From: Gemmatimonadota bacterium
Lineage (GTDB): Bacteria > Gemmatimonadota > Gemmatimonadetes > Gemmatimonadales > GWC2-71-9
Direction of reading: 5' to 3'
DNA length: 64,000 nucleotides
Assembly (NCBI GenBank): GCA_040388535.1
Contig: JAZKBR010000002.1
Span: 458,485 to 522,484, forward strand
Shown: positions 1 to 64,000 of the stretch, piece by piece
How the letters are laid out: every line of letters starts with the position of its first letter
Position numbering within the stretch: position 1 is the stretch's first letter
Made by a program: the position numbers and the translations under genes
The notes under the pieces: model-generated
Database searches by the model: none
Told to the model about the DNA's origin: nothing
What the model saw: the letters and a program-made list of their open reading frames with translations, nothing else

Positions 1-31
1 TCAGGGCGACAGCGCTTGCGCTCAGGGTGAC
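1..31. repeat. Family A dispersed repeat, cut by window edge
   Basis: The window opens inside the right arm of the CCTGAGCG/CGCTCAGG repeat that recurs throughout the intergenic regions. The motif gctcagggtgac ends at about base 31. The rest of the 1-123 gap shows no gene. Confidence 0.7.
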
Positions 32-123
32 GACGCAAAACCGCCGCTCCAGGCGTGAACCCGAAGCGGCGGCGACGACCGTCTGTGGAGCCTCCCAAGG
101 AGCAGACGGCGGTCGAGATAAAA

Positions 124-2352
124 CTATCGGACGATTACCTCATCTGCAAAGACCCAGCTCATTTCTCCGGCGCCCGGGTGCCAGCTCGGCAGCGCACCGG
201 CGTTCTTCGCGACCACCCTGATCCAGCGCGCCGCACTCTTCGGCGGCAGAGTAACCATCACCACTTTCGTCGATCGCCCTTCCGGTTTGGTCGGCACATT
301 CACGCTCACGGTGCCGCCATCGCGCCAGGAATTTCCGTCATCCGAGAGTTGGACATTCACCGACGTCGGGTAGACGATCCAGCTCCGAACATCTTCTAGC
401 AATGACAATGCCACCGTACGCAGCGGGGTGACTTTGCCGAGGTCGATCGTCGCGTCGAGATCCTTCCCCAGCCAGCCGTTCGACAGACCGTCGTGGAAGT
501 CGACGCTGGTCGCGCCATCGGTGAGCGTGAAGGGGCCGGTCCCGGGATAGCGCACGTCTGCTGGGTTTGCGAGCGATACCGGCTTGTGCGCGGCGAGATG
601 ATTCGTGAGCGATACCACGCGCGCGTCGCGAATCCGGCTGGTGCCGCGCATCAGTTGCAGCGTCATTGTGCCGCTGTCGGTGAGTGAGAGCGCACCCTCC
701 GAAACGTCACGGATGCGCCCCTTTCTGGTCGTGCGAATTGCCACGCCCGGAATACCGTTCGCCACGGTCGCGCGCAGAGCGTGCAGCGCGGAGTCGTAGC
801 TCATCACGATGCTCGGCAGCGCCGCGTCGGATGGTCCGACGGCGATTCCCGCGGCGGCGAGGCGTGGCAATTCACGCGCGAGTCGGGGCGTAAATTCGGC
901 CAGGTCGGTCGGTCCGCGCCACATCACCTCGGCGAATCCGCTGAGCCGCGGGAAGAGCATCAACTCGACATTGACGGGGGAGGTGACGTTCTCGGTCCAG
1001 AGCGGCGCCTCGCCGCCGAGGATGCGCGGGGAGTCGCCGGAGCCGGCGCGCGGATCGAATTTCAGGATCCGTTCGAGCGGAAGTTCCTCGGCCGAGCGAT
1101 TGATGTAGACCCACTCACTCGGCGACGCGATCACGTCGGCGCCGGCCTTGAGTGCGACGGCAATCCGCTCGCTTCCCTGCCACGCCTGCACCACGGCCCC
1201 ATCGGGCGCGCCGCCGTTAAGAATTTCATCCCAGCCGATCATCCGGCGGCCGTGATCCTTGAGCCAGCTGGCGATGCGCGCCGTGAACCAGCGCTGCAAT
1301 CCTTCATTGTCACCAAGCTTTTCGCGGGCGATTACGCCCAAACAGGCGGTACACTCCTGCCAGCGCGTCTTGGGAACCTCATCGCCGCCGATATGGATGT
1401 ATTTCGACGGGAAGAGCGCCAGCACCTCGGTGAGCACGCCCTCGAGGAATTTGAAGGTCGGTTCGGTCGGGCAGAGGACGTCGTCGAAGACGCCCCAGCC
1501 ATTCGGCACCGGCAGCGCCTTTCCGGTGCACCCCAACGCCGGGTACGCCGCAATTGCGGCGCGGGCGTGGCCGGGCATCTCGATCTCGGGGACCACCGTG
1601 ATTCCGCGCGATTCGGCGTAGGCGACGACCCGCCTCACGTCGGCCGCGGTGTAGAAGCCGCCCGACCGGGAGCCGTCGGCCTCGATGCGGAAGCCACCGA
1701 CGGAGGTGAGCCGCGGGTACTTCGCGCTGGCGAGCCGCCAGCCTTGGTCGTCGGTGAGGTGCCAGTGGAAGACATTGAGCTTGTAGCGGGCGAAGATGTC
1801 GATCCAGCGAAGGATGTCGGCCACGGGAAAGAAATGGCGGCCGACGTCGAGCATCACGCCGCGCCAGGGATACCTCGGCTCGTCGCGGATCTCCATTGCT
1901 GGCACGCGCCCAGAATCGGCGTCGGCGATGAGCTGACGCAGCGTCTGCGCGCCCCATCTCAACCCCGAGATGCTTGGCGCCGAGATTACCGCGCCGCTGT
2001 CGGTGACCCTGAGGATATAGCTCTCGTCGCCCGGTGCCGCGCTGCCGATCTGGAGCGAGAGGCTCGGGATCCGATCGGTGTGCGCGACCGGGCGCGGCAA
2101 GATCTCCCGGAGCAGTGCTTCGGCCGGCTCGGCGCTCTTGTTGTTCCAGGAGATCCGAATGGTGTCGGGGAGCGTCCAGGCGCCAGCGGTGGTGACCGCG
2201 TGTGCGAGGGCGGGGAGTTGGGCGGGGAGGGGGGTGGCGAAGAGAAGAAAGGAGAGGGCCAGGAGAGGAAGCGCTCGCCGAGCGGTTCCGGTGGTGCCGC
2301 CCTTGGGCGGCACCGGTCTCAGGGCAGCCGGGTGTTTCGCGAATTGGGTCAA
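124..2352 (-). CDS. Secreted beta-N-acetylhexosaminidase (GH20)
   Basis: Glycoside hydrolase family 20 enzyme that removes terminal beta-linked GlcNAc or GalNAc from chitin or peptidoglycan fragments by substrate-assisted catalysis, probably in the periplasm. The 742 residues show a hydrophobic export segment (about 27-45, ending LPAQ), an N-terminal GH20b-like alpha/beta domain (about 50-155), the catalytic TIM barrel from about 158 (PRYPWRGVMLDVGRHF, FHWHLTDDQGWR) and the catalytic pair D324-E325 in HIGGDEVP. The C-terminal 230 residues resemble a discoidin (F5/8C)-type carbohydrate-binding domain. The ATG at 2352 is the only obvious start. It makes the N-region of the signal peptide run through a family B palindrome (PPKGGTTG), so the start is less certain than the function. 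Confidence 0.9.
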   Translation of the reverse strand: MTQFAKHPAALRPVPPKGGTTGTARRALPLLALSFLLFATPLPAQLPALAHAVTTAGAWTLPDTIRISWNNKSAEPAEALLREILPRPVAHTDRIPSLSLQIGSAAPGDESYILRVTDSGAVISAPSISGLRWGAQTLRQLIADADSGRVPAMEIRDEPRYPWRGVMLDVGRHFFPVADILRWIDIFARYKLNVFHWHLTDDQGWRLASAKYPRLTSVGGFRIEADGSRSGGFYTAADVRRVVAYAESRGITVVPEIEMPGHARAAIAAYPALGCTGKALPVPNGWGVFDDVLCPTEPTFKFLEGVLTEVLALFPSKYIHIGGDEVPKTRWQECTACLGVIAREKLGDNEGLQRWFTARIASWLKDHGRRMIGWDEILNGGAPDGAVVQAWQGSERIAVALKAGADVIASPSEWVYINRSAEELPLERILKFDPRAGSGDSPRILGGEAPLWTENVTSPVNVELMLFPRLSGFAEVMWRGPTDLAEFTPRLARELPRLAAAGIAVGPSDAALPSIVMSYDSALHALRATVANGIPGVAIRTTRKGRIRDVSEGALSLTDSGTMTLQLMRGTSRIRDARVVSLTNHLAAHKPVSLANPADVRYPGTGPFTLTDGATSVDFHDGLSNGWLGKDLDATIDLGKVTPLRTVALSLLEDVRSWIVYPTSVNVQLSDDGNSWRDGGTVSVNVPTKPEGRSTKVVMVTLPPKSAARWIRVVAKNAGALPSWHPGAGEMSWVFADEVIVR
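2298..2325. repeat. Family B palindrome inside the GH20 signal-peptide region
   Basis: GGTGCCGCC-CTTG-GGCGGCACC is a near-perfect hairpin. The same hairpin type stands at 2411-2440 and 2460-2492 just upstream. This copy lies within the reading frame and encodes part of the N-terminus. Confidence 0.7.
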
Positions 2353-2410
2353 GCGGGTGGGCAGCGGAGTCTCCGTCGAGATCGATAGGCTGAGCGTTGT
2401 TCGTTGGGAA

Positions 2411-2492
2411 GACCGGTGCCGCGCGAGCGCGGCACCACCGGGGACCTTACTCGGCGGAAGGACCGGTGCCGCCCAAGGGCGGCACCACCGGG
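2411..2492. repeat. Two family B palindromes between the GH20 and kinase genes
   Basis: ACCGGTGCCGC-GCGAG-CGGCACCACCGG and ACCGGTGCCGCC-CAAG-GGCGGCACCACCGG lie 50 nt apart. Both are GC-rich hairpins and could stop transcription or stabilise 3' ends in the 143-nt gap. No T-run follows them. Confidence 0.65.
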
Positions 2493-2495
2493 GGA

Positions 2496-5400
2496 CTACT
2501 TCCCCTCGCGCCCACGCAACTCAGTCAGCCGCTGCCGCACCGTCGCCACCACCGGCTGCAGCTCGGCGTCGGCGTCCTTCCACTGATCGACGAAGGCGGC
2601 GTAGTGCTCGATCGCCTTGGCGCGCTCGTTCCGCGAGTCGTAGAGCTCGCCGAGCCGCTTCTCGATCACGGCGCGGGCGCGCCCCTCGACGGGGAGGCGA
2701 CGGTCCTGCACCCGCGGCACCGCGAGATACTTCTCGAAGTAGATGCGCGCGGAGTCGGGCTGACCGGCCTTGTCGAAGGCGCGAGCGAGGTCGAAGTACG
2801 TGCAAGCATCGCACTCGACCGGCGACCCATCTTCCTGGACCTCGGCCTTGCGGAAAAACGCCACCGCTTCGGTGGCCTTCCCTTCCGCGAGCGCGATGTC
2901 GCCTTCGGTCTGATTCAGTGGCTGGATGGTATAGGCTGCATTGGCCTCACCAGGGTCCTCCGCCTTGAACCGTGCGACAAGGGACCGTGCCTTGGCCGAC
3001 TCACCCGCGAGAGCATAGAGGTGTGCCAGGTACAGATACTGCCGCTGGGTGACGTCAGCCTGCGCCCACGCCTTGCTCGCCAGGATCGCGTCGAGCCGCT
3101 TCAGACCCTCCGCCGGCTTGCCGCGCATCTCGATGTCAAACTCGGCCTGCAAGAGCCCATAGATCGGTGCGGCCGAACCCCGGCTCACCGCCACCGCAAT
3201 GCGTTGGGAGTCGACAGCGATCGCCTGCTTCAGCTTACCCGCCAACATCGAAAAATTGGCCATCGCGAAGCGGATACTGTTCTGGGCCGGCACCGACTTG
3301 AGCTTCATGAACTCCTGCATCACGACATCCACGGAGTCCTGACGGCCGCGACCTGCGGCGACCATGAACTTGTTTCGCAAGAACTGGGTGTTGGTGGCGG
3401 CCGACGGATCGGCCTTGAGCACCGAGTCGCGCACGTGGTCGGCTTCGTCAAATTTGCCTTGCTTGGCGAGATACTCGGGGACCCGCATCGCGGTGGCCAC
3501 GGTCGGGTTGGCCACGGCCTGCCGCCTGGCGTAGACCAGGGCACTGTCGTATTGCCGCGATTGCCCGTAGCCAATCATCAGCTGGTTCAGCGCCGTGCTG
3601 TTCAGCGAGTCGATCTGGTACACCTTGCGGTACGCTTCGGCGGCCTTGTCGCGTCGCGACGCCTTGCTGTGATTCTCGTAGTAGAACGCCTGAATCAGGT
3701 ACTTCTCGCGATCGGGGACCTTGTCGGCGTACTTCATCGCCATGTCGAGCGCGGAGTCCTGAGAAGAAATCGCGGCGCCAGCATTGAAGAGCGCCACGCC
3801 AAGTTTGCGCCAGGCGAGTGCGAAGGTGGAATCGAGCGCGACCGCTTCACGCAGCAGGGCCACGGCGCCGTCGGGGTCGCTGGTGTTGTCGTTGAGTCTC
3901 GCGCCCTCGGTGTACTTGCGCAGCGCCTCGAAGTTGGCTGTGGTGGCCTCTTCCATCGGCACTGCGCGCTGCACCTGCTTCAGCGACTCGCCGATCTTGC
4001 CGCGAAGCTTCTTGGCGAGACCATCGACCGCCGCAAGCAGATCCTTGTTGCCATCGGCAGTCGCCTGATATGACGCGAGCGACGCGCCCCCTTCTGCGCT
4101 CACCAGCTCGAGCGAGATGGCGTACCCCGAGCCTGCGCGCGCGAGCTTGCCGTTAAGGATCGCGCCGGCGCCGGCCCGCATCGCGACTTCCTTCGCCACG
4201 GCGGCATCGAGCGGCGTCGCAGGGTCGCGCTGCATCTGCGCCAGATAGCCCCCGACCGCGGCCTTGTCGAGCACGCGAATGGAGGTCGACTGGCTCACGC
4301 TGGTGCGTACGGCCTCACCGACGATCTGCGCGAGGGAAGAATCTTCCGGCGCAGAGCTGATGTCGGCGAGCACCACCGGTGCATCGGCCTTGAGTGAACC
4401 CGTCGCGAGAAGTGAACCGAATGGCCCGATGCCAAACGCGCGCATCGTCATGAACGCCGCGACCAGCACCACGAAGGCACCCATCGCGTAGACACCGCCG
4501 CGCGCCGTCTTCCGCCACGACATATGCGGATTCGCCTTGAGGGCGATCGTCGCCATCGTGCCGCTCATCACCTTCGGCACCATGGTGCCGCCGGGAGTGA
4601 GCGTCGGCGTCGCGGTCACGGCGTGGCGCGCGACGCGCTTCACGTAGGCGGTCGCGAGCAGCATCGGGAGGCCAAGGAGCATCACGCCGACGGCGCCGGG
4701 GAAGACCCAATCGGGGAGGCCGATGCCGACGACGGCCGCCTTCGCGAGGAGGGCGACGATCGCGGTCGCCACCACATAGAGGCCGAGCACCTTGGGGAAC
4801 ATCCCCGGCGCCGAGAGGGAGAGGGTCGGCGCCGAGGCAGTGCTCATCGAGTCGAGTGAGCGGAGAACCTCGTTGGCGTTCTGGGTCCGATCGGCAGGGT
4901 CCTTCTGCAGCAGCCGCATCACCAGCGCGTTGAGCCCGGCGGGTGAATCGCCGCGGAGCGAGCCAATGCTGACTGGCGTTTCGCTCAGGTGCGCGGCGAG
5001 CATCTTCGGCGGGGTGCGATCGGCAAAGGGTGACTTCCCCGCGAGGAGCTCGTAGGCCATGCAGCCAAGGGCATAGAGATCGACGCGGTGATCGATGTTC
5101 GGATCGCCGGCGATCTGCTCGGGGGCCATGTAGGCCGGGGTGCCAATGCTGGTGCCCACAGAGGTGAGCGTGCCGCCAACCTCGTTGCGCGAGGCGCTCA
5201 GTGCCTTGGCAATACCGAAGTCGGTGACGACCGCCGTGCCGCCCGAGAGCAGGACGTTGTCGGGCTTGATGTCGCGGTGGACAATCCCGCGGCCGTGGGC
5301 GTAGGCGAGCGCCTTCGCCACGTCGCGGAGAATAGCGAGCACGTCGGCGATCGGCAGTCCGGCGCCGCCGAGGCGGGTGCGGAGCGATTCGCCTTCGACG

Positions 5401-5678
5401 AACGGCATCGTGAAATACGGCAGGCCATCGACCTCACCGGCCGCGAGCACCGGGACGATGTTGGCCTGCTGGAGCGACGCGGCCAGCAGGATCTCGCGCT
5501 CGAAGCGGTCGGCGTTGAGGCCCTGGACAAGTTCGGGCGAGAGGACCTTGATGACGACCTTGCGGGAGAGGCGGACTTCTTCGGCGACGAAGACGCGCGA
5601 CATGCCGCCGCCGCCGAGCTCGCGCTCGATCCGGAAGGCCGCTCCAAGGTGTTCTTGCAGCTGGGTCTTGGGATCCAC
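2496..5678 (-). CDS. Membrane Ser/Thr protein kinase with TPR-type C-terminus
   Basis: Hanks-type kinase that phosphorylates Ser/Thr residues. The 1060 residues begin with a kinase domain (about 16-275): glycine loop GGGGMSRVFVAE, K44, catalytic HRD at 134-136 and DFG at 153-155, all intact. Hydrophobic segments at about 295-350 and 393-417 anchor it in the inner membrane. After them comes a segment like those that sense or bind at the cell envelope (about 430-560), then a long helical array of TPR-like repeats to the C-terminus. This architecture is typical of Gemmatimonadota and other soil bacteria. Family B hairpins flank its 3' end, and a family A element lies upstream at 5781. Its substrate cannot be told from sequence. 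Confidence 0.9.
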   Translation of the reverse strand: MDPKTQLQEHLGAAFRIERELGGGGMSRVFVAEEVRLSRKVVIKVLSPELVQGLNADRFEREILLAASLQQANIVPVLAAGEVDGLPYFTMPFVEGESLRTRLGGAGLPIADVLAILRDVAKALAYAHGRGIVHRDIKPDNVLLSGGTAVVTDFGIAKALSASRNEVGGTLTSVGTSIGTPAYMAPEQIAGDPNIDHRVDLYALGCMAYELLAGKSPFADRTPPKMLAAHLSETPVSIGSLRGDSPAGLNALVMRLLQKDPADRTQNANEVLRSLDSMSTASAPTLSLSAPGMFPKVLGLYVVATAIVALLAKAAVVGIGLPDWVFPGAVGVMLLGLPMLLATAYVKRVARHAVTATPTLTPGGTMVPKVMSGTMATIALKANPHMSWRKTARGGVYAMGAFVVLVAAFMTMRAFGIGPFGSLLATGSLKADAPVVLADISSAPEDSSLAQIVGEAVRTSVSQSTSIRVLDKAAVGGYLAQMQRDPATPLDAAVAKEVAMRAGAGAILNGKLARAGSGYAISLELVSAEGGASLASYQATADGNKDLLAAVDGLAKKLRGKIGESLKQVQRAVPMEEATTANFEALRKYTEGARLNDNTSDPDGAVALLREAVALDSTFALAWRKLGVALFNAGAAISSQDSALDMAMKYADKVPDREKYLIQAFYYENHSKASRRDKAAEAYRKVYQIDSLNSTALNQLMIGYGQSRQYDSALVYARRQAVANPTVATAMRVPEYLAKQGKFDEADHVRDSVLKADPSAATNTQFLRNKFMVAAGRGRQDSVDVVMQEFMKLKSVPAQNSIRFAMANFSMLAGKLKQAIAVDSQRIAVAVSRGSAAPIYGLLQAEFDIEMRGKPAEGLKRLDAILASKAWAQADVTQRQYLYLAHLYALAGESAKARSLVARFKAEDPGEANAAYTIQPLNQTEGDIALAEGKATEAVAFFRKAEVQEDGSPVECDACTYFDLARAFDKAGQPDSARIYFEKYLAVPRVQDRRLPVEGRARAVIEKRLGELYDSRNERAKAIEHYAAFVDQWKDADAELQPVVATVRQRLTELRGREGK

Positions 5679-5780
5679 GGGTGTCCTGGATCGGGAAGGT
5701 CGAGAGAGTGCGGAAAGTTACGAGGAGATGGGGATGGGGGAAGGGGGGATGGGGTGACGGGTGACGGGTGACGGGGAGCC

Positions 5781-5901
5781 GTCGCCCTGAGCGCAGCGAG
5801 GGGGCGGAGCATCGTTGTACGGGTAAGCTCCGCCCCCTCACTTCGTTCAGGGTGACAGCCCTTCACCGACGCTCCGCCCCCTCGCTGCGCTCAGGGTGAC
5901 A
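5781..5901. repeat. Family A dispersed inverted repeat (three half-units)
   Basis: The left arm (ccctgagcgcagcgagggggcggagc) is followed by two right arms (gctccgccccctcacttcgttcagggtgac and a variant), forming a long imperfect hairpin. It is preceded by a G-rich gggtgac microrepeat at 5755-5780. No gene is visible between 5679 and 5905. Confidence 0.8.
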
Positions 5902-5905
5902 AACC

Positions 5906-7357
5906 CTAACGGGGAATCTTCTCATTCCTGTTCGCCGCCTGCCACGCAAACCACGCCAGCATCGCGGCGTTCTGCTTCAGGTCGTCGATCTTGACGCGCT
6001 CGACGAAGTCCTGGTTGGTGTGGTGATCGCGGGTGTCGTAGTCGCGGTAGTCCTGGAGCGAGTTGAAGGCGGGAACGCCGAGGGCGGCGAAGGTGAGGTG
6101 ATCGGTGTTGCCGATTTTGGCGATGACGTTGCGGCGGGCGCCGAGGTCTTTCAGCGGCTCGAGCCAGGCATCGAAGATCGACTTCGCTGCCGGCTTCTCC
6201 TCCATATACCAGCCGTAGATCGGGCCGGTGCCAGGATCGGAGTTGAGATAGAGGGTGAGCTTCTCGCGGGCGGTCGCGTTGGCGTCGCCGGCGTAGTGGG
6301 CGGCGGCGTAGGCGCGGGAGCCGAGGAGCCCTTCCTCTTCGCCGCCCCAGAGCGCCATCCGGATAGTGCGGCGCGGCTTGAGGCCGCTGGCCTTCAACAC
6401 ACGCATCGCTTCAATTAATGACGCAGCGGCATCGGCGTTGTCGGTCGCACCTGTGGCGGAGTGCCAGGAGTCGAGATGGGCGCCGAGCAGGACGACTTCA
6501 TCCTTGAGATCGGTGCCGGGGATTTCGGCGATGACGTTGTAGCCGTTGGTGTCGGCGGTGAACGAGCGGGTATCGACGCGGACGCGAAGCTTCACCGGCG
6601 TGCCGCTCTTCGCGATGTTTACCAGGAGATTGTAGTGCTCGGCGAGCAGAATGATCGACGGCGCGGCATCGAGTGGCGTCGCGCGATTTCCGAGCACGAA
6701 CGAGGTGCCGTGCTGCCCCTGTGTCGGGCGAAGCACCACGCCTGCGCCTAGATCACGGAGAATGCGATTCATCGCGCCGCCGGGCGCGGGGGTGCGAGCG
6801 TTGAAGAAGGCCGGCGCGCCGATGCGCACCGCCGAATCGGTGAGCGATGGTTCGGCGCGGTCGGCGGTGATGAACTGTGTCTGCGGTGCGGTCGCGAGGA
6901 TGATGGCGCCACGCAGGGTGGTGCCTCGGGCACGAACCGCATTGGAGTCGGCGTCGTCGCCGAGGTAGATCGGGCTCCCAAGGAGCTCGCCCTTGGTGGA
7001 GGGGCTCCACGCCTCGGGGAAGCCGGTGAGCGGGAAGTACCAGGGCTCGGTCATCTCGAGGGTGAGTTTGTCCAGCGCCCAGCCGCGGCCGAAGGGCCAG
7101 CTCTCGAGGTGGACCGCGCTCAGCCCGTTCTTCTTGAGCTCCGCCGCGCTCCAGTCGGCGGCCTGCTTGTACGCCGGGCTGCCGGTGAGCCGAGGACCCA
7201 CGACGTTGGCGATCTGGTTGAAGGTCTCGGCGACCTGCGAGCGGTTCAGCGCTTCGTCGCGGATCTTCGCGAGGGTGGCGCGGTCGAGCGGTTCTTGCGC
7301 GGCGAGGGGGGTCGCGAGGGCGAGGACGGAAGCCACGAGGAGAATCGTTCGGCGCAT
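5906..7357 (-). CDS. Secreted M28-family zinc metallopeptidase
   Basis: M28 aminopeptidase or carboxypeptidase Q-like enzyme, 483 residues, that releases amino acids or dipeptides outside the cytoplasm. The start at 7357 (MRRTILLVASVLALATPLAAQ) gives a clean signal peptide. The frame is open further upstream only because it reads through family B repeats. The binuclear zinc site is visible: H294 in AHLDSW, the Asp of TGATDNADA, the GGEEEGLLGS Glu pair and the late His in NTDHLTF. A protease-associated (PA-type) insert probably lies at about 130-260, as in carboxypeptidase Q. It stands alone, divergent from the OPT transporter, which fits peptide degradation next to peptide uptake. Confidence 0.88.
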   Translation of the reverse strand: MRRTILLVASVLALATPLAAQEPLDRATLAKIRDEALNRSQVAETFNQIANVVGPRLTGSPAYKQAADWSAAELKKNGLSAVHLESWPFGRGWALDKLTLEMTEPWYFPLTGFPEAWSPSTKGELLGSPIYLGDDADSNAVRARGTTLRGAIILATAPQTQFITADRAEPSLTDSAVRIGAPAFFNARTPAPGGAMNRILRDLGAGVVLRPTQGQHGTSFVLGNRATPLDAAPSIILLAEHYNLLVNIAKSGTPVKLRVRVDTRSFTADTNGYNVIAEIPGTDLKDEVVLLGAHLDSWHSATGATDNADAAASLIEAMRVLKASGLKPRRTIRMALWGGEEEGLLGSRAYAAAHYAGDANATAREKLTLYLNSDPGTGPIYGWYMEEKPAAKSIFDAWLEPLKDLGARRNVIAKIGNTDHLTFAALGVPAFNSLQDYRDYDTRDHHTNQDFVERVKIDDLKQNAAMLAWFAWQAANRNEKIPR

Positions 7358-7387
7358 CGGAAGCCCGGGATGGCGTGGAGCACGTAG

Positions 7388-7632
7388 GTGCCGCGCTCGC
7401 GCGGCACCATCTTCGGAATGATTGAAGCTATGTCGATTGGCGGGATCGCGCCGCGCAAGCGCGGCACGCACATGCGTTGGCGTGGGGGTGAGATCGCGCC
7501 GCGCAAGCGCGGCACGCACATGCGTTGGCGTGGGGGCGGGATCGCGCCGCGCAGATCACGGCGACGACGGAAGTTACGTCGGTATGCGTCAGGGCGTAGG
7601 TGGGATCTGCGCCGCGCGAGGCGCGGCGCCAG
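7388..7632. repeat. Family B palindrome cluster with a 48-bp direct repeat
   Basis: The 346-nt gap between the peptidase and the OPT transporter holds hairpins at 7388-7410 and 7606-7630. Between them is a 48-bp direct repeat (period measured at 7444, 7492 and 7540, about 2.3 copies), each unit containing the palindrome GCCGCGCAAGCGCGGC. No gene is seen here. Several spurious frames run through it. Confidence 0.75.
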
Positions 7633-7703
7633 CAACCCTCCTCCCTTCTCCCATCTCCTTTCTGGTCGTACACTCTTTCCCATCTTCGAACCTCGAGGTC
7701 CCC

Positions 7704-9437
7704 GTGGACGAGCCGATGCCGCAGAAACCGCCGGAGATCCGCGAACTGACCGTCCGTTCGGTCATTGTCGCGCTCGGCGTCGCCCTCCTGATCGGCATCT
7801 CGTATCCCTATGTGGTGCTGAAGTTCGGGTTCGGACCCAACATCTCGGTGGTCTCGGCGTTCTTCGGTTTCCTCGCGCTGGGGATCTTCTCGAAGAATTA
7901 CAATCGCTGGGAAAACAACATCGTCCAGACGGCCGGGACGACCGCCGGACAGATCTCGTTCCTCTGCTGGCTCCTCGCCGCCTTCGATATGCTCGCGGCC
8001 GACAAGAGCAGCGGCTTCACGATCCACCTCACCATCCTGCAAACGTTTCTCTGGCTCTCGATCGCCGGCATTCTCGGCGTGCTGCTCGCCGTGCCGCTGC
8101 GGCGACATTTCATCGTCGACGAGAAGCTCGCCTATCCCGACGGCGTGGCCGCGGCCGAGACGCTCATACTGCTCGATTCGAAAGGGGACCAGGCGGGGAA
8201 GTCGGCGAAGGCGATGGTCGCCGCGATGGTGTCGAGTGGCGCACTGATGTTCGCGACGTCGCGCGCCTTCTTCAGCGATGTCTTCCGGCTCAACATCAAT
8301 CAGTATTCGGCCGCCACCGGCGTCGGCTTCGGGATTTCGCTGCTGAGCATCGGCTCGGGAATGATCATCGGCCTCCGGATCACCTTCTCGATGCTCCTCG
8401 GCGCCATCGCGGCGTGGGTGGTCGCACCGGTAATGCTCGGCCAGGCGGGCGTCATTCCGCCCGATGCCACCAAGACGATGGTGCTGCTCTGGGTGATGTG
8501 GCCCGCGACCGGATTGATGGTCGCCGGCGGACTCACCGCGCTGGTGCTCAAGTGGCGCGTGCTGGTGCGGACCTTCACGTCGATGCGCAGTGATTCGGTC
8601 GATGCCGGCGACTTCCCGATGAAGTGGCTGATCAGCGGGTCGATTGCGGCGACGATCGCACTGGTGTTCGTGCAGAAGGTGTTCATCGGCACGCCGGTGT
8701 GGCAGTCGCTGGTGGCGATCGCGGTGTCGATTCCGCTGATGGTGGTCGCACTCCGCGTGCTCGGCGAGACGAACTGGGGGCCGATCTCGACGATGACCAA
8801 CGTGATGCAGGCGATCTTCGGCGGGCTCGCCCCCGGTGACCTGCGCGCTGGCATGGTGTCGAGCGGGATCACGGCGTCGGTCGCGGCCGAATCCGAAGGA
8901 CTGATGCAGGACTACAAGACCGGCTACATGATCGGCTCGACGCCGAAGTCGCTGACCTACATGCAGCTGATCGCGGTGCCGTTCGGGGCGATAGCACTCG
9001 CGGTGATCTATCCGCTGCTGCGCGATACCTACGGCATCGGCGAAGGGGGCCAGCTTTCGTCGCCGACGTCGGTGCGCTGGGTCGGCTTCGCGAAGATCCT
9101 GTCGCAGGGTTTCTCGAAGCTCCCTCCCGGCGCGATGACGGCGCTGCTCATCGGCGCCGTGCTCGGCGTGATCTTCACGGTGCTCGAGCAGAAGAAGGAG
9201 TGGCGCAACTTTGTGCCGTCGCCAACCGGACTCGGCATCGGGATGCTGGTCCCCGCGAATGCTGTCGCCACGATGTTCCTCGGCGCGCTCGGCGACTTCA
9301 TCTGGCGCAAGCTCAAGCCGGCGTCGTCGCTCGCCTATTCGATTCCGGTCGCGTCGGGATTCATCGCCGGCGATGCGCTGGTCGCGGTGATTCTGCCGAT
9401 CACGTATGTGCTGGGGATCTGGGGGCCGCCGGGTTGA
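7704..9437 (+). CDS. OPT-family oligopeptide transporter
   Basis: Integral membrane transporter of the oligopeptide transporter (OPT) superfamily, which takes up small peptides or metal chelates by cation symport. From the GTG at 7704 it has 577 residues with about 14 hydrophobic segments. It carries OPT-type motifs such as NISVVSAFFGF, DGVAAAETL and TNWGPISTMTNVMQAIFGG. The GTG is preferred because gagg lies about 5 nt upstream. The ATG at 7716 is the alternative, and the longer upstream frame is repeat sequence. The product ends at VLGIWGPPG. The neighbouring M28 peptidase could supply its substrate. Confidence 0.9.
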   Translation: MDEPMPQKPPEIRELTVRSVIVALGVALLIGISYPYVVLKFGFGPNISVVSAFFGFLALGIFSKNYNRWENNIVQTAGTTAGQISFLCWLLAAFDMLAADKSSGFTIHLTILQTFLWLSIAGILGVLLAVPLRRHFIVDEKLAYPDGVAAAETLILLDSKGDQAGKSAKAMVAAMVSSGALMFATSRAFFSDVFRLNINQYSAATGVGFGISLLSIGSGMIIGLRITFSMLLGAIAAWVVAPVMLGQAGVIPPDATKTMVLLWVMWPATGLMVAGGLTALVLKWRVLVRTFTSMRSDSVDAGDFPMKWLISGSIAATIALVFVQKVFIGTPVWQSLVAIAVSIPLMVVALRVLGETNWGPISTMTNVMQAIFGGLAPGDLRAGMVSSGITASVAAESEGLMQDYKTGYMIGSTPKSLTYMQLIAVPFGAIALAVIYPLLRDTYGIGEGGQLSSPTSVRWVGFAKILSQGFSKLPPGAMTALLIGAVLGVIFTVLEQKKEWRNFVPSPTGLGIGMLVPANAVATMFLGALGDFIWRKLKPASSLAYSIPVASGFIAGDALVAVILPITYVLGIWGPPG

Positions 9438-9582
9438 GAGACTAGAGACTAGAGGCTAGAGACTAGAGGTTGTCATCCTGAGCGAAGCACTCCGAAGGAG
9501 TGCGCAGTCGAAGGAGCTGGTCTCAACGGTGAGAGGGTGCTCCCTCGCTACGCGACCTGCGGTCGCTCCGCTCAGGATGACA
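9438..9582. repeat. GACTAGA microrepeat followed by a family A element
   Basis: Tandem agactagagactagag copies (9438-9469) lead directly into a variant family A inverted repeat (tgtcatcctgagcgaagcac ... ctcaggatgaca). It fills the gap between the convergent transporter and RidA-like genes. Confidence 0.8.
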
Positions 9583-9598
9583 GCGCCCGAGGGGACAG

Positions 9599-10639
9599 TC
9601 ATCTCACCGCCACAACGAGATCAATCCCCGCCCCCTTGCTCCCCGACGCGAGCCCCGCGAAGAAGACGCCGGTGGCGGCGGGGACGGTGCCGCCCAAGAA
9701 GCGCACGCGCACGGTGCGCGACATATCGCGCGCGTCGGGGGTGAGCCAGTAGTAGTCGGCCATTACGGCATCGACGAGCGAGGCGCCGAGGGGAGTGACA
9801 GCGGCCTGCATCCGCTCGAAGAGGGCGGTGAAGGCGGAGTCGGTTGCTTCGGAGGTTTCCTGCGATGCCAGGAAGATCACTTTCTGCGTGCCGACGAATG
9901 CGGCCTGCGAATAGTTCGTTGATGCGGTGATGCCGGCGCGATTGAAGTACTGCACCGGTTGCGCGGGTGTGTTCGCGAGTCGCGCCATCGCCTCACATTC
10001 GATGAGCGGCTTCGCATTCTGCGAAAACGAATAGACAAAGAGCGCTTCGGCCTTCGGGAAAGTTGCGGCGATTCCGGCGCGGGCCGAGTCGACCTGGCTT
10101 GGCGATTCGTAGAAGCAGGAGATGCGCAACACGTTGCTGTCGGGGATGGTCATCTCGCGGGTGACGCGAGCGAGGCCGGCGATGGTGCGTTCACCCGCGG
10201 GCGATGCGAGCCCGGCGATGAAGCCGAGGCCGTTGGGGTTGAGGGTGCGGCCGGTGGAGAGGGTGGCCTCGATGGCGACGTGTTGCGCGCTGTCGGGGAA
10301 GCCGGCGACGCCAACGAGGGAGATCACCGGCGGGAGCGCGTGGGCGTTACCAATGAACGCAGTGACCGCTTTGCGACTCGCGGCGAGATCCGCGGGTGCG
10401 GCGAAGACGCGGACCTTGATGAAGCGCGCGCCGCGGTGCTTGCTGGTGAGTTCCTGGATCGCGCTCTGGATCTGCTTGTCGAGCGAGCCGTGCGTCGGTG
10501 TGGCGACGTGGAATTCGAGGCGCGCGGTTTCGGCGGTGACGGCTTCGGGGTACGTGAGCGCTTTGATCGGCTGGCGGACTTGTGCTGCGGCGGGGGTCGC
10601 GAGCAGCAAGAAGATTCCAAGCGAGCGGGTGGGGCGCAT
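9599..10639 (-). CDS. Secreted protein with three RidA/YjgF-like domains
   Basis: 346 residues with a signal peptide (to about residue 20, ATPAAAQ). Three consecutive segments (about 25-125, 130-225, 230-346) each show the RidA pattern of a hydrophobic strand, helix and terminal strand: PPVISLVGVAGFP...VAIEA, LNPNGLGFIAGLASP and ATGVFFAGLA...IDLVVAV. Typical RidA enzymes are cytosolic trimeric enamine/imine deaminases of about 130 residues. A single exported chain with three such domains could be an internal trimer, but the canonical catalytic arginine is not evident. The activity is therefore unknown and the fold assignment is by pattern only. Confidence 0.55.
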   Translation of the reverse strand: MRPTRSLGIFLLLATPAAAQVRQPIKALTYPEAVTAETARLEFHVATPTHGSLDKQIQSAIQELTSKHRGARFIKVRVFAAPADLAASRKAVTAFIGNAHALPPVISLVGVAGFPDSAQHVAIEATLSTGRTLNPNGLGFIAGLASPAGERTIAGLARVTREMTIPDSNVLRISCFYESPSQVDSARAGIAATFPKAEALFVYSFSQNAKPLIECEAMARLANTPAQPVQYFNRAGITASTNYSQAAFVGTQKVIFLASQETSEATDSAFTALFERMQAAVTPLGASLVDAVMADYYWLTPDARDMSRTVRVRFLGGTVPAATGVFFAGLASGSKGAGIDLVVAVR

Positions 10640-10709
10640 TCGTTGCTCCTGCGTGCGGTGCGAGATGCGAGTCTGACGAATTTACGGGAGAGATGGTGTC
10701 AGGAGGAGG

Positions 10710-11023
10710 TTGTCACCCTGAGCGTAGCGAGGGGGCGGAGCATCACTGCAAGGGTGAGCTTCGCCCCCTCACTTCGTTCAGGGGGGTGACAGCCGCTCCG
10801 CTCGCTCAGACAGCCGGCTCTCCTCGAACGGCCCCCCGGTACCTCGCCCCGATCCTCTCGGTGCGAACGGTGAGCATCTCTGAGGTTGTCACCCTGAGCG
10901 TAGCGAGGCGACGGAGCATCGCCGCAAGGGTGAGCTTCGCCCCCTCACTTCGTTCAGGGTGACAACCGCCCCCTCGCTCCGTTCAGGGTGACAACTGCCC
11001 CCTCGCTCCGCTCAGGATGACAA
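10710..11023. repeat. Array of family A elements
   Basis: The 475-nt gap 10640-11114 holds two complete family A inverted repeats (10710-10791 and 10885-10966) and two further right arms (to 11023). No gene is seen; apparent frames here are repeat translations containing HPERSEGA. Confidence 0.8.
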
Positions 11024-11114
11024 GCAGCATTCCCTCGCTCGCCACGCGTTTTATTGCTCCCCTCTATGGCCAACCTGTACATCAAACTGCAGCCTTCCAG
11101 CAAAGGGGGCGACG

Positions 11115-11426
11115 GTGAATCGTTGGGCAGACCTGCGAGCAAAGATGTCCCCCGAAGCGCGGGCGCGAGTCGCCGCGCGGAGCCGCCAGCTGGATGCGGG
11201 AGTGACGCTTGGCGAGTTACGCGAGTTGCTCGAGCTCACACAATCGGCAATTGCCGACAGAACGGGAGCCACCTCATCGAGCATTTCGAAGCTTGAGAAG
11301 AGAACTGACACTCGCGTCGCTACGCTCCGACGCTACGTGGAGGCGCTCGGAGGTGAGCTGGAACTCGTGGCGCGATTTCCGGAGGGGAGTGTGGTGATCA
11401 GGCAGTTTGGGGGACACGTGGGGTAG
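11115..11426 (+). CDS. XRE-family HTH regulator, probable orphan antitoxin
   Basis: 103-residue DNA-binding protein. Residues 32-80 form a Cro/CI-type helix-turn-helix (LGELRELLELTQSAIADR, then SSSISKLEKR), followed by a short beta-strand tail. The helical N-terminus (MSPEARARVAARSRQ) is typical of HigA-type antitoxins and of XRE regulators encoded just after a RelE/HigB toxin. No toxin is visible: only about 60 nt separate it from the repeat array upstream, and downstream is another family A element. It may be an orphan antitoxin or a free regulator. Confidence 0.7.
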   Translation: MNRWADLRAKMSPEARARVAARSRQLDAGVTLGELRELLELTQSAIADRTGATSSSISKLEKRTDTRVATLRRYVEALGGELELVARFPEGSVVIRQFGGHVG

Positions 11427-11432
11427 GAATGG

Positions 11433-11547
11433 GTTGTCACCCTGAACGAAGTGAGGGGGCGGAGCATCGCTGCATTGGTGAACTTCGCCCCCTCACTTCG
11501 TTCAGGGTGACAGCGCTGGAGTGGTGCGCCGCGCAAGGCACGGCGCC
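11433..11547. repeat. Family A element plus family B palindrome
   Basis: A full family A hairpin (11433-11512) is followed by GCGCCGCGCAAGGCACGGCGCC at about 11527-11547. It sits between convergent genes. Confidence 0.75.
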
Positions 11548-11554
11548 AGCGCCC

Positions 11555-12256
11555 TCACGCCACCTTCTCATCCGCCCCCGGCGCCGGCGGGATGCTTCCG
11601 ACGACGCCGTCTTCGATGTCGTGTTTGGTGAACGGTCCGAAGACATTGCGGGTCGCCTTCCACGCCGCGAGCAGGTCGGGGTCATCGCTGAAGCGGGCGG
11701 TGTTGAGACCATCGAGCACGCCAACGAGGCCAATGCACTGATCGGCGATGTGACCGAAGTCGGCGCGGGCGCCGATGTGATTGCGGCGTCCGGCGTCGAG
11801 GTCGAGCGACGCGGCGAGAAAGGCCGCGATGCTCTTGGTCAGGTCTTCGATGAAGGTGGTGCCGAGGCCGGCTTTCACGAGCAGGTCCTGCTGGTCGGTC
11901 GCCTGCTGGAGCAGGGTGCGGGCGATGCCGAGGAAGACGCGGTTGGGGCCGTTGTACTGGGGGCCGACGAACTTGCCGGCGAGGTCGGGGTTCTCCTTGG
12001 CGGCGAAGTCGGCGACGCGGACGAGGTGGCGGAGCCGTTCGCGGACATCCTGGCGCAGCTTCTTGCGGCGGGCGACGGCGGCGTGTTCGCCGACGGCGCC
12101 GCTGCGCTCCTGGGAGATGATGCTGTCGAACTTGGTCACCAGGGCCGCAAGCCGGGCGACGACGCCGGCGTGACTCTCGTCGGTGGCGGGATAGGCGCGT
12201 TCGAACGCGAGGGCCTTCCCTGCCATCGACATCTTCCTGCGGATGATCGCCTGCAT
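11555..12256 (-). CDS. Hypothetical helical protein
   Basis: 233 residues of unknown function. The ATG at 12256 is chosen over the one 12 nt upstream because GGAGGT stands 5 nt before it. The sequence is almost wholly alpha-helical, with charged heptad-like stretches (SGAVGEHAAVARRKKLRQDVRERL) and no signal peptide or membrane segment. It ends in a short Pro-rich acidic tail (SIPPAPGADEK). The length and composition would suit a cytoplasmic scaffold or stress protein, but no family is recognised. It stands alone between family A/B repeats and the heptad-repeat region. Confidence 0.7.
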   Translation of the reverse strand: MQAIIRRKMSMAGKALAFERAYPATDESHAGVVARLAALVTKFDSIISQERSGAVGEHAAVARRKKLRQDVRERLRHLVRVADFAAKENPDLAGKFVGPQYNGPNRVFLGIARTLLQQATDQQDLLVKAGLGTTFIEDLTKSIAAFLAASLDLDAGRRNHIGARADFGHIADQCIGLVGVLDGLNTARFSDDPDLLAAWKATRNVFGPFTKHDIEDGVVGSIPPAPGADEKVA

Positions 12257-12391
12257 ACCGACCTCCATTGCTGTGGTCCCCTGCTGGGGCGAGAGCCACG
12301 TGCGATTTTTGTGAGGAAGAGTGTCGCGAACCGGTGCCCAAGCCGCCGGGCGACGGGGACCGAAGCGCTAGTGGCGTGCCAGCAGTGGACG

Positions 12392-12427
12392 ATGGATGAC
12401 AGATGGTAGATGACAGATGACAGATGG
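12392..12427. repeat. AGATGAC microrepeat
   Basis: Tandem imperfect copies of gatgacagatg lie in the 278-nt gap upstream of the hypothetical gene. The rest of 12257-12515 shows no gene. Confidence 0.6.
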
Positions 12428-12515
12428 AGCTGAAAGCGGCGCGGGGAGTGGGTTTGCGGAGGTGGGCGGATTTCGGCGGCGAATTCATGCGCAAACTTCT
12501 GGCCATTCTGTGAGC

Positions 12516-12531
12516 GTCCAGATTTCTGGAC
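12516..12531. promoter_or_regulatory. Palindrome upstream of the heptad-repeat frame
   Basis: GTCCAGA-TT-TCTGGAC has 7-bp perfect arms. It lies 3 nt before the first possible start of the heptad-repeat frame and looks like a dimeric regulator site. The regulator is unknown. Confidence 0.35.
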
Positions 12532-12534
12532 AGT

Positions 12535-13242
12535 GTGACCAGGAGAAAGGTCAGTGCGGCCGAGTTGATGGAGGTGAACGCGGGCGAGATGGAGGTGGTG
12601 GGCGGCGAGATGGTCCTGTGCGGTGGCGAGATGGTGGTGGCGCCGCGCTTTCTCGAGGTGAACGCCGGCGAGATGGTGGTGGACGGTCGCGATCTCCTGC
12701 TGGCGCCGCGCGTGCGCGGCGCGGATGCTCGCTTGATGGAGGTGCCAACCGGCGAGATGCTCCCTGCGACCGCGAAGATGCTGTTGGCGCCCCGCTTCCT
12801 CGTCCCCGTTCCCCACTTATTGAAGGTGAACGCCCGCGAGATGGTGTTGAACGATCGCGATCTGCTGCCGTCAAACCGCTTTCTCCTCCCTCACGCCCAC
12901 TTTCTGCTCCCTCACGACGACTTTCTGGACCCTCACGCCCGCGATATGGCGCTGAACATCGGCGAGATGGTCCCGCGTGTACTGGATCTGGACATAGAAA
13001 TCGAATTGATGGTCGTGAATGGCGAGTTGGTGGGGTTCGGGGCGGCGGGGAGGGTGCTCGCGCCTGCGTTTGTCATCCTGAGCGAAGCAGCCCGAAGGGC
13101 TGCGCAGTCGAAGGAGCACCCTCGAACGGCCCCCCCGGCGCCAAGGCCTGATTCGAAAAGGCGAACGCCACCTCGGAGGAAATCCTCGTCAGCGGCGCTC
13201 GGGCCGACAGCTGAGCTGTCGGGGGGTGCCGAGAAGCTGTGA
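12535..13242 (+). CDS. Heptad-repeat low-complexity protein (coding status uncertain)
   Basis: A 235-codon frame whose residues 9-169 break into 23 successive seven-residue units with no insertion or deletion (for example AGEMVVD, GRDLLLA, PRFLVPV, AREMVLN). Position 4 is Met, Leu or Val in all units but one, and positions 2-3 are usually charged or polar. Third codon positions are strongly G/C, as expected for a real gene here. Against this, the other forward frames and two reverse frames are also open, and the C-terminal part (VILSEAARRAAQSKEH) is a family A element in translation. The GTG at 12535 or the ATG at 12571 could be the start. Function unknown; the periodicity suggests a solenoid or extended coiled structure. 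Confidence 0.35.
   Translation: MTRRKVSAAELMEVNAGEMEVVGGEMVLCGGEMVVAPRFLEVNAGEMVVDGRDLLLAPRVRGADARLMEVPTGEMLPATAKMLLAPRFLVPVPHLLKVNAREMVLNDRDLLPSNRFLLPHAHFLLPHDDFLDPHARDMALNIGEMVPRVLDLDIEIELMVVNGELVGFGAAGRVLAPAFVILSEAARRAAQSKEHPRTAPPAPRPDSKRRTPPRRKSSSAALGPTAELSGGAEKL
12559..13041. repeat. Degenerate 21-bp tandem repeat (about 23 units)
   Basis: Units such as ggcgagatggtggtg recur every 21 bases with heavy point divergence but strict phase. Every open frame on either strand therefore encodes heptads. Confidence 0.75.
13071..13137. repeat. Family A half-element
   Basis: Left arm tgtcatcctgagcgaagcagcccgaagggctgcgcagtcgaagg with an internal hairpin (agcccgaagggct). No matching right arm is seen before 13200. 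Confidence 0.65.
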
Positions 13243-13397
13243 AAGTGTTGGGAGGCTGTCAAGTGATGGCGTCGGCCGCCGCTGATACATCTGCTCGGCC
13301 CACAGCCAGCGTCGCGAGGTCTTCCGCCGCTTTCAGGAAGGAGCGGGCCGTCGTGCGGTATTTCCCTGCGCTCGCTGGCGCGACCCGCTTGCTACGA

Positions 13398-14042
13398 TCA
13401 GCGCGGGTCATCGAGCAGGCGGTCGAAATCCGACTCCGTGCCTGCGACCTGTCGTGCCGACCGAAGTGCCTCGATCAATGGGCTCGACGCCGCGGCGAGC
13501 CGCCTGAGTTGTGGCTGACTTATCACCACCGGTGACAGCACCCTCCCAAAACGGCGGTCGAACATCTTGCGCGACCGTTCGCTGAGCCTGGTCAGCATCG
13601 GATCGACCAGCGTTTCGGTGCCGACGACCACGGCAAGATCGACATCACTGTCCGGCTGATCGGTAGCCTGCGCCGTGCTCCCGAAGAGGCCAGCCCAGAG
13701 CGGTGGTGATTCGGCATCGACTTCCACCAGGTCCCGCAGAGTGTCAAAGAATTCATCGATGGTTGTCCGCTCACCCTTGAAGAGTTTGAACACCGCGTGC
13801 CGGGCGAGGGCGTTGTGCGGGTTGAGCTGATAGAGCGATTGGTTGCCAATGTCTCTCCGGCGGACCACGCCGACCGCTACCAGATCACGCAGCGCGAGGT
13901 CGATTGGACGCTTCGACATTCCGACGCGCCTCCCCGCCTCGCGGCCCGAGACAGGTTCGCGGGTGGAGGAGAAGAATCGGAGGAGGCGGACCTTGGCCTG
14001 AGAGCCGAGGCAGTCGTCGAGGGGAGAGGAGATGAGGGACAT
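13398..14042 (-). CDS. Nucleotidyltransferase-domain protein with winged-helix N-terminus
   Basis: 214 residues. The N-terminal 75 residues look like a winged helix (KVRLLRFFSSTREPVSGREAGRRVGMSKRPIDLALRDL). The C-terminal half carries the Pol-beta nucleotidyltransferase signature GSTAQATDQPDSDVDLAVV, with G121-S122 and the metal-binding D133 and D135. Such proteins transfer a nucleotide to a target. Short relatives (MNT) act as antitoxins that adenylylate HEPN toxins. No HEPN partner is adjacent; the only HEPN in the window is 14 kb away in a cassette. The start at 14042 is set by GGAGG 4 nt upstream; the frame extends further only through sequence without gene character. Confidence 0.75.
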   Translation of the reverse strand: MSLISSPLDDCLGSQAKVRLLRFFSSTREPVSGREAGRRVGMSKRPIDLALRDLVAVGVVRRRDIGNQSLYQLNPHNALARHAVFKLFKGERTTIDEFFDTLRDLVEVDAESPPLWAGLFGSTAQATDQPDSDVDLAVVVGTETLVDPMLTRLSERSRKMFDRRFGRVLSPVVISQPQLRRLAAASSPLIEALRSARQVAGTESDFDRLLDDPR

Positions 14043-14192
14043 TTGGCCTCCGATTGATCGCAACGAACCCACGTGGGGCCTTAAAGCACCCGAATGGGTT
14101 AAAAAATGACCCACTCGAGATGGGACTGCAAGGCTCGGGAGCACGCGTAGAAATGGTCCCCCTAAAGTCCGCCCCAATTATTAGGGTACGAA

Positions 14193-14357
14193 ATGCCCCG
14201 CCCCCGCTGCCGCTTCGAGTACCGCTACCGCGACGCCGGGAATTACCAGGGGCGGGGGTGGGTGGTGCTGTGGGGGGAGGCTAGCCATGAGAATGAGGCG
14301 CGGATTCGGGCGGTGTTGATCGAGGGGAGCTGGTTTGTGACGGAGGTTGCGGCCTAA
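14193..14357 (+). CDS. Small conserved-type protein at the island edge
   Basis: A 54-residue frame with aromatic and charged content unlike a random frame: FEYRYRDAGNYQ, then GWVVLWGEASHENEARIRA, ending SWFVTEVAA. From memory, similar short proteins of 55-70 residues with FEYRYRDAGNY start in many bacteria and usually continue a little further. If so, this copy is cut at its C-terminus by the junction with the lower-GC island. It converges on the Vsr gene and overlaps its last 4 nt. Function unknown. Confidence 0.5.
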   Translation: MPRPRCRFEYRYRDAGNYQGRGWVVLWGEASHENEARIRAVLIEGSWFVTEVAA

Positions 14358-14767
14358 CTTCGCCCCAGAGCTCGGCGTAGCCTTGAAAGCGTCCCGGCAT
14401 TTCCTAGTCGACATTCCCAGATCCGTAGGACCTTCCAGCCGCAAGCCCGAAGCTGGCGCGCGACACGGCGATCGCGTCGTCTGTTCCCTTCGACCTTTGC
14501 CTTCCAGAACTCCGGGTTATGTCGGGGCGCCTGATAGCAGTTCGGGCATCCGTGCCAGAAGCATCCATCAACAAAAACCGCGACCTTGGAACCCGGCCAT
14601 GCGAAATCGGGCCTACCGGGCAGTGGGAGGTGGCGACGCCAGCCGGACATCCTGAACAACCGCAAAGCGGCGGCCAAACGAAGCTCGGTGCTCGCGTTCC
14701 CCTTGCCTCGGATCGAGGCCATGGTCCGAGCGCGGCCAGGGGTGACAGCAACCGGACCCGCGAGCAT
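14354..14767 (-). CDS. vsr: Very-short-patch mismatch endonuclease (Vsr)
   Basis: DNA nicking enzyme that cuts next to the T of a T:G mismatch left by deamination of 5-methylcytosine and so starts repair. The 137 residues show the Vsr core: helical N-terminus (MASIRGKGNASTELRLAAAL), catalytic D54 in GRPDFAWPG and the zinc/active-site motif VDGCFWHGCPNC (D67, C69, H72, C74). Its ATG overlaps the stop of the DptH-like gene (TAATG), so it is the fifth gene of the methyltransferase operon. It would protect methylated sites from mutation. The family is certain; a role beyond repair is not shown. Confidence 0.88.
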   Translation of the reverse strand: MLAGPVAVTPGRARTMASIRGKGNASTELRLAAALRLFRMSGWRRHLPLPGRPDFAWPGSKVAVFVDGCFWHGCPNCYQAPRHNPEFWKAKVEGNRRRDRRVARQLRACGWKVLRIWECRLGNAGTLSRLRRALGRS

Positions 14768-17700
14768 TAGCGGTTGAGCGCTTTGCGCCCGTCGGGCGTC
14801 GCCATAACTCGCTCATTCACTTCAGTCGCGAGCCCAACGCGAATCAGTCGCTTCACCGCCTCGTCCACCCGACTCGGGATTACACCGCTTACTTCCTGCA
14901 GTTCCGCCAGGAGGGCCCCCTTTTCCTCGCTCCCCATCCGCCGGAGAAGTAATAGCTGGCCATATCCTATGGTCTCGACGAACTTCGCTGGTCGCGTACC
15001 AGCGGTAACAATCGCGCAGAACTCCGAAAGCGCCGCAATCCGTTTCGAAAGTGCATCGGGCAACCCAGTCAATTGCCGAATAGCGGAGACCCGCGTAGCA
15101 TCCGGTCCGTTGCCGTGGATGATTTTGGTTGCAAGGTTTGATTGGACCGTAGGTGGGAAGTCACCGGGATTTTGACTGGACAGTAGAACGCCAACCCCAT
15201 ACGCACGGCATTCACGTGTGAATGCCTCGAGGTCAGGTGAGTCGAGCACCCAGTGTGCCTCGTCAATTACGATCAACTCCCTAAGCGTCGTAGCGTGTTC
15301 TTGCGCGTTTAGGTAACGATGGGCAGAGTAGATCAGCAGGTGCGCAAGGGTCTCCTTGACCCGCTGGGATTGAATCTGACTCAGGTCAAGGACCAACTTT
15401 CTCGAAAGCAGTGAACCGAAAGGCACATCCCGAAATCTATTGCGGAAAATCCCGAGGTCGAACAGTGGTGTCAGCCGGGTGAAGGCCTTCGGGTCGGCCG
15501 CCTCGAGTTCGCGCGCGATGTCGTTGAAATCCGGCCACTCGACAAGTTCCGCAACACTTGGTCTGGTGGATGGATTTACTCCTCGTTCTAGGTATGCTTT
15601 CCTCATTGCCGTTCGTAACGCGTTACCCGCCTGCTGCTCGCCGAGACCGTACGCTCGTTGCAGGGCAGCCTGTACTCCCGAGATATGTTGTGGTAAATCG
15701 AAGTAAGACTCCCCGGTCCCAGGGTGCGTCGAGGCAGCGGGAATCATCGGGTTGAATGGGAGCCCATCGTGAGCAATCCATTGCGGTTCGAGGCTCGCCT
15801 GCCGTAGGAACTCCTGGTCACTCGCAAAGTCATTCTTGAAATCGAGAAAGAGCAGTGGAAGATTTCGTTCTGCCAACTGCACCGCAATCGACTTGATCAG
15901 CTGTGTCTTACCCTTACCAGACGATCCAGTAACCATCAGGTTGTAATTCTCTACCCCCTGTCCAATATCTTCGGTGTCGAAAGCCACAATCTCGTGATCC
16001 TCGGTGATCCCGAGTGACGCGCGGGACCCAGCGCGGGGAAGCGCAAACACCACAGCGTCCAGTACAGGGCTAGCTTGGATTTCACCTGCTCCGGTGATCG
16101 GCGCCGGGTCGAGTGCCACCGGGACATGAGTGGAACTTGGATCCGTACCCACGCCTGGGGCAGCAGAGACGTTAGCCGCAGCTGACGAGGCCACTAGCGC
16201 CTCGCAGAACCTTGGGATCCCAACAATGGCTTCAGAGAACGCACCGTCATTCAACATGCGGGGGAAGTGAGAGGGGCCCAGCTTCACCCACCAGGCATCG
16301 CACCCGTTTACCAACTGAATGGCCTGGGGACGGCAATCCGTGCGACCCTCTTCAGTTGATACAAGCAGCGCCTTGGTCCTCGCCTGCCGCACCTGATACT
16401 CACCACGAAGAATGGCGCCAAGAATCTCTCTCTGAACCAGCGGCGGGATTTGTCCAAGGCGAAGACCATGCTCAACGAGCTTGGCGATGACCCATCTATG
16501 CGCCGAACTACTCGCACCTCGCCTAGCGAGCATTTCGACGCGATCTACCGTGACCTGAGCCTGTCCGGCAAAAGCAGTCGCCTCCGCGAGCGAAATCTCT
16601 CGGTTCCTGTACTTACTTTCGATGCCGGTGAAGCGAAGACTCAAGGGTCCCGTCTCCGACCCAGCAAGTTGGATATGAATCGCCAACAAATCGCAGAATC
16701 GTCGGTCCGTGGCCTCGCCGCGGTCGTCTCTCGGTTGGACTCCGTCCTTCCCTAGCACGTCAGTGAAAGAGTCTACAGGAAGGACAATCACAGTGGACTG
16801 ATCATCACAATTGCCGCGCAGGCTTTCAACCACTCGTGCAGCCCCGATCAACCCGATCACACCCAGTGCACTTGTGCGGCTTCGGTATGTCTCGTTTCCC
16901 ACGCCAATCCCGATGCTGACCAATACTCGCATCGCGTCTTCAGCGGCCGCCGACGTAGGTAGAAACGACCCCTGGATGAGGTCAGTGAAACCACGCGGTA
17001 AAGCCGAGATGATATAGAATGACTCAAATCCACCGGTAGGTGAGATTCGATAGTCCCAGAGGAATCTCTCTTTCCCTGGATTGGCTAGTGAGGCACGGCT
17101 CCATTTCAACAGCACCGCCGGATCGGCGTGCCCGCCGGGAATGACAACCCAACGAGCATGATCGGTTCCATCAACAGGCAACCGCCACTTAGTGGACCTT
17201 AGTGCACCTCCCGCTTCTTGCGCGCCGACAAGGGCAGCCAGAAACGCCCCAGATGCTCCGGTTGCTTCGGGGTCCAACGAGCTTGTTTCATCGGACGCCG
17301 AGCTAGGTACTGTATGCAGTCCTGCGGCCACTTCGCGCGATGGGATCATCAGAATGCATGAATCTCCGCGCCCCCTCGCGACTGTTAGCCGAGCGCTCAC
17401 ATCGGCTATCGGCTCAAAGTCTGGGTGTGCCTTTGAACCCGCCAGCACGAGATCGACACGGGATTCCATGTCACTCACCCCGGAATAAATACAAATAGGA
17501 GGTTCAGTCCAGCTCGGACTGTTGTCCTCGCTCGGCACCACTCCAGGGATGTGCAAGTGAATACCACCAGGTAACGATTGAGCCCTACTGGTGGAATTGC
17601 CATCGGAATCGAAGAGGAACGGACGCACCAAGTCCATTACTCGCTCCTCATCGTAGGACCCATCAACCCTAGCAACGATGGCGCGCCGTGACGGAAACGC

Positions 17701-20292
17701 CCGCATGTAGAGTTCGAGGTACTTCGCGATGTCGACACCGGCCGGCTCCGGAGCCAGGCTCGCCTCGACCCCAAATGCGTTCATGATCAAGTGTTGAGCC
17801 TGATCGAGCGACTCACCTTTTGATTCCGCAACAGCATACCAGCCCGCATCCTCCGTAGGCCCGGAGTAGAACGGAACGGGAAGGGTATCCGGCCCGAGGC
17901 CAGGCATCCAGCGAAAGGACGTTACCCTGGCAAAGACTTCGACCAACAATCTGACGTCGGGATCTGGACCTGCTTCTGCGATGAGTTGCAGAATGTTCGC
18001 TTGCGTGAAATACCGGCTGGCTACGACAAGCGGGTGCCATGGTCCGAGCAGAGCACAGCGGGGCCCGGACCCGACATGCACGACGCAATCGAGGTTCGCG
18101 AACAGGAATTGATGGGAATAGCTCCGGCTCTGCGCGGCCCCACGAAGACTATGGAGTATTCGCCTGTACGATTCTAGATAACCTTCCAGCGCGGCTTCGA
18201 CCGCCGCCCGCGAGGATGGATCAGGATGAAAGAGCGGGAGGGACGCATACAAGGCTCGTCCGGCAGACGTACTGCTACTGAACTGAGTCTGAATTATTCC
18301 CATGAAGGTCGCACGGGCTGTAGCATAATCAACTAGGAGTGCCCGATCTTCCAGGGACTGGGGTTCCTCGATCCTGAGAGCTGCCGGCAGGGACGCGAGT
18401 GTAGTGTCATTGAGATACCGTATCACACCATGCACGTGGACGTGCGACGAGGCGTAGCTGACTGAATTGAAGTTGATCAGGACCGGCAAAACGGATTCTT
18501 CCGAAACACCATGCTCGAACACCGAAGCCAACTCAATCAAGAATTGGTAGGCTTGCGAGCGCGGCGTTCCTATGAACGCGTCGCTGGATCGCTTGTTCGT
18601 GAAGACCTCATGGGCTTCTGAAACGCGCTGACGGCTGCCATGCCGAAGAGCGTGCAGTAGGGCGTCGTGTACTGTGGCAGGACCTCGTCGCCTGTCACCG
18701 CCCACTAGTAGGCCGGCAAAGGGCTCCCCATCAATACTTACCGAAAGCACGCTTCCATTGCCAGCGATCGAAAACCCCTTAGCACCGAGCGAAAGCATTG
18801 GAAACCGATCAGTGACCATTGCTAGCTCCGACGACGTTCCATCGAACTCGGCGTGCGTCAGCACTTGTTCCCTGAAGGGAGGGAAGTGAAGCGTCGTGCC
18901 ATGGTCCGCAGGAATCGACCCAAGCTCCCCAACCTCAGGCAACAACTGAAGGAGTTCGACCTTGTCGGAGCCCCCAGCTACCGTTCTCTCCGAAATGACG
19001 AGTGGCGTCGTCGTACACGAAATGAGGAATAGGGTCATTTCGGACCGAAATCGCCCACTTGAGGAACTCACGTCGACCCTTACGACTTGCTTCAGTTTTG
19101 CCTTTAGGCCAGCCAAGTCGAGCTGCATTTCGAATGCGTCTTGGGGTACCGTCGTCTCGGCTCTTCCCAGAGTACGTCGCCCCACTGACGCGACGACTTC
19201 ATATCGCCCGACTGGCCCGGTTAGCCTGATCTTGAGTGTGGGATTCTGTACTTCTGTGCAAGCCATGCTTTTTCCAGTAAGGCTGATGAAGCAGGCACCC
19301 GACTCGCAGCCATGCCAACTTATCGACGCCTCGAGCTCCTCCGAGCCGATAGTCGCTTCATCAAGGAATAGCCGTCTAAGCACTGCAAGCGAGAGCAAGC
19401 CCCAGTCGTCTATTGACCAGTCCTCAGAAGCTTGGAGTCCCTGAGTCAGGGCGAGTACGCCCGCTGGCTGCATGGCCAGCGCGCCAAGGCGATCCAAAAA
19501 GCGGGAGATGGTTTCCTGAAGTAGATCGACATCGAGCTCTAGTTCTGCAGCAACGGTGCGCGCGCGCTCTGACACAATTCCACGGATGTTGGGTTCACGA
19601 AGCCGTGTAAGAAGTGTCTTGCCCACGACCTGACGGCACGCTTGAATGTGGTCCCGAATCCCATCCGGCGTTGTTGACGCACTGTCTCTCGGGATTCCGA
19701 TCGCGTAGCACAGATATTCGATCCGGGCAATGTCCGAAATATCAGGTGGACAGGCCTTCGAGAGGAGCTTGTCGAAGAGAAACGCTGCCCTCCCTTCTTG
19801 CCAGGGCTCCAAGTCGTGAACCACCGCCTGAATCACATCGATACAGAGTCGTTCCCAGACAGGGTTGGTGAACCCCCAGGCCGCGACACACGAGGGGAGA
19901 ACGGCTTGGTCAAAATCAAAAACGGACTGGCCGCCCGGAGCCCAGGGCCATTCGTTGGCAAAGGCAACCGACCTGATCGCGCCGCCCGTTCCGGACATGC
20001 TGTCCTGAAGGTGGGAGAGCGTCCCAGGCATCAAGACCAAAAGGAAGCTTCCCTCGCGAACTGTTGTCAGCGACTCAGGAAGGAGCCGTTGATCGGTCTC
20101 ACTCGGACCCTCAGTCGAGCCCGGCAGAAGAACCCGGTATGAGGGGAGTCGTAACGACCTCAACATGGCATGGAGCTCGACGGCCACCCTTTCAGTCGGG
20201 CAGGGGATGACAATCCGAAACTCTCGCATCCCATTCTCAGCCATTGAAGCGGCAACCCCAGCCATCGCCTTTACGAGCGGATTGACTGACAT
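14767..20292 (-). CDS. DptH-like restriction ATPase: HerA/FtsK-type motor with internal PD-(D/E)XK-like segment
   Basis: 1841 residues, probably the motor and possibly the nuclease of the restriction half of the system. The C-terminal 400 residues are a HerA/FtsK-type ATPase: Walker A from G1456 (GSSGKGKT), LLFLDFKNDF, Walker B IDEAHW (D1677-E1678) and sensor-like GVLLSSQNPGDF. In Dnd systems DptH has this C-terminus and a similar size. Residues about 1180-1260 carry D1201 in CDLLAI, then E1225-x-K1227 in GIESKYR, a PD-(D/E)XK nuclease pattern. The N-terminal 1100 residues are not recognised. The last 80 residues look like a winged helix. The start directly follows the TAG of the DptG-like gene (0 nt) and its stop overlaps vsr. 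GC content is lower than in the flanks. Confidence 0.6.
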   Translation of the reverse strand: MSVNPLVKAMAGVAASMAENGMREFRIVIPCPTERVAVELHAMLRSLRLPSYRVLLPGSTEGPSETDQRLLPESLTTVREGSFLLVLMPGTLSHLQDSMSGTGGAIRSVAFANEWPWAPGGQSVFDFDQAVLPSCVAAWGFTNPVWERLCIDVIQAVVHDLEPWQEGRAAFLFDKLLSKACPPDISDIARIEYLCYAIGIPRDSASTTPDGIRDHIQACRQVVGKTLLTRLREPNIRGIVSERARTVAAELELDVDLLQETISRFLDRLGALAMQPAGVLALTQGLQASEDWSIDDWGLLSLAVLRRLFLDEATIGSEELEASISWHGCESGACFISLTGKSMACTEVQNPTLKIRLTGPVGRYEVVASVGRRTLGRAETTVPQDAFEMQLDLAGLKAKLKQVVRVDVSSSSGRFRSEMTLFLISCTTTPLVISERTVAGGSDKVELLQLLPEVGELGSIPADHGTTLHFPPFREQVLTHAEFDGTSSELAMVTDRFPMLSLGAKGFSIAGNGSVLSVSIDGEPFAGLLVGGDRRRGPATVHDALLHALRHGSRQRVSEAHEVFTNKRSSDAFIGTPRSQAYQFLIELASVFEHGVSEESVLPVLINFNSVSYASSHVHVHGVIRYLNDTTLASLPAALRIEEPQSLEDRALLVDYATARATFMGIIQTQFSSSTSAGRALYASLPLFHPDPSSRAAVEAALEGYLESYRRILHSLRGAAQSRSYSHQFLFANLDCVVHVGSGPRCALLGPWHPLVVASRYFTQANILQLIAEAGPDPDVRLLVEVFARVTSFRWMPGLGPDTLPVPFYSGPTEDAGWYAVAESKGESLDQAQHLIMNAFGVEASLAPEPAGVDIAKYLELYMRAFPSRRAIVARVDGSYDEERVMDLVRPFLFDSDGNSTSRAQSLPGGIHLHIPGVVPSEDNSPSWTEPPICIYSGVSDMESRVDLVLAGSKAHPDFEPIADVSARLTVARGRGDSCILMIPSREVAAGLHTVPSSASDETSSLDPEATGASGAFLAALVGAQEAGGALRSTKWRLPVDGTDHARWVVIPGGHADPAVLLKWSRASLANPGKERFLWDYRISPTGGFESFYIISALPRGFTDLIQGSFLPTSAAAEDAMRVLVSIGIGVGNETYRSRTSALGVIGLIGAARVVESLRGNCDDQSTVIVLPVDSFTDVLGKDGVQPRDDRGEATDRRFCDLLAIHIQLAGSETGPLSLRFTGIESKYRNREISLAEATAFAGQAQVTVDRVEMLARRGASSSAHRWVIAKLVEHGLRLGQIPPLVQREILGAILRGEYQVRQARTKALLVSTEEGRTDCRPQAIQLVNGCDAWWVKLGPSHFPRMLNDGAFSEAIVGIPRFCEALVASSAAANVSAAPGVGTDPSSTHVPVALDPAPITGAGEIQASPVLDAVVFALPRAGSRASLGITEDHEIVAFDTEDIGQGVENYNLMVTGSSGKGKTQLIKSIAVQLAERNLPLLFLDFKNDFASDQEFLRQASLEPQWIAHDGLPFNPMIPAASTHPGTGESYFDLPQHISGVQAALQRAYGLGEQQAGNALRTAMRKAYLERGVNPSTRPSVAELVEWPDFNDIARELEAADPKAFTRLTPLFDLGIFRNRFRDVPFGSLLSRKLVLDLSQIQSQRVKETLAHLLIYSAHRYLNAQEHATTLRELIVIDEAHWVLDSPDLEAFTRECRAYGVGVLLSSQNPGDFPPTVQSNLATKIIHGNGPDATRVSAIRQLTGLPDALSKRIAALSEFCAIVTAGTRPAKFVETIGYGQLLLLRRMGSEEKGALLAELQEVSGVIPSRVDEAVKRLIRVGLATEVNERVMATPDGRKALNR

Positions 20293-21861
20293 CTAGTTGC
20301 CTCCCCCGACACTCGAGGTATACTCGACGGACACCATCACTGCCGAGCCCGCGTCCGGGGCCCCTCGCAAAAGACCGAGCTGCTCAAGTCGTTTTATCAA
20401 GTCAGTCCGAGCACCGCCTGCTCGCGCAAAGTCGATGCCGTATTCCCCGAAGTGCCGCTCGATTCGGGAGAGGGGGACCACCCTGGCTACCCTGCCATCT
20501 TGGTCTACGGCTGCCAGATGGGCGAAGAGCGATAGCAGCCTGCTCGATGGGAAGACGCGGTAGAGCCGCTGTACCGTCGGAGCACGGTGAAGTAGGAAAC
20601 CATTGTCCGTGCTATCGGCCCTATCGTCAGTCAGGACTCGCAAGAACTCGTCTAAATTGTTTCCTGTCGTCCCCTGCGCGAGCGGGTCACGCCAGGCCTT
20701 CGCACCTTCGGAGGCTCGCTGCACCCCTCGGAGAAGTTCCTCCCCCTGCTCTCCGGGAAACGCCTCCTGTAACGCTCGGGAGAGTTCGGTAACAGGTAGA
20801 AGTCCGCTTCCGGCGAAAGTGGACAAGATCCGCCCTTCAAGCACCTGCGCCACTGAGCCGTTCGCCGCGCCCGCATGCAATAGCGCATTCAGCTCGACTC
20901 GTGCGGCCATAAACTCCGCCACGCGCGTTGGAATCGGATTACACAATGTTTCGGTCGGGTCGAGTAGTCCGATGTTGCGCGAGCCAATTCGAGCGGAGAA
21001 ACCTTCCGGGTCCGGAAGTGGTCCACCGCAAAGCCCTTCTCGAAGCGCATCGCGAACAATCGCTGTCATTCGCATCTGTGCAAGAAGCCACATGCCTGCC
21101 GAAACACAGAGAAACGCCTTGAGGACCTGGATCCATTCGAGCCGTGGGATCTTCGGCTCAAGGCGACAGATGGCTCTCCAATCATTGGCTATGTGTATTG
21201 CCAAGCCGTCTGGCGACGATCCGTTCAGCCCAGACGGAATTGCGAACTTTGATCTCTGAAAACGTTCGGCAAGCCAGGACGTCGCTTGTTCTGTCCCGAA
21301 CATTTCTGGAGGTAATTCGGCAGCGTTTGCAGCAATATGCAGCAAATCGCGAGGCTCGAGCGCCCCACCATCCAGTGCCACTACTGTCTGGTTCGCTAGC
21401 TCATTCGCTTCTCGCTGTCGATCACTCGGCGACAATGAGCTCGCCAATGCCCCATCCAGCAACAGCTGCCTCAGCGCGACATCTGACTGTTTTCGAAACC
21501 ACCCGTGCGCAGCCAACCGGGGAAATGCCGGAGCGTAATAATGATTGGTTTGGTTGGATTTGGTTGCACTCGCCCTCCGCTTAGTGCGACCCCGTAAGGA
21601 GTAGAGAACAGCTCGCGCCTCGTTGCCTATCAGAAGGGTGTCCGGGTCGAGATTTCGTTGTTTGGTGTCGACGGGAGTACCCGTATGTCGATTCGCCCCG
21701 AAGAAGACCTCGCGGAAGAGCTCTAGCACCAATTCCTCTGGAGCGTTCCGCAATCCTGTTGTCGGAACGGCAAAGAAACTCTCCTTATAAGCTGCGTGCG
21801 GTTCGACTTCGTTCCTTGTGACCGTGAATGGTATGGCCTCGAACACGGCGCTGTCGATCAT
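20293..21861 (-). CDS. DptG-like restriction protein
   Basis: 522 residues, mostly helical, with no recognised catalytic motif and one hydrophobic helix (AFLCVSAGMWLLAQM, about 265-280). The ending, YGIDFARAGGARTDLIKRL followed by EQLGLLRGAPDAGSA, looks like the C-terminal winged helix of DptG, the middle component of phosphorothioation-dependent restriction. The size and position between DptF-like and DptH-like genes agree. Its ATG overlaps the stop of the upstream gene (ATGA) and its TAG abuts the next ATG, so the three should be made together. Assignment rests mainly on gene order; a profile search could change it. Confidence 0.45.
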   Translation of the reverse strand: MIDSAVFEAIPFTVTRNEVEPHAAYKESFFAVPTTGLRNAPEELVLELFREVFFGANRHTGTPVDTKQRNLDPDTLLIGNEARAVLYSLRGRTKRRASATKSNQTNHYYAPAFPRLAAHGWFRKQSDVALRQLLLDGALASSLSPSDRQREANELANQTVVALDGGALEPRDLLHIAANAAELPPEMFGTEQATSWLAERFQRSKFAIPSGLNGSSPDGLAIHIANDWRAICRLEPKIPRLEWIQVLKAFLCVSAGMWLLAQMRMTAIVRDALREGLCGGPLPDPEGFSARIGSRNIGLLDPTETLCNPIPTRVAEFMAARVELNALLHAGAANGSVAQVLEGRILSTFAGSGLLPVTELSRALQEAFPGEQGEELLRGVQRASEGAKAWRDPLAQGTTGNNLDEFLRVLTDDRADSTDNGFLLHRAPTVQRLYRVFPSSRLLSLFAHLAAVDQDGRVARVVPLSRIERHFGEYGIDFARAGGARTDLIKRLEQLGLLRGAPDAGSAVMVSVEYTSSVGGGN

Positions 21862-24263
21862 ATGACGTCCCCATCGAGCACCACTTTATCGCTTCCATAG
21901 CGAGTCAACGTCCATGCACTGTTGGACGGACGCTGAATCACTAGCGAGACTCGCGGTGGCCGCTGCTCAACACTCCTGGAGTAACCGCCCTGCGATGCGG
22001 CTCTCTGCAAGGCAAGCCTGCCCGCCTCCGCGATCTGCTGCGGCATCGTCCAGAGCATCAATCCAGTCTTCCTCCGATATTGGAGCCAACAGAAAGACTC
22101 CGTGCTCACCGTAAGCGGCGCGGAACCACCAAACACCACATGCAACCTGGGAAGCCCTGCCTCATTGTCGTCGCGAATCTCCGGTGCGAGCCGACTATTC
22201 GCCCAGTCACCTCCAAGTTCCGCGGCGAGGGTGAGTCGAATCCCTTTCGCGCCTTCCTGAAGAATTGCTTGTAGCTCCATGGCCAGACTGTCCCGTTCCG
22301 CGTCTGACAACGGTTCACCAAGACCCACGGCATGACGAAAGTCACCAAGTTCCGCCGAGAACCAGTGACGTCCGAGCGCGAATGCGCCGTATCGAATCGA
22401 AAACGCCGAGCGCCACCTGTGAACTAGCGTCGACATTGCCAAATCTGCGCGCTGCGCAGCCAGGTACTGCTCAATCTTCTCCCATGCGGCCAGAAGCCTG
22501 CGTTCCAAATCTCCAACCAACGCTGGTGCCCAGCTTGGGTCGTCCAGACCGGCGAAGATTACTTCCCAACCATCAAGGTCATTGTGAATCGGCCCCTTGA
22601 ACGGGTCGAGTCGTCGCAGCCACCCGTTAGGCCCAATTAGGCGTGGAACACCGACATCTACCGACGGCATCAGGTTGGACTGAGGAAGTCGAGCACTCGC
22701 GCCAGCAAGAGTCAGCAGCGCGCCAAGTCTGTCAATGTCAGAGGCCGTTGCCTCGGAGGAAGCAATACCCAGCGGTTCAACCGCGGCGAACAGCATCATC
22801 GGTAGCCGGCGGGACGCGAGTGAGAAGATTTCGTCTCGTGCGTTCCGCTCATGGACCCACTCGCAAGGCCCGCTCGTGCCGTAGTCGAGCGGAACTCCAG
22901 CGAGTATCACTGAAAGCAGCGCCTGAGCCTCCCTGAACACCACTGGCTGCATGCTTAGAAGCTCGGCGTCCCCGACCAGCGTTAGGAACCGATCCATCCC
23001 AGCCGTTGTGGAAAGCAGTTCGCGGTTGCCGAAGAATGGGCAAACCCTTGCAGACGGACAGGTGCTACACACAGACCAGTTGTCGGGTGAGGTAGCTGCG
23101 TTGGTTAAACTACGGAATTCCCTGTCCGATGAACGGATTAGGGAATGGGAATCGAGGGCATCCCAAGATAGGAGTACAGAGCGCTCGAGCAGCAGGACAT
23201 CTCTTGGATCGCCCGAGTTTCGAGCTGCCGCTAGATCGACGAGCATCGACTTAAGCGTGCCTTCAAGAGCATGGTTTCCCGCCTGCTCGAGAATGCCGCG
23301 GTTCACGCACACCCACACCGAGGCCCCTGCTTGTCGCGCCGATTCCAAGACCTGTGCAAAATCCTTCGCCGGGTCTGGCATGGCCGAATACGGGTCCGAG
23401 ACTACAGACGCGTCCTGCACGATGTACAGGCTCGGAATTTCGGAGTCCGGCGGAATGAGCCGGATCGAGACCGGAAGGTTTCTTGGCGCAGCTTCAAGAA
23501 TCGGGTGATCGAACTCGTCCAACGCTCTCCACTTCCGCTGCACCAATTCACGGACGAGGCGGCCAGTCGCGGCGGATTTCCCATTCCCTGGTGACCCGAC
23601 AAAGAAATGCCAGGCTGGCACAGACGGATCGGCCGCCAAGTGACTCAGCATTCGATCGACCGATCGGTAGGTAACGGTCTCGGAAATTTCCAGAACTGGC
23701 AGTTCGCTCCACGACGACGGGGCACTTATTGCGCCGGTACCGTCTTGTTGCAAAGTGAGGAGCCTTTCGAGAAATGGGTTGACGACGACACCGGTGGTTC
23801 CCGAAACCCCCTGCGCGCTATGCAAGATGTTGTGTAGCGGTGTGCCAATTTCATCTGCCGTCGCCATGAGCGATTGATCGCTAGCATTGACCACAACGAG
23901 ATCGCCCCGGACTACCAAGACCGAGAGTACGTTGCCGGCCTTAGCATAGTTGGGGAGTGACTTGAACCAGATTCTCGGATCGCCGTCCCCGCTGTTCGGT
24001 CGGTATAATGTCGCAACCGTTCGCGAAAGCTCTGCTGACCCAACGAACCAGGCGGTAGTTGTGATTTTCGAATCTGGCCCTTTCCCTTGACGTCCGTAGT
24101 CGTGGACAGCCTGATCCGAGAGGAACTCTCGCAAAGAATGCGGAGCATCGAGCACAGACTTCGAAAGTCCAGTATCCGTCGGAACTAGAATGCCGCAGGC
24201 CACCCCGCGTTCCTTGAAGAAGGCGATAACATCTTCTGGCGGCCGATCTGGGAGAGGGGGCAT
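21858..24263 (-). CDS. DptF-like P-loop ATPase with unassigned N-terminal domain
   Basis: 801 residues. A Walker A motif lies at about 223-230 (GSPGNGKS) after a beta-rich N-terminal region of about 180 residues, and a CSTCPSARVC cluster (C399, C402, C408) suggests a structural zinc. DptF proteins of Dnd restriction are P-loop ATPases with a cysteine cluster but are usually shorter (about 500-550 residues). The extra N-terminus (GILVPTDTGLSKSVLDAP, then RTVATLYRPNSGDGDPRIWF) has the feel of a B3/EcoRII-N-like DNA-reading fold and may recognise the site or its methylation. That is speculation. ATG overlaps the methyltransferase stop (TAATG); its TGA overlaps the DptG-like start. Confidence 0.5.
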   Translation of the reverse strand: MPPLPDRPPEDVIAFFKERGVACGILVPTDTGLSKSVLDAPHSLREFLSDQAVHDYGRQGKGPDSKITTTAWFVGSAELSRTVATLYRPNSGDGDPRIWFKSLPNYAKAGNVLSVLVVRGDLVVVNASDQSLMATADEIGTPLHNILHSAQGVSGTTGVVVNPFLERLLTLQQDGTGAISAPSSWSELPVLEISETVTYRSVDRMLSHLAADPSVPAWHFFVGSPGNGKSAATGRLVRELVQRKWRALDEFDHPILEAAPRNLPVSIRLIPPDSEIPSLYIVQDASVVSDPYSAMPDPAKDFAQVLESARQAGASVWVCVNRGILEQAGNHALEGTLKSMLVDLAAARNSGDPRDVLLLERSVLLSWDALDSHSLIRSSDREFRSLTNAATSPDNWSVCSTCPSARVCPFFGNRELLSTTAGMDRFLTLVGDAELLSMQPVVFREAQALLSVILAGVPLDYGTSGPCEWVHERNARDEIFSLASRRLPMMLFAAVEPLGIASSEATASDIDRLGALLTLAGASARLPQSNLMPSVDVGVPRLIGPNGWLRRLDPFKGPIHNDLDGWEVIFAGLDDPSWAPALVGDLERRLLAAWEKIEQYLAAQRADLAMSTLVHRWRSAFSIRYGAFALGRHWFSAELGDFRHAVGLGEPLSDAERDSLAMELQAILQEGAKGIRLTLAAELGGDWANSRLAPEIRDDNEAGLPRLHVVFGGSAPLTVSTESFCWLQYRRKTGLMLWTMPQQIAEAGRLALQRAASQGGYSRSVEQRPPRVSLVIQRPSNSAWTLTRYGSDKVVLDGDVI

Positions 24264-25546
24264 TAGCGCTTCCCGTGAAGGATGTCGCGAAGATGAACTC
24301 CGATCTGATACGCAAGCTGAACTGGCACTGCGTTGCCTATTTGTGTGTACTTAGGCAACTCTCTGTCAAAGACGCCCAGCCGCGGATTACCGGCGCGGCG
24401 AAGCCCACCGGTTGTCCGCTTCCCGGAAAACTGGTACCAATCAGGGAAGCCCTGTAGTCGAGCCCACTCTCTTACCGTCAGCGTTCTTGGTTGGGAAAAG
24501 TGAACGTAGTCATCCGGCAGCGAGGTGGCCGTGATAGTGGGCCCGACGCCCTCATCCCAATTCTCGGGCAACACGCGTTGCGCAAACTTCTTTGTTGCGA
24601 AACGAGCGGGAACACGGCCATCGCCCGCCAACATCGCCTCAAACTTCTCGACCACTTTCGCCGAATGGTTGCTGTATTGGTGCTCTTCTACTGCTGAGCC
24701 TTTCCGGCTAACAGGTCCACCATCACGAGGGGTTCGAAAACGCCGTTGGATGCCGGTCGCCGCATTGGGATAAGCCTCCGTGGCCCCACCGTTCTGGTAG
24801 TCCGGATCAACCAAGTCGCCGAGCAGTTCGCCCAGATGTGGGGGCTCGGCCTTGATCGAACTCGGCAAGAACCCGCGGTCCACGGCGTCATTCGATAACT
24901 CAGACTCGCTTCCTGGGAGATTACTGATGTCCCTCCTCAACCCGACAAGTATGAGACGCGGGCGATTCTGCGGCACGCCATAGTCCTTCGCGTAAATCAA
25001 CTGCGCTGCGATCTGGTATGTCCCTAGGCTCTTGAAAGTTTGATAGACGTCTTCCCAGATTTGCCCAGGCCTACCGGACGGCGTCCACCTGCCATTTAGC
25101 AAGCCCCGGACATTTTCAAAGACGAATGCCTTTGGCTGCAGCCCTTGAATCGCAGTCGCCATGTCTTCGAAGAGTCGATTTGCTGGAAGGTCTTCCTTCG
25201 CGACCGAGTATGATCGCCGGTGCCCAATCCCAGAGAAACCTTGGCACGGTGGGCCACCGACCAGCAAATCGATCTCGCCCGCCTTAATCCCGAGTTCTGT
25301 GTCAAGCTTCGCCTGCAAGTCGTGCAGTGCTTTGGAGTGCTTCGTCAGTTTCCGGACATCATTAACCGACAGTCCATACTCCTCGATCCACGGCGCAATT
25401 TCCCTTCGATTGCGCATCCACGTTTCGAGGGCGTCAGGGTTCAGCTCATTGACGAAAACGGGCTGGAAGTCAGCCTGCTCAAGTCCCAGCGACATTCCGC
25501 CGCAGCCAGCAAATAGATCAATGAACGTGAGCTTGTCGGTCAGCAT
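24263..25546 (-). CDS. dcm: DNA (cytosine-5-)-methyltransferase
   Basis: Transfers methyl from SAM to C5 of cytosine in a specific DNA site. All key motifs are present in 427 residues: I (DLFAGCGGMSLGL, 10-22), IV (GGPPCQGFS, nucleophile C101), VI (FENVRG), VIII (QNRPRL), IX (REWARLQGFPD) and X (IGNAVP). The target-recognition region (about 230-340) is not assignable to a site. It is the first gene of a five-gene coupled operon with three Dpt-like genes and vsr, so it probably supplies the self-mark for that restriction module. The Dcm/Vsr pairing hints at, but does not prove, a CCWGG-like site. The ATG at 25546 starts directly before the usual N-terminal motif I. Confidence 0.93.
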   Translation of the reverse strand: MLTDKLTFIDLFAGCGGMSLGLEQADFQPVFVNELNPDALETWMRNRREIAPWIEEYGLSVNDVRKLTKHSKALHDLQAKLDTELGIKAGEIDLLVGGPPCQGFSGIGHRRSYSVAKEDLPANRLFEDMATAIQGLQPKAFVFENVRGLLNGRWTPSGRPGQIWEDVYQTFKSLGTYQIAAQLIYAKDYGVPQNRPRLILVGLRRDISNLPGSESELSNDAVDRGFLPSSIKAEPPHLGELLGDLVDPDYQNGGATEAYPNAATGIQRRFRTPRDGGPVSRKGSAVEEHQYSNHSAKVVEKFEAMLAGDGRVPARFATKKFAQRVLPENWDEGVGPTITATSLPDDYVHFSQPRTLTVREWARLQGFPDWYQFSGKRTTGGLRRAGNPRLGVFDRELPKYTQIGNAVPVQLAYQIGVHLRDILHGKR

Positions 25547-25715
25547 GGTGTCTTGAGCACTCCAAAATCAAGAACGAGCATAGATGGTCTCTGAAATGCG
25601 GCGCACTCGGAGATCGTCCAGATGGCCTCAGCTTCAGCAGCCCCGCCAATGGCTTGGCGCGAATGCTAGGAACCTGATCGCTGGCATTCGGATAGGTGGT
25701 GAGGCGTTCGGGTGA

Positions 25716-25750
25716 AAAAGTTAGCGGCAATCGCCCCGCTTCCCTAACAG
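25716..25750 (-). terminator. Possible rho-independent terminator
   Basis: On the minus strand an imperfect GTTAG...GCTAAC hairpin (core AGCGG-loop-CCGCT) is followed by TTTTT. It lies after the small genes at 25831-26854 and before the methyltransferase. If active, it separates the two transcripts. The rest of 25547-25830 shows no gene. Confidence 0.4.
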
Positions 25751-25830
25751 GGTCACCTCCCCGCTAGCCCACGACTCGGGATCACAAGCGATAGAGCTTT
25801 GGCTGCCTGAGGAGATCAACACTTGGGGCG

Positions 25831-26094
25831 CTAGGATCGCTTGATGTACCCTGGAATCGCAGCGATTCCAGCCCTGACATTCGTCTCCTTTCCAATTGAC
25901 AGATAGGGACAGCGGCGCCATGCGTCCTCTGACGCAAAGACCACGTAGCCATTCGGATCGAAGAGGGCGCCTGGGAACCTTTCCAAATTGTTGTACCAAA
26001 CCCCGTCCTTATGATAGAGCGCGTGCTTCACAAGGACCTTCCATTGCCGCGCAAGCCCGACCCCGGTAACGCGCTTTCCCAATTGGCCTGACAT
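25831..26094 (-). CDS. Small hypothetical protein (IPGYI C-terminus)
   Basis: 87 residues of unknown function. The second half has a compact conserved-looking pattern: WYNNLERFPGALFDPNGYV, then CPYLSIGKE, NVRAGI and IPGYIKRS. From memory this arrangement occurs in short standalone proteins and at the ends of HNH-type nucleases in other bacteria, but no catalytic residues can be named. It follows the upstream gene after 14 nt and is the last of a three-gene set (26854-25831) next to the modification-restriction operon. Lower GC than the chromosome. Confidence 0.65.
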   Translation of the reverse strand: MSGQLGKRVTGVGLARQWKVLVKHALYHKDGVWYNNLERFPGALFDPNGYVVFASEDAWRRCPYLSIGKETNVRAGIAAIPGYIKRS

Positions 26095-26108
26095 AACACG
26101 AGCTCCGT

Positions 26109-26483
26109 TCAGTCAGGGCTGAGCTGCAGCCTTCCGTTCGATGGTAATTCCTTCACCGCCGCTTCAAGGAGCTCGGATTGTGGATTCCCATGCCCTAGCC
26201 AGTCGTACCCAAACACCGCCGCCTGCGCGCCAGCGAAATCCTCGGCCGAGGCGCCGGTAAACCCGGGCCCGGGGAGGCCGGACTCCTGTTGGACCACCAA
26301 GACCGTCAGCGGCGGCAATGAACGGAGGAGGCAGTATGACTGGATCGGTTCGAGTAGTTGGCCGAGCCCTGCTGTGGGCACGCCTATCAACTTCGCCAAC
26401 TGTCCGTATGTAAGGCTCTGCCGACCTCTGGCTGCCCACGCTAAGACTGCCCAGATTTGGCTGGCACGCTCGGATCGGGTCAC
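26109..26483 (-). CDS. Hypothetical protein with winged-helix-like N-terminus
   Basis: 124 residues from the GTG at 26483. That start is chosen because it overlaps the upstream stop as GTGA; the longer frame has no comparable signal. Residues 3-60 (ERASQIWAVLAWAARGRQSL, YGQLAKLIG) look like a winged helix-turn-helix, followed by a strand-rich part (LPPLTVLVVQQESGLPGPGF). From memory, similar proteins with a TYGQLA motif are common in bacterial genomic islands. No function is established. It is translationally coupled to the preceding gene, so the pair probably acts together. Confidence 0.65.
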   Translation of the reverse strand: MTRSERASQIWAVLAWAARGRQSLTYGQLAKLIGVPTAGLGQLLEPIQSYCLLRSLPPLTVLVVQQESGLPGPGFTGASAEDFAGAQAAVFGYDWLGHGNPQSELLEAAVKELPSNGRLQLSPD

Positions 26484-26854
26484 ATTGACGCTCCCGGTTT
26501 CTTGACCCAATCCAAAGCTTGGAGCGCCTCGGCGAGCTCTGGATGCATCAGCCAACGCCAGTGCGGATTGTCTTCATCCGGTTCGACGAAAGAAGCGATC
26601 ACGAAAGCTGCCTGAGCCCCAGCCTGAATTTCCCAATTCATCCGCTCCGCCAATCGCAGGCCGAACTGTCCGTCCTGCAGGTTGATCGTGTTGTAGTTGG
26701 GGTATCCCACTGCCGCCGCCAGGTCGGTGGCGGTGGCCGTGTGCGCGGGAAATTCGTAGTGCCGAAGGAGCAGTTTCTTGTGCTTCGGTGCAATCGCGTG
26801 TTTGAGCTCGTAGGGCGCTTTCCGGTATTGCTCTGCAGAAGGTAGGTCGTGCAT
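26480..26854 (-). CDS. Hypothetical protein, first of a coupled pair
   Basis: 124 residues. It begins SAEQYRKAPYELKHAI and has a helix-turn-helix-like stretch (TATDLAAAVGYPNYNTINLQ), then an aromatic C-terminal part (DEDNPHWRWLMHPELAEAL). No family is named with confidence; the pattern suggests a DNA-binding accessory protein. Its stop overlaps the next start as GTGA. It lies 70 nt after the half attC at 26898-26930, so this set may be an integron-type passenger or the island's own flank. Confidence 0.65.
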   Translation of the reverse strand: MHDLPSAEQYRKAPYELKHAIAPKHKKLLLRHYEFPAHTATATDLAAAVGYPNYNTINLQDGQFGLRLAERMNWEIQAGAQAAFVIASFVEPDEDNPHWRWLMHPELAEALQALDWVKKPGASM

Positions 26855-26897
26855 CGAATCCTTACCTCAAGCCGTTCATAGGAAGAGTGTCGACCGC

Positions 26898-26930
26898 TTT
26901 GGCCTCGACGGCAGCAAGCGCGAGTTAGAC
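26898..26930 (-). repeat. Half attC-like site
   Basis: Read on the minus strand it begins GTCTAAC and continues TCGCGCTTGCTGCCG, nearly the same as the left half of the complete attC at 27462-27580. The matching GTTRRRY half is not found within 130 nt. The stop codon of the GIY-YIG-like gene lies inside it, as is usual for cassettes. Confidence 0.5.
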
Positions 26931-27422
26931 GGCTGGCCTCGCACCAGGGATGGCTCCGAAATGGGCCCGCAACGCGTCCAGCAAATGCTGCTCTGCGAGA
27001 AGGACGTCAGTGCCCGCCCAAGTCGCGCCGCCTGGCTTCATCAGTCGCAAGTGCGAATGAATGTTGGACGCGCCGGATTGGAGCAAGGGATTGAGCTTCC
27101 GGCAAATGGAGCGCTCTTCGGTAGGGTTATCGGAGATGTGTTGCCAAATACAATCGTGGCCCTGTTGCTTCAGATAGTGCAGCGCCGTGCCGACCACGAA
27201 GTCGGTGTCAAGCCGCTTGCCCTTGTCGCTGGATACACAACTTCGCTGCGCTTCTTGAACACCGCGCTTAAGCGTACTAGGTGCACCAACCGTCTTAGCA
27301 CGATTCCCGGCGCAACCAACATAGATCGTCACCTCACCATCAGCGTGCCGGTAAAACCAGCGATACACGCCTTTGGCCGGCTGCTCCGGAGCGTTGGGAT
27401 TGTCAAACATGATTTGGGCCAT
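26925..27422 (-). CDS. GIY-YIG-like protein in a gene cassette
   Basis: 165 residues from the ATG at 27422. The opening KGVYRWF ... EVTIYVG matches the GIY-YIG nuclease pattern, a later arginine in LKRGVQEAQ suits the catalytic Arg, and ERSICRKLNPLLQ resembles the conserved Glu and closing helix. If active it would be a small single-domain nuclease. The frame is open upstream only by reading through the attC site at 27462-27580. Its stop codon falls in the next attC-like box (GTCTAAC), so the gene plus site form a classic integron cassette. Function in the cell unknown. Confidence 0.55.
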   Translation of the reverse strand: MAQIMFDNPNAPEQPAKGVYRWFYRHADGEVTIYVGCAGNRAKTVGAPSTLKRGVQEAQRSCVSSDKGKRLDTDFVVGTALHYLKQQGHDCIWQHISDNPTEERSICRKLNPLLQSGASNIHSHLRLMKPGGATWAGTDVLLAEQHLLDALRAHFGAIPGARPAV

Positions 27423-27461
27423 GATCAACTCCGCGAACGACCGGTACCGGAAATGATTGCC

Positions 27462-27580
27462 GCCTAACGGCTCGGCGCTTCTGCCGCGGGGCGTGGCGTT
27501 GCCGCCGCAGTCCATAAGTGGAGAATACATCACGGTGGCCGAACCGGCTTGGCCTCGTCGGCGGCAAGCGCGTGTTAGGT
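27462..27580 (-). other. Integron attC recombination site (119 bp)
   Basis: Read on the minus strand it starts ACCTAAC (RYYYAAC) and ends GTTAGGC (GTTRRRY). The inner arms pair: CGCGCTTGCCGCC against GCGGCAGAAGCGCCG. The small mismatches in the arms are those expected of an attC hairpin. It separates the HEPN/DUF262 cassette from the GIY-YIG-like cassette. Confidence 0.8.
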
Positions 27581-27621
27581 CGCGATCCTACATCGAGCCA
27601 GCACGCTGAGTCTCCTGCCCT

Positions 27622-28152
27622 TCATCGCGGGCACGTGGCCAGCAGGTCAGGCAATCGCGCCACGAACAGTGACGCCCGCGCGTAGGCCGCAAATATCTCA
27701 TCGGCCGTTTTCTCGAGGACGAAGGTGCCGAATCCTTGATGAACCAATCGATTGCGCTCGTCGCCCAGCTGCAAAAAACTCGCAATGGCGTCCTTAAGGG
27801 CAGCGTCAGCCCCAATCGCTGCGTTCGCGTGCCGTTTGAATTCATCGCCGAATAGCCCGAAAAATTGGTTTGCGTTGGCGGCATCCCACTTGAACAGTGT
27901 ATGGTACTGCCTCGCAAGCGCTTTGCTGCGCACGAAGGCTACGAGTGGCGACGAGCCTCCAGCCTCGGTTTCGGCGAAGGCGGTGATCACCGAGGTGATC
28001 GCAAGCTCAAACTCACTAGCCGCAGCGAGCAATAGCGATTTTCGAAAGACATCATTTGCGGTGATCGCCAGAGACGGTTCGACGCTCGCATCGATCACAC
28101 TAGTTAGCGCAAGAAAGTCGTCGTGCAATTGAGCGACGATGCTCGTGCTCAT
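27622..28152 (-). CDS. HEPN-domain protein (RiboL-PSP/MAE_28990-like), probable RNase toxin
   Basis: 176 residues, all helical. The HEPN nuclease motif R-x4-H is intact in GDERNRLVHQG (R133, N134, H138), near the end of the last long helix, as in HEPN ribonucleases. Family members cut RNA as toxins or effectors. It starts 8 nt after the DUF262 gene, and the pair lies between two attC sites as one two-gene cassette. DUF262 next to a RiboL-PSP-type HEPN is a recurring arrangement in defence islands, so an abortive-infection or toxin-antitoxin role is likely but inferred. Confidence 0.7.
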   Translation of the reverse strand: MSTSIVAQLHDDFLALTSVIDASVEPSLAITANDVFRKSLLLAAASEFELAITSVITAFAETEAGGSSPLVAFVRSKALARQYHTLFKWDAANANQFFGLFGDEFKRHANAAIGADAALKDAIASFLQLGDERNRLVHQGFGTFVLEKTADEIFAAYARASLFVARLPDLLATCPR

Positions 28153-28160
28153 GAATACAC

Positions 28161-29342
28161 CTATGCGAGCAGAATTGTTGCACGTGCAAGACGCTTGTCA
28201 ACGTTCGTCTTGTCCGCACTTGCCTTCTCTGATGACTCAATGAAGGCGGGGTCGGCGTCCAATTGACGCAGTTTAGTCGCTGACACTAGCCCGACTTCCG
28301 GGAGGCCGCCGGAGTAAGCCGTGGCCATGATTGCCGAGAACGTCGCCTCAAAGAGCGCAATGCTAAAGCGCCGCGTACGCGTGCTCACAAACGCGTCGGC
28401 CGGAAGGTCCTTGCAAGCCTCCAGAAACGCATCGAACAGAGCGTTCAGTGAGTCGATTTTTGCCAGATCGAAGACTTTCGCCTTCTTTGAGAAATTATTG
28501 AGAAAACGCGCCATCGATGGCTTGTAGTTCCGCCACTCAAGCAACATCGCGAACCCCCGAAGTAGCACTTCCACATCCTTCATGTGAAGATCAGGCTCCG
28601 GAAGGCTCACGACGCGGCGCCAGCGCGGATCCAGATTGATTCGATAGAGCAAGTCATAGAATGCGGAATGGTAGAGACTTGTGCGGATCTCCTGAGGACG
28701 CAAGTTGATCCCACCTGTATTGAGGCGATTGAAGATCTCGTAAACAGACGAGTCATCATCACTGGGCTTCGTCTGTTTCACAACTATGTTGCGAACTGGG
28801 CGCAGGTTGAACTGGGGTTGATACTCCTCTAACGTCTGATAGTTCAGATTCCGGAATTTGTTTGTGCGACCTGGGAGCGAATGCGGAAGGCTGAGCTTGA
28901 ATGGAGTAAAATACTCATCATCGTGCAAAACGGACTCGGGAATCTGTCCACGCTCAGCGAAAATTGTCCGAAGCTCTGAACGCTTCTCTTTGCGCGGAAA
29001 GCGCCCCTTCATGAAGTAGTAGATAGACATCATGCGCTGTTGCCCATCAATGACGAGAAAGCGATTCCGGGCCTCCTCATACAGGAAGATCTGAGGAACC
29101 GGCAATCCAAGGATGAGCGATTCGATGAGCTTCGAAGCGCGTTTGATGTCCCACACATAGTTTCGCTGGAAACCAGGAATGACAACGGCCCCGGATTCAA
29201 TGAAACTATTGATCGTGAGTACGTTGAAGTCATTGGGCGTTGACGTAAGTTCGTACTCGTCAATATCGAATTCGTCATCACCTTCTTGGGCCGCGTAATC
29301 GTCGTACCATTCCTTCACTGAACTCGGCATCTCGTGACTCAC
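28161..29342 (-). CDS. DUF262-domain protein (GmrS/ParB-like NTPase)
   Basis: 393 residues. It has the DUF262 core: IPGFQRNYVW (55-64), IESLILGLPVPQIF and the ParB-like IDGQQR (98-103), then EIFNRLNTGG and PQEIRTSLY. DUF262 domains in GmrSD-type systems bind and hydrolyse NTP to control a nuclease. Here the partner nuclease is the HEPN protein encoded 8 nt downstream, in place of DUF1524. The ATG lies 27 nt after an attC site, as expected for the first gene of a cassette. The region is visibly lower in GC than the chromosome. Likely a cassette-borne phage defence pair. Confidence 0.82.
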   Translation of the reverse strand: MSHEMPSSVKEWYDDYAAQEGDDEFDIDEYELTSTPNDFNVLTINSFIESGAVVIPGFQRNYVWDIKRASKLIESLILGLPVPQIFLYEEARNRFLVIDGQQRMMSIYYFMKGRFPRKEKRSELRTIFAERGQIPESVLHDDEYFTPFKLSLPHSLPGRTNKFRNLNYQTLEEYQPQFNLRPVRNIVVKQTKPSDDDSSVYEIFNRLNTGGINLRPQEIRTSLYHSAFYDLLYRINLDPRWRRVVSLPEPDLHMKDVEVLLRGFAMLLEWRNYKPSMARFLNNFSKKAKVFDLAKIDSLNALFDAFLEACKDLPADAFVSTRTRRFSIALFEATFSAIMATAYSGGLPEVGLVSATKLRQLDADPAFIESSEKASADKTNVDKRLARATILLA

Positions 29343-29368
29343 TTCTAGAGGATTGTGCCGTTATTAGG

Positions 29369-29439
29369 ACCTAACTAGCAATTGTGCTGCAGAGCCGTCC
29401 ACGACAACCCTCCCGGTCCCGCTCAGCAACACGTTGGAC
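29369..29439 (-). other. Integron attC recombination site (71 bp)
   Basis: Read on the minus strand it begins GTCCAAC (RYYYAAC) and ends GTTAGGT (GTTRRRY). Arms GTGTTGCTG and CAGCACAATT pair imperfectly. Length and end boxes fit an attC. It lies just upstream of the DUF262 gene, giving that cassette its left boundary. Confidence 0.7.
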
Positions 29440-29479
29440 GGAGAGTCTCGGCAATGACCGGCGAGTACTCCGGGTACTT

Positions 29480-29605
29480 TCAGGGCCTTACTACTGCGAC
29501 AGGGACCGGCTTCACGCTCGCCCCTGCTTCGAAGCCCGAATGCTCGGAAGCGCGCAGGAGCCGCACGAGCTCGTCCACCCGCTCTCGCGTGATCTCGGAC
29601 AGCAT
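29480..29605 (-). CDS. Short frame before the attC, possible cassette remnant
   Basis: A 41-codon frame (MLSEITRERVDELVRLL, then RASEHSGFEAG) with an amphipathic first helix. It ends 41 nt before the attC at 29369-29439. It may be a short cassette gene or the start of a truncated one. No function is seen, and chance cannot be excluded. Confidence 0.25.
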   Translation of the reverse strand: MLSEITRERVDELVRLLRASEHSGFEAGASVKPVPVAVVRP

Positions 29606-29922
29606 TTAAGTGCTAGCCTCTGTCCCAAAGGGTGCGGGGGCCGTCCTCAGCCTGGGAAGCTCGGGGACGGGTGTGACAGTCGGGCGGTGGTGCGTGACTA
29701 TGTAAGGGTCGCGCCTGCCTCTCCTTCCTGCAAGCCCCTTCTCCCTCCTCCCTTCTCCTGCTAACCTCCCCGCACGGTTCGCTTCCGTCTTGGCGACCCG
29801 GGCATCTCGAATGGTGGCACGCTCGCCACCTGCCAACCGACCGCTCGCCCGAGCGTCACGGTGGCTCCCCGACTCCGGGGGATGCGCGCACGAGACGGCT
29901 CGACCGCGACAGGATCGTCCCA

Positions 29923-30585
29923 ATGCATCTCGACAACATCCTCTTCCTCGACTGGTTCGCCTCGCTCGCCGGCATCTATTACGACCAAGACGCCGACACG
30001 TACTACCGCCTGCAGCTCCGCCGCGGCGCCGTCCTGCGGGTGACCCGCTCCATTGGGCAACAGCCCGCGCCACTCTCGGTGGTCGACGTGCTCCAGCGCT
30101 GCGAGCGCTACTCGCCGCTCTCCATCGCGCACACCCGCGCCGCAGCCACCCTCAGCCACATCGGCCGCCGAGCGGGGAGTACCAGGCTCCTGCTCGAAAC
30201 AACGCTGCATCGCCGGCGGCTCTACCCCTGCTGGCTCGGCTGGATCGCGGCGCGTTCGACGGGAGAGTACAACCCGCGCGACTGCGATCGCTACATCGTC
30301 CGCTTCGCCTCCTCGGCGACGTTCGATGACCTCGTGGTGCTGGCCGCGGCGATCCCCTGGATCGGACCGTGGCTGATGTACTCGCTCTTCAAGACCGACG
30401 CGGGCCGAGCGGCGCAGCTGTTCGAGGAATGGCTCGCCGCGGGAGAACATGGGCGGTTTCGGGATCTGGGCGGACATCTGCCGATGCTGGCGGCGGATTA
30501 TGTCGGGACGGCGGTGGGCGAGACGTTGATGCGGGTGGCGGGGGTGGTGGGGGTGCAGGCGAATGTGGGGAAGGCGGATGGGTGA
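29923..30585 (+). CDS. Hypothetical protein
   Basis: 220 residues. The sequence has a natural composition (LDNILFLDWFASLAGIYYD, then LVVLAAAIPWIGPWLMYSL), with one hydrophobic helix near 150-170. Otherwise it is mixed alpha/beta with many Arg and Tyr. It has no signal peptide. No family is recognised. agga lies 10 nt before the ATG. The antisense frame over the same bases is Arg/Glu-rich and looks like a shadow. The 317 nt upstream (29606-29922) hold no gene, only a C-rich tract. Confidence 0.6.
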   Translation: MHLDNILFLDWFASLAGIYYDQDADTYYRLQLRRGAVLRVTRSIGQQPAPLSVVDVLQRCERYSPLSIAHTRAAATLSHIGRRAGSTRLLLETTLHRRRLYPCWLGWIAARSTGEYNPRDCDRYIVRFASSATFDDLVVLAAAIPWIGPWLMYSLFKTDAGRAAQLFEEWLAAGEHGRFRDLGGHLPMLAADYVGTAVGETLMRVAGVVGVQANVGKADG

Positions 30586-30625
30586 GCGCTCGGCGCCGGA
30601 AGGAGGTGCTGGCAGGGGGTGGAGC

Positions 30626-30657
30626 GGATCATTTTGTTGGCGTCAACAAAATGATCC
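30626..30657. repeat. Perfect AT-rich inverted repeat (14-bp arms)
   Basis: GGATCATTTTGTTG-GCGT-CAACAAAATGATCC, 41 nt after the upstream stop. The AT-rich perfect stem stands out in this GC-rich stretch. There is no T-run, so a regulator site or mRNA end structure is as likely as a terminator. Confidence 0.7.
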
Positions 30658-30673
30658 CGTAGTTATGGGCTGG

Positions 30674-30822
30674 AGCGCAGAGGGAATGGTTCGAGGTGCG
30701 GCACGTGCATCCCAGCTTTGAGCAATTGTCCGGCCCATCCGACTTCGGGGGCCCCAGGCGTCGCGTTTCTGCGTTCCCGCCCGCCCGGCGGCCCGGCGGC
30801 CCGGGGCGACAGCTCTCGTCGG
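30674..30822. repeat. Family C dispersed repeat, single copy
   Basis: cgcagagggaa ... cccatccgacttcgggggccccaggcgtcgcg ... cggcccggggcgacag matches, in the same order, the right arm of the inverted pair at 33683-33895. Confidence 0.65.
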
Positions 30823-30849
30823 AGTTTGGCGCCTCCGACCGCGCGGCGC

Positions 30850-31203
30850 CTACTTCTTCCGCACGGCCACCGCGGCCCGCTTGCGCCGAGTCGCGGCTGG
30901 CTTCTTCGCGACCCCCCGGCCGGCACCCTTCGTTTCAGCGGCGACTCGCTCGGTCAGGAAGACCTTCAGCAAGGATTGATACGGAACGTCCTGGCGATTG
31001 GCGAGGACTTTGAGGTCTGCCAGCAGGAAGGTCGGCAACCGGAGTGAGATCGTCGTGGTGCTTGGCTTGAGATTCGGGAAGACGGCGCGCCGGGCCTGAC
31101 TCCAGTCGACGTATGGCGTGGTGTCGTGGGTCTCCCAGAAATCGCGCTCTTCCGCTTCGGACGCGAACCGTGGAATCGGCTTGAGCTCCTTACGCTTCGC
31201 CAT
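30850..31203 (-). CDS. CopG/BrnA-type antitoxin
   Basis: 117 residues. The core IPRFASEAEERDFWETHD, then WSQARR, TTTISLRLP and DVPYQSLLKVFLTERV, is the ribbon-helix-helix pattern of CopG/BrnA-family antitoxins, which bind operator DNA and neutralise a BrnT-type RNase. The C-terminal 25 residues are a Lys/Arg tail (KKPAATRRKRAAV), an addition that may bind nucleic acid. A BrnT toxin would be expected directly upstream; none is seen between 31204 and 31357. Probably an orphan or a relic. Confidence 0.75.
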   Translation of the reverse strand: MAKRKELKPIPRFASEAEERDFWETHDTTPYVDWSQARRAVFPNLKPSTTTISLRLPTFLLADLKVLANRQDVPYQSLLKVFLTERVAAETKGAGRGVAKKPAATRRKRAAVAVRKK

Positions 31204-31357
31204 AACTCCTCCGTTCGTTTCGGTGGCATCCGATGATCGTGAGATCTGCGCGGCCCCGCGACGTTAGACAGCAATTGGATGGAACTGAGATGCGCGGGGC
31301 AGGCTGCGGGCGCAGCGCGAGCAGGAGCTCGTTGAGTTCACGGCAGCATCCCAGGCT

Positions 31358-31582
31358 TCACACCTCGTGCAGCAGGCGCCGGCGGACGATTTCCCAGTCG
31401 AGTGCCGAGTCGGGATCGCGCTCATGTTCCGCGAGGCGCCGCTCAAGCTCAGCACGTTGCTCTGGAGTTAACGGCAGCCCCGTGGACTCGGGCGACCCCG
31501 CCACGCTCTCCCAAAGCGCTGCCGCAATTTCCGCTCGTTCGGCGACCGGAAGCCGGAAAAGCTCCGCCAGTGTCTTGGTCAT
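31358..31582 (-). CDS. Addiction-module antitoxin (CHP02574 family)
   Basis: 74 residues, full length for the family: LAELFRLPVAERAEIAAALW, then LTPEQRAELERRLAEHERDP and a C-terminal WEIVRRRLL helix. These small antitoxins normally precede a ParE/RelE-type toxin on the same strand. Here the expected toxin position (31200-31357) has no start codon or toxin-like frame. The ATG at 31582 is chosen because family members begin (M)TKTLAEL; the longer frame is non-coding. Confidence 0.78.
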   Translation of the reverse strand: MTKTLAELFRLPVAERAEIAAALWESVAGSPESTGLPLTPEQRAELERRLAEHERDPDSALDWEIVRRRLLHEV

Positions 31583-31716
31583 GGAATAAGGGTGGCGAGG
31601 TGGTACGACTGCGGCAAGAGCAAACAAACGCCGAGGGAAGGCGTGCTTGGTGGGTGTCGAAGCACCAGCCGGCGTCGAGATCTGCGAGGCGCCACGCGAG
31701 CAGCGGTCCGGGGCGA

Positions 31717-32640
31717 TCACGGCCGATCTCCTCCGCCGGAACTGCACGGCGGCTTCGACTTGGGGTCCATGGAGGGCCGCACCGGGAAGCCGCGGGTCTC
31801 GCCGCTGACGGCGTCGATCCAGACCGATACGCCGGGCTGATTGCGACCGTAGAAGGTGACTCCCCAATCGCCGGGCTCGAGTTCCTTCGAATCACCGAAG
31901 CCAAGCATCGCATGACTGCTCAAGCGCACACAGCGAGTGGCGCCCGGATCGAACTTCGGCAAGCGTGGCGTGGCGGGCGCTTCCTCGAGCGTGGCGGTCG
32001 CGAGCACGAGGAGCGAGCAGCGAAATCCCATGCCGAGCGATGCGTCGGCGGCGGTCCACTCGCGCGGCACCTTGGGGGGACAGGGGTATCGCTCGGTGAT
32101 CCACGCGATGCGCGCGGCGGCGCCCGGCATCTTCTCTGGCTTCAAGCTCTTCACGAAACAACCGCCGTCGAAAACGGATTCCTGGTTGAGGCGGAAAGGC
32201 GGCCAGCTGCCGTCGCTCCGACGGACTGCGCGGAGCGAATAGTCGTTCGGGTTACCGCCACGGCTGGTGCCGCAGAAGTATTCCGCCCCGATCGAGAGCG
32301 AAACCTCAAGCAGTGAATCGTGGAGTTGCGCGCGACCGATCGAAAGCACGCCGCCGATGCGATCGAGTGCGACCACCGGCCGTGCGAAGAGCGAGTCGCT
32401 GAGTTCCCGCGCGAACCACTGCCAGGCAAAAGAGTCCGATTGTGCCGGCGCGCGAAAGCGGAGCGGACGACGCAGGGTGCCGTTGTCGATCCACTCCATC
32501 TCCCGGCGCAGCACCGGCAAAACCGCCTGCCGCAGTGCGGCGAAGACGGCCGAGTCGCGCGGGAACTCGAGCGGGCGCGGGGGCGACTGGGCGGAGAGGG
32601 GGCTCGCTAGGAGGAGCGAGAGAAGGAGGGCGCGGGTCAT
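31717..32640 (-). CDS. Secreted hypothetical protein
   Basis: 307 residues with a signal peptide (MTRALLLSLLLASPLSAQ). Mixed alpha/beta, with four or five cysteines (YFCGTS, GGCFVKS, YPCPPK, FRCSLLV) that could form disulfides in the periplasm. The C-terminus is Pro/Ser/Gly-rich (KPPCSSGGGDRP). No family is recognised. It starts 11 nt after the DUF2442 gene stop, so it could be a third gene of that transcript, although a secreted product does not fit functionally. Confidence 0.65.
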   Translation of the reverse strand: MTRALLLSLLLASPLSAQSPPRPLEFPRDSAVFAALRQAVLPVLRREMEWIDNGTLRRPLRFRAPAQSDSFAWQWFARELSDSLFARPVVALDRIGGVLSIGRAQLHDSLLEVSLSIGAEYFCGTSRGGNPNDYSLRAVRRSDGSWPPFRLNQESVFDGGCFVKSLKPEKMPGAAARIAWITERYPCPPKVPREWTAADASLGMGFRCSLLVLATATLEEAPATPRLPKFDPGATRCVRLSSHAMLGFGDSKELEPGDWGVTFYGRNQPGVSVWIDAVSGETRGFPVRPSMDPKSKPPCSSGGGDRP

Positions 32641-32651
32641 TGAGCTCCGTG

Positions 32652-32900
32652 CTACCGCGTCGCCGCCTCGTAGAGCACATCGGGGTCGAGGTCGGCGCCG
32701 TTCGGCCAGACGATCGTTCCGGCCTCGCGATCGACGGCCACCAACGCGAAGTACGCCGGATCCTGAAGCGGCTCGAATACGCCGCCGCGGCCCTCGACAA
32801 ATGGGGCCAGATCGAGAGTCGCCGACGAGCCATCAGTGAAGGCGAGCCGAAGCCGGAAGCCGCCCTCGGCGCTAGCGGTGATGATGCGGGGGTGGAGCAT
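32652..32900 (-). CDS. DUF2442 protein, partner of DUF4160
   Basis: 82 residues. The pattern AFTDGSSATLDLAPFVEG, VFEPLQDPAYFALV, GTIVWPNGADLDPDVLYEAA is the DUF2442 domain. It lies 6 nt after a DUF4160 gene, the usual order, and the pair is thought to behave like a toxin-antitoxin or stress module, though the biochemistry is not settled. Full length for the family. Confidence 0.88.
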   Translation of the reverse strand: MLHPRIITASAEGGFRLRLAFTDGSSATLDLAPFVEGRGGVFEPLQDPAYFALVAVDREAGTIVWPNGADLDPDVLYEAATR

Positions 32901-32906
32901 CGGGGA

Positions 32907-33167
32907 TCACTCCAGCGGTGGAATGCGAAGCGGCGGTTCACTCGCCTGCAACCGACGCCAATTGGCGTGCAGCTCTGCCTCGTGGAGACTAGCCCATTCG
33001 ACGACGAGTGCCAACACCCGCGGGGGGAGGCGGCCGCCGAGAACGCCGACCGGTGTGATGCGCAGCTGGCACTCTTCTCCAGCGTACGTGGCGTGACAGT
33101 GCGGTGGGTCGTGATCCGAGAAGTACATCCGGATCACAATTCCGAAAAAGCGCGAGATCTCTGGCAT
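32907..33167 (-). CDS. DUF4160 protein
   Basis: 86 residues: MPEISRFFGIVIRMYFSDH, DPPHCHATYAGEECQLRI, then LPPRVLALVVEWASLHEAEL, the standard DUF4160 sequence with its conserved His-Cys-His stretch. It is the first gene of the DUF4160/DUF2442 pair, with 6 nt between the two. Probably a small toxin-like or regulatory protein; the molecular role is not known to me. Confidence 0.88.
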   Translation of the reverse strand: MPEISRFFGIVIRMYFSDHDPPHCHATYAGEECQLRITPVGVLGGRLPPRVLALVVEWASLHEAELHANWRRLQASEPPLRIPPLE

Positions 33168-33335
33168 GAGAGATCATCTCATCGAGCCCGCTCGCCGCGT
33201 TGCTCGAACGAGCGCAGCGGGCGGCCAATTGCTGCCAGGCGATCAGAATCGCATCTCCTCGTCGCGTTTATTGGTACCTAACCGAGTGGCGAGCCGGCCC
33301 GTCGGTATCCGTGATTTCAGGCACGCGAGCCCTGC

Positions 33336-33364
33336 TTGCTTGTCTGTATCCCATAGGATATAGT
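33336..33364 (+). promoter_or_regulatory. Promoter with embedded operator for the HigA-like gene
   Basis: -35 TTGCTT (33336-33341), 17-nt spacer, -10 TATAGT (33359-33364). An inverted repeat TATCC-CATA-GGATA (33347-33360) overlaps the -10. The start codon follows only 5 nt later, so the mRNA would be leaderless. This arrangement suits antitoxin autorepression. Confidence 0.5.
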
Positions 33365-33369
33365 CAATT

Positions 33370-33666
33370 ATGCCCGCCAAAATGAAGCTCACTCGCTGGG
33401 ATCCGGTCGACCACCTGAGGACCCCCGCGGATATGGCGCACTACCTCGAAGCGGCGATCGACGATGGCGACCCGCAGCTCATCACCGCGGTTCTCGGCGA
33501 CATCGCTCGCGCCAAGGGGATGACGCACGTGGCCCGTGAAAGCGGCCTCGGCCGCGAGTCGCTCTACAAGGCACTCTCCGAGAATGGCAATCCGGAATTC
33601 GCGACGATCCTCAAAGTGATCGCGGCGCTCGGCCTGAAGCTGAAGGCGGTGCCGGTGAAAAAGTGA
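33370..33666 (+). CDS. Addiction-module antidote protein, HigA-like
   Basis: 98 residues. The sequence LTRWDPVDHL, DMAHYLEAAIDDGDPQLI, DIARAKGMTHVARESGL, LYKALSENGNPEFATILKV is the XRE-type antidote family that pairs with ParE/HigB-like toxins (CHP02683/CHP02684). The toxin normally lies directly upstream; here 33168-33369 contains only a promoter and no toxin frame. A second ATG at 33382 is possible if the message is not leaderless. Likely autoregulated from the palindrome upstream. Confidence 0.82.
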   Translation: MPAKMKLTRWDPVDHLRTPADMAHYLEAAIDDGDPQLITAVLGDIARAKGMTHVARESGLGRESLYKALSENGNPEFATILKVIAALGLKLKAVPVKK

Positions 33667-33682
33667 GGAACTGGGTCATGGT

Positions 33683-33895
33683 GAGTTGTCACCCCGGGCC
33701 GTCGACCTGGCGGGTGCTCAATGACGCGACGCCTGGGGTCTCCGAAGTCGGGTGGGCCGGACAATCGCCTGACATTGAGATACTTGCCAAGCAACTATTC
33801 GCGTTCCCTCTGCGGTCCTGCCCATACGACCTCGGGGACCCCAGGCGTCGCGTCTCCATTCTCCCGTCTGCCCGATGGCCCGGGGTGACAACCCC
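33683..33895. repeat. Family C inverted repeat pair
   Basis: Left arm ttgtcaccccgggcc ... gcgacgcctggggtctccgaagtcgggtgggcc and right arm cccatacgacctcggggaccccaggcgtcgcg ... ggcccggggtgacaac are reverse complements with scattered differences. The element is about 210 bp and fills the gap before yjdM. Confidence 0.75.
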
Positions 33896-33934
33896 CCTCC
33901 CGCTTCCCCCTTCCCGTCAGGTTATTCTGTCCTG

Positions 33935-34279
33935 ATGACCGACTCCCCGCTCCCACCCTGCCCCTCCTGCCACTCGGTCTACACCTACGAGAACGGCCCG
34001 CTGCTGGTCTGCCCGGAATGCGCCTTCGAGTGGGATCCCGTGCTGCCCGAGACCATTCCGGCTGCCCTGGTAGTGCGCGATGCCAACGGCACCGTGCTCG
34101 CCGACGGCGACACGGTGACGCTGATCAAGGATCTCAAGCTCCGCGGTTCGTCGCAGGTGGTGAAGGTGGGGACCAAGGTGAAGAACATCCGTCTCGTCGA
34201 CGGCGATCACAATATCGATTGCAGGATTGATGGGGTGGGGGAGATGGGGCTGAAATCAGAGTTCGTTAAGAAGGTTTGA
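33935..34279 (+). CDS. yjdM: PhnA/YjdM-family zinc-ribbon protein
   Basis: 114 residues. The N-terminal zinc ribbon has [21 protein letters not shown], with two CxxC pairs, followed by the conserved EW motif and an SH3-like domain ([37 protein letters not shown]). This is the YjdM (formerly PhnA) family, widespread and of uncertain role despite the old phosphonate name. Start at 33935 is placed at [12 protein letters not shown]; the frame runs further upstream only through family C sequence. Confidence 0.9.
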
Positions 34280-34428
34280 TGGGGAAGGGGGAAGGGGGAA
34301 GGGGGAAGGGAGTTGTCACCCTGAGCGAAGCGAGGGGGCGGAGCTCCGCTCCTTCGACTTCGCCCGCTTCGCGGGCTACGCTCAGGATGACATTCGTCTC
34401 CCTTCCCCCTTCCCCCTTCCCCATCCCA
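34280..34428. repeat. Family A element enclosed by inverted GGGGAAG microrepeats
   Basis: Left microrepeat ggggaagggggaaggggg (34280-34310), family A inverted pair (34312-34391), right microrepeat cccttcccccttccccc (34400-34420). The outer microrepeats are reverse complements of each other. Confidence 0.8.
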
Positions 34429-35097
34429 TCACCCCCAATCGACGACGACCGGATTGTGATCACTCAGCCGCGTCCACACCGCCCCACTCAGCACCCGCGC
34501 CGCACGCACCTTTCTCCGCTTCGCCACGTTCACGAATATCCCATCGCAGTGATAGGGGGTCTGCGGCGCATTCATCCAGCGTAGCGTCTGCGCGAGCGGC
34601 ACGCCGGGGTTGCCGATGCACCAGGCGCTCTGCAAACCGAAATCGCGTTCGAGTCGATCGAGGAATTCGTGATCGGGCTTTGAGGTGCGGCGCGCCTCAT
34701 CATCGCGACGGCGACCCGCAGTGATGTTCCAGTCGCCGCCGAGAATGACATTGCTCCCCGCGACAATCGGCCGCAACAGATCGAGCAGCGCGTGCGCCGA
34801 CTTGTGGTAGTTGCCCCGGATCGGCGGGATGTGCACCGAGAAGACGTAGCCATTGCGCCACGCGCCGCCGACGACCCATCCGGTGAAGCCGGGAATTGGA
34901 ATCGGGGTGACCCTGCCGCGCTTGAGCAGAACCGCGGATCCCCAGCGGCGGCCGGGCACCTGCTCCCAATGCGTACGCGGCAGCCCCGATTCCTTGCTCT
35001 CCTGCACCAGCAGCACGTCGGGCGTGGTCGCCGCGATGATTGCCTCCCAGTGGAGAGGGGAGCCGCCCTGGCGGAGGTTGAAGGAGGTGAGGCGCAT
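34429..35097 (-). CDS. Endonuclease/exonuclease/phosphatase-family protein
   Basis: 222 residues with the EEP fold: MRLTSFNLRQGG at the N-terminus, VLLVQESKES (metal-binding Glu), VILGGDWNIT (Asp-x-Asn), and LSDHNPVVVDWG (catalytic Asp-His pair at the C-terminus). The family cuts phosphodiester bonds in DNA or other substrates; the substrate here is unknown. There is no signal peptide. The start at 35097 is preferred; the extra 17 upstream residues come from a family B palindrome. Confidence 0.85.
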   Translation of the reverse strand: MRLTSFNLRQGGSPLHWEAIIAATTPDVLLVQESKESGLPRTHWEQVPGRRWGSAVLLKRGRVTPIPIPGFTGWVVGGAWRNGYVFSVHIPPIRGNYHKSAHALLDLLRPIVAGSNVILGGDWNITAGRRRDDEARRTSKPDHEFLDRLERDFGLQSAWCIGNPGVPLAQTLRWMNAPQTPYHCDGIFVNVAKRRKVRAARVLSGAVWTRLSDHNPVVVDWG

Positions 35098-35119
35098 GGA
35101 GGCTCGAGCTGGGAAGGAA

Positions 35120-35238
35120 ATGGTGCCGCGCGAGCGCGGCACCCACATAGGAGCAAGAGCCTACCAGAGCGCGGCACCCACATAGAAGCAAGAGCCTACC
35201 AGAGCGCGGCACCCACATAGGAGCAACAACCTACTTGA
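35120..35238. repeat. Family B palindrome followed by a 35-bp tandem repeat
   Basis: Hairpin GGTGCCGCGCGAGCGCGGCACC (about 35122-35143) runs into three 35-bp units at 35134, 35169 and 35204 (gcgcggcacccacatagg, then agcaagagcctaccaga). Only the first unit keeps a full palindrome. Confidence 0.8.
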
Positions 35239-35239
35239 G

Positions 35240-35653
35240 CTACGCCCCGAACTTCCCCAGGATCGCCCCCATCACGCAGAGATAGACCAGCTGGTAACCG
35301 GTATCGATCAGGAAGGTCGAGAACTTCTTGTCGGAGTAGAGATTCGCGGTGAGGCCGAGCGGCATCGCGAAGCCGAGCCAGGCGTGGAAGCCCCAGTTGA
35401 AGCCATCCTGCCAGGAGTCGGCGCTGAGATGGTGGAGGAAGAGGGTGAGGACCGTCGCCGTGATGAACATCGCGATCAGTGAGCCACCATACGATTTCGC
35501 GGCGCCGGCCTGCATTTCCTTCAACTTCTCCGGCGAGTAGCCGTGCGCTGCCACCCAGACCTTGGCGAAGAGCAGCGGCGAATACCAGAGGGCGCCGAGG
35601 ATCCAGGCGGCGAGCGTGGCGCCGGCGATGACCAGCCAGTTGAAAGATTCCAT
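35240..35653 (-). CDS. DUF1761-domain membrane protein
   Basis: 137 residues with four transmembrane segments: about 7-27 (NWLVIAGATLAAWILGALWYSP), 57-77, 87-105 and 115-134. The WYSPLLF and HAWLGFAMP motifs are those of DUF1761 proteins, small inner-membrane proteins of unknown function. Single gene, monocistronic by spacing. Confidence 0.85.
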   Translation of the reverse strand: MESFNWLVIAGATLAAWILGALWYSPLLFAKVWVAAHGYSPEKLKEMQAGAAKSYGGSLIAMFITATVLTLFLHHLSADSWQDGFNWGFHAWLGFAMPLGLTANLYSDKKFSTFLIDTGYQLVYLCVMGAILGKFGA

Positions 35654-35714
35654 GGTGGGGCTCCGGATGGGGTAAGGTCAGTTACGCGTAGGGGCGGGGG
35701 GCTTGAGGGGGAGA

Positions 35715-35840
35715 AGAGACTAGAGACTAGAGACTAGAGGGTGTCATGCTGAGCGAAGCGAAGGAGCGAGGCTCCGCCCCCTCGCTGCGCTCAGGGGGAC
35801 AACATCTCCGGTGCCGCGCAAGCGCGGCACCACCGGCGGA
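35715..35840. repeat. GACTAGA microrepeat, family A element and family B palindrome
   Basis: Microrepeat agactagagactagag (35715-35738), family A short hairpin (35741-35802) and palindrome GGTGCCGCGCAAGCGCGGCACC (about 35811-35832) stand in sequence. No gene is seen in 35654-35856. Confidence 0.8.
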
Positions 35841-35856
35841 GCTCCGCCCGTTCCGA

Positions 35857-36753
35857 TTATTTATGCGCCTTCACCACCGACTCGACGATCAGCGCGTTGA
35901 TCGCGAAGCCCACGCGCAGCACGCCGTCGGTGAACGCCACCGGATCGAGCGTCATGCTCCAGTCGCCCGAGGTGCGCTGCCATTCCTTGGAAAAGCTGGT
36001 CTTGTCTTCGCTGAGCTGCTTGATGGTGCCGGCGTTCTCGGCCGCCAGGCGGGTGCCGTGCCGCTGCGCCAGGATGTAGGGCCCGCCGCCCTTGGCGTCC
36101 ATCCCCTTGACCCAGGCGCCCTCGAAAATCATCGCGGGATCGGTCGAGATGCCGGCCTTGTTGGTCGAGTAGCCCGCGCGCGTCTCACCCCACATCTGCG
36201 GCACCGAGAGCGTCATCTCCGGGACGATCGCGACCAGGTTCTTCTCCTTCGCAATCCCCCGCCACGGCCACCCCGCACCCTGGATCGGGTTGTTGAACTG
36301 CTGCGCGTCGCTCGGCGCCGCAATCACATAGGTGAGCGGCGTGCCGTGACGGATCGGCAGCCCCCACTTCTCGTCGTCCTTGTCGAGGCCGCGCTTGACG
36401 ACGTCGGGATGGTCCTTGAGATCGGCATAGGTCAGGACGGTGTACCCGGCCGCACGAAGCTTCGCGACAAGATCGTCCTGCAGCTTGGTGGCGAGCTCGT
36501 GCAGCATCGGCTTCTCGAGCCCGTCGACGAAGAACTTGCCGTGCGCCTGCGCCCCGCCCTTCTGCGCCCAGACCGACCCCTTCACCGAGATGACGAGATC
36601 CCACGACGGGACGAAGTAGGTGTTGAAGTTCCCGTTGAAGCCCTTGACCGTGACCCGGTCCATGTTGAGTTCGAATGGCTTCATCGCCGGGGACTGGGCG
36701 GCGAGGGGTTGGGCGAGGGCAAGGCAGGAGAGGGCCAGGGCGAGGTGGCGCAT
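35857..36753 (-). CDS. Secreted hypothetical protein
   Basis: 298 residues. Signal peptide MRHLALALSCLALAQPLAAQ. The mature part has a regular alpha/beta pattern: DRVTVKGFNGNFNTYFVPSW, then GKFFVDGLEKPMLHELATKL, WRGIAKEKNLVAIVPEMTLSV and, near the end, SMTLDPVAFTDGVLRVGFAI. It is probably a periplasmic lipid- or ligand-binding protein, but no family is recognised. It stands alone between family A elements. Confidence 0.7.
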   Translation of the reverse strand: MRHLALALSCLALAQPLAAQSPAMKPFELNMDRVTVKGFNGNFNTYFVPSWDLVISVKGSVWAQKGGAQAHGKFFVDGLEKPMLHELATKLQDDLVAKLRAAGYTVLTYADLKDHPDVVKRGLDKDDEKWGLPIRHGTPLTYVIAAPSDAQQFNNPIQGAGWPWRGIAKEKNLVAIVPEMTLSVPQMWGETRAGYSTNKAGISTDPAMIFEGAWVKGMDAKGGGPYILAQRHGTRLAAENAGTIKQLSEDKTSFSKEWQRTSGDWSMTLDPVAFTDGVLRVGFAINALIVESVVKAHK

Positions 36754-36789
36754 GGGAGCTCCAGAGAGATGAGGGAGACGGTAGAGGTT

Positions 36790-36965
36790 ACTGCGAGAAG
36801 GGAGAAGGGAGAAGGGACGGGTGATGGGTGATGGGTGATGGGTGATGGGGTTGTCATCCTGAGCGGAGCGAAGGAGCGATGCTCCGCCCCCTCGCTTCGC
36901 TCAGGGTGACAACTCTCCCTCCTCCCTCCTCCCATCACCCATGACCCGTCACCCATAACCCGTCC
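36790..36965. repeat. Family A element enclosed by inverted GGGTGAT microrepeats
   Basis: Left: gggagaagggagaaggg and four gggtgat copies (36797-36850). Centre: family A hairpin (36851-36912). Right: the reverse-complement array (ctccctcctccctcctcccatcacccatgacccgtcaccc, to about 36965). The gap 36754-37070 holds nothing else except the kinase promoter. Confidence 0.8.
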
Positions 36966-36976
36966 TTCCTCCGGCC

Positions 36977-37005
36977 TTGCGGAAAGACCGAAAATCCGGC
37001 ACAAT
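36977..37005 (+). promoter_or_regulatory. Candidate sigma-70-type promoter for the kinase operon
   Basis: TTGCGG (36977-36982), 17-nt spacer, CACAAT (37000-37005), 66 nt before the TTG start. A plausible match only; housekeeping promoters of this phylum are poorly defined. Confidence 0.35.
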
Positions 37006-37070
37006 CACCCTCCCACCATCCCCCAAGTCGCGATACCAGCCCACACCGTCCGGAATTCCGGGAGCCCGCA

Positions 37071-39929
37071 TTGTCCACCGCAGACGACTCGAAGGACGCA
37101 CTCGCGACCGCCCTGGCGGATCGCTATGAGTTGCTCCGCGAGATCGGCCGCGGCGGGATGGCCACGGTGTACCTCGCCCGCGACCTGCGCCACAACGCCC
37201 AGGTCGCCATCAAGGTGCTCCGCCCAGATATCGCGGTGTCGGCGGGCGGGACGCGCTTCGCCCGCGAGATCCAGATCACCGCAGGCTTGCAGCACCCGAA
37301 CATCGTGACGGTGCTCGGCTCCGGCGAAGCAGCCGGGATGCCGTACTTCGTGATGCCGTATGTCGAAGGCGAGTCGCTCGGCCAGCGGTTGCAGCGCGAG
37401 AGCCGGCTGCCGCTGAACGAGGCGGTCCGACTCGCGGGAGAAATCGCGGAGGGACTCGCGCACGCGCACGCCGCGGGGTTCGTCCATCGCGACATCAAGC
37501 CCGGCAACATCCTGCTCTCGCACGGTCACGCGATGATCGCCGACTTCGGCGTCGCAAAGGCGCTCGAGATGTCGGCCACCGAACGGATCACCGATTCGGG
37601 GTTCGCGGTCGGCACCGTGACCTATATGAGTCCGGAGCAGGCCGGGGCACAACCGGTGGATGGCCGCGCCGACATCTATTCGCTCGCCTGCGTGTTGTAT
37701 GAGGCACTCGCGGGGACGCCGCCGTTCACGGGACCGAGCGCGCAGGCGATTCTCGCGCGCAACGCGGTGGATCCGGTGCCGAGCATCCGGACGCTGCGGC
37801 AGAGCGTGCCGCAGGCGCTCGAGGCGGCAATCGAGAAGGCACTCGCGAAGGTGCCGCAGGATCGCTGGGCCACCGCGACCGAATTCCGCGACGCGATCAC
37901 CGAAGCGGCGACGATGCCGATCATCACGGCAGTCACGCCACAGGCGAAGCCAGCGTGGTGGCTCAGGCCGCGCACGCTGGCGATTGCGGCGGGTGTTGCG
38001 GTCATCGCGGCTGCGGCGTACTGGCGCACTTCCACGGCAGCGCCGCCGCTCGAAAAGAATCGCGTGATTGTCTATCCGCTGGTGCTTCCGGCCGACTGGC
38101 CCGGTGCGAAGACGTCGGGCGAAGATGTCGCGACGGTGATTGGCAGCGCGATGGATGGCGCGGGACAGCTGCGCTGGGTCGATGGCTGGCAACTGCTGCA
38201 GCCGGCGCAGCGCGACAATATCCGGATGATGGCGGTGGCCGAAGCGATGAAGATCGCCAAGGAACAACGCTGCGCCTGGGCAATTCTCGGTCGACTCGTC
38301 GCGCGTGGCGATTCCACCGACGTCTTCCTCGAGCTCTATGATGTGCAGGGCGATTCGGTCGTGGTGCGCACGCAGGCGAAGAGCGCCGCGATTGCCGAAG
38401 GGTGGCGCGGCGGGATGCGCGCGGTGACGGAAATTCTGCCGACGCTGATCTCGACCACCGTTCCTGACGTGGAAAGCGAGTGGAAGGCGCGCCCGCCGCA
38501 GGCTGTCGCGCATTTCCTGCTGGGTGAGTCGGCGTTCCGGCGCGTGCAACTCACCGGTGCGCTGAGTGAGTTCCGCGCGGCGGTCGAAGCCGATTCGACC
38601 TTCGGCATCGCGGCCGTGCGCGGCGCGCAGGTCGCGACCTGGAATCACCAGCCGAAGGAAGCAGGGTCATTGCTGGGCGTTGCGCTGCGGCAGAAACTCT
38701 CGCCGCGCTACGCGCTCTTCGCCACCGGCTTCCAAAGTTATCTCGACGGCCGCGCCGATTCGGCCGCGGCGCAACTCCGCGCGGCACTCGCGCTCGACTC
38801 GACCATGTCGGTGGCGTGGATGCAGCTGGGCGAGGTGTATACGCACCTGCTCCCCACCGAAGGGGAAACCGACTCGCTCGCCGAGGCGGCGTTCGGGAAG
38901 GTGCACGCCCTCGACTCGGCGGTGACGGCGCCGCTCTATCACCTGATCGAATTGCGCGCCCGCCGAGGAGACCAGGCTGGCTCCGCGACCCTCGCGAAGC
39001 AGTTCCGCGCCGCATCGGCCGACAGCCAGCTTGCGCGCGAGGCGATGCTGGTCTCATCGTGCGGCCCCAAGGGATTCTCCGGGGTGGACCTCAAGGCGTT
39101 GGCGCGGGAGAATCCGCTCGCGCTGGTGGTGGCGGCCAAGTCATTGGGGGCGTCGAGCGCCACCGCGAGCTGCGCCCGGGCGAGCTACCAGACCCTGCTG
39201 CGCGACGACACCCTGAAGACTGATGCGGCCGACGGCCGGCGCTTCACCGCCCTCCTCGGCCTCGTGAACGTGATGGTCGGCGCCGGGCAGGACGAGGCGG
39301 CGGACAAACTCATCGCCGACTTCGCCGCCCGCTGGGGCTCCGGCTCCTCCATATATCTGTTGGCGGCGCCAGTGGTGCCGGCCTTCGCCGACCGGGCGCG
39401 CGCCGTAGCGAAGCAGGATTCAGTTACCAGCGGCGCCAACTATGCGGCGGTTCGCTTTCCGGTCCGGCTCTGGGAGCTGGGGGTCTGGGCGGCGAAGGAG
39501 GGGCGGGCGTCGGTGGTGCGGGCGGTCGCGGCAGACCTCGCGACCCGATCGGCGAGTGGGGGCCGCACCGATTCCCTGCTCGCGGCCTCGATGGCGGCCC
39601 ATGCCGCGCTCGTCGGCGGTGATTCCCTGCTAGCGCTCCGGCAGTTCGAGCGGTTGATTCAAGCGGCTGCCCCGGTCGATCAGCTGACGTGGAACGAAGC
39701 CGCTTCGCTGGGCCTTGATCGACTCGTCCTGGGCAGGCTCCTGATCTGGCACAAGGAATACGCCCGCGCCATCGGCGTGCTGTCGATTCACGACTCGGCC
39801 CTGCCGGCCGTGTATCCGTTGTATCTGAGGGCGAGTCTGGCGCTGCGCATCGAAGCCGCCACCGCCCTCAATCAGGCGTCGCTGGTGACCGCGCTGCGCG
39901 CGCGGATGACGGCGATGTCGGGTAGCTGA
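37071..39929 (+). CDS. Membrane Ser/Thr protein kinase with TPR-like C-terminus
   Basis: 952 residues from a TTG start. Kinase domain about 18-280 with glycine loop IGRGGMATVYLA, K48, HRD at 139-141, DFG at 158-160 and APE-like SPEQ. One transmembrane helix at about 302-322 (TLAIAAGVAVIAAAAYW). The C-terminal 600 residues are helical TPR-like repeats rich in Ala. It is probably a sensor kinase with a periplasmic or cytoplasmic scaffold. It is followed after 37 nt by the proline-repeat gene and then the caspase and CHAT genes, all on the same strand, so it may control those proteases by phosphorylation. That link is inferred from spacing only. Confidence 0.9.
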   Translation: MSTADDSKDALATALADRYELLREIGRGGMATVYLARDLRHNAQVAIKVLRPDIAVSAGGTRFAREIQITAGLQHPNIVTVLGSGEAAGMPYFVMPYVEGESLGQRLQRESRLPLNEAVRLAGEIAEGLAHAHAAGFVHRDIKPGNILLSHGHAMIADFGVAKALEMSATERITDSGFAVGTVTYMSPEQAGAQPVDGRADIYSLACVLYEALAGTPPFTGPSAQAILARNAVDPVPSIRTLRQSVPQALEAAIEKALAKVPQDRWATATEFRDAITEAATMPIITAVTPQAKPAWWLRPRTLAIAAGVAVIAAAAYWRTSTAAPPLEKNRVIVYPLVLPADWPGAKTSGEDVATVIGSAMDGAGQLRWVDGWQLLQPAQRDNIRMMAVAEAMKIAKEQRCAWAILGRLVARGDSTDVFLELYDVQGDSVVVRTQAKSAAIAEGWRGGMRAVTEILPTLISTTVPDVESEWKARPPQAVAHFLLGESAFRRVQLTGALSEFRAAVEADSTFGIAAVRGAQVATWNHQPKEAGSLLGVALRQKLSPRYALFATGFQSYLDGRADSAAAQLRAALALDSTMSVAWMQLGEVYTHLLPTEGETDSLAEAAFGKVHALDSAVTAPLYHLIELRARRGDQAGSATLAKQFRAASADSQLAREAMLVSSCGPKGFSGVDLKALARENPLALVVAAKSLGASSATASCARASYQTLLRDDTLKTDAADGRRFTALLGLVNVMVGAGQDEAADKLIADFAARWGSGSSIYLLAAPVVPAFADRARAVAKQDSVTSGANYAAVRFPVRLWELGVWAAKEGRASVVRAVAADLATRSASGGRTDSLLAASMAAHAALVGGDSLLALRQFERLIQAAAPVDQLTWNEAASLGLDRLVLGRLLIWHKEYARAIGVLSIHDSALPAVYPLYLRASLALRIEAATALNQASLVTALRARMTAMSGS

Positions 39930-39966
39930 TTCAGCAGGTTCCGTTCACGAGTACCCGGAGGACACG

Positions 39967-40215
39967 ATGTCGAACAAGGAAGAAGCAGCTGATAGCCGTG
40001 AAGGTGCCACCGCTCCGCCACCAGCTGGTGGCCGTGAAGGTGCGACCGCTCCGCCGCCAGCCGGTGGACGTGAGGGTGCGACTGCTCCGCCGCCAGCCGG
40101 TGGACGTGAAGGTGCCACCGCTCCGCCGCCTGCGGGTGGACGTGAAGGTGCGACTGCTCCGCCGCCGGCTGGTGGACGTGGTGGTTCCGAGAAGCCGCCG
40201 CAACCTGGCAAGTAG
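39967..40215 (+). CDS. Proline/alanine-rich repeat protein (REGATAPPPAGG x5)
   Basis: 82 residues. After MSNKEEAADS come five copies of the 12-residue unit REGATAPPPAGG, then GRGGSEKPPQPGK. The DNA unit is 36 bp and nearly identical between copies. The chain should be disordered, like a linker or a ligand for proline-binding domains. It has no signal peptide. It lies 37 nt after the kinase and 39 nt before the caspase gene, in the same direction, so it is likely co-transcribed. It could be an adaptor, kinase substrate or protease substrate. Function unknown; coding status is supported by a proper start and by position. Confidence 0.6.
   Translation: MSNKEEAADSREGATAPPPAGGREGATAPPPAGGREGATAPPPAGGREGATAPPPAGGREGATAPPPAGGRGGSEKPPQPGK
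39998..40193 (+). repeat. 36-bp tandem repeat within the proline-rich gene
   Basis: Five near-identical units of cgtgaaggtgccaccgctcc(gccgccagccggtgga) encode the REGATAPPPAGG repeats. Copy number can be expected to vary between strains. Confidence 0.85.
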
Positions 40216-40254
40216 TCCGACCACGGGACCCGTCTCCTCAACCGACTCGAGCCG

Positions 40255-43200
40255 ATGAATTCTCCGCAGGCAGCCATCACGCAGCGCGCACTACTCATCG
40301 GCATCGAGGATTACCCGGGACTCCCCAAACTGCACGGCTGCATCAACGACGCCCGGTTGATGCAGGCGATCTTGCGCGACACCTTCGGCTTCCCGGCCGA
40401 GAATATCACGCTGCTCGAGAACGAAGCGGCGACGCGCGACGCGATCCTGGCGGCGTTCGACGCGCTTATCGCGGCGACCAACCACGATGATGTGGTGGTG
40501 ATCACCTACGCCGGTCACGGCTCGCAGATGACCGACCTCGAGGGGGATGAGCCGACCGGGCTCGACTCGACCATCATGCCGTATGACTCGGAAGGGTGGC
40601 AGGGGAAGAACCGCGACATCACCGACGACGAGATCGGGCTCAAGCTCCAGGCGCTCGGCGAGCGGACCTCGTGCATCACACTGATCTTCGATTCCTGCCA
40701 CTCGGGAACCATCACCCGCGACGCGATGGGGACCGGCGGGCGCTCGGTGCCCGCCGATACCCGCGCACCCGCAGCACTCGGTCGTTCACCGGTGCCGGGC
40801 GTGCTTCCCGATTCTGGCGCGACGGGGCCGAGCGGCTGGATGCCGGTGACTGAGAAGTACGTGGTGATCTCGGGGTGCCGCGACGAAGAGACTTCGTTTG
40901 AATACAACCCGCCCGAAGGGGCCGGTGAAGTCACTCACGGCGCACTGACGTACTTCCTCGCGCAGCAGCTCAAGCAGGTCACGCCGACCACCACCTATCG
41001 CGACATCTTCGAGCGTGCGGCAGGGCTGGTGAACGCGGTGCACAGCGCGCAGCATCCGCAGATGGAAGGGAAGTCGAATCGCGTCATCTTCGGGATGCGC
41101 GAGCTGGTGCCGCAGAAGTTCGTGCGAGTGACGAAGCGCGACGGTGATGCGGTGACGCTTGCGGCGGGGGTAGCGCAGGGCGCCACGGTGGGCTCGGTAT
41201 ACAGTGTGTATCCTCAGGGGACCAAGACGCCCGAGGGGCTCACTGCGCTGGGCGAAGTGGAAATCACCGAAGTGAGTGTGGTGTCGGCGCAGGCGAAGGT
41301 GCTCTCCGAGGCAGTGGCCGCCAGCATCGGCGCCGACTCGCGCGCCTTCGAGACGAAGCACGCCTACGGCGATTTCCGGCTCGCGGTGGCGCTCGACGCC
41401 ACGGGTTCCGATGCCGACGCGCTGCAGGCGCTGCTCGACAAGTCGACGCTGCTTAAAGTCGTTGCCGACGATGCGTCGCCTTCGATCCGGATTCAGCTGC
41501 TGCCGAAGCGCGATGCGGCGGCACCTGGCGATCCGGTCGAGCGCGCCGGCGCGCTGCTGGAGCCGATGTGGGCCGCGACCGGCGAGAGTGGCGACCTGGT
41601 GATGCCGCTCAAGCGGGCGGCCGACGCCGCCACCGTGCGCGACAACCTCGAGACGCTCGCGCGCTACCGGCAGGCGCTCGCGCTCGAGAATCCCGACCCG
41701 CAGAGCAAGCTCCGGGGCAAGTTCACGCTCGACCTGCTCAAGAAGGATGCGACTGGTGCCTGGGTTGCGGCCGAGCCTGAGACGGCGGGCGGGACCATTG
41801 TTTACACCGAGGGCGACGCGATCGGCTTCAAGGTCGCCAGCACGCACGACGCCGAGGTGTTCATTGCGCTGGTGGACTTCGGGCTCACCGGCTCGGTGAA
41901 CCCGCTGCGGCCGCCGCAGGGCGCGCCGGCGTCGCAGGAGAAGCTGGGGCCTGGCAATCACTACACCATCGGCCCCGAGATGAAGCAGGCGCCGACGGTC
42001 GGGTGGAGCGCGGGCTTCCCGTTCATCGACAACGTGGATCACAGCCGCGAGGCCGAGGCGATCGAGACCGTCAAGCTGTTCATCACCGAACAGCTCGCCG
42101 ATTTCTCGGTGATCCAGCAGGCGGGAGTGCGCGGCGAGGGGCGGAAGAGTTCACCGATCGGCGACCTGCTGCATCGCACCTTCCACGGCGCGCCGACGCG
42201 CGACATCGTGATGGCGCCGCCGGCCGAGGAGATCAAGGACGACTGGACCACGGTGTCGCGGAGCTTCGTGGTGCGGCGGCGGACGTCGGCGCCGCTCAAC
42301 GACAGCGGCACCGCGCTCAACATCGGCAACGCCACGCTGAGCACCAAGGGGATGAGCGGCACGGTGAGCGCCTTCCTGGGGAAGCCGGCGCGCGAAGAAG
42401 CGGCGAAGCTGGTCGGTGATTCGCTCAGCGCGGCGCTTGCCGACAGCGGCATCGATGTGAAGCAGACGATTGCCATCACCGGCGCGGCGGAGACCGGCCC
42501 GGTATCGCGTGGCGCGGGTGATGCCCCGACGATGCAGCTCACGCTTGCCGACCCGGGACCGGGCTTCGGCCAGCTGGTGATGTCGGCCGACGAACTTGGG
42601 GTGGTGAGCTGGCACTTCGCGCCGCCGCAGGATGGCAGCGGGATGCGCGGCGGGATCAGCACGGGCCCGGCGAAGCGGAGCTACGACATTCCGCGCGGCA
42701 TCCCGACCGAACCGCCGAGCGGGAACGCGAGCCGCGGCGTGATTGGTGTGCTGGGAAATAAGTTCCTGAAAGAGATGATCTTCCCGCTGATCGATCCGAT
42801 CATTGGCGAAGTGAGTGCCACCTTCGTGAATCGGATGGAGCAGCATCGCTGGCCGTACCGGGTGCGCGCCTTCGGGCCAGGCGACTACGCCGGTGACAGC
42901 GCACCGGCGCTCGATGCGGCGGGGTGGTCGCGGATGTCGGGCGGCCGGGCGCTACTGATGGTGCACGGCACCTTCTCAAGGTCGCACCTCGCCTTTGGCG
43001 CGCTGCCGAAGGAGTATGTCGAGCAGTTGCACCAGATGTATGGTGGGCGGGTCTTTGCCTTCGACCATTTCACGTTGTCGCACGACCCGAAAGAGAATGT
43101 CCGCCGGCTGCTCGCGCAGATTCCTGAGGGGACGTCGCTCGACCTCGATATTATCTGTCACTCGCGTGGCGGGCTGGTGAGCCGGATCCTGAGCGAGAAG

Positions 43201-43761
43201 CAGGGCGAACTCTCGATGGGGAAGCGGCAGTTCAAGGTCGGCAAGGTGGTCTTCGTGGGCGCGCCGAATGCCGGGACCGGCCTCGCCGATCCGAAGCATC
43301 TGAGCGACGTGATCGATGTCTTCACCAATTTGCTCTCCTTTGTGCCGAGCGCTGGCGTTACCGACACGCTCACGATGATCATGGGCGTGATCAAGCAGCT
43401 CGCGGTGGGAGCGATGAAGGGTCTCGACGGGCTCGAGTCGATGAAGCCGGATGGCGAGTTCGCGAAATGGATCAACGCTGGTGCGCGCGCTGGCGACACG
43501 CGCTACTATGCCCTCGCCGCGAACGTGACGCCGAAGGACCCTGGGCTCAAGCACTTCGTGATGGCGCGCGGACTGAACAAGCTGATCAACGGCGACAACG
43601 ACCTCGTAGTGCCGACGGCAGGAGTCTGGGACACCAATGGCTCGGGCTTCTTCCCGATTGCCGACAAGCTGGTCCTCGAAGGCGACGAAGCGGTGTCGCA
43701 CACCAAGTTTTTCGCCGACCCCACGGCACGCAAGCAGATCCTCGAGTGGCTCGGGGCGTGA
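40255..43761 (+). CDS. Caspase-like (C14) protease fused to DUF4384-like and alpha/beta hydrolase domains
   Basis: 1168 residues. Residues 10-270 form a caspase/metacaspase domain with the catalytic dyad H88 (YAGHGSQ) and C148 (DSCHSG) and the start RALLIGIEDYP. The middle (about 490-600) has a DUF4384-like strand pattern (YTEGDAIGFKVAST, AEVFIALVDF). The C-terminal 300 residues carry an alpha/beta hydrolase core: LLMVHGTFS, nucleophile S970 in CHSRGG, GAPNAGT, a late Asp (NGDNDLVVPT) and a late His (SHTKFF). It is probably soluble, since no signal peptide is seen. A protease joined to a lipase-like effector suggests a regulated cell-death or defence protein. Followed after 39 nt by a CHAT protease. 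Confidence 0.85.
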   Translation: MNSPQAAITQRALLIGIEDYPGLPKLHGCINDARLMQAILRDTFGFPAENITLLENEAATRDAILAAFDALIAATNHDDVVVITYAGHGSQMTDLEGDEPTGLDSTIMPYDSEGWQGKNRDITDDEIGLKLQALGERTSCITLIFDSCHSGTITRDAMGTGGRSVPADTRAPAALGRSPVPGVLPDSGATGPSGWMPVTEKYVVISGCRDEETSFEYNPPEGAGEVTHGALTYFLAQQLKQVTPTTTYRDIFERAAGLVNAVHSAQHPQMEGKSNRVIFGMRELVPQKFVRVTKRDGDAVTLAAGVAQGATVGSVYSVYPQGTKTPEGLTALGEVEITEVSVVSAQAKVLSEAVAASIGADSRAFETKHAYGDFRLAVALDATGSDADALQALLDKSTLLKVVADDASPSIRIQLLPKRDAAAPGDPVERAGALLEPMWAATGESGDLVMPLKRAADAATVRDNLETLARYRQALALENPDPQSKLRGKFTLDLLKKDATGAWVAAEPETAGGTIVYTEGDAIGFKVASTHDAEVFIALVDFGLTGSVNPLRPPQGAPASQEKLGPGNHYTIGPEMKQAPTVGWSAGFPFIDNVDHSREAEAIETVKLFITEQLADFSVIQQAGVRGEGRKSSPIGDLLHRTFHGAPTRDIVMAPPAEEIKDDWTTVSRSFVVRRRTSAPLNDSGTALNIGNATLSTKGMSGTVSAFLGKPAREEAAKLVGDSLSAALADSGIDVKQTIAITGAAETGPVSRGAGDAPTMQLTLADPGPGFGQLVMSADELGVVSWHFAPPQDGSGMRGGISTGPAKRSYDIPRGIPTEPPSGNASRGVIGVLGNKFLKEMIFPLIDPIIGEVSATFVNRMEQHRWPYRVRAFGPGDYAGDSAPALDAAGWSRMSGGRALLMVHGTFSRSHLAFGALPKEYVEQLHQMYGGRVFAFDHFTLSHDPKENVRRLLAQIPEGTSLDLDIICHSRGGLVSRILSEKQGELSMGKRQFKVGKVVFVGAPNAGTGLADPKHLSDVIDVFTNLLSFVPSAGVTDTLTMIMGVIKQLAVGAMKGLDGLESMKPDGEFAKWINAGARAGDTRYYALAANVTPKDPGLKHFVMARGLNKLINGDNDLVVPTAGVWDTNGSGFFPIADKLVLEGDEAVSHTKFFADPTARKQILEWLGA

Positions 43762-43800
43762 TGCCCGGCCAGCGAGTGCATATCACATCGGAGCGGGTGC

Positions 43801-45543
43801 ATGGACTTCCTTGATTTCGAGATCCACATCGCGCCGGGAACCGGCCAGGACTATCCCATCCTCGTGGTGAAGTCGCCGGTGGGCGAGGCGAGCGGGAATT
43901 TCCATCTCCCGTTTGACGCCCCGGGACTCGAGAACCATCTCAAGGGCGTCGAGATCGCGGTGCTGAAGTCGGGGTCGGTCCGGCGCGACATCGTGATGGC
44001 TCCTGACGAGTCCGAATCGGTCAGCGACTTCGGCAAGAAGCTTTTCGGCGCGCTCTTCGTTGATCAGGTCGCGACGGTGTTCCGCCGGAGCCAGGACGCC
44101 GCGCGCGCCCAGCGGAAGGGACTACGCGTACGGCTCCGGATCGATGCGCCCGATCTCTCGACGCTGCCGTGGGAGTTCATGTACGACCCCTCCACGGGCG
44201 ACTACATCTGTCTTTCGTCGGAAACGCCGCTGGTGCGCTATCTCCAGTTCGATCGCGCGCCCGAAGAACTCACCGTCAAGCCGCCGATCACCATTCTCGC
44301 GATGGTCGCGAGCCCGAAAGACCGCCCGACGCTCGACGCCGCGCGCGAGAAGGAGCGAATGCAGCAGGCCACGGCCGGCTTGCAGGCCGCGGGGCTGCTG
44401 CAGATCGAGTGGCTCGAGGGCTCGACCTGGCGCGACCTGCAGACGACGCTGCGCCGCAAGGACTATCACATCTTCCACTTCGTGGGCCACGGCGGCTTCG
44501 ATCCGGCGATGGGCGAGGGCGTGCTCGCCTTCACCGACGAGGCCGGCAACTCGCAACTGCTGAGTGCCACCGAAGTCGGCCGCCTCCTCGGCGACGAGCG
44601 CACCCTCCGCCTGGTAGTGCTGAACTCCTGCCTCGGCGCCAAGGGGAATACCACCGACATCTTCTCGAGCACTTCGGCCACACTGGTGCGCCGCGGTGTG
44701 CCGGCCGTGGTCGCGATGCAGTACGAGATTTCCGACCTCGCCGCGATCGAATTCTCACGTTCGCTCTACGAGGCGATCGCCGATGGGATGCCGATCGACG
44801 CGTCGGTCGGCGAGGCACGGAAGGCGATCAGTGTGTCGGCGCGCAATTCGGTCGAGTGGGGGACGCCGGTGCTGCACATGCGTTCGCCCGACGGCGTGCT
44901 CTTCACCATCGATGGGCCAACTACGTCGCAGCTCAAGGCGACCGGGACTTATCGCGCCCCGGCGATCGTGGCGCCGCCAGCACCTCCCGTCGCGGCCGCA
45001 GCGCCGCCGCAGCAATTCATGACTCCGCCCGCCTCACCGCCGCCGGCACCGCCTTCGGGTGGCGGCGTCTGGAAGGGTGTCGCGATCGGCGGCGGGATCA
45101 TGGTCGCAGTGATCATCGGGATCCTCTACCTGCTGGCGCGCGACCCGGCCACGCCCGACACCGCGACCCAATGGGTGGTGCAGTTCGAGAGCGCCGACAC
45201 CAACCATCACGGTGGCTGGCGCCGGGCCGACGGCAGCACCTGCGTCTGGAACAGTTATGAGGACGGCTTCAACCTGCCGTATGTCCAGGTGCCGAGCCCC
45301 GAGGGTGAGACCTGGCTGGTAAGCGAGGCGCCGGAGGAGTTCCGCAAGGACAACGGCACCCTCGACGATTCGGCCGAGGTGCATCTCTTCTTCAAGAACA
45401 GCGGCGGCGAGGTCGAGGCGTTCGCGGGGGATTCGGGCCGGCGGACCAACGACATCTTCGGCCGGCACGTGAATGTGACGCCGAAGTTCGGGCCGATTCC
45501 GGCGGCGGGGTTGCCGGCGTGTGAGACGGAGACGCCGAAGTAG
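43801..45543 (+). CDS. CHAT-domain protease with C-terminal transmembrane segment
   Basis: 580 residues. CHAT (caspase HetF associated with TPRs) domain at about 130-390, with catalytic H230 (FVGHGGFD) and C277 (LNSCLGA), and AMQYEISDLAA. A Pro/Ala-rich linker (about 395-420) leads to one transmembrane helix (about 425-445) and a C-terminal domain of about 130 residues with a single lone Cys near the end, which would face the periplasm. No TPR is present, unlike most CHAT proteins. It lies 39 nt after the caspase-hydrolase gene, so two clan CD proteases are made side by side. Likely one activates the other or both act on a shared target; inferred. Confidence 0.88.
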   Translation: MDFLDFEIHIAPGTGQDYPILVVKSPVGEASGNFHLPFDAPGLENHLKGVEIAVLKSGSVRRDIVMAPDESESVSDFGKKLFGALFVDQVATVFRRSQDAARAQRKGLRVRLRIDAPDLSTLPWEFMYDPSTGDYICLSSETPLVRYLQFDRAPEELTVKPPITILAMVASPKDRPTLDAAREKERMQQATAGLQAAGLLQIEWLEGSTWRDLQTTLRRKDYHIFHFVGHGGFDPAMGEGVLAFTDEAGNSQLLSATEVGRLLGDERTLRLVVLNSCLGAKGNTTDIFSSTSATLVRRGVPAVVAMQYEISDLAAIEFSRSLYEAIADGMPIDASVGEARKAISVSARNSVEWGTPVLHMRSPDGVLFTIDGPTTSQLKATGTYRAPAIVAPPAPPVAAAAPPQQFMTPPASPPPAPPSGGGVWKGVAIGGGIMVAVIIGILYLLARDPATPDTATQWVVQFESADTNHHGGWRRADGSTCVWNSYEDGFNLPYVQVPSPEGETWLVSEAPEEFRKDNGTLDDSAEVHLFFKNSGGEVEAFAGDSGRRTNDIFGRHVNVTPKFGPIPAAGLPACETETPK

Positions 45544-45545
45544 GG

Positions 45546-45728
45546 GTCAGAGACTAGAGACTTGAGACTAGAGACTAGAGGGGTGTCATCCTGAGCGGAG
45601 CCCGCGAAGCGGGCGGAGTCGAGGGAGATGGTCTCGACGGTGAGAGGGTGCTCCCTCGACTGCGCTCGCCTTCGGCTCGCTCCGCTCAGGATGACAACAC
45701 CCTGCGGCCGCTCCGCTCAGGATGACAA
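45546..45728. repeat. GACTAGA microrepeat and family A element
   Basis: Microrepeat agactagagacttgagactagag (45549-45580) and a long variant family A element with extra internal hairpins (45582-45728). No gene is seen in 45544-45820. Confidence 0.8.
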
Positions 45729-45820
45729 TTCCCCACCGCCCGGGGCGACAGCACTGGCCCGCGCCCCGTTTAGCCCGTACCTTAGCAACGCATTAACCCC
45801 CCAGAAGCCGCATCCAGACA

Positions 45821-47239
45821 ATGAGAGAAAGTCGCATGGTTCGTTGGTCGATCCTGCTGGCTACCCTGATTCTTGCCCATCCGGCCAGTGCTTCGGCCAC
45901 CCCCGGAAGCGTTGGCGACACCCTCAAGAACCCACCGATCCTGGTCAACCGTTCGACCCGGCCGCGGATGGTGGAGCTCTACCTCACCTCGGCCAAAGCG
46001 CAGATGGCGCTGGTGCCGGGGAAGCCGACCGAGGTCTTTGCGTTCAACGGGACGGTGCCGGGGCCGACGATCGACCTGCGCGAAGGCGACAGCGTGGTGG
46101 TCCATTTCACCAACAATCTCAATGAACCGACCTCGGTCCACTGGCACGGCCTGCATCTGCCAGCCGATATGGATGGGTCGCCGCTGATTCCGGTGCCGCC
46201 GGGCGGGAAGAAGGACTATCGCTTCTTCATCGAGCCGAACACCGCCGGGACCTACTGGTATCACCCGCATCCGGATATCCGCACCGGCTATCAGGTTGCC
46301 AAGGGACTCTACGGCGCGCTGATCATCCACGCGGCGAAGGATCCGCTCCCGGCGATGCCGGAGAAGCTGCTGATCCTCGCGGATAATCGCTTCAATCCCG
46401 ATGGCTCGATCAACTTCTCCGCGCCGCGCACGCCCGAGGCGATCGTCGACGAGGAGAATGGTCGCGAAGGGAAGGTGATGCTGATCAACGGCCAGGTGAT
46501 GCCGACCATCAAGATCCGCAGCGGCGAAGTGCAGCGCTGGCGGATCATCAACACCGGTGCCGCACGACTCTATCGCCTCAGCATCCCGGGGCAGCCGTTC
46601 CTGCAGGTCGGCACCGATGGTGGGCTCTTCGAGAAGCCGGAAGAGATCAAGGAGCTGATGCTCTCCAACAGTGAGCGGGCCGAGATTCTGGTGCGCGGCA
46701 CTGGCGCACCGGGAAGCAAGACGATCGTGAAGAACCTGCCGTATGATCGCTACACGGTGCAGACGCGCCCGGCGACGTGGAATGAACCGCACAACCTGCT
46801 CACGCTCGCCTACAGCAGCGAGCCGCGGGTGAAGCCGATCGCGATTCCGGCGGTGATGCGGGTGATTCCTGCGCTCGACACGATGAAGGTGTCGGTCCGG
46901 CGGAACATCGTGCTGTCGCAGGGGATGATCAACAGCAAGATGATGGATATGAAGCGGGTCGATGTGCGCGCGAAGCTTGGCGCCTATGAAATCTGGACCA
47001 TCGAAAATGTGGTGGGAATGGATCATCCCTTCCACCTGCACGGCTATCGCTTTCAGCTGCTCGACCGGAACGGCGTGCCGGAGAAGGTGCGCCGCTGGAA
47101 GGACACGGTGAACGTGCCCAAGCATTCGCGGCTTCGCTTCATCGTGCACTTCGACGCCAATCCGGGCAACTGGATGTTTCACTGCCATATCCTCGACCAC
47201 GAGGATCACGGCATGATGGGGGTCCTGCAGGTTTACTGA
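45821..47239 (+). CDS. Secreted multicopper oxidase
   Basis: Blue copper oxidase that couples one-electron oxidation of a substrate (metal ion, phenol or similar) to reduction of O2 to water. 472 residues with a signal peptide (to about residue 25). All copper-ligand motifs are present: HWHG, HPHP near 150, HPFHLHG, and HCHILDHEDHGMM at the C-terminus with the type-1 Cys and Met ligand. The family's three cupredoxin domains fit the length. The cytochrome c gene starts 13-16 nt downstream and could pass electrons to or from it. Confidence 0.92.
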   Translation: MRESRMVRWSILLATLILAHPASASATPGSVGDTLKNPPILVNRSTRPRMVELYLTSAKAQMALVPGKPTEVFAFNGTVPGPTIDLREGDSVVVHFTNNLNEPTSVHWHGLHLPADMDGSPLIPVPPGGKKDYRFFIEPNTAGTYWYHPHPDIRTGYQVAKGLYGALIIHAAKDPLPAMPEKLLILADNRFNPDGSINFSAPRTPEAIVDEENGREGKVMLINGQVMPTIKIRSGEVQRWRIINTGAARLYRLSIPGQPFLQVGTDGGLFEKPEEIKELMLSNSERAEILVRGTGAPGSKTIVKNLPYDRYTVQTRPATWNEPHNLLTLAYSSEPRVKPIAIPAVMRVIPALDTMKVSVRRNIVLSQGMINSKMMDMKRVDVRAKLGAYEIWTIENVVGMDHPFHLHGYRFQLLDRNGVPEKVRRWKDTVNVPKHSRLRFIVHFDANPGNWMFHCHILDHEDHGMMGVLQVY

Positions 47240-47255
47240 ACCGGGGGGAGAGGTG

Positions 47256-47963
47256 ATGACACAGTTCGTCAGTTGGTCCCGAAGTGCTGGACTGCTCGTG
47301 CCCGTGCTGTTGCTCGCCGCCTGCGCACCGAAGGCCGCAGAGCCCGCGGCGAAGGCCGATTCCTCGACACCCGCCGTGACCGAGGTCGCGATCGCGCCCG
47401 GTTCGGCGCAGCAGGTCGCCTATGGCCGCGACGTCGTGATCCAGCACGACTGCTCCGGTTGCCACGGCGGCACGCATCCCGGCGACAAGGGCTGGCTCGC
47501 CGGAGTGATGAGCCCGCTGCAGGAATTCCAGATCGGCGCCTGCTCGTTCGCGAACCCGAAGGCGAAGCCGTGCTTCGTGACGCGTCCGCGCAACCTGACG
47601 CCCGATGACTCCACCGGCCTGGGCCGCTTCACCGAGCGCCAGATCTTCAACGCGCTGCGCTTCGGACTGCGCCCTGAGACGACACCCGACGTGGAGATCA
47701 CCGGCAGCACGCCGGGCCAGGGGAACTTCCCCGAGAATCCGCACTACCTCGCCGTGCCGATGCCGTGGCCGTCTTGGCGGCATATGCCCGACAAGGAGCT
47801 CTGGGCGATCGCGGCGTATCTGAAGCGTGGCCTGAAGCCGTTCGCGAACAAGGTGGCCGAGAGCGATGGGCCGCCCGACTTCTGGGCGTCGGCGTATACG
47901 GTCGACAAGATCGGTCCGTATCCGGTGGCGGCGTTCCCGACGGCGAACGAAAAAGGACAGTAA
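47256..47963 (+). CDS. Periplasmic lipoprotein c-type cytochrome
   Basis: 235 residues. A lipobox (LLAACAPK, Cys at about 25) follows the hydrophobic segment, so the protein is probably tethered to a membrane. One CXXCH haem site is seen (CSGCH). The distal ligand could be one of the two Met residues in AVPMPWPSWRHMPD. Further Cys (GACSF, KPCF) might form a disulfide. The ATG at 47256 is preferred to the overlapping GTG three bases earlier for its GGGGAG spacing. It is the second gene after the multicopper oxidase and was likely co-transcribed with it. Confidence 0.85.
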   Translation: MTQFVSWSRSAGLLVPVLLLAACAPKAAEPAAKADSSTPAVTEVAIAPGSAQQVAYGRDVVIQHDCSGCHGGTHPGDKGWLAGVMSPLQEFQIGACSFANPKAKPCFVTRPRNLTPDDSTGLGRFTERQIFNALRFGLRPETTPDVEITGSTPGQGNFPENPHYLAVPMPWPSWRHMPDKELWAIAAYLKRGLKPFANKVAESDGPPDFWASAYTVDKIGPYPVAAFPTANEKGQ

Positions 47964-47965
47964 TC

Positions 47966-48120
47966 GTCGATCGATGGTCGATGATCGTCGGTCGATAGTG
48001 TCACCCTGAGCGCAGCGAGGGGGCGGGGCTTTCTCTTACGAGCGAGCTCCGCCCCCTCACTTCGTTCAGGGTGACAACTCTTTATCAGAGCTCCGCCCCC
48101 TCACTTCGTTCAGGGTGACG
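47966..48120. repeat. GTCGAT microrepeat and family A element
   Basis: tcgtcgatcgatggtcgatgatcgtcggtcgat (47966-47998), then a family A element with one left and two right arms, ending just before the CoA-transferase gene. Confidence 0.8.
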
Positions 48121-48157
48121 CGGTGTAGCTTTCCGGGTCACTAACCTCGGAATTGTT

Positions 48158-49450
48158 GTGAACGTTCTCACCGACTGGACATCCCGCGCTGGATCGAGCG
48201 ACGACGTGGTCGCTTCGATCCGGAGCGGGATGAACGTTTTCATCCACGGCGGCTCGGCGACGCCGACGCCGCTGATCGAGGCGCTGGCGCGACGCACCGA
48301 TCTCGAGAATGTGACGCTCTACCATCTGCACACCGAAGGACCGGCGCCGTTCGCGGCGGCCGAGCATCAAGGGCGCTTCCGGTCGGTGTCGCTCTTTGTG
48401 GGTGGCCCGCTGCGATCCGCCGTGCAGGCCGGCGTTGCCGACTACATCCCGGTCTTCCTCTCTGACATTCCGGCGCTCTTCACTTCCGGGCGGATCCGGC
48501 TCGACGCCGCGCTGTTGCAGCTCTCGCCGCCCGATGCGCACGGCTACTGCTCGCTCGGTACCTCGGTGGATTGCGCGAAGGCCGCGGCCGACGTCGCGCC
48601 GCTGCTGCTCTGCGAGATCAATCGGCGGATGCCGCGCACGCACGGCAATTCGTTCATCCCGCTCGATCGGGTGGCGCGCTACTGCGCGACCGGCCACCAG
48701 CTCCATCAGCACGCGCCGTCGCCGGAGAGCGAGGCAGAGGCACGCATCGGTGATCTGGTGGCCGGGCTGGTGGAGGATCGCTCCTGCCTGCAGATCGGCA
48801 TCGGCGGCATTCCCGACGCCGTGCTCCGCCGGCTGGGCGAGAAGCACGACCTGGGGGTGCACACCGAGATGTTCACCGATGGCCTCGTGGCGCTGGCTCA
48901 GGCCGGCGTCATCACCAATCGCTACAAGAATGTCCATCCAGGGCGGACGGTGACGAGCTTCGTGATCGGTACCGACCGGGTCTTCGACTATGTCGACGAC
49001 AATCCGCTGGTCGAATTCCATCCCTGCGATCACACCAACGACACCGCAAGGATCCGGCGCAACGATCGCGTCGTGGCGATCAACTCCGCCTTGCAGGTCG
49101 ACCTCACCGGCCAGGTCTGCGCCGACTCGCTCGGCCACCGGATCTATTCAGGGATTGGCGGCCAGATGGACTTCATGCGTGGGGCCGCTCTTTCGCGCGG
49201 AGGCAAGGCGATCCTCGCCTTCACGGCGACGGCGGCGAACGGCACGATTTCGCGGATCGTGTCGGAACTCAACCCTGGCGCCGGGGTCGTCACCACGCGC
49301 GGGCATGTACACTGGATCGTGACCGAGTTCGGTGCAGTGGACCTGCACGGCCTGCCGTTGCGGGAGCGGGGGGAGGCGCTGGTCAGTATTGCGCATCCGG
49401 ATTTTCGGGAGGGGCTGAGAGCTGAGCTGAGGGGGATTCGGCATTTTTAG
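48158..49450 (+). CDS. Acetyl-CoA hydrolase/4-hydroxybutyrate CoA-transferase family protein
   Basis: CoA-transferase of family I that moves CoA between acyl groups through a glutamyl-CoA intermediate. 430 residues, matching the family. Motifs: SGMNVFIHGGSATP near the N-terminus, the catalytic Glu in HTEMFTDG, IGIGGIPDAVL and IYSGIGGQMDFMRGA. GTG start at 48158. It is monocistronic, between family A elements. Substrate (acetate, 4-hydroxybutyrate, butyrate) cannot be told from sequence. Confidence 0.9.
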   Translation: MNVLTDWTSRAGSSDDVVASIRSGMNVFIHGGSATPTPLIEALARRTDLENVTLYHLHTEGPAPFAAAEHQGRFRSVSLFVGGPLRSAVQAGVADYIPVFLSDIPALFTSGRIRLDAALLQLSPPDAHGYCSLGTSVDCAKAAADVAPLLLCEINRRMPRTHGNSFIPLDRVARYCATGHQLHQHAPSPESEAEARIGDLVAGLVEDRSCLQIGIGGIPDAVLRRLGEKHDLGVHTEMFTDGLVALAQAGVITNRYKNVHPGRTVTSFVIGTDRVFDYVDDNPLVEFHPCDHTNDTARIRRNDRVVAINSALQVDLTGQVCADSLGHRIYSGIGGQMDFMRGAALSRGGKAILAFTATAANGTISRIVSELNPGAGVVTTRGHVHWIVTEFGAVDLHGLPLRERGEALVSIAHPDFREGLRAELRGIRHF

Positions 49451-49455
49451 AAGAA

Positions 49456-49613
49456 ACGTCGATCGATGGTCGATGATCGTCGATCGATGTTGTCACCCTG
49501 AGCGCAGCGAGGGGGCGGAGCTCCGATGAAGAGTTGTCACCCTGAACGAAGTGAGGGGGCGGAGCCCACTCGTAAGAGGGAGCTCCGCCCCCTCGCTGCG
49601 CTCAGGGTGACAA
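49456..49613. repeat. GTCGAT microrepeat and family A element
   Basis: cgtcgatcgatggtcgatgatcgtcgatcgatg (49456-49488), then a three-arm family A element. About 105 bp of it are nearly identical to the copy at 55873-55997. Confidence 0.85.
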
Positions 49614-49616
49614 TCC

Positions 49617-51773
49617 CTACGCCCCCACCGCCGCCATCCCGGCCAGCAGCCGGCTTTCGATATTCGCCGCCGACATCGGCCGACCGAAGAAGTAGCCCTG
49701 CATCGTGTGGCAGCCGGCGTCGCGGAGGAAGGACGCCTGGTCTTCGTCCTCGATTCCTTCGGCGATGACTTCGACGCCGAGAGAGCGACCCATCGCGATG
49801 ATCGCCTTGGCGATCGCCGCGGCTTCGGGTCGCGTGGCGACTTCGCGGACGAAGGTGCGGTCGATCTTGAGGCCGTCGATCGGGAACTGCGACAGATACG
49901 CCAGTGAGGAGTAGCCGGTGCCAAAGTCGTCGACAGCGAGACGGACTCCCGTGGCGGTGAGGGCGCGCAGCATCGGGATGGTGGCTTCGACGTCGCGGAT
50001 GATGGCGCTCTCGGTGAGTTCGATCTCGAGTCGCTCGGGGGGAATTCCGGCCGCAGCGACTGCCGCGCGCACGACGCCGACGAAGCCGGCGTGGGCGAAG
50101 TTCGGGCTCGCCATGTTCACGGCCATGGTGAGGTTGTTGAATCCGGCGGCACGCCATTCGGCGAGCTGGGCGCAGGCTGTGTGCAGTGCCCATTCGCCGA
50201 TCTGGACTATCAGCCCAGCTTCTTCGGCCACGGGAATGAACTCACCCGGGCCGACCATCCCCAATTGCGGGTGATCCCAGCGGATCAGCGCCTCGACGCC
50301 GGTGATCTCGCCGGTGATCGCGCACGACTTGGGCTGGTAGTAGAGCACTAGCTCGTCGCGCTCGAGCGCCTTCCGCAGGCCGTTCTCCATGCCGAGCTTC
50401 TCGGAAGAGCGCGCGTGGATCGCGGGGGAGTAGAAGCGGTAGGTGTTCTTCCCTTCGCGCTTCGCGAGATGCATCGCACTGTCGGCGTTCATCAGCAGTG
50501 CGTCGGCGTCTTCGCCGTCGGTCGGATAGATCGCGATCCCGATGCTCGCGTGCAGCACGGTCTCCTGGCCCTCGACCATCATCGGCGTCGCGATCAGCTC
50601 AAGCAGCCGTTCGGCGACACGCGCTGCGTCGGCGCCTTCGGCGAGCCCAGCGAGGCCGATCGTGAATTCGTCACCGCCGTGGCGCGCGAGGTTGACGCTC
50701 GCAGCCGCGCCGGCCACTTGCGCGCGGAATTCCGGGAGGCGGAGTGCCCGTTCGAGTCGGAGTGCGACTTCGTGCAGCACATCATCACCCGCTCCCCGCC
50801 CGAATGATTCGTTGATCCGCTTGAAGCGATCGAGGTTGAGGACGAGTACGCCATACGGCGCAGTAAGCCGCTTCGCGTGGGCGAGCGAGAGCGCGAGCTG
50901 CTCGTTGAAGAAGCGGCGATTCGGGAGTGACGTGAGCGGGTCATACAGCGCCAGTTGGCGGACCCGATCCTCGGCGGCACGTCGCGCGGTGATATCCTGC
51001 GTGGTGCCGTGGATGCGCACCGGTTTGCCCGTAGCGTCGCGGTCGACGGCGCCTTGTTCATGCAGGATCCTCACGGCGCCGTCCGGGTGCTGCCAGCGGA
51101 CCTCGAGCGAAAACGGTTCGCCGTATTGCGTGGCGCCTTCGTGGGCCACTACCAGTGATTGGGCGTCGTCGCGATCGAGGCGGGCGAACATCGCCTTGCT
51201 GTCACGCGCGAATTCCGCGCGTGAGACACCGAGCATGCGGAGCAGTGCATCGGAGCGCTGGACGACGCCATCGGCGAGCGACCAGTCCCAGTACCCCAGC
51301 AGCGCCATCTCCTGCGCCTCGGCGAGTCGCTCTTCGCTGCGGAGCAAGGCATCAGAGCCCTGCGCCGCACGGAGGATGTAGCGGACCCGGTGCGCCAGAA
51401 TGGGCCAGACGATCGGCTTGGTGATGAAGTCGGTCGCACCGGCCTCGTAGGCGCGATTCACCGACTCGATATCGTCGAGGCCGGTGGTCATCACGATCGG
51501 GACCCGGGCCCCGATGCCGTTGGGGAGAGTGCGCAGCATCCGGCAGGTCTCGAAGCCGTCGAGCCCAGGCATCACGACATCGAGCAGTACGACATCGGGG
51601 AGGACATCTGCGAATCGCTCGACTGCCCGTTCGCCGTCGGTGGCTTCCTCGACCCGGAAGCCGCCGGCCTCGAGGGATTCCCGCAGCAGCATCCGGGTGG
51701 TGCTGTCATCGTCGACGACCAGAATGAGCGGTGCGCCTCGCGCCGTGGCAGTGCCATCAAGAAAGCGCATCAT
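49617..51773 (-). CDS. Response regulator with PAS, GGDEF and EAL domains
   Basis: 718 residues from the ATG that overlaps the hybrid kinase stop (ATGA). Order: receiver domain (about 10-130; LILVVDDDSTTR, phospho-Asp in VVLLDVVMPG), PAS domain with PAC (about 145-270), GGDEF (about 285-450; intact HGGDEFTIG) and EAL (about 465-715; GVEALIRWDHP, EIELTES, DDFGTGYSS). Both cyclic-di-GMP active sites look intact, so it may make or break c-di-GMP under control of the kinase. Third gene of the FIST operon. Confidence 0.93.
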   Translation of the reverse strand: MMRFLDGTATARGAPLILVVDDDSTTRMLLRESLEAGGFRVEEATDGERAVERFADVLPDVVLLDVVMPGLDGFETCRMLRTLPNGIGARVPIVMTTGLDDIESVNRAYEAGATDFITKPIVWPILAHRVRYILRAAQGSDALLRSEERLAEAQEMALLGYWDWSLADGVVQRSDALLRMLGVSRAEFARDSKAMFARLDRDDAQSLVVAHEGATQYGEPFSLEVRWQHPDGAVRILHEQGAVDRDATGKPVRIHGTTQDITARRAAEDRVRQLALYDPLTSLPNRRFFNEQLALSLAHAKRLTAPYGVLVLNLDRFKRINESFGRGAGDDVLHEVALRLERALRLPEFRAQVAGAAASVNLARHGGDEFTIGLAGLAEGADAARVAERLLELIATPMMVEGQETVLHASIGIAIYPTDGEDADALLMNADSAMHLAKREGKNTYRFYSPAIHARSSEKLGMENGLRKALERDELVLYYQPKSCAITGEITGVEALIRWDHPQLGMVGPGEFIPVAEEAGLIVQIGEWALHTACAQLAEWRAAGFNNLTMAVNMASPNFAHAGFVGVVRAAVAAAGIPPERLEIELTESAIIRDVEATIPMLRALTATGVRLAVDDFGTGYSSLAYLSQFPIDGLKIDRTFVREVATRPEAAAIAKAIIAMGRSLGVEVIAEGIEDEDQASFLRDAGCHTMQGYFFGRPMSAANIESRLLAGMAAVGA

Positions 51774-54574
51774 GCGCCACATCCTTCGAGTTCGAGGTTG
51801 AGTGCTTCGATGGAGGCACTGAGCCCCATGGTGAGATCCCGGACATCGGTTGCGGCGATCAGCTCACCCTTGCGGGCAAGATCTTCGACACCCTTGCAGC
51901 GTTCCGCGGTCGCGCGCGCGCCGACGTTGGCGCTCGCCGACTTGAGCGTATGGGCAGCTCGGGCGAGCCGGACCGGATCGGCCGTGGTGACTGCCTCGTG
52001 AATTTCACGGGCAAGCTTCGGAGCATCGTCGAGATAGGCCTGGATCACTCGGGCAATGAGACTCGGTGATCCGGGGCGCTGGAGCGCACGGATATGATTG
52101 AGCGGGCCTGGATCCAGGGTGACCGCGGCTGGTTCAACTTTCGCGGCAGGTGGCGGAACTACCGGCGTCGGGACTGGCGCCGCAGGCATCACGTGCCCGA
52201 CCCACCGTCCGATGACTTCACCCAGCTGCGCCGAGGTAAAAGGCTTGGCGAGATAGTCATCCATCCCGACGCTGAGGCAGTGTTCGCGGTCGCCTTCCAT
52301 CGCATTGGCCGTGAGCGCGATGATCGGCGTACGGGAGCGATTGTCGGACGCTTCGACCGCGCGGATCTGCTGGGTCGCCCCAAAGCCATCCAGGCCCGGC
52401 ATCTGGCAGTCCATCAGCACCAGGGCGAACTGGCCTGCCGTGAACTGCGCGACCCCTTCGAGGCCGTCACGCGCCAATTCGACAGTGAAGCCCATCATCC
52501 CCAGCATCGCCGAGGCGATCACCTGGTTCACCGAGTTGTCTTCGACGAGGAGCACCTTCCCGGTACGCAGCGCCGGGTTCTGCCGGGCGTTCTCGTCGCA
52601 GCTCTCGCAGTCGGCATTCTCGAGCCGGAGCACGCGGGTGATGGACCGACGCAGTTCGCGGCCACGCACGGGCTTGGCGAGGAAACCACTGAAGCCGGCC
52701 TCGGTCGCAGTGCGCTCGAGGTTGCCGCCGTTGAGCGGGGCCAACAGAAGCATCGGCGGGGCCGCGTCGCCGTCGCGACTATGCATCGCCGCGGAGAACT
52801 CGGCGCCGCTCCCGGAGGGCAAGGCGTGGGCGACGAGGAGGAGATCGAAGCGGCGATCGGCGTTAAAGGCTTCGTGGCAATCGCCCACCGCGGTCACCAC
52901 CATCCGCCAGCTCTCGAGCTGCTGAACCAGCGCCTCGCGGGCCGACCGGTTGGGTTCGAGTACCATCACGGTATAGCCGGACAGGTCGATCTCTCGCGAG
53001 GCAGGCGGCGCCTCCTGTTCCACCGGCGGCAACGCCAGCGTGAACCAGAAGCGGGAGCCCTCGCCGATGGTGCTCTCGACGCCAATCTCGCCGCGCATCA
53101 TTGTCACCAGCTCGCGGGAGATCGCGAGGCCGAGGCCGGTGCCGCCAAAGCGGCGCGACATCGAGCCATCGGCCTGCGAGAAGGCGGTGAAAAGCTGGCC
53201 GATGTTCTCGGGTGAAATTCCGATGCCGCTATCGCGAACGGAGAACTCGAGCACCCGCGGATCATTGGCGACGGCTGAGGGCCCCACTTCAATGAGCACT
53301 TCACCGGCCTCGGTGAACTTGATGGCGTTACCGACCAGGTTGGTGAAGACCTGTCGAATGCGGTCGGGATCGCCGATGACGCGAGCGGGAATCCGATCGT
53401 CGATCCGGCAGACGATCTCGAGCCCCTTGGCATGGCCACGCCCTGCGAGAATTTCGACCACATCTTCGGCCATCGCGCGCAGATCGAATTCGGCGCAGGC
53501 GATCCGCATCTTGCCGGCCTCGAGCTTCGATATGTCGAGGATGTCGTTGATGATCTCGAGCAGCGAGTCGGCCGACTTGTGGACATTGCTGGCGTAGCGG
53601 CGTTGTTCGTCGTCGAGGGCGGTATCGAGGAGAAGTTCGGTCATCCCGAGCACGCCGTTCATCGGCGTACGGATCTCGTGGCTCATGTTGGCGAGGAACT
53701 GTGACTTCGCCACGTTCGCGGCTTCGGCCTGTTCCTTGGCGGCTTCGAGCGCCGCGCGTGCGCGGACGGTGTCAGTGATGTCGCGTCCGATGCCGCGATA
53801 CCCGGTCCAGGTGCCGTTGGCCGCAAAGACCGGCTCGCCACTGATCTCGAGATATCGCAGGTCGCCCTGCTCGTTGCGATGCTGCAGGATCACTTCGCGG
53901 AACGGCCGGCGCGCGCGGAGGTTGTTCTTGTGCTCGGTCCAGTCAGTCTCGCTCCCTTCGCTCGACATCAGTTCGATGGGTGTCTTGCCGATCGCGCCGA
54001 TGGGGTCGATGCCGCTGGCACCACGGACACCAACCGACATCTGGGTAAAGCGGAAGTGATCGTCCTGCTCCCAGTACCAGTCGGACGAGAGTTCGGTCAG
54101 CGAACGGAAGCGTGATTCGCTCTGTCGCAGGTGCTCCTGGGTCGCTTCGCGCTCCTCGACGAGCCGAGCGACCTGTGCAGCGACGATTTCGAGGTCGTCT
54201 TCGCCGGCGTGCGTCGCAGTCTCGTGGAGCGGCGTGATGTCGGGTCGGGTCGCGAGGCGATCGACGGTCTCGCGCAGGGTGCGCATGGCACGGCGCTCGG
54301 CGGCGGCTTCACCGGCGAGGCGCTTGTTGGCCTGCATCAGTTCGGCCGAGCTGAGATCGAGACTCCGGGTGCGCAACTCGAGGTCGCGGTCGCTCTGGAC
54401 GTAGGCATCATCGACCTGATCGAGGAGCGCGCGCAGTCCGAGAAGCACCTTGGCGCTATCTGGCGGCAAACCCTCACTGACGGACGCCAGTGCGCCGAGG
54501 ACTGCCTCGAGATGATCGCTGTCGCGAATCCCGAGGGAGCGTCGGAGCTGGCGGGCCAGGAGTTTGTGCATCAT
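51770..54574 (-). CDS. Hybrid sensor histidine kinase with receiver and Hpt domains
   Basis: 934 residues without transmembrane segments. A helical N-terminus is followed by a PAS domain (about 150-275), HisKA with H299 ([11 protein letters not shown]), an HATPase domain (about 400-520; N, G1 and G2 boxes) and a first receiver-like domain (about 530-640) that lacks the acceptor Asp (LLVAHALP), so a pseudo-receiver. Then come a true receiver with D722 (LMDCQMPG) and an Hpt domain with H875 (AHTLKSAS). The chain therefore holds a full phosphorelay and can pass phosphate to the REC-GGDEF-EAL protein encoded directly after it. It lies 2 nt after the FIST gene stop. Confidence 0.93.
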
Positions 54575-54576
54575 CG

Positions 54577-55716
54577 TCAGTCGTGCAAGTACGCGATCGT
54601 CATCGTCTGATTGTGGAGCACGCCGGTGCAGGTACCCAGGATCGGCGCGAATTCCCCATTGGAGTAGAATCCGGCGAGGGTCGCCTCTTCGCCGAAGACG
54701 GCCGCGACTGCTTCGAACTCTTCCTCGACCCTCCCGCCCATCATCAGCCGTCGGCCGACACAGCTCACCATGATCGCAAGCCCATCACCCGGGGCGTTGT
54801 TGAGCGACATCGCGGCCTTCGCCGCCATCTCGGCGCCGTCGACCAGTGCGTTCGTGCTCGCGTGCATCAGGCGGAGGTAACCGTCCTGGACCACGGCACC
54901 GGCGAGAATCAGGGCGCCGGTGCTCTCGTCGATGCCGAGGATGGTGCGGATGAGGCCGAGGTCGTCGTGCTCGTCGCTGAGCATCGAGAACGGAAAGAGG
55001 AGGCCGGTGCCGGGGAGTCCGGCGGCATACTCGCCGAGATAGCGGCGATAGACCTCGAGGGCGGGGACGCCATCGAGCTCGTAGAGGATGTTGCCATCGC
55101 AGCGGGTCACCTTGCGCGCAGTGCCGAAGGGGGCCCAGCCCCCGAAGGAGCCGTGGGAAACGGTGACGCTATCGCCGTAGAAGCCGACGCCGACCACGTT
55201 CCGGGGCGAGGCGGTATCGCCGCAGTAGGTCCAAGTTTCCTCGAACCGGCCATCGTCACCGGCGAGCCCGCCGGTGAGAATCACTTCGGGGCCGACCGCT
55301 TCGGCGAGCCCTTCGATCAGGGCGCTGCCGTTGAGGTCGAAGCCGGGCCCGAGGAGGAGGACGGCGGTGAGGTCGCCGCGGCTCAGCTCCCGGCCCAGCG
55401 CGACGCCGGCATTGCGCGACGAGGCCATATCGGGGGCCGTGGCGCAGGCGACGCGAAGATTGGGGCGGTCGAAATGGACCGCGGTAATGCTCGCCCGACC
55501 GACGGTGACGCCCGCGTTGCTGATCTGTCCGGCGTCGCTACAGCCGACGCGATGCGAGTTGGGGAAGGTCTGTTTGAGGTGCGCCACGAAGGCCGGGTCG
55601 GTGAACGCTTCCGTCGGCGCGAAGACGAGGACCAGATGTGGCGCGATGCTGACGAGCGGTTCGAGTTCGGCGGTCGCCAGAAAGGGAGCGGCCAGGGTGA
55701 CCTGTTTGATCTCCAC
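54577..55716 (-). CDS. FIST-domain signal-input protein
   Basis: 379 residues comprising FIST_N (about 20-215) and FIST_C (about 225-365). Typical stretches are LVFAPTEAF, GCSDAGQISN, LLLGPGFDLNG, GGLAGDDGRF, VGVGFYGDSV and the C-terminal GFYSNGEFAP with CTGVLHNQTMT. FIST domains bind small ligands, possibly amino acids or other metabolites, and are often encoded beside two-component and c-di-GMP proteins. It is the first gene of a three-gene operon with kinase and GGDEF-EAL regulator. A large inverted repeat lies 53 nt upstream. Confidence 0.92.
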   Translation of the reverse strand: MEIKQVTLAAPFLATAELEPLVSIAPHLVLVFAPTEAFTDPAFVAHLKQTFPNSHRVGCSDAGQISNAGVTVGRASITAVHFDRPNLRVACATAPDMASSRNAGVALGRELSRGDLTAVLLLGPGFDLNGSALIEGLAEAVGPEVILTGGLAGDDGRFEETWTYCGDTASPRNVVGVGFYGDSVTVSHGSFGGWAPFGTARKVTRCDGNILYELDGVPALEVYRRYLGEYAAGLPGTGLLFPFSMLSDEHDDLGLIRTILGIDESTGALILAGAVVQDGYLRLMHASTNALVDGAEMAAKAAMSLNNAPGDGLAIMVSCVGRRLMMGGRVEEEFEAVAAVFGEEATLAGFYSNGEFAPILGTCTGVLHNQTMTIAYLHD

Positions 55717-55768
55717 AAACGCCTCGCGCGCACCAAAGAATCACGGCGAGTATGAAGACTTCTTCATC

Positions 55769-55813
55769 GCCAATGTGATCCGTGCATCGTGCGCACTCAC
55801 GGATCACATTGGC
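55769..55813. promoter_or_regulatory. Perfect 16-bp inverted repeat upstream of the FIST operon
   Basis: GCCAATGTGATCCGTG, 13-nt loop, CACGGATCACATTGGC, with no mismatch. It lies 53-97 nt before the FIST start codon, so it may be a regulator site or a 5' leader hairpin. Confidence 0.55.
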
Positions 55814-55847
55814 TATCGGTTGGTTGAGGGGGAAGCTGAGCGAAACT

Positions 55848-56049
55848 AGAGACTAGAGATGAGAGACTAGAGGTTGTCATCCTGAGCGCAGCGAGGGGGC
55901 GGAGCTCCGATGAAGAGTTGTCACCCTGAACGAAGTGAGGGGGCGGAGCCCACTCGTAAGAGGAAGCTCCGCCCCCTCGCTGCGCTCAGGGTGACAACCT
56001 CTAATCTCTAGTCTCTAGTCTCCAGTCTCTAGTCTCCAGTCTCCAGTCT
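55848..56049. repeat. Family A element enclosed by inverted GACTAGA microrepeats
   Basis: Left microrepeat actagagactagagatgagagactagagg (55848-55872), three-arm family A element (55873-55997), right microrepeat of six ctctagtctc/ctccagtctc units (55998-56049) in opposite orientation. No gene is seen in 55717-56049 besides this and the inverted repeat. Confidence 0.85.
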
Positions 56050-56412
56050 CTATTCTGCCTGCACAATCACGGCGGTCCCGTAGCACAACACTTCCGTCAC
56101 GCCCTTCATCATTTCATTCGCGTCATAACGAATACCGATGACGGCATTGGCGCCGGCGACGTGCGCCTGTTGCAGCATCGTGTCGAAGGCTTGCTGACGG
56201 GCGCGTTCGGCGAGTTCGGTGAAGATCGAGATGTTGCCGCCGAAGATGGTCTGCAGCCCGGCGCCGAAGGTGCCGATCACGGAACGCGAGCGCACCACGA
56301 CGCCACGGACGACGCCGAGGTTGTTGGTGATGATGTAGCCCGGGATGTCGAAGCCGGTGGTGGTCATCTCGTGCGGAAAGTCGAAGACCTGCGACCGAAT
56401 GAGCGATGGCAC
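56050..56412 (-). CDS. YbjQ-family protein (DUF74)
   Basis: 120 residues, full length. MTTTGFDIPGYIITNNLGVV, RGVVVRSRSVIG, FTELAERARQQAFDTML, QQAHVAGANAVIGIRYD and the final YGTAVIVQ are those of the YbjQ/DUF74 family, homopentameric cytosolic proteins of unknown function that were once proposed to bind heavy metals. It is separate from the Gfo/Idh/MocA gene (56 nt). Confidence 0.93.
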   Translation of the reverse strand: MPSLIRSQVFDFPHEMTTTGFDIPGYIITNNLGVVRGVVVRSRSVIGTFGAGLQTIFGGNISIFTELAERARQQAFDTMLQQAHVAGANAVIGIRYDANEMMKGVTEVLCYGTAVIVQAE

Positions 56413-56468
56413 GGTGCTGCTCCGGAGTAGTGGGCGAATTCAACTGCCAGCTGAAGGATAGTGCCGCG

Positions 56469-57713
56469 TTACGGCTTCCAGGTCCCCTTGGCGACGGCAG
56501 GCATGAAGGCATCGAGCCCGCGCGGCGGGAAGGCGACGGTCTTCTCCTGTTCGGCACTCATATAGGCGGTCATCAGGGTCTGCATCACCTCGAGACCATC
56601 CTGCCAGGTGAGGATGGCCTGCTCGCGGCCGAGGAAGACATTCACGAAGTGGCGATTCTCGTTGGTGTAGCCATAAGTGGAGGCCTCGTCGGGTACCACC
56701 GGCATCAGCCCCATCTCGGCGTTCTGCTTCTCGACCAGGTCCTCGCCGGCCTTCCCCTGCACTTCGCGCGAGAAGAAGCAGGCGAGTTCGCTGTTGAGCG
56801 TGTTCCAGCTCATCGAGTATTCGGGACCGAGCAATTCGGCCGAGAGGCGGAGGCCTGCGCCAACAAAGCTCCACGACGTGCTCGCTTCGCCAACGACGTG
56901 CAGCCCTTCAGGAGTCTCGTAGGTGATCGAGACAGACGCGAAGTCTTCACTCGGCCGCTTGAGGTAATCGACTTCCTTGCCGTAGCGTGCCTTGAGCTGC
57001 TTGGCGTAGTGCGGCCGGCTCCACTTCAGTGAGGCGATGCGGCCGTTGATGCTCACCGGCTTCAGCGACGAGCGCGGCTTCCCCGGTTCGGTCAGGAGAT
57101 AGCGCACCACCTCGACCGAGTGACACATCATGTCGCTCAGCACGCCCCCGCCCTGCTTGTCGCCCTGCCAGAACCAGGCGTTGTGCGGACCGCTGTGCTC
57201 CTCCGCCGCGCGCGCGAGGTACGGCCGGCCGGTGGTCTTGGCACCACGCGCCCAGATCAGGTCGCGGCCACGGATGATGCCGGGCGAGAAGAGCTGGTTC
57301 TCGAGATAGCCGTGCTTGATGCCGGCCTTGGTGATCAGCTTGAGGACTTCCTTCGCCTCACTCACGCCACGCGCAAGCGGCTTCTCGCAGGCAATGCCGA
57401 GGAGTTCGCCCTTGCCGCTCTGGAGTGCGTCGCAGATCTCGCGGACGTTCTCGATGCGGGCGTGATTGGGGCCGCAGAGCCAGATCGCGTGGATGTCGGG
57501 GTCGGCCACCATCTCGGTGATCGACTTGTACGCCTTGGCCGGGCCGACATTGAGCTGATTGGCGAGCGCCGCAGCCGAGGCCGCGTTCTTGTAGTTCGGT
57601 GAGTAGACACCGCGGACATCGGCGTCGCGCACGCCGGTCCACGACTGGATGTGGAAGCGGGTGTTGAAGCCGGAACCGATGAAGCCGACGCCTAACCGCG
57701 TTGGGATTTTCAT
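56469..57713 (-). CDS. Gfo/Idh/MocA-family oxidoreductase
   Basis: NAD(P)-dependent sugar or cyclitol dehydrogenase, 414 residues. N-terminal Rossmann fold with VGFIGSGFNTRFH (12-25), AIWLCGPNHAR, and the family's active-site lysine in ACEKPLARG. The C-terminal alpha/beta domain (about 165-400) has KQGGGVLSDMMCHSVEVVRY, with the usual His. No signal peptide. It lies upstream of the GMC dehydrogenase cluster, suggesting a shared sugar-oxidation context, but a family A element separates them. Confidence 0.9.
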   Translation of the reverse strand: MKIPTRLGVGFIGSGFNTRFHIQSWTGVRDADVRGVYSPNYKNAASAAALANQLNVGPAKAYKSITEMVADPDIHAIWLCGPNHARIENVREICDALQSGKGELLGIACEKPLARGVSEAKEVLKLITKAGIKHGYLENQLFSPGIIRGRDLIWARGAKTTGRPYLARAAEEHSGPHNAWFWQGDKQGGGVLSDMMCHSVEVVRYLLTEPGKPRSSLKPVSINGRIASLKWSRPHYAKQLKARYGKEVDYLKRPSEDFASVSITYETPEGLHVVGEASTSWSFVGAGLRLSAELLGPEYSMSWNTLNSELACFFSREVQGKAGEDLVEKQNAEMGLMPVVPDEASTYGYTNENRHFVNVFLGREQAILTWQDGLEVMQTLMTAYMSAEQEKTVAFPPRGLDAFMPAVAKGTWKP

Positions 57714-57734
57714 GGTGACTCTGAGATAAGTGTT

Positions 57735-57892
57735 GTCGAGAAGCGAGGATCGAGAAGCGAGAAGCGAGAAAGACCTGTCACCCTGAGCGTAGCGAGGGGA
57801 CGGAGCTTGGTTGCGAAGCAGTGCTTTGCCCCCTCACTTCGTTCAGGGTGACACTCCTCCGCTTCTCGCTTCTCGATCCCCGCTTCTCGTCC
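57735..57892. repeat. Family A element enclosed by inverted GAGAAGC microrepeats
   Basis: Left microrepeat gtcgagaagcgaggatcgagaagcgagaagcgag (57735-57768), family A hairpin (57776-57853), right microrepeat ccgcttctcgcttctcgatccccgcttctcg (57859-57889). Outer arrays are reverse complements. Confidence 0.85.
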
Positions 57893-58506
57893 TACGGCTT
57901 CTGCGTACCGAGTCTCGTGTAATTCTCCGGCGGACAGCCATCCCAGTTCATCACCGGCGTGTTCCCCATGTAGCCGATGTCAGTCACGCCCATTTCGGAG
58001 GTGAAGAAACCGGTCGCGGTGAAGTCGCGGAAGGAGTTGAACCAGTTGACGCCGGCGGCGAATTCGGGCTTGGCCTTCGCCGGATAGGCGATGTCATCGA
58101 GCACCGCGTGCCGTTCGGCCGTGGTGCAGGTGACGAAATCCTTGGCATAGCGACGACGACACTCGTGATCGAGCCAGGCGAGGCCGCCGCGATGGGCGAC
58201 GCGCATATTCGGCTCGAGATCGAGCATCGTGTCCATGAATTCTGGCACGCCGGCATCGGTGGCGGAACCCGACTTCGCGTCCTTCGGAATCACCTCGTCG
58301 ACCAGCGCGCGCACGGTGGCATACTCGTGTGCCGTGTAGATCTTCGGCGCGTAGGCCGTACCCACTGCTCCTGCTGCGCCTCGCGCAGCAGTCGATACCT
58401 TCGCTGCTTCCGTCGCCCGTGCCGCGCTGGGCATCAGGAAGGCGCCGGCAGTGGCGGCGAGGCCGGTGACGACCTCGCGCCGGGAGAACTTCGAGGAGTC
58501 GGTCAC
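57892..58506 (-). CDS. Gluconate 2-dehydrogenase subunit 3-family protein
   Basis: 204 residues. A Tat-type signal (SRREVVTGLAATAGAFL) leads into the family-typical helical part: YTAHEYATVRALVDEVIP, FMDTMLDLEPNMR, GGLAWLDHECRRRYAKDFV, and WFNSFRDFTATGFFTS with GYMGNTP at the end. Subunit 3 proteins travel with GMC dehydrogenases and may carry the large subunit through the Tat pathway. The GTG start overlaps the GMC stop (GTGA), so the two are coupled. The longer open frame upstream overlaps GMC coding sequence and is rejected. Confidence 0.92.
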   Translation of the reverse strand: MTDSSKFSRREVVTGLAATAGAFLMPSAARATEAAKVSTAARGAAGAVGTAYAPKIYTAHEYATVRALVDEVIPKDAKSGSATDAGVPEFMDTMLDLEPNMRVAHRGGLAWLDHECRRRYAKDFVTCTTAERHAVLDDIAYPAKAKPEFAAGVNWFNSFRDFTATGFFTSEMGVTDIGYMGNTPVMNWDGCPPENYTRLGTQKP

Positions 58507-60200
58507 AGCTTCCCTCCCTTCCGCTGTTCGGCGATGTAGCGGCTGGTGCGCATCGACAGCGCGAGAATGGTCCAGGTCGGATTCTTGTCGGCCTGGCTCA
58601 CGAACGGACCGCCGTCGGCCACGAAGACATTCTTGCAGTCCCATGTCTGACAATGCTCGTTGAGCACGCTCGCCTTCGGATCGCTCCCCATGCGTACGCA
58701 GCCGAGCTCGTGGATGATTGAGCCGCCGGTGGCGATGCCGTAGCCCTGTTCCTTGGTCGGCATATTGCTGCGAACCACCGCGCCCATCTCCTGCAACAGG
58801 GTGCGGAAGGTCTCCTGCATATGCTTGACCTGGTTGTACTCGTAATCGCTCCACTCCCAGTGGAAGCGAAGCACCGGAATGCCCCACTGGTCGACGGCGC
58901 GCGGATCGATCTCGCAGAATGATTTCTCGTTCGGGATCATCTCGCCGCGACCGGAGAAGCCGACGCCGGTGCCCCAGTACTTGCGGACATCGCTCTTGAG
59001 TGAAGCGCCATAGCCACCGCCGCCGGCGTAGTTCTGCATCCCGCCGCCGACGCCGTAGCCCGGCATTCCCATCCCGCCCCAGATCTCGATGTGATAACCG
59101 CGCGGGAAGTCGAGCTTCTTGTTGTCGAGCCACCACGGCATGTAGAGGTGGGCACCGCCGACGCCGTCGCAGTTGTGGCGCGGCTGATCGGCGAGCGCGG
59201 GCAGGAAGCCGCCGACATCGGTGCCGGTGGTGTCGGTGAGGTACTTGCCGACCATGCCGCTGCTGTTGCCGAGGCCCTGCGGGAACTTCGCCGACTTCGA
59301 GTTGAGCATGATGCGGGCGGTCTCGCAGGCCGACGCGGCGAGCACGACGACCTTGGCATTCACCTTCATCTCTTCGCCCCTGACCTTGTCGATGAAGATC
59401 ACGCCGTCGGCGAGGCCGTCCTTGCCGACACTCACCTCACGCACCATCGCATCGGTGCGCATCGTCAGCTTGCCGGTGCGAAGCGCCGGTGCGATGAGCA
59501 CGTTGGTGGAGGTGAAGTTGGAGTTGGTGCGGCAGCCCCGGTTGCACTGACCACAGTAGTGGCAAGCGGCGCGGCCGTTGTGCGGCCGGGTGATGATCGA
59601 GAGTCGCGACGGAATGCAGGTGACAGCGTGCTTGTCGGCGGCCTTCTTGATCGGCATCTCCCAGCAGCGCGGCTTCGGCGCGGGGAGGAACTTGCCGTCG
59701 GGATGATTGCGCATCCCTTCGCGCGAGCCGAAGATGCCGATCAGGTCGTCGACTTCGTCGTAGTAGGGCTTCACGTCATCGTAGGTGATCGGCCAGTTGT
59801 CGCCGAGACCGTCGATGCTCTTGTGCTGGAAATCGTCGGGGCCGAAGCGGAGCGAGATGCGGCCCCAGTGATTGGTGCGGCCGCCGACCATCCGGGCGCG
59901 CCACCACTGGAAGCGGCTCCCCGGCGCAGTCGTGAACGGCTCGCCCGGCACGTTCCAGCCACCGATACAGGCGTCGTGCTCGCCGAACGGCTTGTCGGGG
60001 GTGGAACCGCCGCGGCGCGGGGTCTCCCACGGCGCGACCAGCATGTCGGAGTCTTTGGTGTTGTCCCACATCCCCCCGGCTTCGAGGAGGAGCACTGTCG
60101 CGCCGGCCTTGGTGAGCTCGTAGGCGGCCATACCGCCGCCAGCCCCGGAACCGACGATGACGACGTCATAGACGTCGCGTCGCATCGAGAGAAGTGACAT
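58503..60200 (-). CDS. GMC-family FAD oxidoreductase
   Basis: FAD-dependent alcohol or sugar dehydrogenase, 565 residues. The dinucleotide motif VIVGSGAGGGMAAYE (about 12-26) is followed by LLLEAGG, and the GMC C-terminal domain ends with HELGCVRMGSDPKASVL and VADGGPFVSQADKNPTWTI, which carries the conserved Asn. A Cys cluster (CHYCGQCNRGCRTNSN) looks like that of gluconate dehydrogenase-type large subunits. It forms a pair with the subunit 3 gene. A cytochrome subunit is not adjacent. Substrate unknown. Confidence 0.93.
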   Translation of the reverse strand: MSLLSMRRDVYDVVIVGSGAGGGMAAYELTKAGATVLLLEAGGMWDNTKDSDMLVAPWETPRRGGSTPDKPFGEHDACIGGWNVPGEPFTTAPGSRFQWWRARMVGGRTNHWGRISLRFGPDDFQHKSIDGLGDNWPITYDDVKPYYDEVDDLIGIFGSREGMRNHPDGKFLPAPKPRCWEMPIKKAADKHAVTCIPSRLSIITRPHNGRAACHYCGQCNRGCRTNSNFTSTNVLIAPALRTGKLTMRTDAMVREVSVGKDGLADGVIFIDKVRGEEMKVNAKVVVLAASACETARIMLNSKSAKFPQGLGNSSGMVGKYLTDTTGTDVGGFLPALADQPRHNCDGVGGAHLYMPWWLDNKKLDFPRGYHIEIWGGMGMPGYGVGGGMQNYAGGGGYGASLKSDVRKYWGTGVGFSGRGEMIPNEKSFCEIDPRAVDQWGIPVLRFHWEWSDYEYNQVKHMQETFRTLLQEMGAVVRSNMPTKEQGYGIATGGSIIHELGCVRMGSDPKASVLNEHCQTWDCKNVFVADGGPFVSQADKNPTWTILALSMRTSRYIAEQRKGGKL

Positions 60201-60239
60201 GAGGAGCCAAGTGAGAGGGGAGATCGCTGTGGGACGGAG

Positions 60240-60425
60240 GTAAAGATAGAGGAGAAGGGAGATGGGAGAAGGGAGATGGGGTGATGGGTCATGGGGGTGT
60301 CATCCTGAGCGCAGCAGCCCGAAGGGCTGCGAAGTCGAGGGAGACGAAGCTCCGCCCCCTCGCTTCGCTCAGGGTGACAAGACCCCTCACGCCATGACCC
60401 CTCACCCATCACCCCATCACGCTCG
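60240..60425. repeat. Family A element enclosed by inverted GGGAGAT/GGTGATG microrepeats
   Basis: Left: ggagaagggagatgggagaagggagatggggtgatgggtcatggg. Centre: family A hairpin (60297-60381). Right: cctcacgccatgacccctcacccatcaccccatcac. The outer arrays are reverse complements. It fills the divergent gap before the AraC regulator. Confidence 0.8.
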
Positions 60426-60444
60426 TCGGTAGCTTTGGTCTCCG

Positions 60445-61233
60445 ATGACCCAGATGCCCTTCAGATACGCCGAGCGCCTCCCGTGCGCCGCACTGCTGCC
60501 GTGGTTCACGACTTGGTGGGAGTTCGAGGTGCGCGAGGGGGCGCCGCCGATGCACCACGTCCCGCCGGATGGCTGCACCTCGATTCTCGTGGTGGTGGCG
60601 GGCCCGATCGCCGGGATGGCCCTGGTAACCGGCCCCTGGCTCGAGCCCCTCTCGGTCCCGGTCTTCCCGGGGACTCGGTACCTCGGTGCCAGGCTGCGCC
60701 CGGGTGCTGCTCGCACGGTGCTCGGTGTCGTGCCGGAGGAGTTGGTGAACAGGAGTGCACCAGCGGAGGCGATGATTGGCGAGTTGGCTGGCCGACTTGT
60801 TGGCGCCCTGGTGCGCTGCCCGGACGTCGACGCTGCGGCGGCGTTTATGGAGGAGATCTTCCGGGGCGAGATCCCCCGGCTCACGATGCCAGACCCGCTG
60901 GCCGATCGTGCAGCGATCCGCCTGATGGAAAGCCGGGGCGAGCTTGCCATCGCCGTGCTCGCCCGGGAACTCCAGACTTCCGAGCGGACGCTGCTCCGAC
61001 GCTTCAAGTGGGCCACCGGCATCACCCCGAAGCAGTTCGCGCGGATCCGTCGGCTCCTCGCGGCAACCTGGGCCGCGGTCGACGGGGTAGGCTCCTGGGG
61101 TCAGATCGCCGCCACCGCAGGCTACGCTGACCAACCACACATGCATCACGATTTCGTCGACCTCACCGGGCTCAAACCGGTCGAGTTCGGCTCGCGAGTG
61201 CTCGCCACGGAGCACGACCAGGTCCGGCGCTGA
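60445..61233 (+). CDS. AraC-family transcriptional regulator
   Basis: 262 residues. The N-terminal half (about 5-150) is the DUF6597-type ligand-binding domain of AraC proteins (MHHVPPDGCTSILVVVAGP, FPGTRYLGARLRPGAA). The C-terminal HTH_18 domain is complete (LAIAVLARELQTSERTLLRR, FKWATGITPKQFARIRR, IAATAGYADQPHMHHDF). Transcribed divergently from the GMC dehydrogenase and followed by DUF1579. The neighbours may be its targets, but no operator is seen. Confidence 0.9.
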   Translation: MTQMPFRYAERLPCAALLPWFTTWWEFEVREGAPPMHHVPPDGCTSILVVVAGPIAGMALVTGPWLEPLSVPVFPGTRYLGARLRPGAARTVLGVVPEELVNRSAPAEAMIGELAGRLVGALVRCPDVDAAAAFMEEIFRGEIPRLTMPDPLADRAAIRLMESRGELAIAVLARELQTSERTLLRRFKWATGITPKQFARIRRLLAATWAAVDGVGSWGQIAATAGYADQPHMHHDFVDLTGLKPVEFGSRVLATEHDQVRR

Positions 61234-61304
61234 CCGATTTTCTCAAGATTCCCTCCGCAGCGCCTGTCATCTTGGGGCAACACCTCAACTTGTGGAGTTG
61301 CTCC

Positions 61305-61847
61305 ATGCGCTCGTTTGTCATTGCTTCGCTTCTGATCGCGGCTCCGGTCGCGTTGCACGCTCAAGCCCCGGTCGCGATGGGCACCCCACAGCAGCTCGTC
61401 CTGATGACCAAGCTGGTGGGCGTCTGGGAGGGCGAGGCGTCGATGGTGATGGGGCCCGACAACAAGCAGATCGTTCAGCAGCGCGAGACCGTCGAAGCCG
61501 TGGCTGGCGGCACCGCGTTCACCATCAAGGGGCTCGGCACGCAGAAGCTCCCCGACGGCTCGCTCCGCACCGTGCACGACGCCTTCGCCGTGATCACCCT
61601 CGATCACGACCACCTGACCCCGATGATGCGCGCCCATGTCTCCCTCGGCGCCAACTGGATCGACCCGGAGTTCACCCTCCGCCCCGATGGCTACACCTGG
61701 AAGATGAACGACCCGCGCGCCGGGATGATCCGGTACGAGATGGCGTTCGACAATCAGGGACGCTGGGTTGAAAAGGGGTTCATGTCGCGCGATGAAGGGA
61801 AGAGCTGGACACAGTTTTTCGAGATGCGGTTGACCAGGGGCTCCTGA
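61305..61847 (+). CDS. Secreted DUF1579-family protein
   Basis: 180 residues. Signal peptide MRSFVIASLLIAAPVALHAQ. The rest has the DUF1579 pattern (LMTKLVGVWEGEASMVMG, TVEAVAGGTAFTIKGLG, MIRYEMAFDNQGRWVEKGFM, FFEMRLTR), a lipocalin-like beta barrel of unknown ligand. Start at 61305 is set by the signal peptide and by ggag 8 nt upstream; the upstream in-frame ATG would bury the signal. Lies 71 nt after the AraC gene. Confidence 0.85.
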   Translation: MRSFVIASLLIAAPVALHAQAPVAMGTPQQLVLMTKLVGVWEGEASMVMGPDNKQIVQQRETVEAVAGGTAFTIKGLGTQKLPDGSLRTVHDAFAVITLDHDHLTPMMRAHVSLGANWIDPEFTLRPDGYTWKMNDPRAGMIRYEMAFDNQGRWVEKGFMSRDEGKSWTQFFEMRLTRGS

Positions 61848-61928
61848 AGGGCCCTCTTGCCTTGCAGCCGACGAAGGTATTTCTTCCCCTGAACAATTGA
61901 TGGGAACGAACTACTCCACGGGGCTGCT

Positions 61929-63029
61929 ATGAGCAGTACGAACCGGATCCGGACTTGTGCGGCCCACGTCGCGGCGCTGGTGGCAACACTTTCACCGGTA
62001 GCCGCGGCCCAGACGCGGGCCCCTGCGGCGGGCAGACAGATTCAGGCCGTCGACGCGATCATCGATCGCTTCGCCGACCACCAGGTCGTCGTGATCGGCG
62101 AAATACACCGCTCCGCCCAGGTCCACCGATTCCTCGGTGCCCTGATCACGGACCCACGCTTCCGCCAGCGGGTGGATGATATCGTGGTGGAATTCGGCAA
62201 CGCACGGTACCAGGACCTCGCCGACCGCTACGTCGGTGGCGGAAGCGTTCCCGAAGATTCGCTCCAGCTGGTCTGGAGAAACACGACCCAGCTCCTGGTC
62301 TGGGACTCGCCACTCTACCGCCGGTTTTTCGACCTGGTGCGTGCCGAGAATTCCCAGCATCGCGGTGGAAAGCAGCTGCGGGTCCTGTTGGGCGACCCAC
62401 CAATCGACTGGGCTCAGGTGACCAGTTTGGAGACCTTTCCCCGGGCCTATGGCTACCGCGATCCCGACACGTTCAGGATCCTCGAAACGCACTCAATCTC
62501 GCAAGGGCGTCGGGCGCTCGTCATTATTGGAAATCACCACCTGCCGCGACGAAGCCCGGTCTCCGACTTCAAGCCGGCGGATCTTGGTGAGGCTGGTGTG
62601 GGAGATGCGCTGCAGCAACAGCACCCCGGCAAAGCCTACCTCATCTGGACGGTGGACCACTCGACCCCACGAGTACTGAAACAGATCCGCAAGTGGCAGC
62701 CGGGTACGATTCGGGCAATTGCGGAGACACCATTCGACACGACAACGAGCGGCGTTCTCTTCGGGTCGGTCACCGTATTTCGAATGGTGAACGGAAAGCG
62801 GACGCCGGTGCACTACACCGATGCTGACTTTCCACCGCTCGGCGAGCAGGTCGATGCACTACTCTATCTCGGTCCGGTCACGACCGAGGTGGACCCACCC
62901 GCGTCACTCTATCGCGATACTGCCTACGTGCGGGAGCTTCGGCGTCGGAGTGAGATCGTGACGAATGTCTTTGGTGTGGACTTCGCGAGCACCATCGACG
63001 ACCTGGTCGCCAAGGCGCGCCGCCGATAG
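61929..63029 (+). CDS. Secreted TIKI/ChaN/EreA-like protein
   Basis: 366 residues with a signal peptide (to about residue 30). Residues about 45-220 carry a pattern like that of the TIKI/TraB/EreA superfamily: VVVIGEIHRSAQVHRFLG, a GExH motif, then DDIVVEFGNARYQDL and, later, ALVIIGNHHLP with a second His pair. Members include metal-dependent proteases and esterases. Catalytic residues are plausible (Glu and His of GEIH, His of NHH) but unproven. No operon partner is evident. Confidence 0.55.
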   Translation: MSSTNRIRTCAAHVAALVATLSPVAAAQTRAPAAGRQIQAVDAIIDRFADHQVVVIGEIHRSAQVHRFLGALITDPRFRQRVDDIVVEFGNARYQDLADRYVGGGSVPEDSLQLVWRNTTQLLVWDSPLYRRFFDLVRAENSQHRGGKQLRVLLGDPPIDWAQVTSLETFPRAYGYRDPDTFRILETHSISQGRRALVIIGNHHLPRRSPVSDFKPADLGEAGVGDALQQQHPGKAYLIWTVDHSTPRVLKQIRKWQPGTIRAIAETPFDTTTSGVLFGSVTVFRMVNGKRTPVHYTDADFPPLGEQVDALLYLGPVTTEVDPPASLYRDTAYVRELRRRSEIVTNVFGVDFASTIDDLVAKARRR

Positions 63030-63039
63030 GCGATTCCCC

Positions 63040-63918
63040 TCAGACCGTGCACGCCGCAGCGGCCTGTCGCAGCCCCGCCTCCGCGTCTCCTTTCGGCATG
63101 AACTCGTGCGCCAGCCAGCCGGTAAAGCCGCTGTCAGCAATGGCTTTCGCGATGGCGGGATACTGGAGCTCCTGATCGGCGGCCAGTTCGTTCCGACCGG
63201 GGTTCCCTGCCGTGTGATAGTGCGCGAACCATTTGCCATTGGTGCGGATCGAGCGGATGATGTCGCCTTCGCTGATCTGCATATGGTAGATGTCGTAGAG
63301 CAGCCGGACGCGCGGTGAGTTGACCTTTTCGGCGACGGCGATGCCGAACGCCGAGGTATCGCCCTGGAAGCCGTGATGATCGACGCGGCTGTTGAGCATC
63401 TCGAGAATTACCGTCACCCCTTCCTTCTCGGCCAGCGGCGCGATCTTCGCGAGCCCCTCGGCACACGCTGCGATGCCGTCTTCGGTGGTGATGGTGCCCT
63501 TGTTGCCGAACATTGCGATGACGTTGGGGATGCCGGCCTTCGCGGCGGCGGGGATGACCGCGCTCAGTTCGCCGAGAATCAGCTCGTGATTGGCGCGGTC
63601 ATTGAGTCCGCGCGGGATGAAGTCGCGGCGCGAGGTGGAGTTGGAGGTGCTGATCGCGAGGCCGTGCTTCTGGACCAGCGCCCAGTCTTTCTGGTCGACC
63701 AGGTCGATGGCGCCGAGGCCGACGCGCTTCGCCATCTCGCAGAAGTCGTCGTAGGGAATCCCGCCGAAGCACCAGCGGCAGACGGACTGCTTAATGCGGC
63801 CTGGGATCGCCGCCCCCACGCCCGCTGCCGCCGTGCGTTGCGCGGCGGCCGGGTTTCCGGATGCCATTGCCCCAAGTGTCACTGCCGAAGACGCGAGAAA
63901 GGTGCGGCGGGAGGGCAT
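63040..63918 (-). CDS. Secreted hydroxypyruvate isomerase-like TIM-barrel protein
   Basis: 292 residues. A Tat-like signal (SRRTFLASSAVTLGAMA, cleavage near AAAQ) is followed by an AP-endonuclease 2/xylose isomerase-type TIM barrel: CRWCFGGIPYDDFCEMAKRV, AIDLVDQKDW, VILEMLNSRVDHHGF (metal-binding Glu), LLYDIYHMQISEGD, FAHYHTAGNPGRNE and GWLAHEFMPKGD. It resembles hydroxypyruvate isomerase, but export suggests another sugar substrate. Often found near Gfo/Idh/MocA and GMC genes, as here. Confidence 0.88.
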   Translation of the reverse strand: MPSRRTFLASSAVTLGAMASGNPAAAQRTAAAGVGAAIPGRIKQSVCRWCFGGIPYDDFCEMAKRVGLGAIDLVDQKDWALVQKHGLAISTSNSTSRRDFIPRGLNDRANHELILGELSAVIPAAAKAGIPNVIAMFGNKGTITTEDGIAACAEGLAKIAPLAEKEGVTVILEMLNSRVDHHGFQGDTSAFGIAVAEKVNSPRVRLLYDIYHMQISEGDIIRSIRTNGKWFAHYHTAGNPGRNELAADQELQYPAIAKAIADSGFTGWLAHEFMPKGDAEAGLRQAAAACTV

Positions 63919-63952
63919 CGAGACTCCGGGAAGCGAGAAGGTACCTGCAAGA

Positions 63953-64000
63953 TTGTCATCCTGAGCGAAGCCCGCAACGCGGGCGCAGTCGAAGGACCTG
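63953..64000. repeat. Family A dispersed repeat, cut by window edge
   Basis: ttgtcatcctgagcgaagcccgcaacgcgggcgcagtcgaagga is a variant left arm that runs to the end of the window. No gene is seen in 63919-64000. Confidence 0.7.

Follow-up and report, generated by a model that had tools for sequence, protein, structure and literature searches.

A diverged 21-bp array and its neighbouring orphan gene as a candidate two-part chromosomal element

Plasmid iterons are direct repeats spaced about two helical turns apart beside the gene of a Rep initiator, and their sequence differs between replicons. In plasmid centromeres of the parC/ParR type a small protein is encoded beside phased repeats, and CRISPR-Cas loci pair an array of constant repeats, separated by unique spacers, with cas genes. 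The arrays described here resemble the iteron-Rep arrangement in being phased direct repeats beside a single protein gene. Unlike it, they lie on large contigs of the genome with up to eight copies per genome and about 20 units each, their units are almost free in sequence and unrelated between loci, and no Rep-type domain is recognised by Pfam in ten members of the protein family. With parC/ParR centromeres they share phased repeats adjoining the gene of a small protein that could in principle polymerise there, but the unit sequence is not conserved and Pfam recognises no partner motor gene among the example neighbours compared. As in CRISPR, a regular array stands beside a conserved protein gene; unlike CRISPR, the unit is 21 bp, the ten arrays inspected contain no constant repeat block, and the family gene gives only weak single-member PADLOC hits. 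Genes for heptad-repeat or solenoid proteins also retain a 21-bp register, and the window copy has a hydrophobic pattern as they do, but its sister arrays are frequently not open and lack codon periodicity. As far as the opening lines of abstracts reveal, the open literature holds no account of such a system.

In the window, the 64-kb stretch of DNA analysed here, the core of the unstranded array spans 12565-13047 and consists of 23 clean in-phase units of 21 bp, with a mean identity to consensus of 0.60 and no indels. The original prediction of 23 in-phase units whose phase is never lost is thereby confirmed, although one decayed unit at each end (at 12544 and 13048) makes the array slightly longer than claimed (12544-13068). 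Self-identity is 0.50 at a lag of 21 bp, 0.48 at 42 and 0.46 at 63. Because the remaining multiples of 7 give just 0.27-0.29, the array has no 7-bp sub-repeat; its derivation from a 7-bp microsatellite was considered and ruled out, lag-7 identity being that of background. Nowhere else in the window does lag-21 identity exceed 0.5 over 210 bp. The restriction of heptad 'position 4' to Met, Leu or Val in 22 of 23 units also holds, this being codon 2 in the present register (Met 12, Leu 9, Val 1, Arg 1). Three of the six frames are stop-free across the array, namely the EMVVNGR frame, +2 and -2, in agreement with the earlier statement that several frames are open and the coding strand uncertain, and the heptad family is still unrecognised, with no Pfam relative. 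The open EMVVNGR frame behind that observation (12535-13242, plus strand) is judged not to be a gene. The final 65 codons look non-coding whichever frame is scored, and they run into an apparent dispersed intergenic repeat. An old expansion kept in register, one of the two origins initially proposed, is borne out for the window array, which is most likely an old, diverged copy of a two-part element.

A gap of 287 bp (12257-12543, unstranded) separates the array from the neighbouring gene. It contains a GATGACA heptamer microsatellite (12395-12426, plus strand), and a comparable tract adjoins the second array of this genome, described below. However, 7-bp tracts are frequent in the window: short microsatellites of 7-bp units, differing in sequence, lie between genes at 9437, 12395, 34281, 35715, 36819, 45549 and 55999. 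On the gene-proximal side of the array the sequence also contains an unstranded palindrome, GTCCAGA-TT-TCTGGAC (12516-12531), a possible candidate operator. Another palindrome, CGTCCGTGACGGACG, lies at the gene-proximal end of the sister arrays L160, L161 and L163, with one base off in L161.

The second array (locus L002, positions 1375-1845) lies 555 kb away in the same genome and has about 20 units with the same column profile. Units are as similar between the two arrays (0.468) as within them (0.462 and 0.484), and they are not collinear (P 0.54). A family gene or gene fragment was looked for near this array and none was found; L002 is most likely an array without a gene. An AraC-type regulator and a proline-rich ORF lie next to it.

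The gene next to the window array is an unannotated member of an orphan family of about 235 aa (11555-12256, minus strand), with its 5′ end facing the array at a distance of 0.3 kb. Its start at MQAIIRRK (12256) was set by alignment, and an in-frame ATG is present at 12268. A search of 395 genomes with the consensus peptide of the array matched four other genomes, and two loci in genome G248 led to the association of gene and array; the G248 gene beside this independently found array aligns with the window gene family at 20% identity. Within the genus the gene was matched in 5 of 10 genomes, and among the 12 matches listed a lag-21 run (>0.40) lies 5′ of the gene in 10, including the window, 3′ in one, and is absent in one. 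A profile whose seeds were homologues of the window gene, except for the G248 row found through its array, recovered 107 copies in 44 of the 288 genomes of the order. In a phylum sample the family occurs in 34 of 351 genomes, all within this order. A tree of 93 members splits the two families of the order with 100/100 support. No convincing relative was found in Pfam, NCBIfam, PADLOC, PHROGs or PDB, and ten members gave no supported Pfam family; weak hits of single members in these libraries, at best E 2.9e-6 to pyruvate kinase in NCBIfam, recur in no other member and were therefore taken to be chance. The protein is probably all-helical, judging from the family alignment, and no DNA-binding domain was found in it.

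Association of gene and array was measured in the flanks of 100 of the 107 copies; the 5′ flank reached 600 bp or more in 87 of these and the 3′ flank in 95. Lag-21 identity reaches at least 0.45 over 168 bp on the 5′ side in 65/87 copies and on the 3′ side in 16/95. At the same cut, 5′ control lags of 16, 17, 19, 20, 22, 23, 25 and 26 give 0-2/87 and a lag of 28 gives 3/87. Background was taken as 300 kb in 20 stretches from 13 of the family-bearing genomes, cut into 200 pieces, and 18 of these pass 0.45 through coding 3-periodicity; in an earlier control 4 of 39 unrelated loci exceeded it. As the 0.45 cut is lax, the excess of lag 21 over lags 18 and 24 was used as the test. A strict excess of at least 0.16 is found 5′ in 60/87 copies, 3′ in 5/95 and in 4/200 background pieces, and a looser excess of at least 0.12 in 71/87, 13/95 and 19/200, respectively. 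Identity of at least 0.50 at lag 21 occurs in 47/87 of the 5′ flanks and in 0/200 background pieces. Lags of 15, 18, 24, 27, 30 and 33 show no comparable excess, while lag 42, twice 21, does. The looser cut is passed in 37 of 41 genomes and in both families of the order (27/35 and 44/52 copies). Copies without a detectable 5′ array number 16/87 at the looser cut and 27/87 at the stricter, and four of the 16 (L157, L194, L217 and L219) have a 3′ excess of at least 0.20. The anatomy of a two-part element, gene plus array, is well supported and very probably correct. At L098 a gene fragment of 37 residues remains beside its array, which we read as a decayed copy in which array and gene decay together.

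Properties of the arrays were drawn from 61 examples lying 5′ of family genes, taken at an identity of at least 0.5 in a 105-bp window and a length of at least 189 bp, a detection biased towards regular arrays. Their median length is 408 bp, or about 19 units, and they lie at a median distance of 103 bp (0-833) from the gene match. Averaged over the arrays, autocorrelation has peaks at 21 bp and its exact multiples as far as 210 bp, and nowhere else. In single arrays the strongest lag around 105 is 105 itself in 50/61, and around 210 it is 210 itself in 32/46; frameshifting indels are therefore tolerated, yet rare beside heavy substitution. Column conservation has 1.62 times random power at one cycle per 21 bp and 1.31 times at two. 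The effect of a conserved half is small (0.599 versus 0.581). Between loci, unit similarity is close to a column-permuted null except between closely related copies. L161 and L163 of one genome have proteins 94% identical over the compared stretch, with one difference in the first 100 residues and the remaining changes in the middle and tail, and their arrays differ, with unit similarity below the 95% null line. The C-terminal tail in this pair, the last 35 or so residues, is hypervariable and Ala-, Gly- or Pro-rich.

Our preferred reading, to which we give a probability of about 0.5, is that gene and array form one chromosomal element of two parts, in which the array is the DNA part and is selected for spacing as a scaffold for the neighbouring protein or for a partner of it. 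The element would comprise the gene of the orphan protein of about 235 aa and a non-coding array, usually 5′ of it, whose 21-bp units each correspond to about two turns of B-DNA. Selection would act on spacing and not on sequence, because a protein, most simply the product of the neighbouring gene, would assemble along the array by helical turn, making one contact per two turns in an assembly comparable to those of iterons with Rep or of centromeres with ParR. A period fixed at two helical turns combined with free letters points to such a phase-read scaffold. Behind the observed association, fixed period, turnover of units, lack of coding signal across the set and rare register shifts, the mechanism would be a protein that reads the array. 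Closely related proteins stand beside differing units, which disfavours plain sequence-specific binding and leaves phase reading of a scaffold or a fast-changing specificity. Against the scaffold, the strand asymmetry of the arrays is unexpected for symmetric DNA, the register is not absolute, and some copies have no detectable 5′ array. A bolder and rather doubtful extension is that these loci represent a new class of element on the chromosome. Helical phase, and not base sequence, would let a protein nucleate on the DNA; the array would keep its two-turn spacing alone while its letters turn over completely, and paralogues within a genome would diversify their arrays together with the middle and tail of their proteins. 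Such diversification might keep the paralogues from cross-reacting, in the manner of plasmid incompatibility groups.

The possibility that the array instead encodes a heptad-repeat protein of xGEMVVx pattern was mildly supported at first on the two own-genome arrays. EMVVNGR is the only frame open in both, with no stops where column shuffling predicts 3.7 and 1.6 (P 0.005 and 0.14), and there is no indel among the 43 units compared. Its codon log-odds of 0.387 and 0.327 bits per codon lie within the host-gene range (0.467, sd 0.107, for 483-bp pieces of 15 host genes; wrong-frame 95% point 0.207), above column shuffles (P 0.0035 and 0.0245) and above simulated neutral decay, which reached them in 0/2000 cases for each array. 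However, the best frame of a random 21-mer reaches a comparable codon score with a probability of 0.18, comparison of units gives a pN/pS of about 1 whichever frame is read (1.10 in the window, 0.98 in L002; weak evidence at saturation), codon positions of the window array vary about equally, and synonymous sites run against host usage (at position 1 Asp is GAT in 10/10 and Phe TTT in 8/9; at position 4 Val is GTG in 14/14). AlphaFold2 returned a pLDDT of 30 for both array products with two sequences or one, that is with almost no alignment; the products have no Pfam relative, and that of L002 no PDB match. On the sister arrays the protein was then rejected. At least one stop-free frame exists in 43/61, without strand preference (gene strand in 30 arrays, opposite strand in 28), and 18/61 are stopped in all six frames. 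Even the best frame contains at least as many stops as expected from column composition (mean P 0.64), and codon-frequency power is 0.73 times random, so that the set shows neither stop avoidance nor 3-bp periodicity. Total stops do fall below shuffled expectation on both strands (365 versus 516 and 484 versus 600), a deficit we read as linkage between neighbouring columns because it is not tied to a strand. Since the sister arrays lack a coding signal and some are shifted in register by a single base, a heptad protein fails for the family and is very improbable for the window, where the open frame probably stems from the particular unit. The suggestion of selection on a heptad protein is thus not supported: the frameshifts and equal substitution at codon positions named beforehand as evidence against it were found, across loci and units rather than strains.

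Two further explanations were considered. The array may act as RNA, as a long 5′ leader or divergent transcript on which proteins load with a 21-nt footprint. Its position at the 5′ end of the gene would suit this, and strand asymmetry keeps it alive: G is rarer than C on the gene strand in 44/61 arrays (p=1.8e-4; GC skew -0.084), whereas the distal flanks are balanced (skew -0.003, negative in 28/55). Against it, the window has no Rfam match, folding of the 61 arrays is close to that of shuffles (mean z -0.63 and -0.92 for the two strands) and four copies have the array 3′ of the gene, and we regard an RNA as improbable. Structured RNA in the own-genome arrays was likewise discarded, as their fold z values (0.76 for the window, -2.26 for L002) are not consistent. 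Scarcely more probable is a passive minisatellite, a functionless set of 21-bp copies made by slippage beside a gene that tolerates them. Central re-expansion would predict the homogeneous array centres observed (neighbour identity 0.60 versus 0.41-0.44 at the ends), and close neighbour units differ by ordinary transition-rich substitutions (54% of 773). Such a minisatellite, however, should have no tie to one gene family or one period, and here both are common to the two families of the order without shared sequence, and the periodicity is of lag 21 and its double and not of other triplet lags. Neutral DNA should also show many indels, and here the register is mostly retained despite heavy substitution. 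That shifts of register are so rare speaks against a passive origin, though array detection itself is biased towards regular arrays.

Conserved elements are normally found by their sequence, and here the conserved property is the period. Because only the period is conserved, sequence searches miss the element: searched at the DNA level, the own genome yielded the L002 array but no hit at the array that accompanies the paralogue of the window gene on C9 (L132). Searches further afield gave no matches for window array DNA in 60 relatives, matches to the L002 protein in 288 genomes of the order in the own genome only, and no matches in plasmids, phages and viral contigs. A DNA pattern matched 26 of 394 genomes of the class, with arrays of this kind in the own genome only; these matches were sorted by eye from the matched strings and the rest read as chance or other repeats. 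A pattern scan of an 84,980-species collection gave one match, by chance, inside a gene. The DNA profile R1 had miscalibrated E-values (201/201 genomes 'match'), and none of the 14 foreign loci inspected is an array (L080 without readable core). If selection acts on spacing, as in the scaffold we favour, the element would offer a natural example of DNA recognised by its phase, one whose protein can be tested, whose arrays exist in many natural variants and for which the controls are clear.

Other 21-bp arrays (loci L092, L093 and L094) occur in G080 (PCPYNAL, in an 891-aa frame), G353 (TVANPTQM) and G414 (GDTIVQA, in an 835-aa frame). At least the long frames of the G080 and G414 arrays may be true heptad-repeat proteins unrelated to the two-part element.

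The window array adjoins a low-GC island (about 58%; 14354-30000) that looks like a defence island. Its genes include a HerA-like/AAA protein of 1841 aa, a C5 cytosine methylase and a GmrSD-type protein, together with a small ORF (14354-14767) that we take to resemble a Vsr-type endonuclease. Around the family gene elsewhere (L180, L208 and related loci), one small ORF lies directly 3′ at 13 loci from 5 genomes and a second at 5 loci, also from 5 genomes; DUF2188 is matched by an example of the first and, barely, by an example of the second. At 11 loci from 5 genomes (L164, L141 and relatives) a homologous ORF is present on the distal side, beyond the array, and the G248 example of this distal ORF (L097:3283-4023) matches sigma-70 region 4.

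Follow-up and report, generated by a model that had tools for sequence, protein, structure and literature searches.

A minus-strand gene set in a Gemmatimonadota genome, a probable ATP-dependent restriction-modification system based on m5C whose specificity would lie in an exchangeable cassette of Dcm and B3 domain

The window analyzed here is a stretch of 64,000 nucleotides from a Gemmatimonadota bacterium (GWC2-71-9; GCA_040388535.1, contig JAZKBR010000002.1, positions 458,485 to 522,484 of the forward strand). Between positions 14354 and 25546, five minus-strand open reading frames encode a C5-cytosine DNA methyltransferase (Dcm, the M subunit; 24263..25546, 427 aa), a P-loop NTPase with an additional N-terminal domain (F; 21858..24263, 801 aa), a helical protein (G; 20293..21861, 522 aa), a protein with nuclease and HerA/FtsK motor parts (H; 14767..20292, 1841 aa), and a Vsr T:G mismatch endonuclease (14354..14767, 137 aa). 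We re-found exactly the coordinates and lengths given in an earlier note on this DNA. All five genes abut or overlap (Dcm/F, TAATG; F/G, ATGA; G/H, TAG-ATG; H/Vsr, TAATG), and they are thus probably translationally coupled. As that note had remarked, the operon lies in DNA of lower GC content (0.55-0.60 over 15-30 kb, compared with ~0.65 in the flanks); this stretch runs beyond the operon, to ~30 kb of the window, and includes a HEPN (RiboL-PSP) gene adjoining a GmrSD_N/DUF262 gene (27622-29342, minus). Directly downstream of Vsr, a 259-residue protein (13398-14177, minus) has weak MntA-like nucleotidyltransferase and helix-turn-helix matches.

The two outer genes, described in the earlier note as a complete C5 methyltransferase and Vsr, are both recognized by curated models. 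Dcm matches PF00145 (E = 2.5e-59) and TIGR00675, and Vsr matches PF03852 (E = 5.9e-13, above the cut-off) and TIGR00632 (E = 1.5e-27; 96.2 bits, just below the 97.85-bit cut-off). The same two genes are also paired in E. coli K-12. The company of Vsr and of MvaI/BcnI-type enzymes (see below) hints at a possible CCNGG-type specificity for Dcm. The reported lack of dnd and BREX markers holds as well: the genome, which is 98% complete, contains no dndC, and the locus contains no PglZ or BREX gene and gave no PADLOC BREX match. The single PglZ domain in the genome sits on another contig, and DrmMII models of DISARM match only through the generic C5 methylase; BREX and DISARM were therefore rejected as identifications.

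The earlier note also bore on whether the five genes co-occur elsewhere. The set is conserved in ~60 other genomes, which excludes a chance grouping of genes. A tblastn search of plasmids with window F located the F core on three of them. On two of these, from Sinorhizobium fredii GR64 and Rhizobium leguminosarum 31B, the gene order is identical to that of the window (Dcm, F, G, H, Vsr), and the annotation labels the three middle genes only "hypothetical" or "ATP-binding"; on the third (Pseudoalteromonas), Dcm comes after F-G-H. As a single-sequence query of genome contigs, window G returned no matches, and an alignment query was needed; scanning one genome per species with a G alignment yielded at least 64 loci, a lower bound given that the scan demands exact peptide matches. 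These loci come from Alpha-, Beta-, Gamma-, and Deltaproteobacteria (Pseudomonas aeruginosa PA7 among them), Verrucomicrobia, Planctomycetes, Gemmatimonas, Mariprofundus, and Christiangramia. The order Dcm-F-G-H-Vsr occurs across Proteobacteria, and Dcm-F-G-H occurs in other phyla as well. Among the 52 loci uncut by contig ends, which were scored with profiles that we built, Dcm is present in 51, Vsr in 37, and all five genes in strict order in 28; a profile search found homologs of DndB-E, DptF, or DptG in none of them.

Within this family, the window proteins form deep branches with ~20 to 25% identity to the remaining members, to which they align with hhalign probabilities of 99.6% (F), 97.9% (G), and 99.6% (H, over residues 697-1781). 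Only 1 of the 151 genomes searched among the close relatives of the host, namely, the host itself, contains G, which points to a recent or rare acquisition of the operon. A genome of the same order has a rearranged layout in which Dcm and F-G-H lie on opposite strands and a gene with weak similarity to Vsr immediately precedes F (L085, 6252-17850). In a genome of the same class, a Dcm-like gene lies convergently beside an F-G-H operon with an SspF-type F (L106, 1850-12151), so that F-G-H and m5C may have been combined on more than one occasion. Arenimonas daejeonensis (L065) retains intact Dcm and Vsr genes next to F, G, and H split into several frames, i.e., effector decay with methylation retained. 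On a Priestia plasmid (L077, 1-13035), an annotated DptFGH set comes right after genes for a Dam methylase and an endonuclease of the AlwI type, with dnd modification genes absent from the nearby listing.

H is the member of the F-G-H trio with the clearest relative among known systems. The PADLOC DndH profile matches window H in the ATPase part only (E = 1.9e-19) and family H over residues 1210-1813, which cover the nuclease and HerA parts (E = 3.2e-71); window H also matches the DptH C terminus (7es4; E = 1.5e-6). The HerA/FtsK-type ATPase domain (15103..15960, minus) has Walker A at residue 1456 and Walker B (IVIDEA) at residue 1674. Preceding it is a PD-(D/E)XK nuclease motif (16543..16710, minus; D1201 and E1225-S-K1227), in which D1201, E1225, and K1227 are kept and the motif columns are invariant in four H proteins. 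The motif reads RPD...TPIEVK in all 63 H proteins of the family, and its DptH counterpart is SDD...PLEVK; hhalign aligns the two (...PLEVKTG in DptH) with a probability of 41 to 58%. Judged from these similarities, H is a remote DndH with a putative nuclease, assigned from the motif and the 41 to 58% alignment, followed by a HerA/FtsK motor.

For G, searches of PADLOC, Pfam, and NCBIfam profiles returned no match, no sequence relative was detected outside the family, and the hhalign comparison with DptG was nonsignificant (13%). Its AlphaFold2 model, of moderate confidence (pLDDT, 70.6; pTM, 0.76), aligns over 299 residues, spanning model residues 2-509, with the DndG crystal structure (7exx) at a Z score of 14.4, a value to be read with the caution that mostly helical models can reach high scores by chance. 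The second-best of 997 chains reached a Z score of 4.4. This ranking came from a second structure aligner, and DndG was missing from the best 50 hits of Foldseek. Because every other helical protein scores far lower and the alignment is colinear from end to end, homology of G to DndG is likely at the level of the model.

The AAA+/STAND-like P-loop core of F (residues ~181-500; 22764..23723, minus) contains Walker A (GSPGNGKS at residue 223), a strand motif (VQDA at 282), and CVNRG at 319. Window F reached the SspF profile only at an E value of 0.035, and the best family F did so at 2.7e-7; family F aligned with the SspF-type F of the same-class genome described above at an hhalign probability of 97.8%. 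A structural model of the core resembles STAND, TnsC, and ORC/Cdc6 ATPases (Z scores of 6 to 7.8), which may reflect a common arrangement only. The comparison with DptF was nonsignificant (~7% by hhalign). Neither F nor G matched the DndF, DndG, or dnd_assoc profiles of PADLOC and NCBIfam (with a limit of E = 1 for the Dnd profiles), and the dnd_assoc check proposed in the earlier note (TIGR03236-03238) gave no match for F, G, or H; TIGR03237 was also without a match in the phylum of the window, where a control was equally silent. By sequence comparison, the P-loop region of F shares homology with SspF, and F has no detectable relation to DndF.

Because H is DndH-like, G matches the DndG structure, and F is related to SspF and not to DndF, we regard these proteins as a third family of FGH complexes alongside DndFGH and SspFGH, with m5C in place of phosphorothioate as the partner modification. 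The earlier proposal of a Dpt-like effector thus stands, as a remote likeness, for H, by sequence, and for G, by fold only, but not for F, which is nearer to SspF than to DptF. Its pairing with C5 methylation is borne out by the wide co-occurrence of the genes, with restriction as the predicted activity, and no other described non-Dpt system was matched by the 801-, 522-, and 1841-residue proteins. Our search, which covered open-access papers, found no description of a system combining F-G-H, Dcm, and Vsr, and an earlier listing elsewhere is possible.

The best clue to site reading is a feature that the earlier note did not include, i.e., a predicted B3-type DNA-binding domain at the N terminus of F (residues ~10-135; 23859..24236, minus). 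Residues 1-155 are missing from nearly all other family F proteins. This N-terminal domain is 37% identical to the N-terminal domains of MvaI/BcnI-type enzymes, in which it stands before a PF15515 catalytic domain; PF15515 is absent from F, and F was thus rejected as a plain MvaI/BcnI endonuclease, the N-terminal domain alone being common to both. The structural model (pLDDT mostly 85-96) points to a B3 pseudobarrel fold, with the DNA complexes of FUS3 (VIA-align Z score of 10.6; rmsd of 2.5 over 99 residues) and LEC2 (Z score of 9.7) as matches. Sequence searches of the PDB and Pfam recognized no relative of this domain, and EcoRII-N was not retrieved as one. Dcm adjoins all B3-bearing loci examined, and the fused effector is an MvaI-type enzyme, a DUF262 protein, or F (in the window and in L064). 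The DUF262 type is seen on an IMG/VR contig (L098, 2656-6381), where a DUF262/GmrSD protein with a C-terminal B3 domain lies beside Dcm as a third effector type; a single-sequence scan of viral contigs with the MvaI-type enzyme gave no match, and an alignment query was needed. On a Phaeobacter plasmid (L091, 6808-8273), a DUF262 and HEPN pair, as also present in the window, adjoins a B3-MvaI restriction-modification system.

Three other loci (L052, L058, and L062) have a different N-terminal domain on F, of ~100 residues and with no Pfam name, which is 38% similar to part of an HNH endonuclease from a Hymenobacter plasmid and which may resemble the N-terminal domain of ScoMcrA. As this domain occurs in place of the B3 domain of the window and L064, the F N terminus seems to be a position that accepts different reader domains. 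Most family F proteins lack B3, and site reading in those systems would therefore lie elsewhere (in G or the middle of H).

The type of Dcm changes together with the B3 domain. Window Dcm is 50 to 51% identical to Dcms adjoining B3-MvaI enzymes and ~34% identical to other F-G-H Dcms, and it groups with the former in the tree (support, 100/96). The Dcm junction at one B3-MvaI locus (L005) is TAATG, as it is at the Dcm/F boundary of the window. A second case is provided by L064 (Mariprofundus) and L004 (Pseudoalteromonas), whose F cores, G, and H are 73 to 79% identical and whose Dcms differ (38% identity over 286 aa). Relative to L004, the F of L064 has gained 153 residues, including the B3 domain, and its Dcm belongs to a B3-MvaI-associated clade other than that of window Dcm; the Dcms of L052, L058, and L062 fall in the same clade as that of L064. 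These patterns suggest that the B3 domain and the type of Dcm are inherited together, and they hint only indirectly at a common site for methylase and effector, in a sample that comprises two B3-bearing F proteins, an L064 Dcm on a long tree branch, and three loci (L052, L058, and L062) that are mutually nonindependent. As a counter-case, seven F-G-H loci combine a Dcm of a Type II-associated clade with an F lacking B3. One of these (L011) is probably a separate restriction-modification remnant: its F-G-H has no upstream Dcm of its own, and a convergent Dcm precedes a truncated frame encoding B3 (16971-18769), possibly left by recombination.

We consider it probable that the five genes form an ATP-dependent m5C restriction-modification system in which Dcm and B3 constitute an exchangeable specificity cassette. 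Dcm would methylate the host genome at a short site as a self mark, and the B3 domain of F would bind that site when unmethylated. The P-loop NTPase of F could then relay the unmethylated state to G, as a DndG-fold DNA binder, and to H, a predicted translocase and nuclease that would travel on DNA and nick or cut it, with defense against phages as the expected outcome. Vsr would repair the T:G mismatches that arise from 5-methylcytosine deamination, limiting C-to-T mutation at marked sites. Dcm and B3 would have passed as a single specificity cassette between an MvaI-like Type II enzyme and F-G-H.

An unlikely alternative is that the operon joins two independent modules, i.e., a Dcm and Vsr maintenance pair and a standalone F-G-H that senses invaders otherwise than by missing methylation. 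The E. coli pair and a locus with F-G-H and no adjacent Dcm (L054) fit this reading, as do the frequent separation of DndFGH from its modification genes and the proposal by Rakesh et al. that DndFGH senses something other than missing modification (PMC10853773). The presence of Dcm in nearly all complete loci, the gene overlaps, and the shift of Dcm type along with the B3 domain argue against it. It is quite unlikely that F-G-H acts by abortive infection, killing the cell once a phage has removed or inhibited methylation by Dcm, with the host genome and not the incoming DNA as its target; SspFGH and DndFGH do damage hosts from which the modification is missing (PMC8092258). However, a plain restriction-modification system would give equal host damage, and a dedicated sensor was not seen. 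Modified bases could be ligands of some B3 and winged-helix readers, and phages contain modified cytosines, but a reversed, Type IV-like logic, in which F-G-H attacks particular modified cytosines and Dcm marks the host to be ignored or regulates the system, is very improbable, as the same B3 domain on Dcm-paired MvaI-type enzymes is part of a standard modification-protected arrangement and an anti-m5C nuclease beside a host-methylating enzyme would be self-destructive.

It is reasonably likely that F-G-H is a general, modification-agnostic effector superfamily, whose third family would be a class of m5C ATP-dependent restriction-modification systems with specificity set by an exchangeable Dcm and reader cassette that is docked at the F N terminus and shared with MvaI-type and DUF262 nucleases. 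Self/non-self recognition by DndFGH is a standing puzzle because only 10 to 15% of consensus sites are phosphorothioated (PMC10853773). In a homologous complex linked to ordinary m5C, whose reader domain can be identified and whose methylase can be expressed separately, this puzzle becomes testable by routine methylation assays. The natural swap of Dcm and B3 indicates that specificity can pass between unrelated effectors, and it suggests how ATP-dependent restriction complexes might be reprogrammed.

DndFGH and SspFGH are restriction modules against unmodified DNA (PMC11662687, PMC8092258), and nickase and translocase activities have been reported for DndFGH (PMC11662687). The window set shares with DndFGH/DptFGH the F-G-H order, a P-loop F, a DndG-fold G, and a very large H with PD-(D/E)XK and HerA/FtsK parts at its C-terminal end, but it has no phosphorothioate genes, is paired with Dcm and Vsr, and has an F nearer to SspF. 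With SspFGH (of SspABCD-SspFGH), it shares an F homologous over the P-loop region and, prospectively, a three-gene attack on unmodified DNA, whereas its modification is m5C, and among PADLOC profiles its H matches that of DndH, with no match of G or H to those of SspG and SspH. Cytosine methylases also occur with the DndDE core (PMC10853773); these CxC-DndE systems (Rakesh et al. 2024) likewise have m5C instead of phosphorothioate in a Dnd-related setting but concern the DndDE modification core, with F-G-H uninvolved and Vsr unmentioned. The nearest functional precedents are CglI and NgoAVII, which leave methylated sites uncut and resemble the window set in combining an m5C methylase, a B3 DNA reader, and an ATP-dependent motor (PMC4267653). 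Their effectors, a PLD nuclease and an SF2-Z1 motor, are unrelated to the PD-(D/E)XK and HerA/FtsK parts found here, and membership in their class was rejected, as both are absent from the Pfam matches of the five proteins. The B3-bearing MvaI/BcnI-type Type II enzymes share the same B3 domain and a closely related Dcm with the window set, and the difference lies in the effector, which is one small endonuclease in the former and a three-protein complex in the latter.
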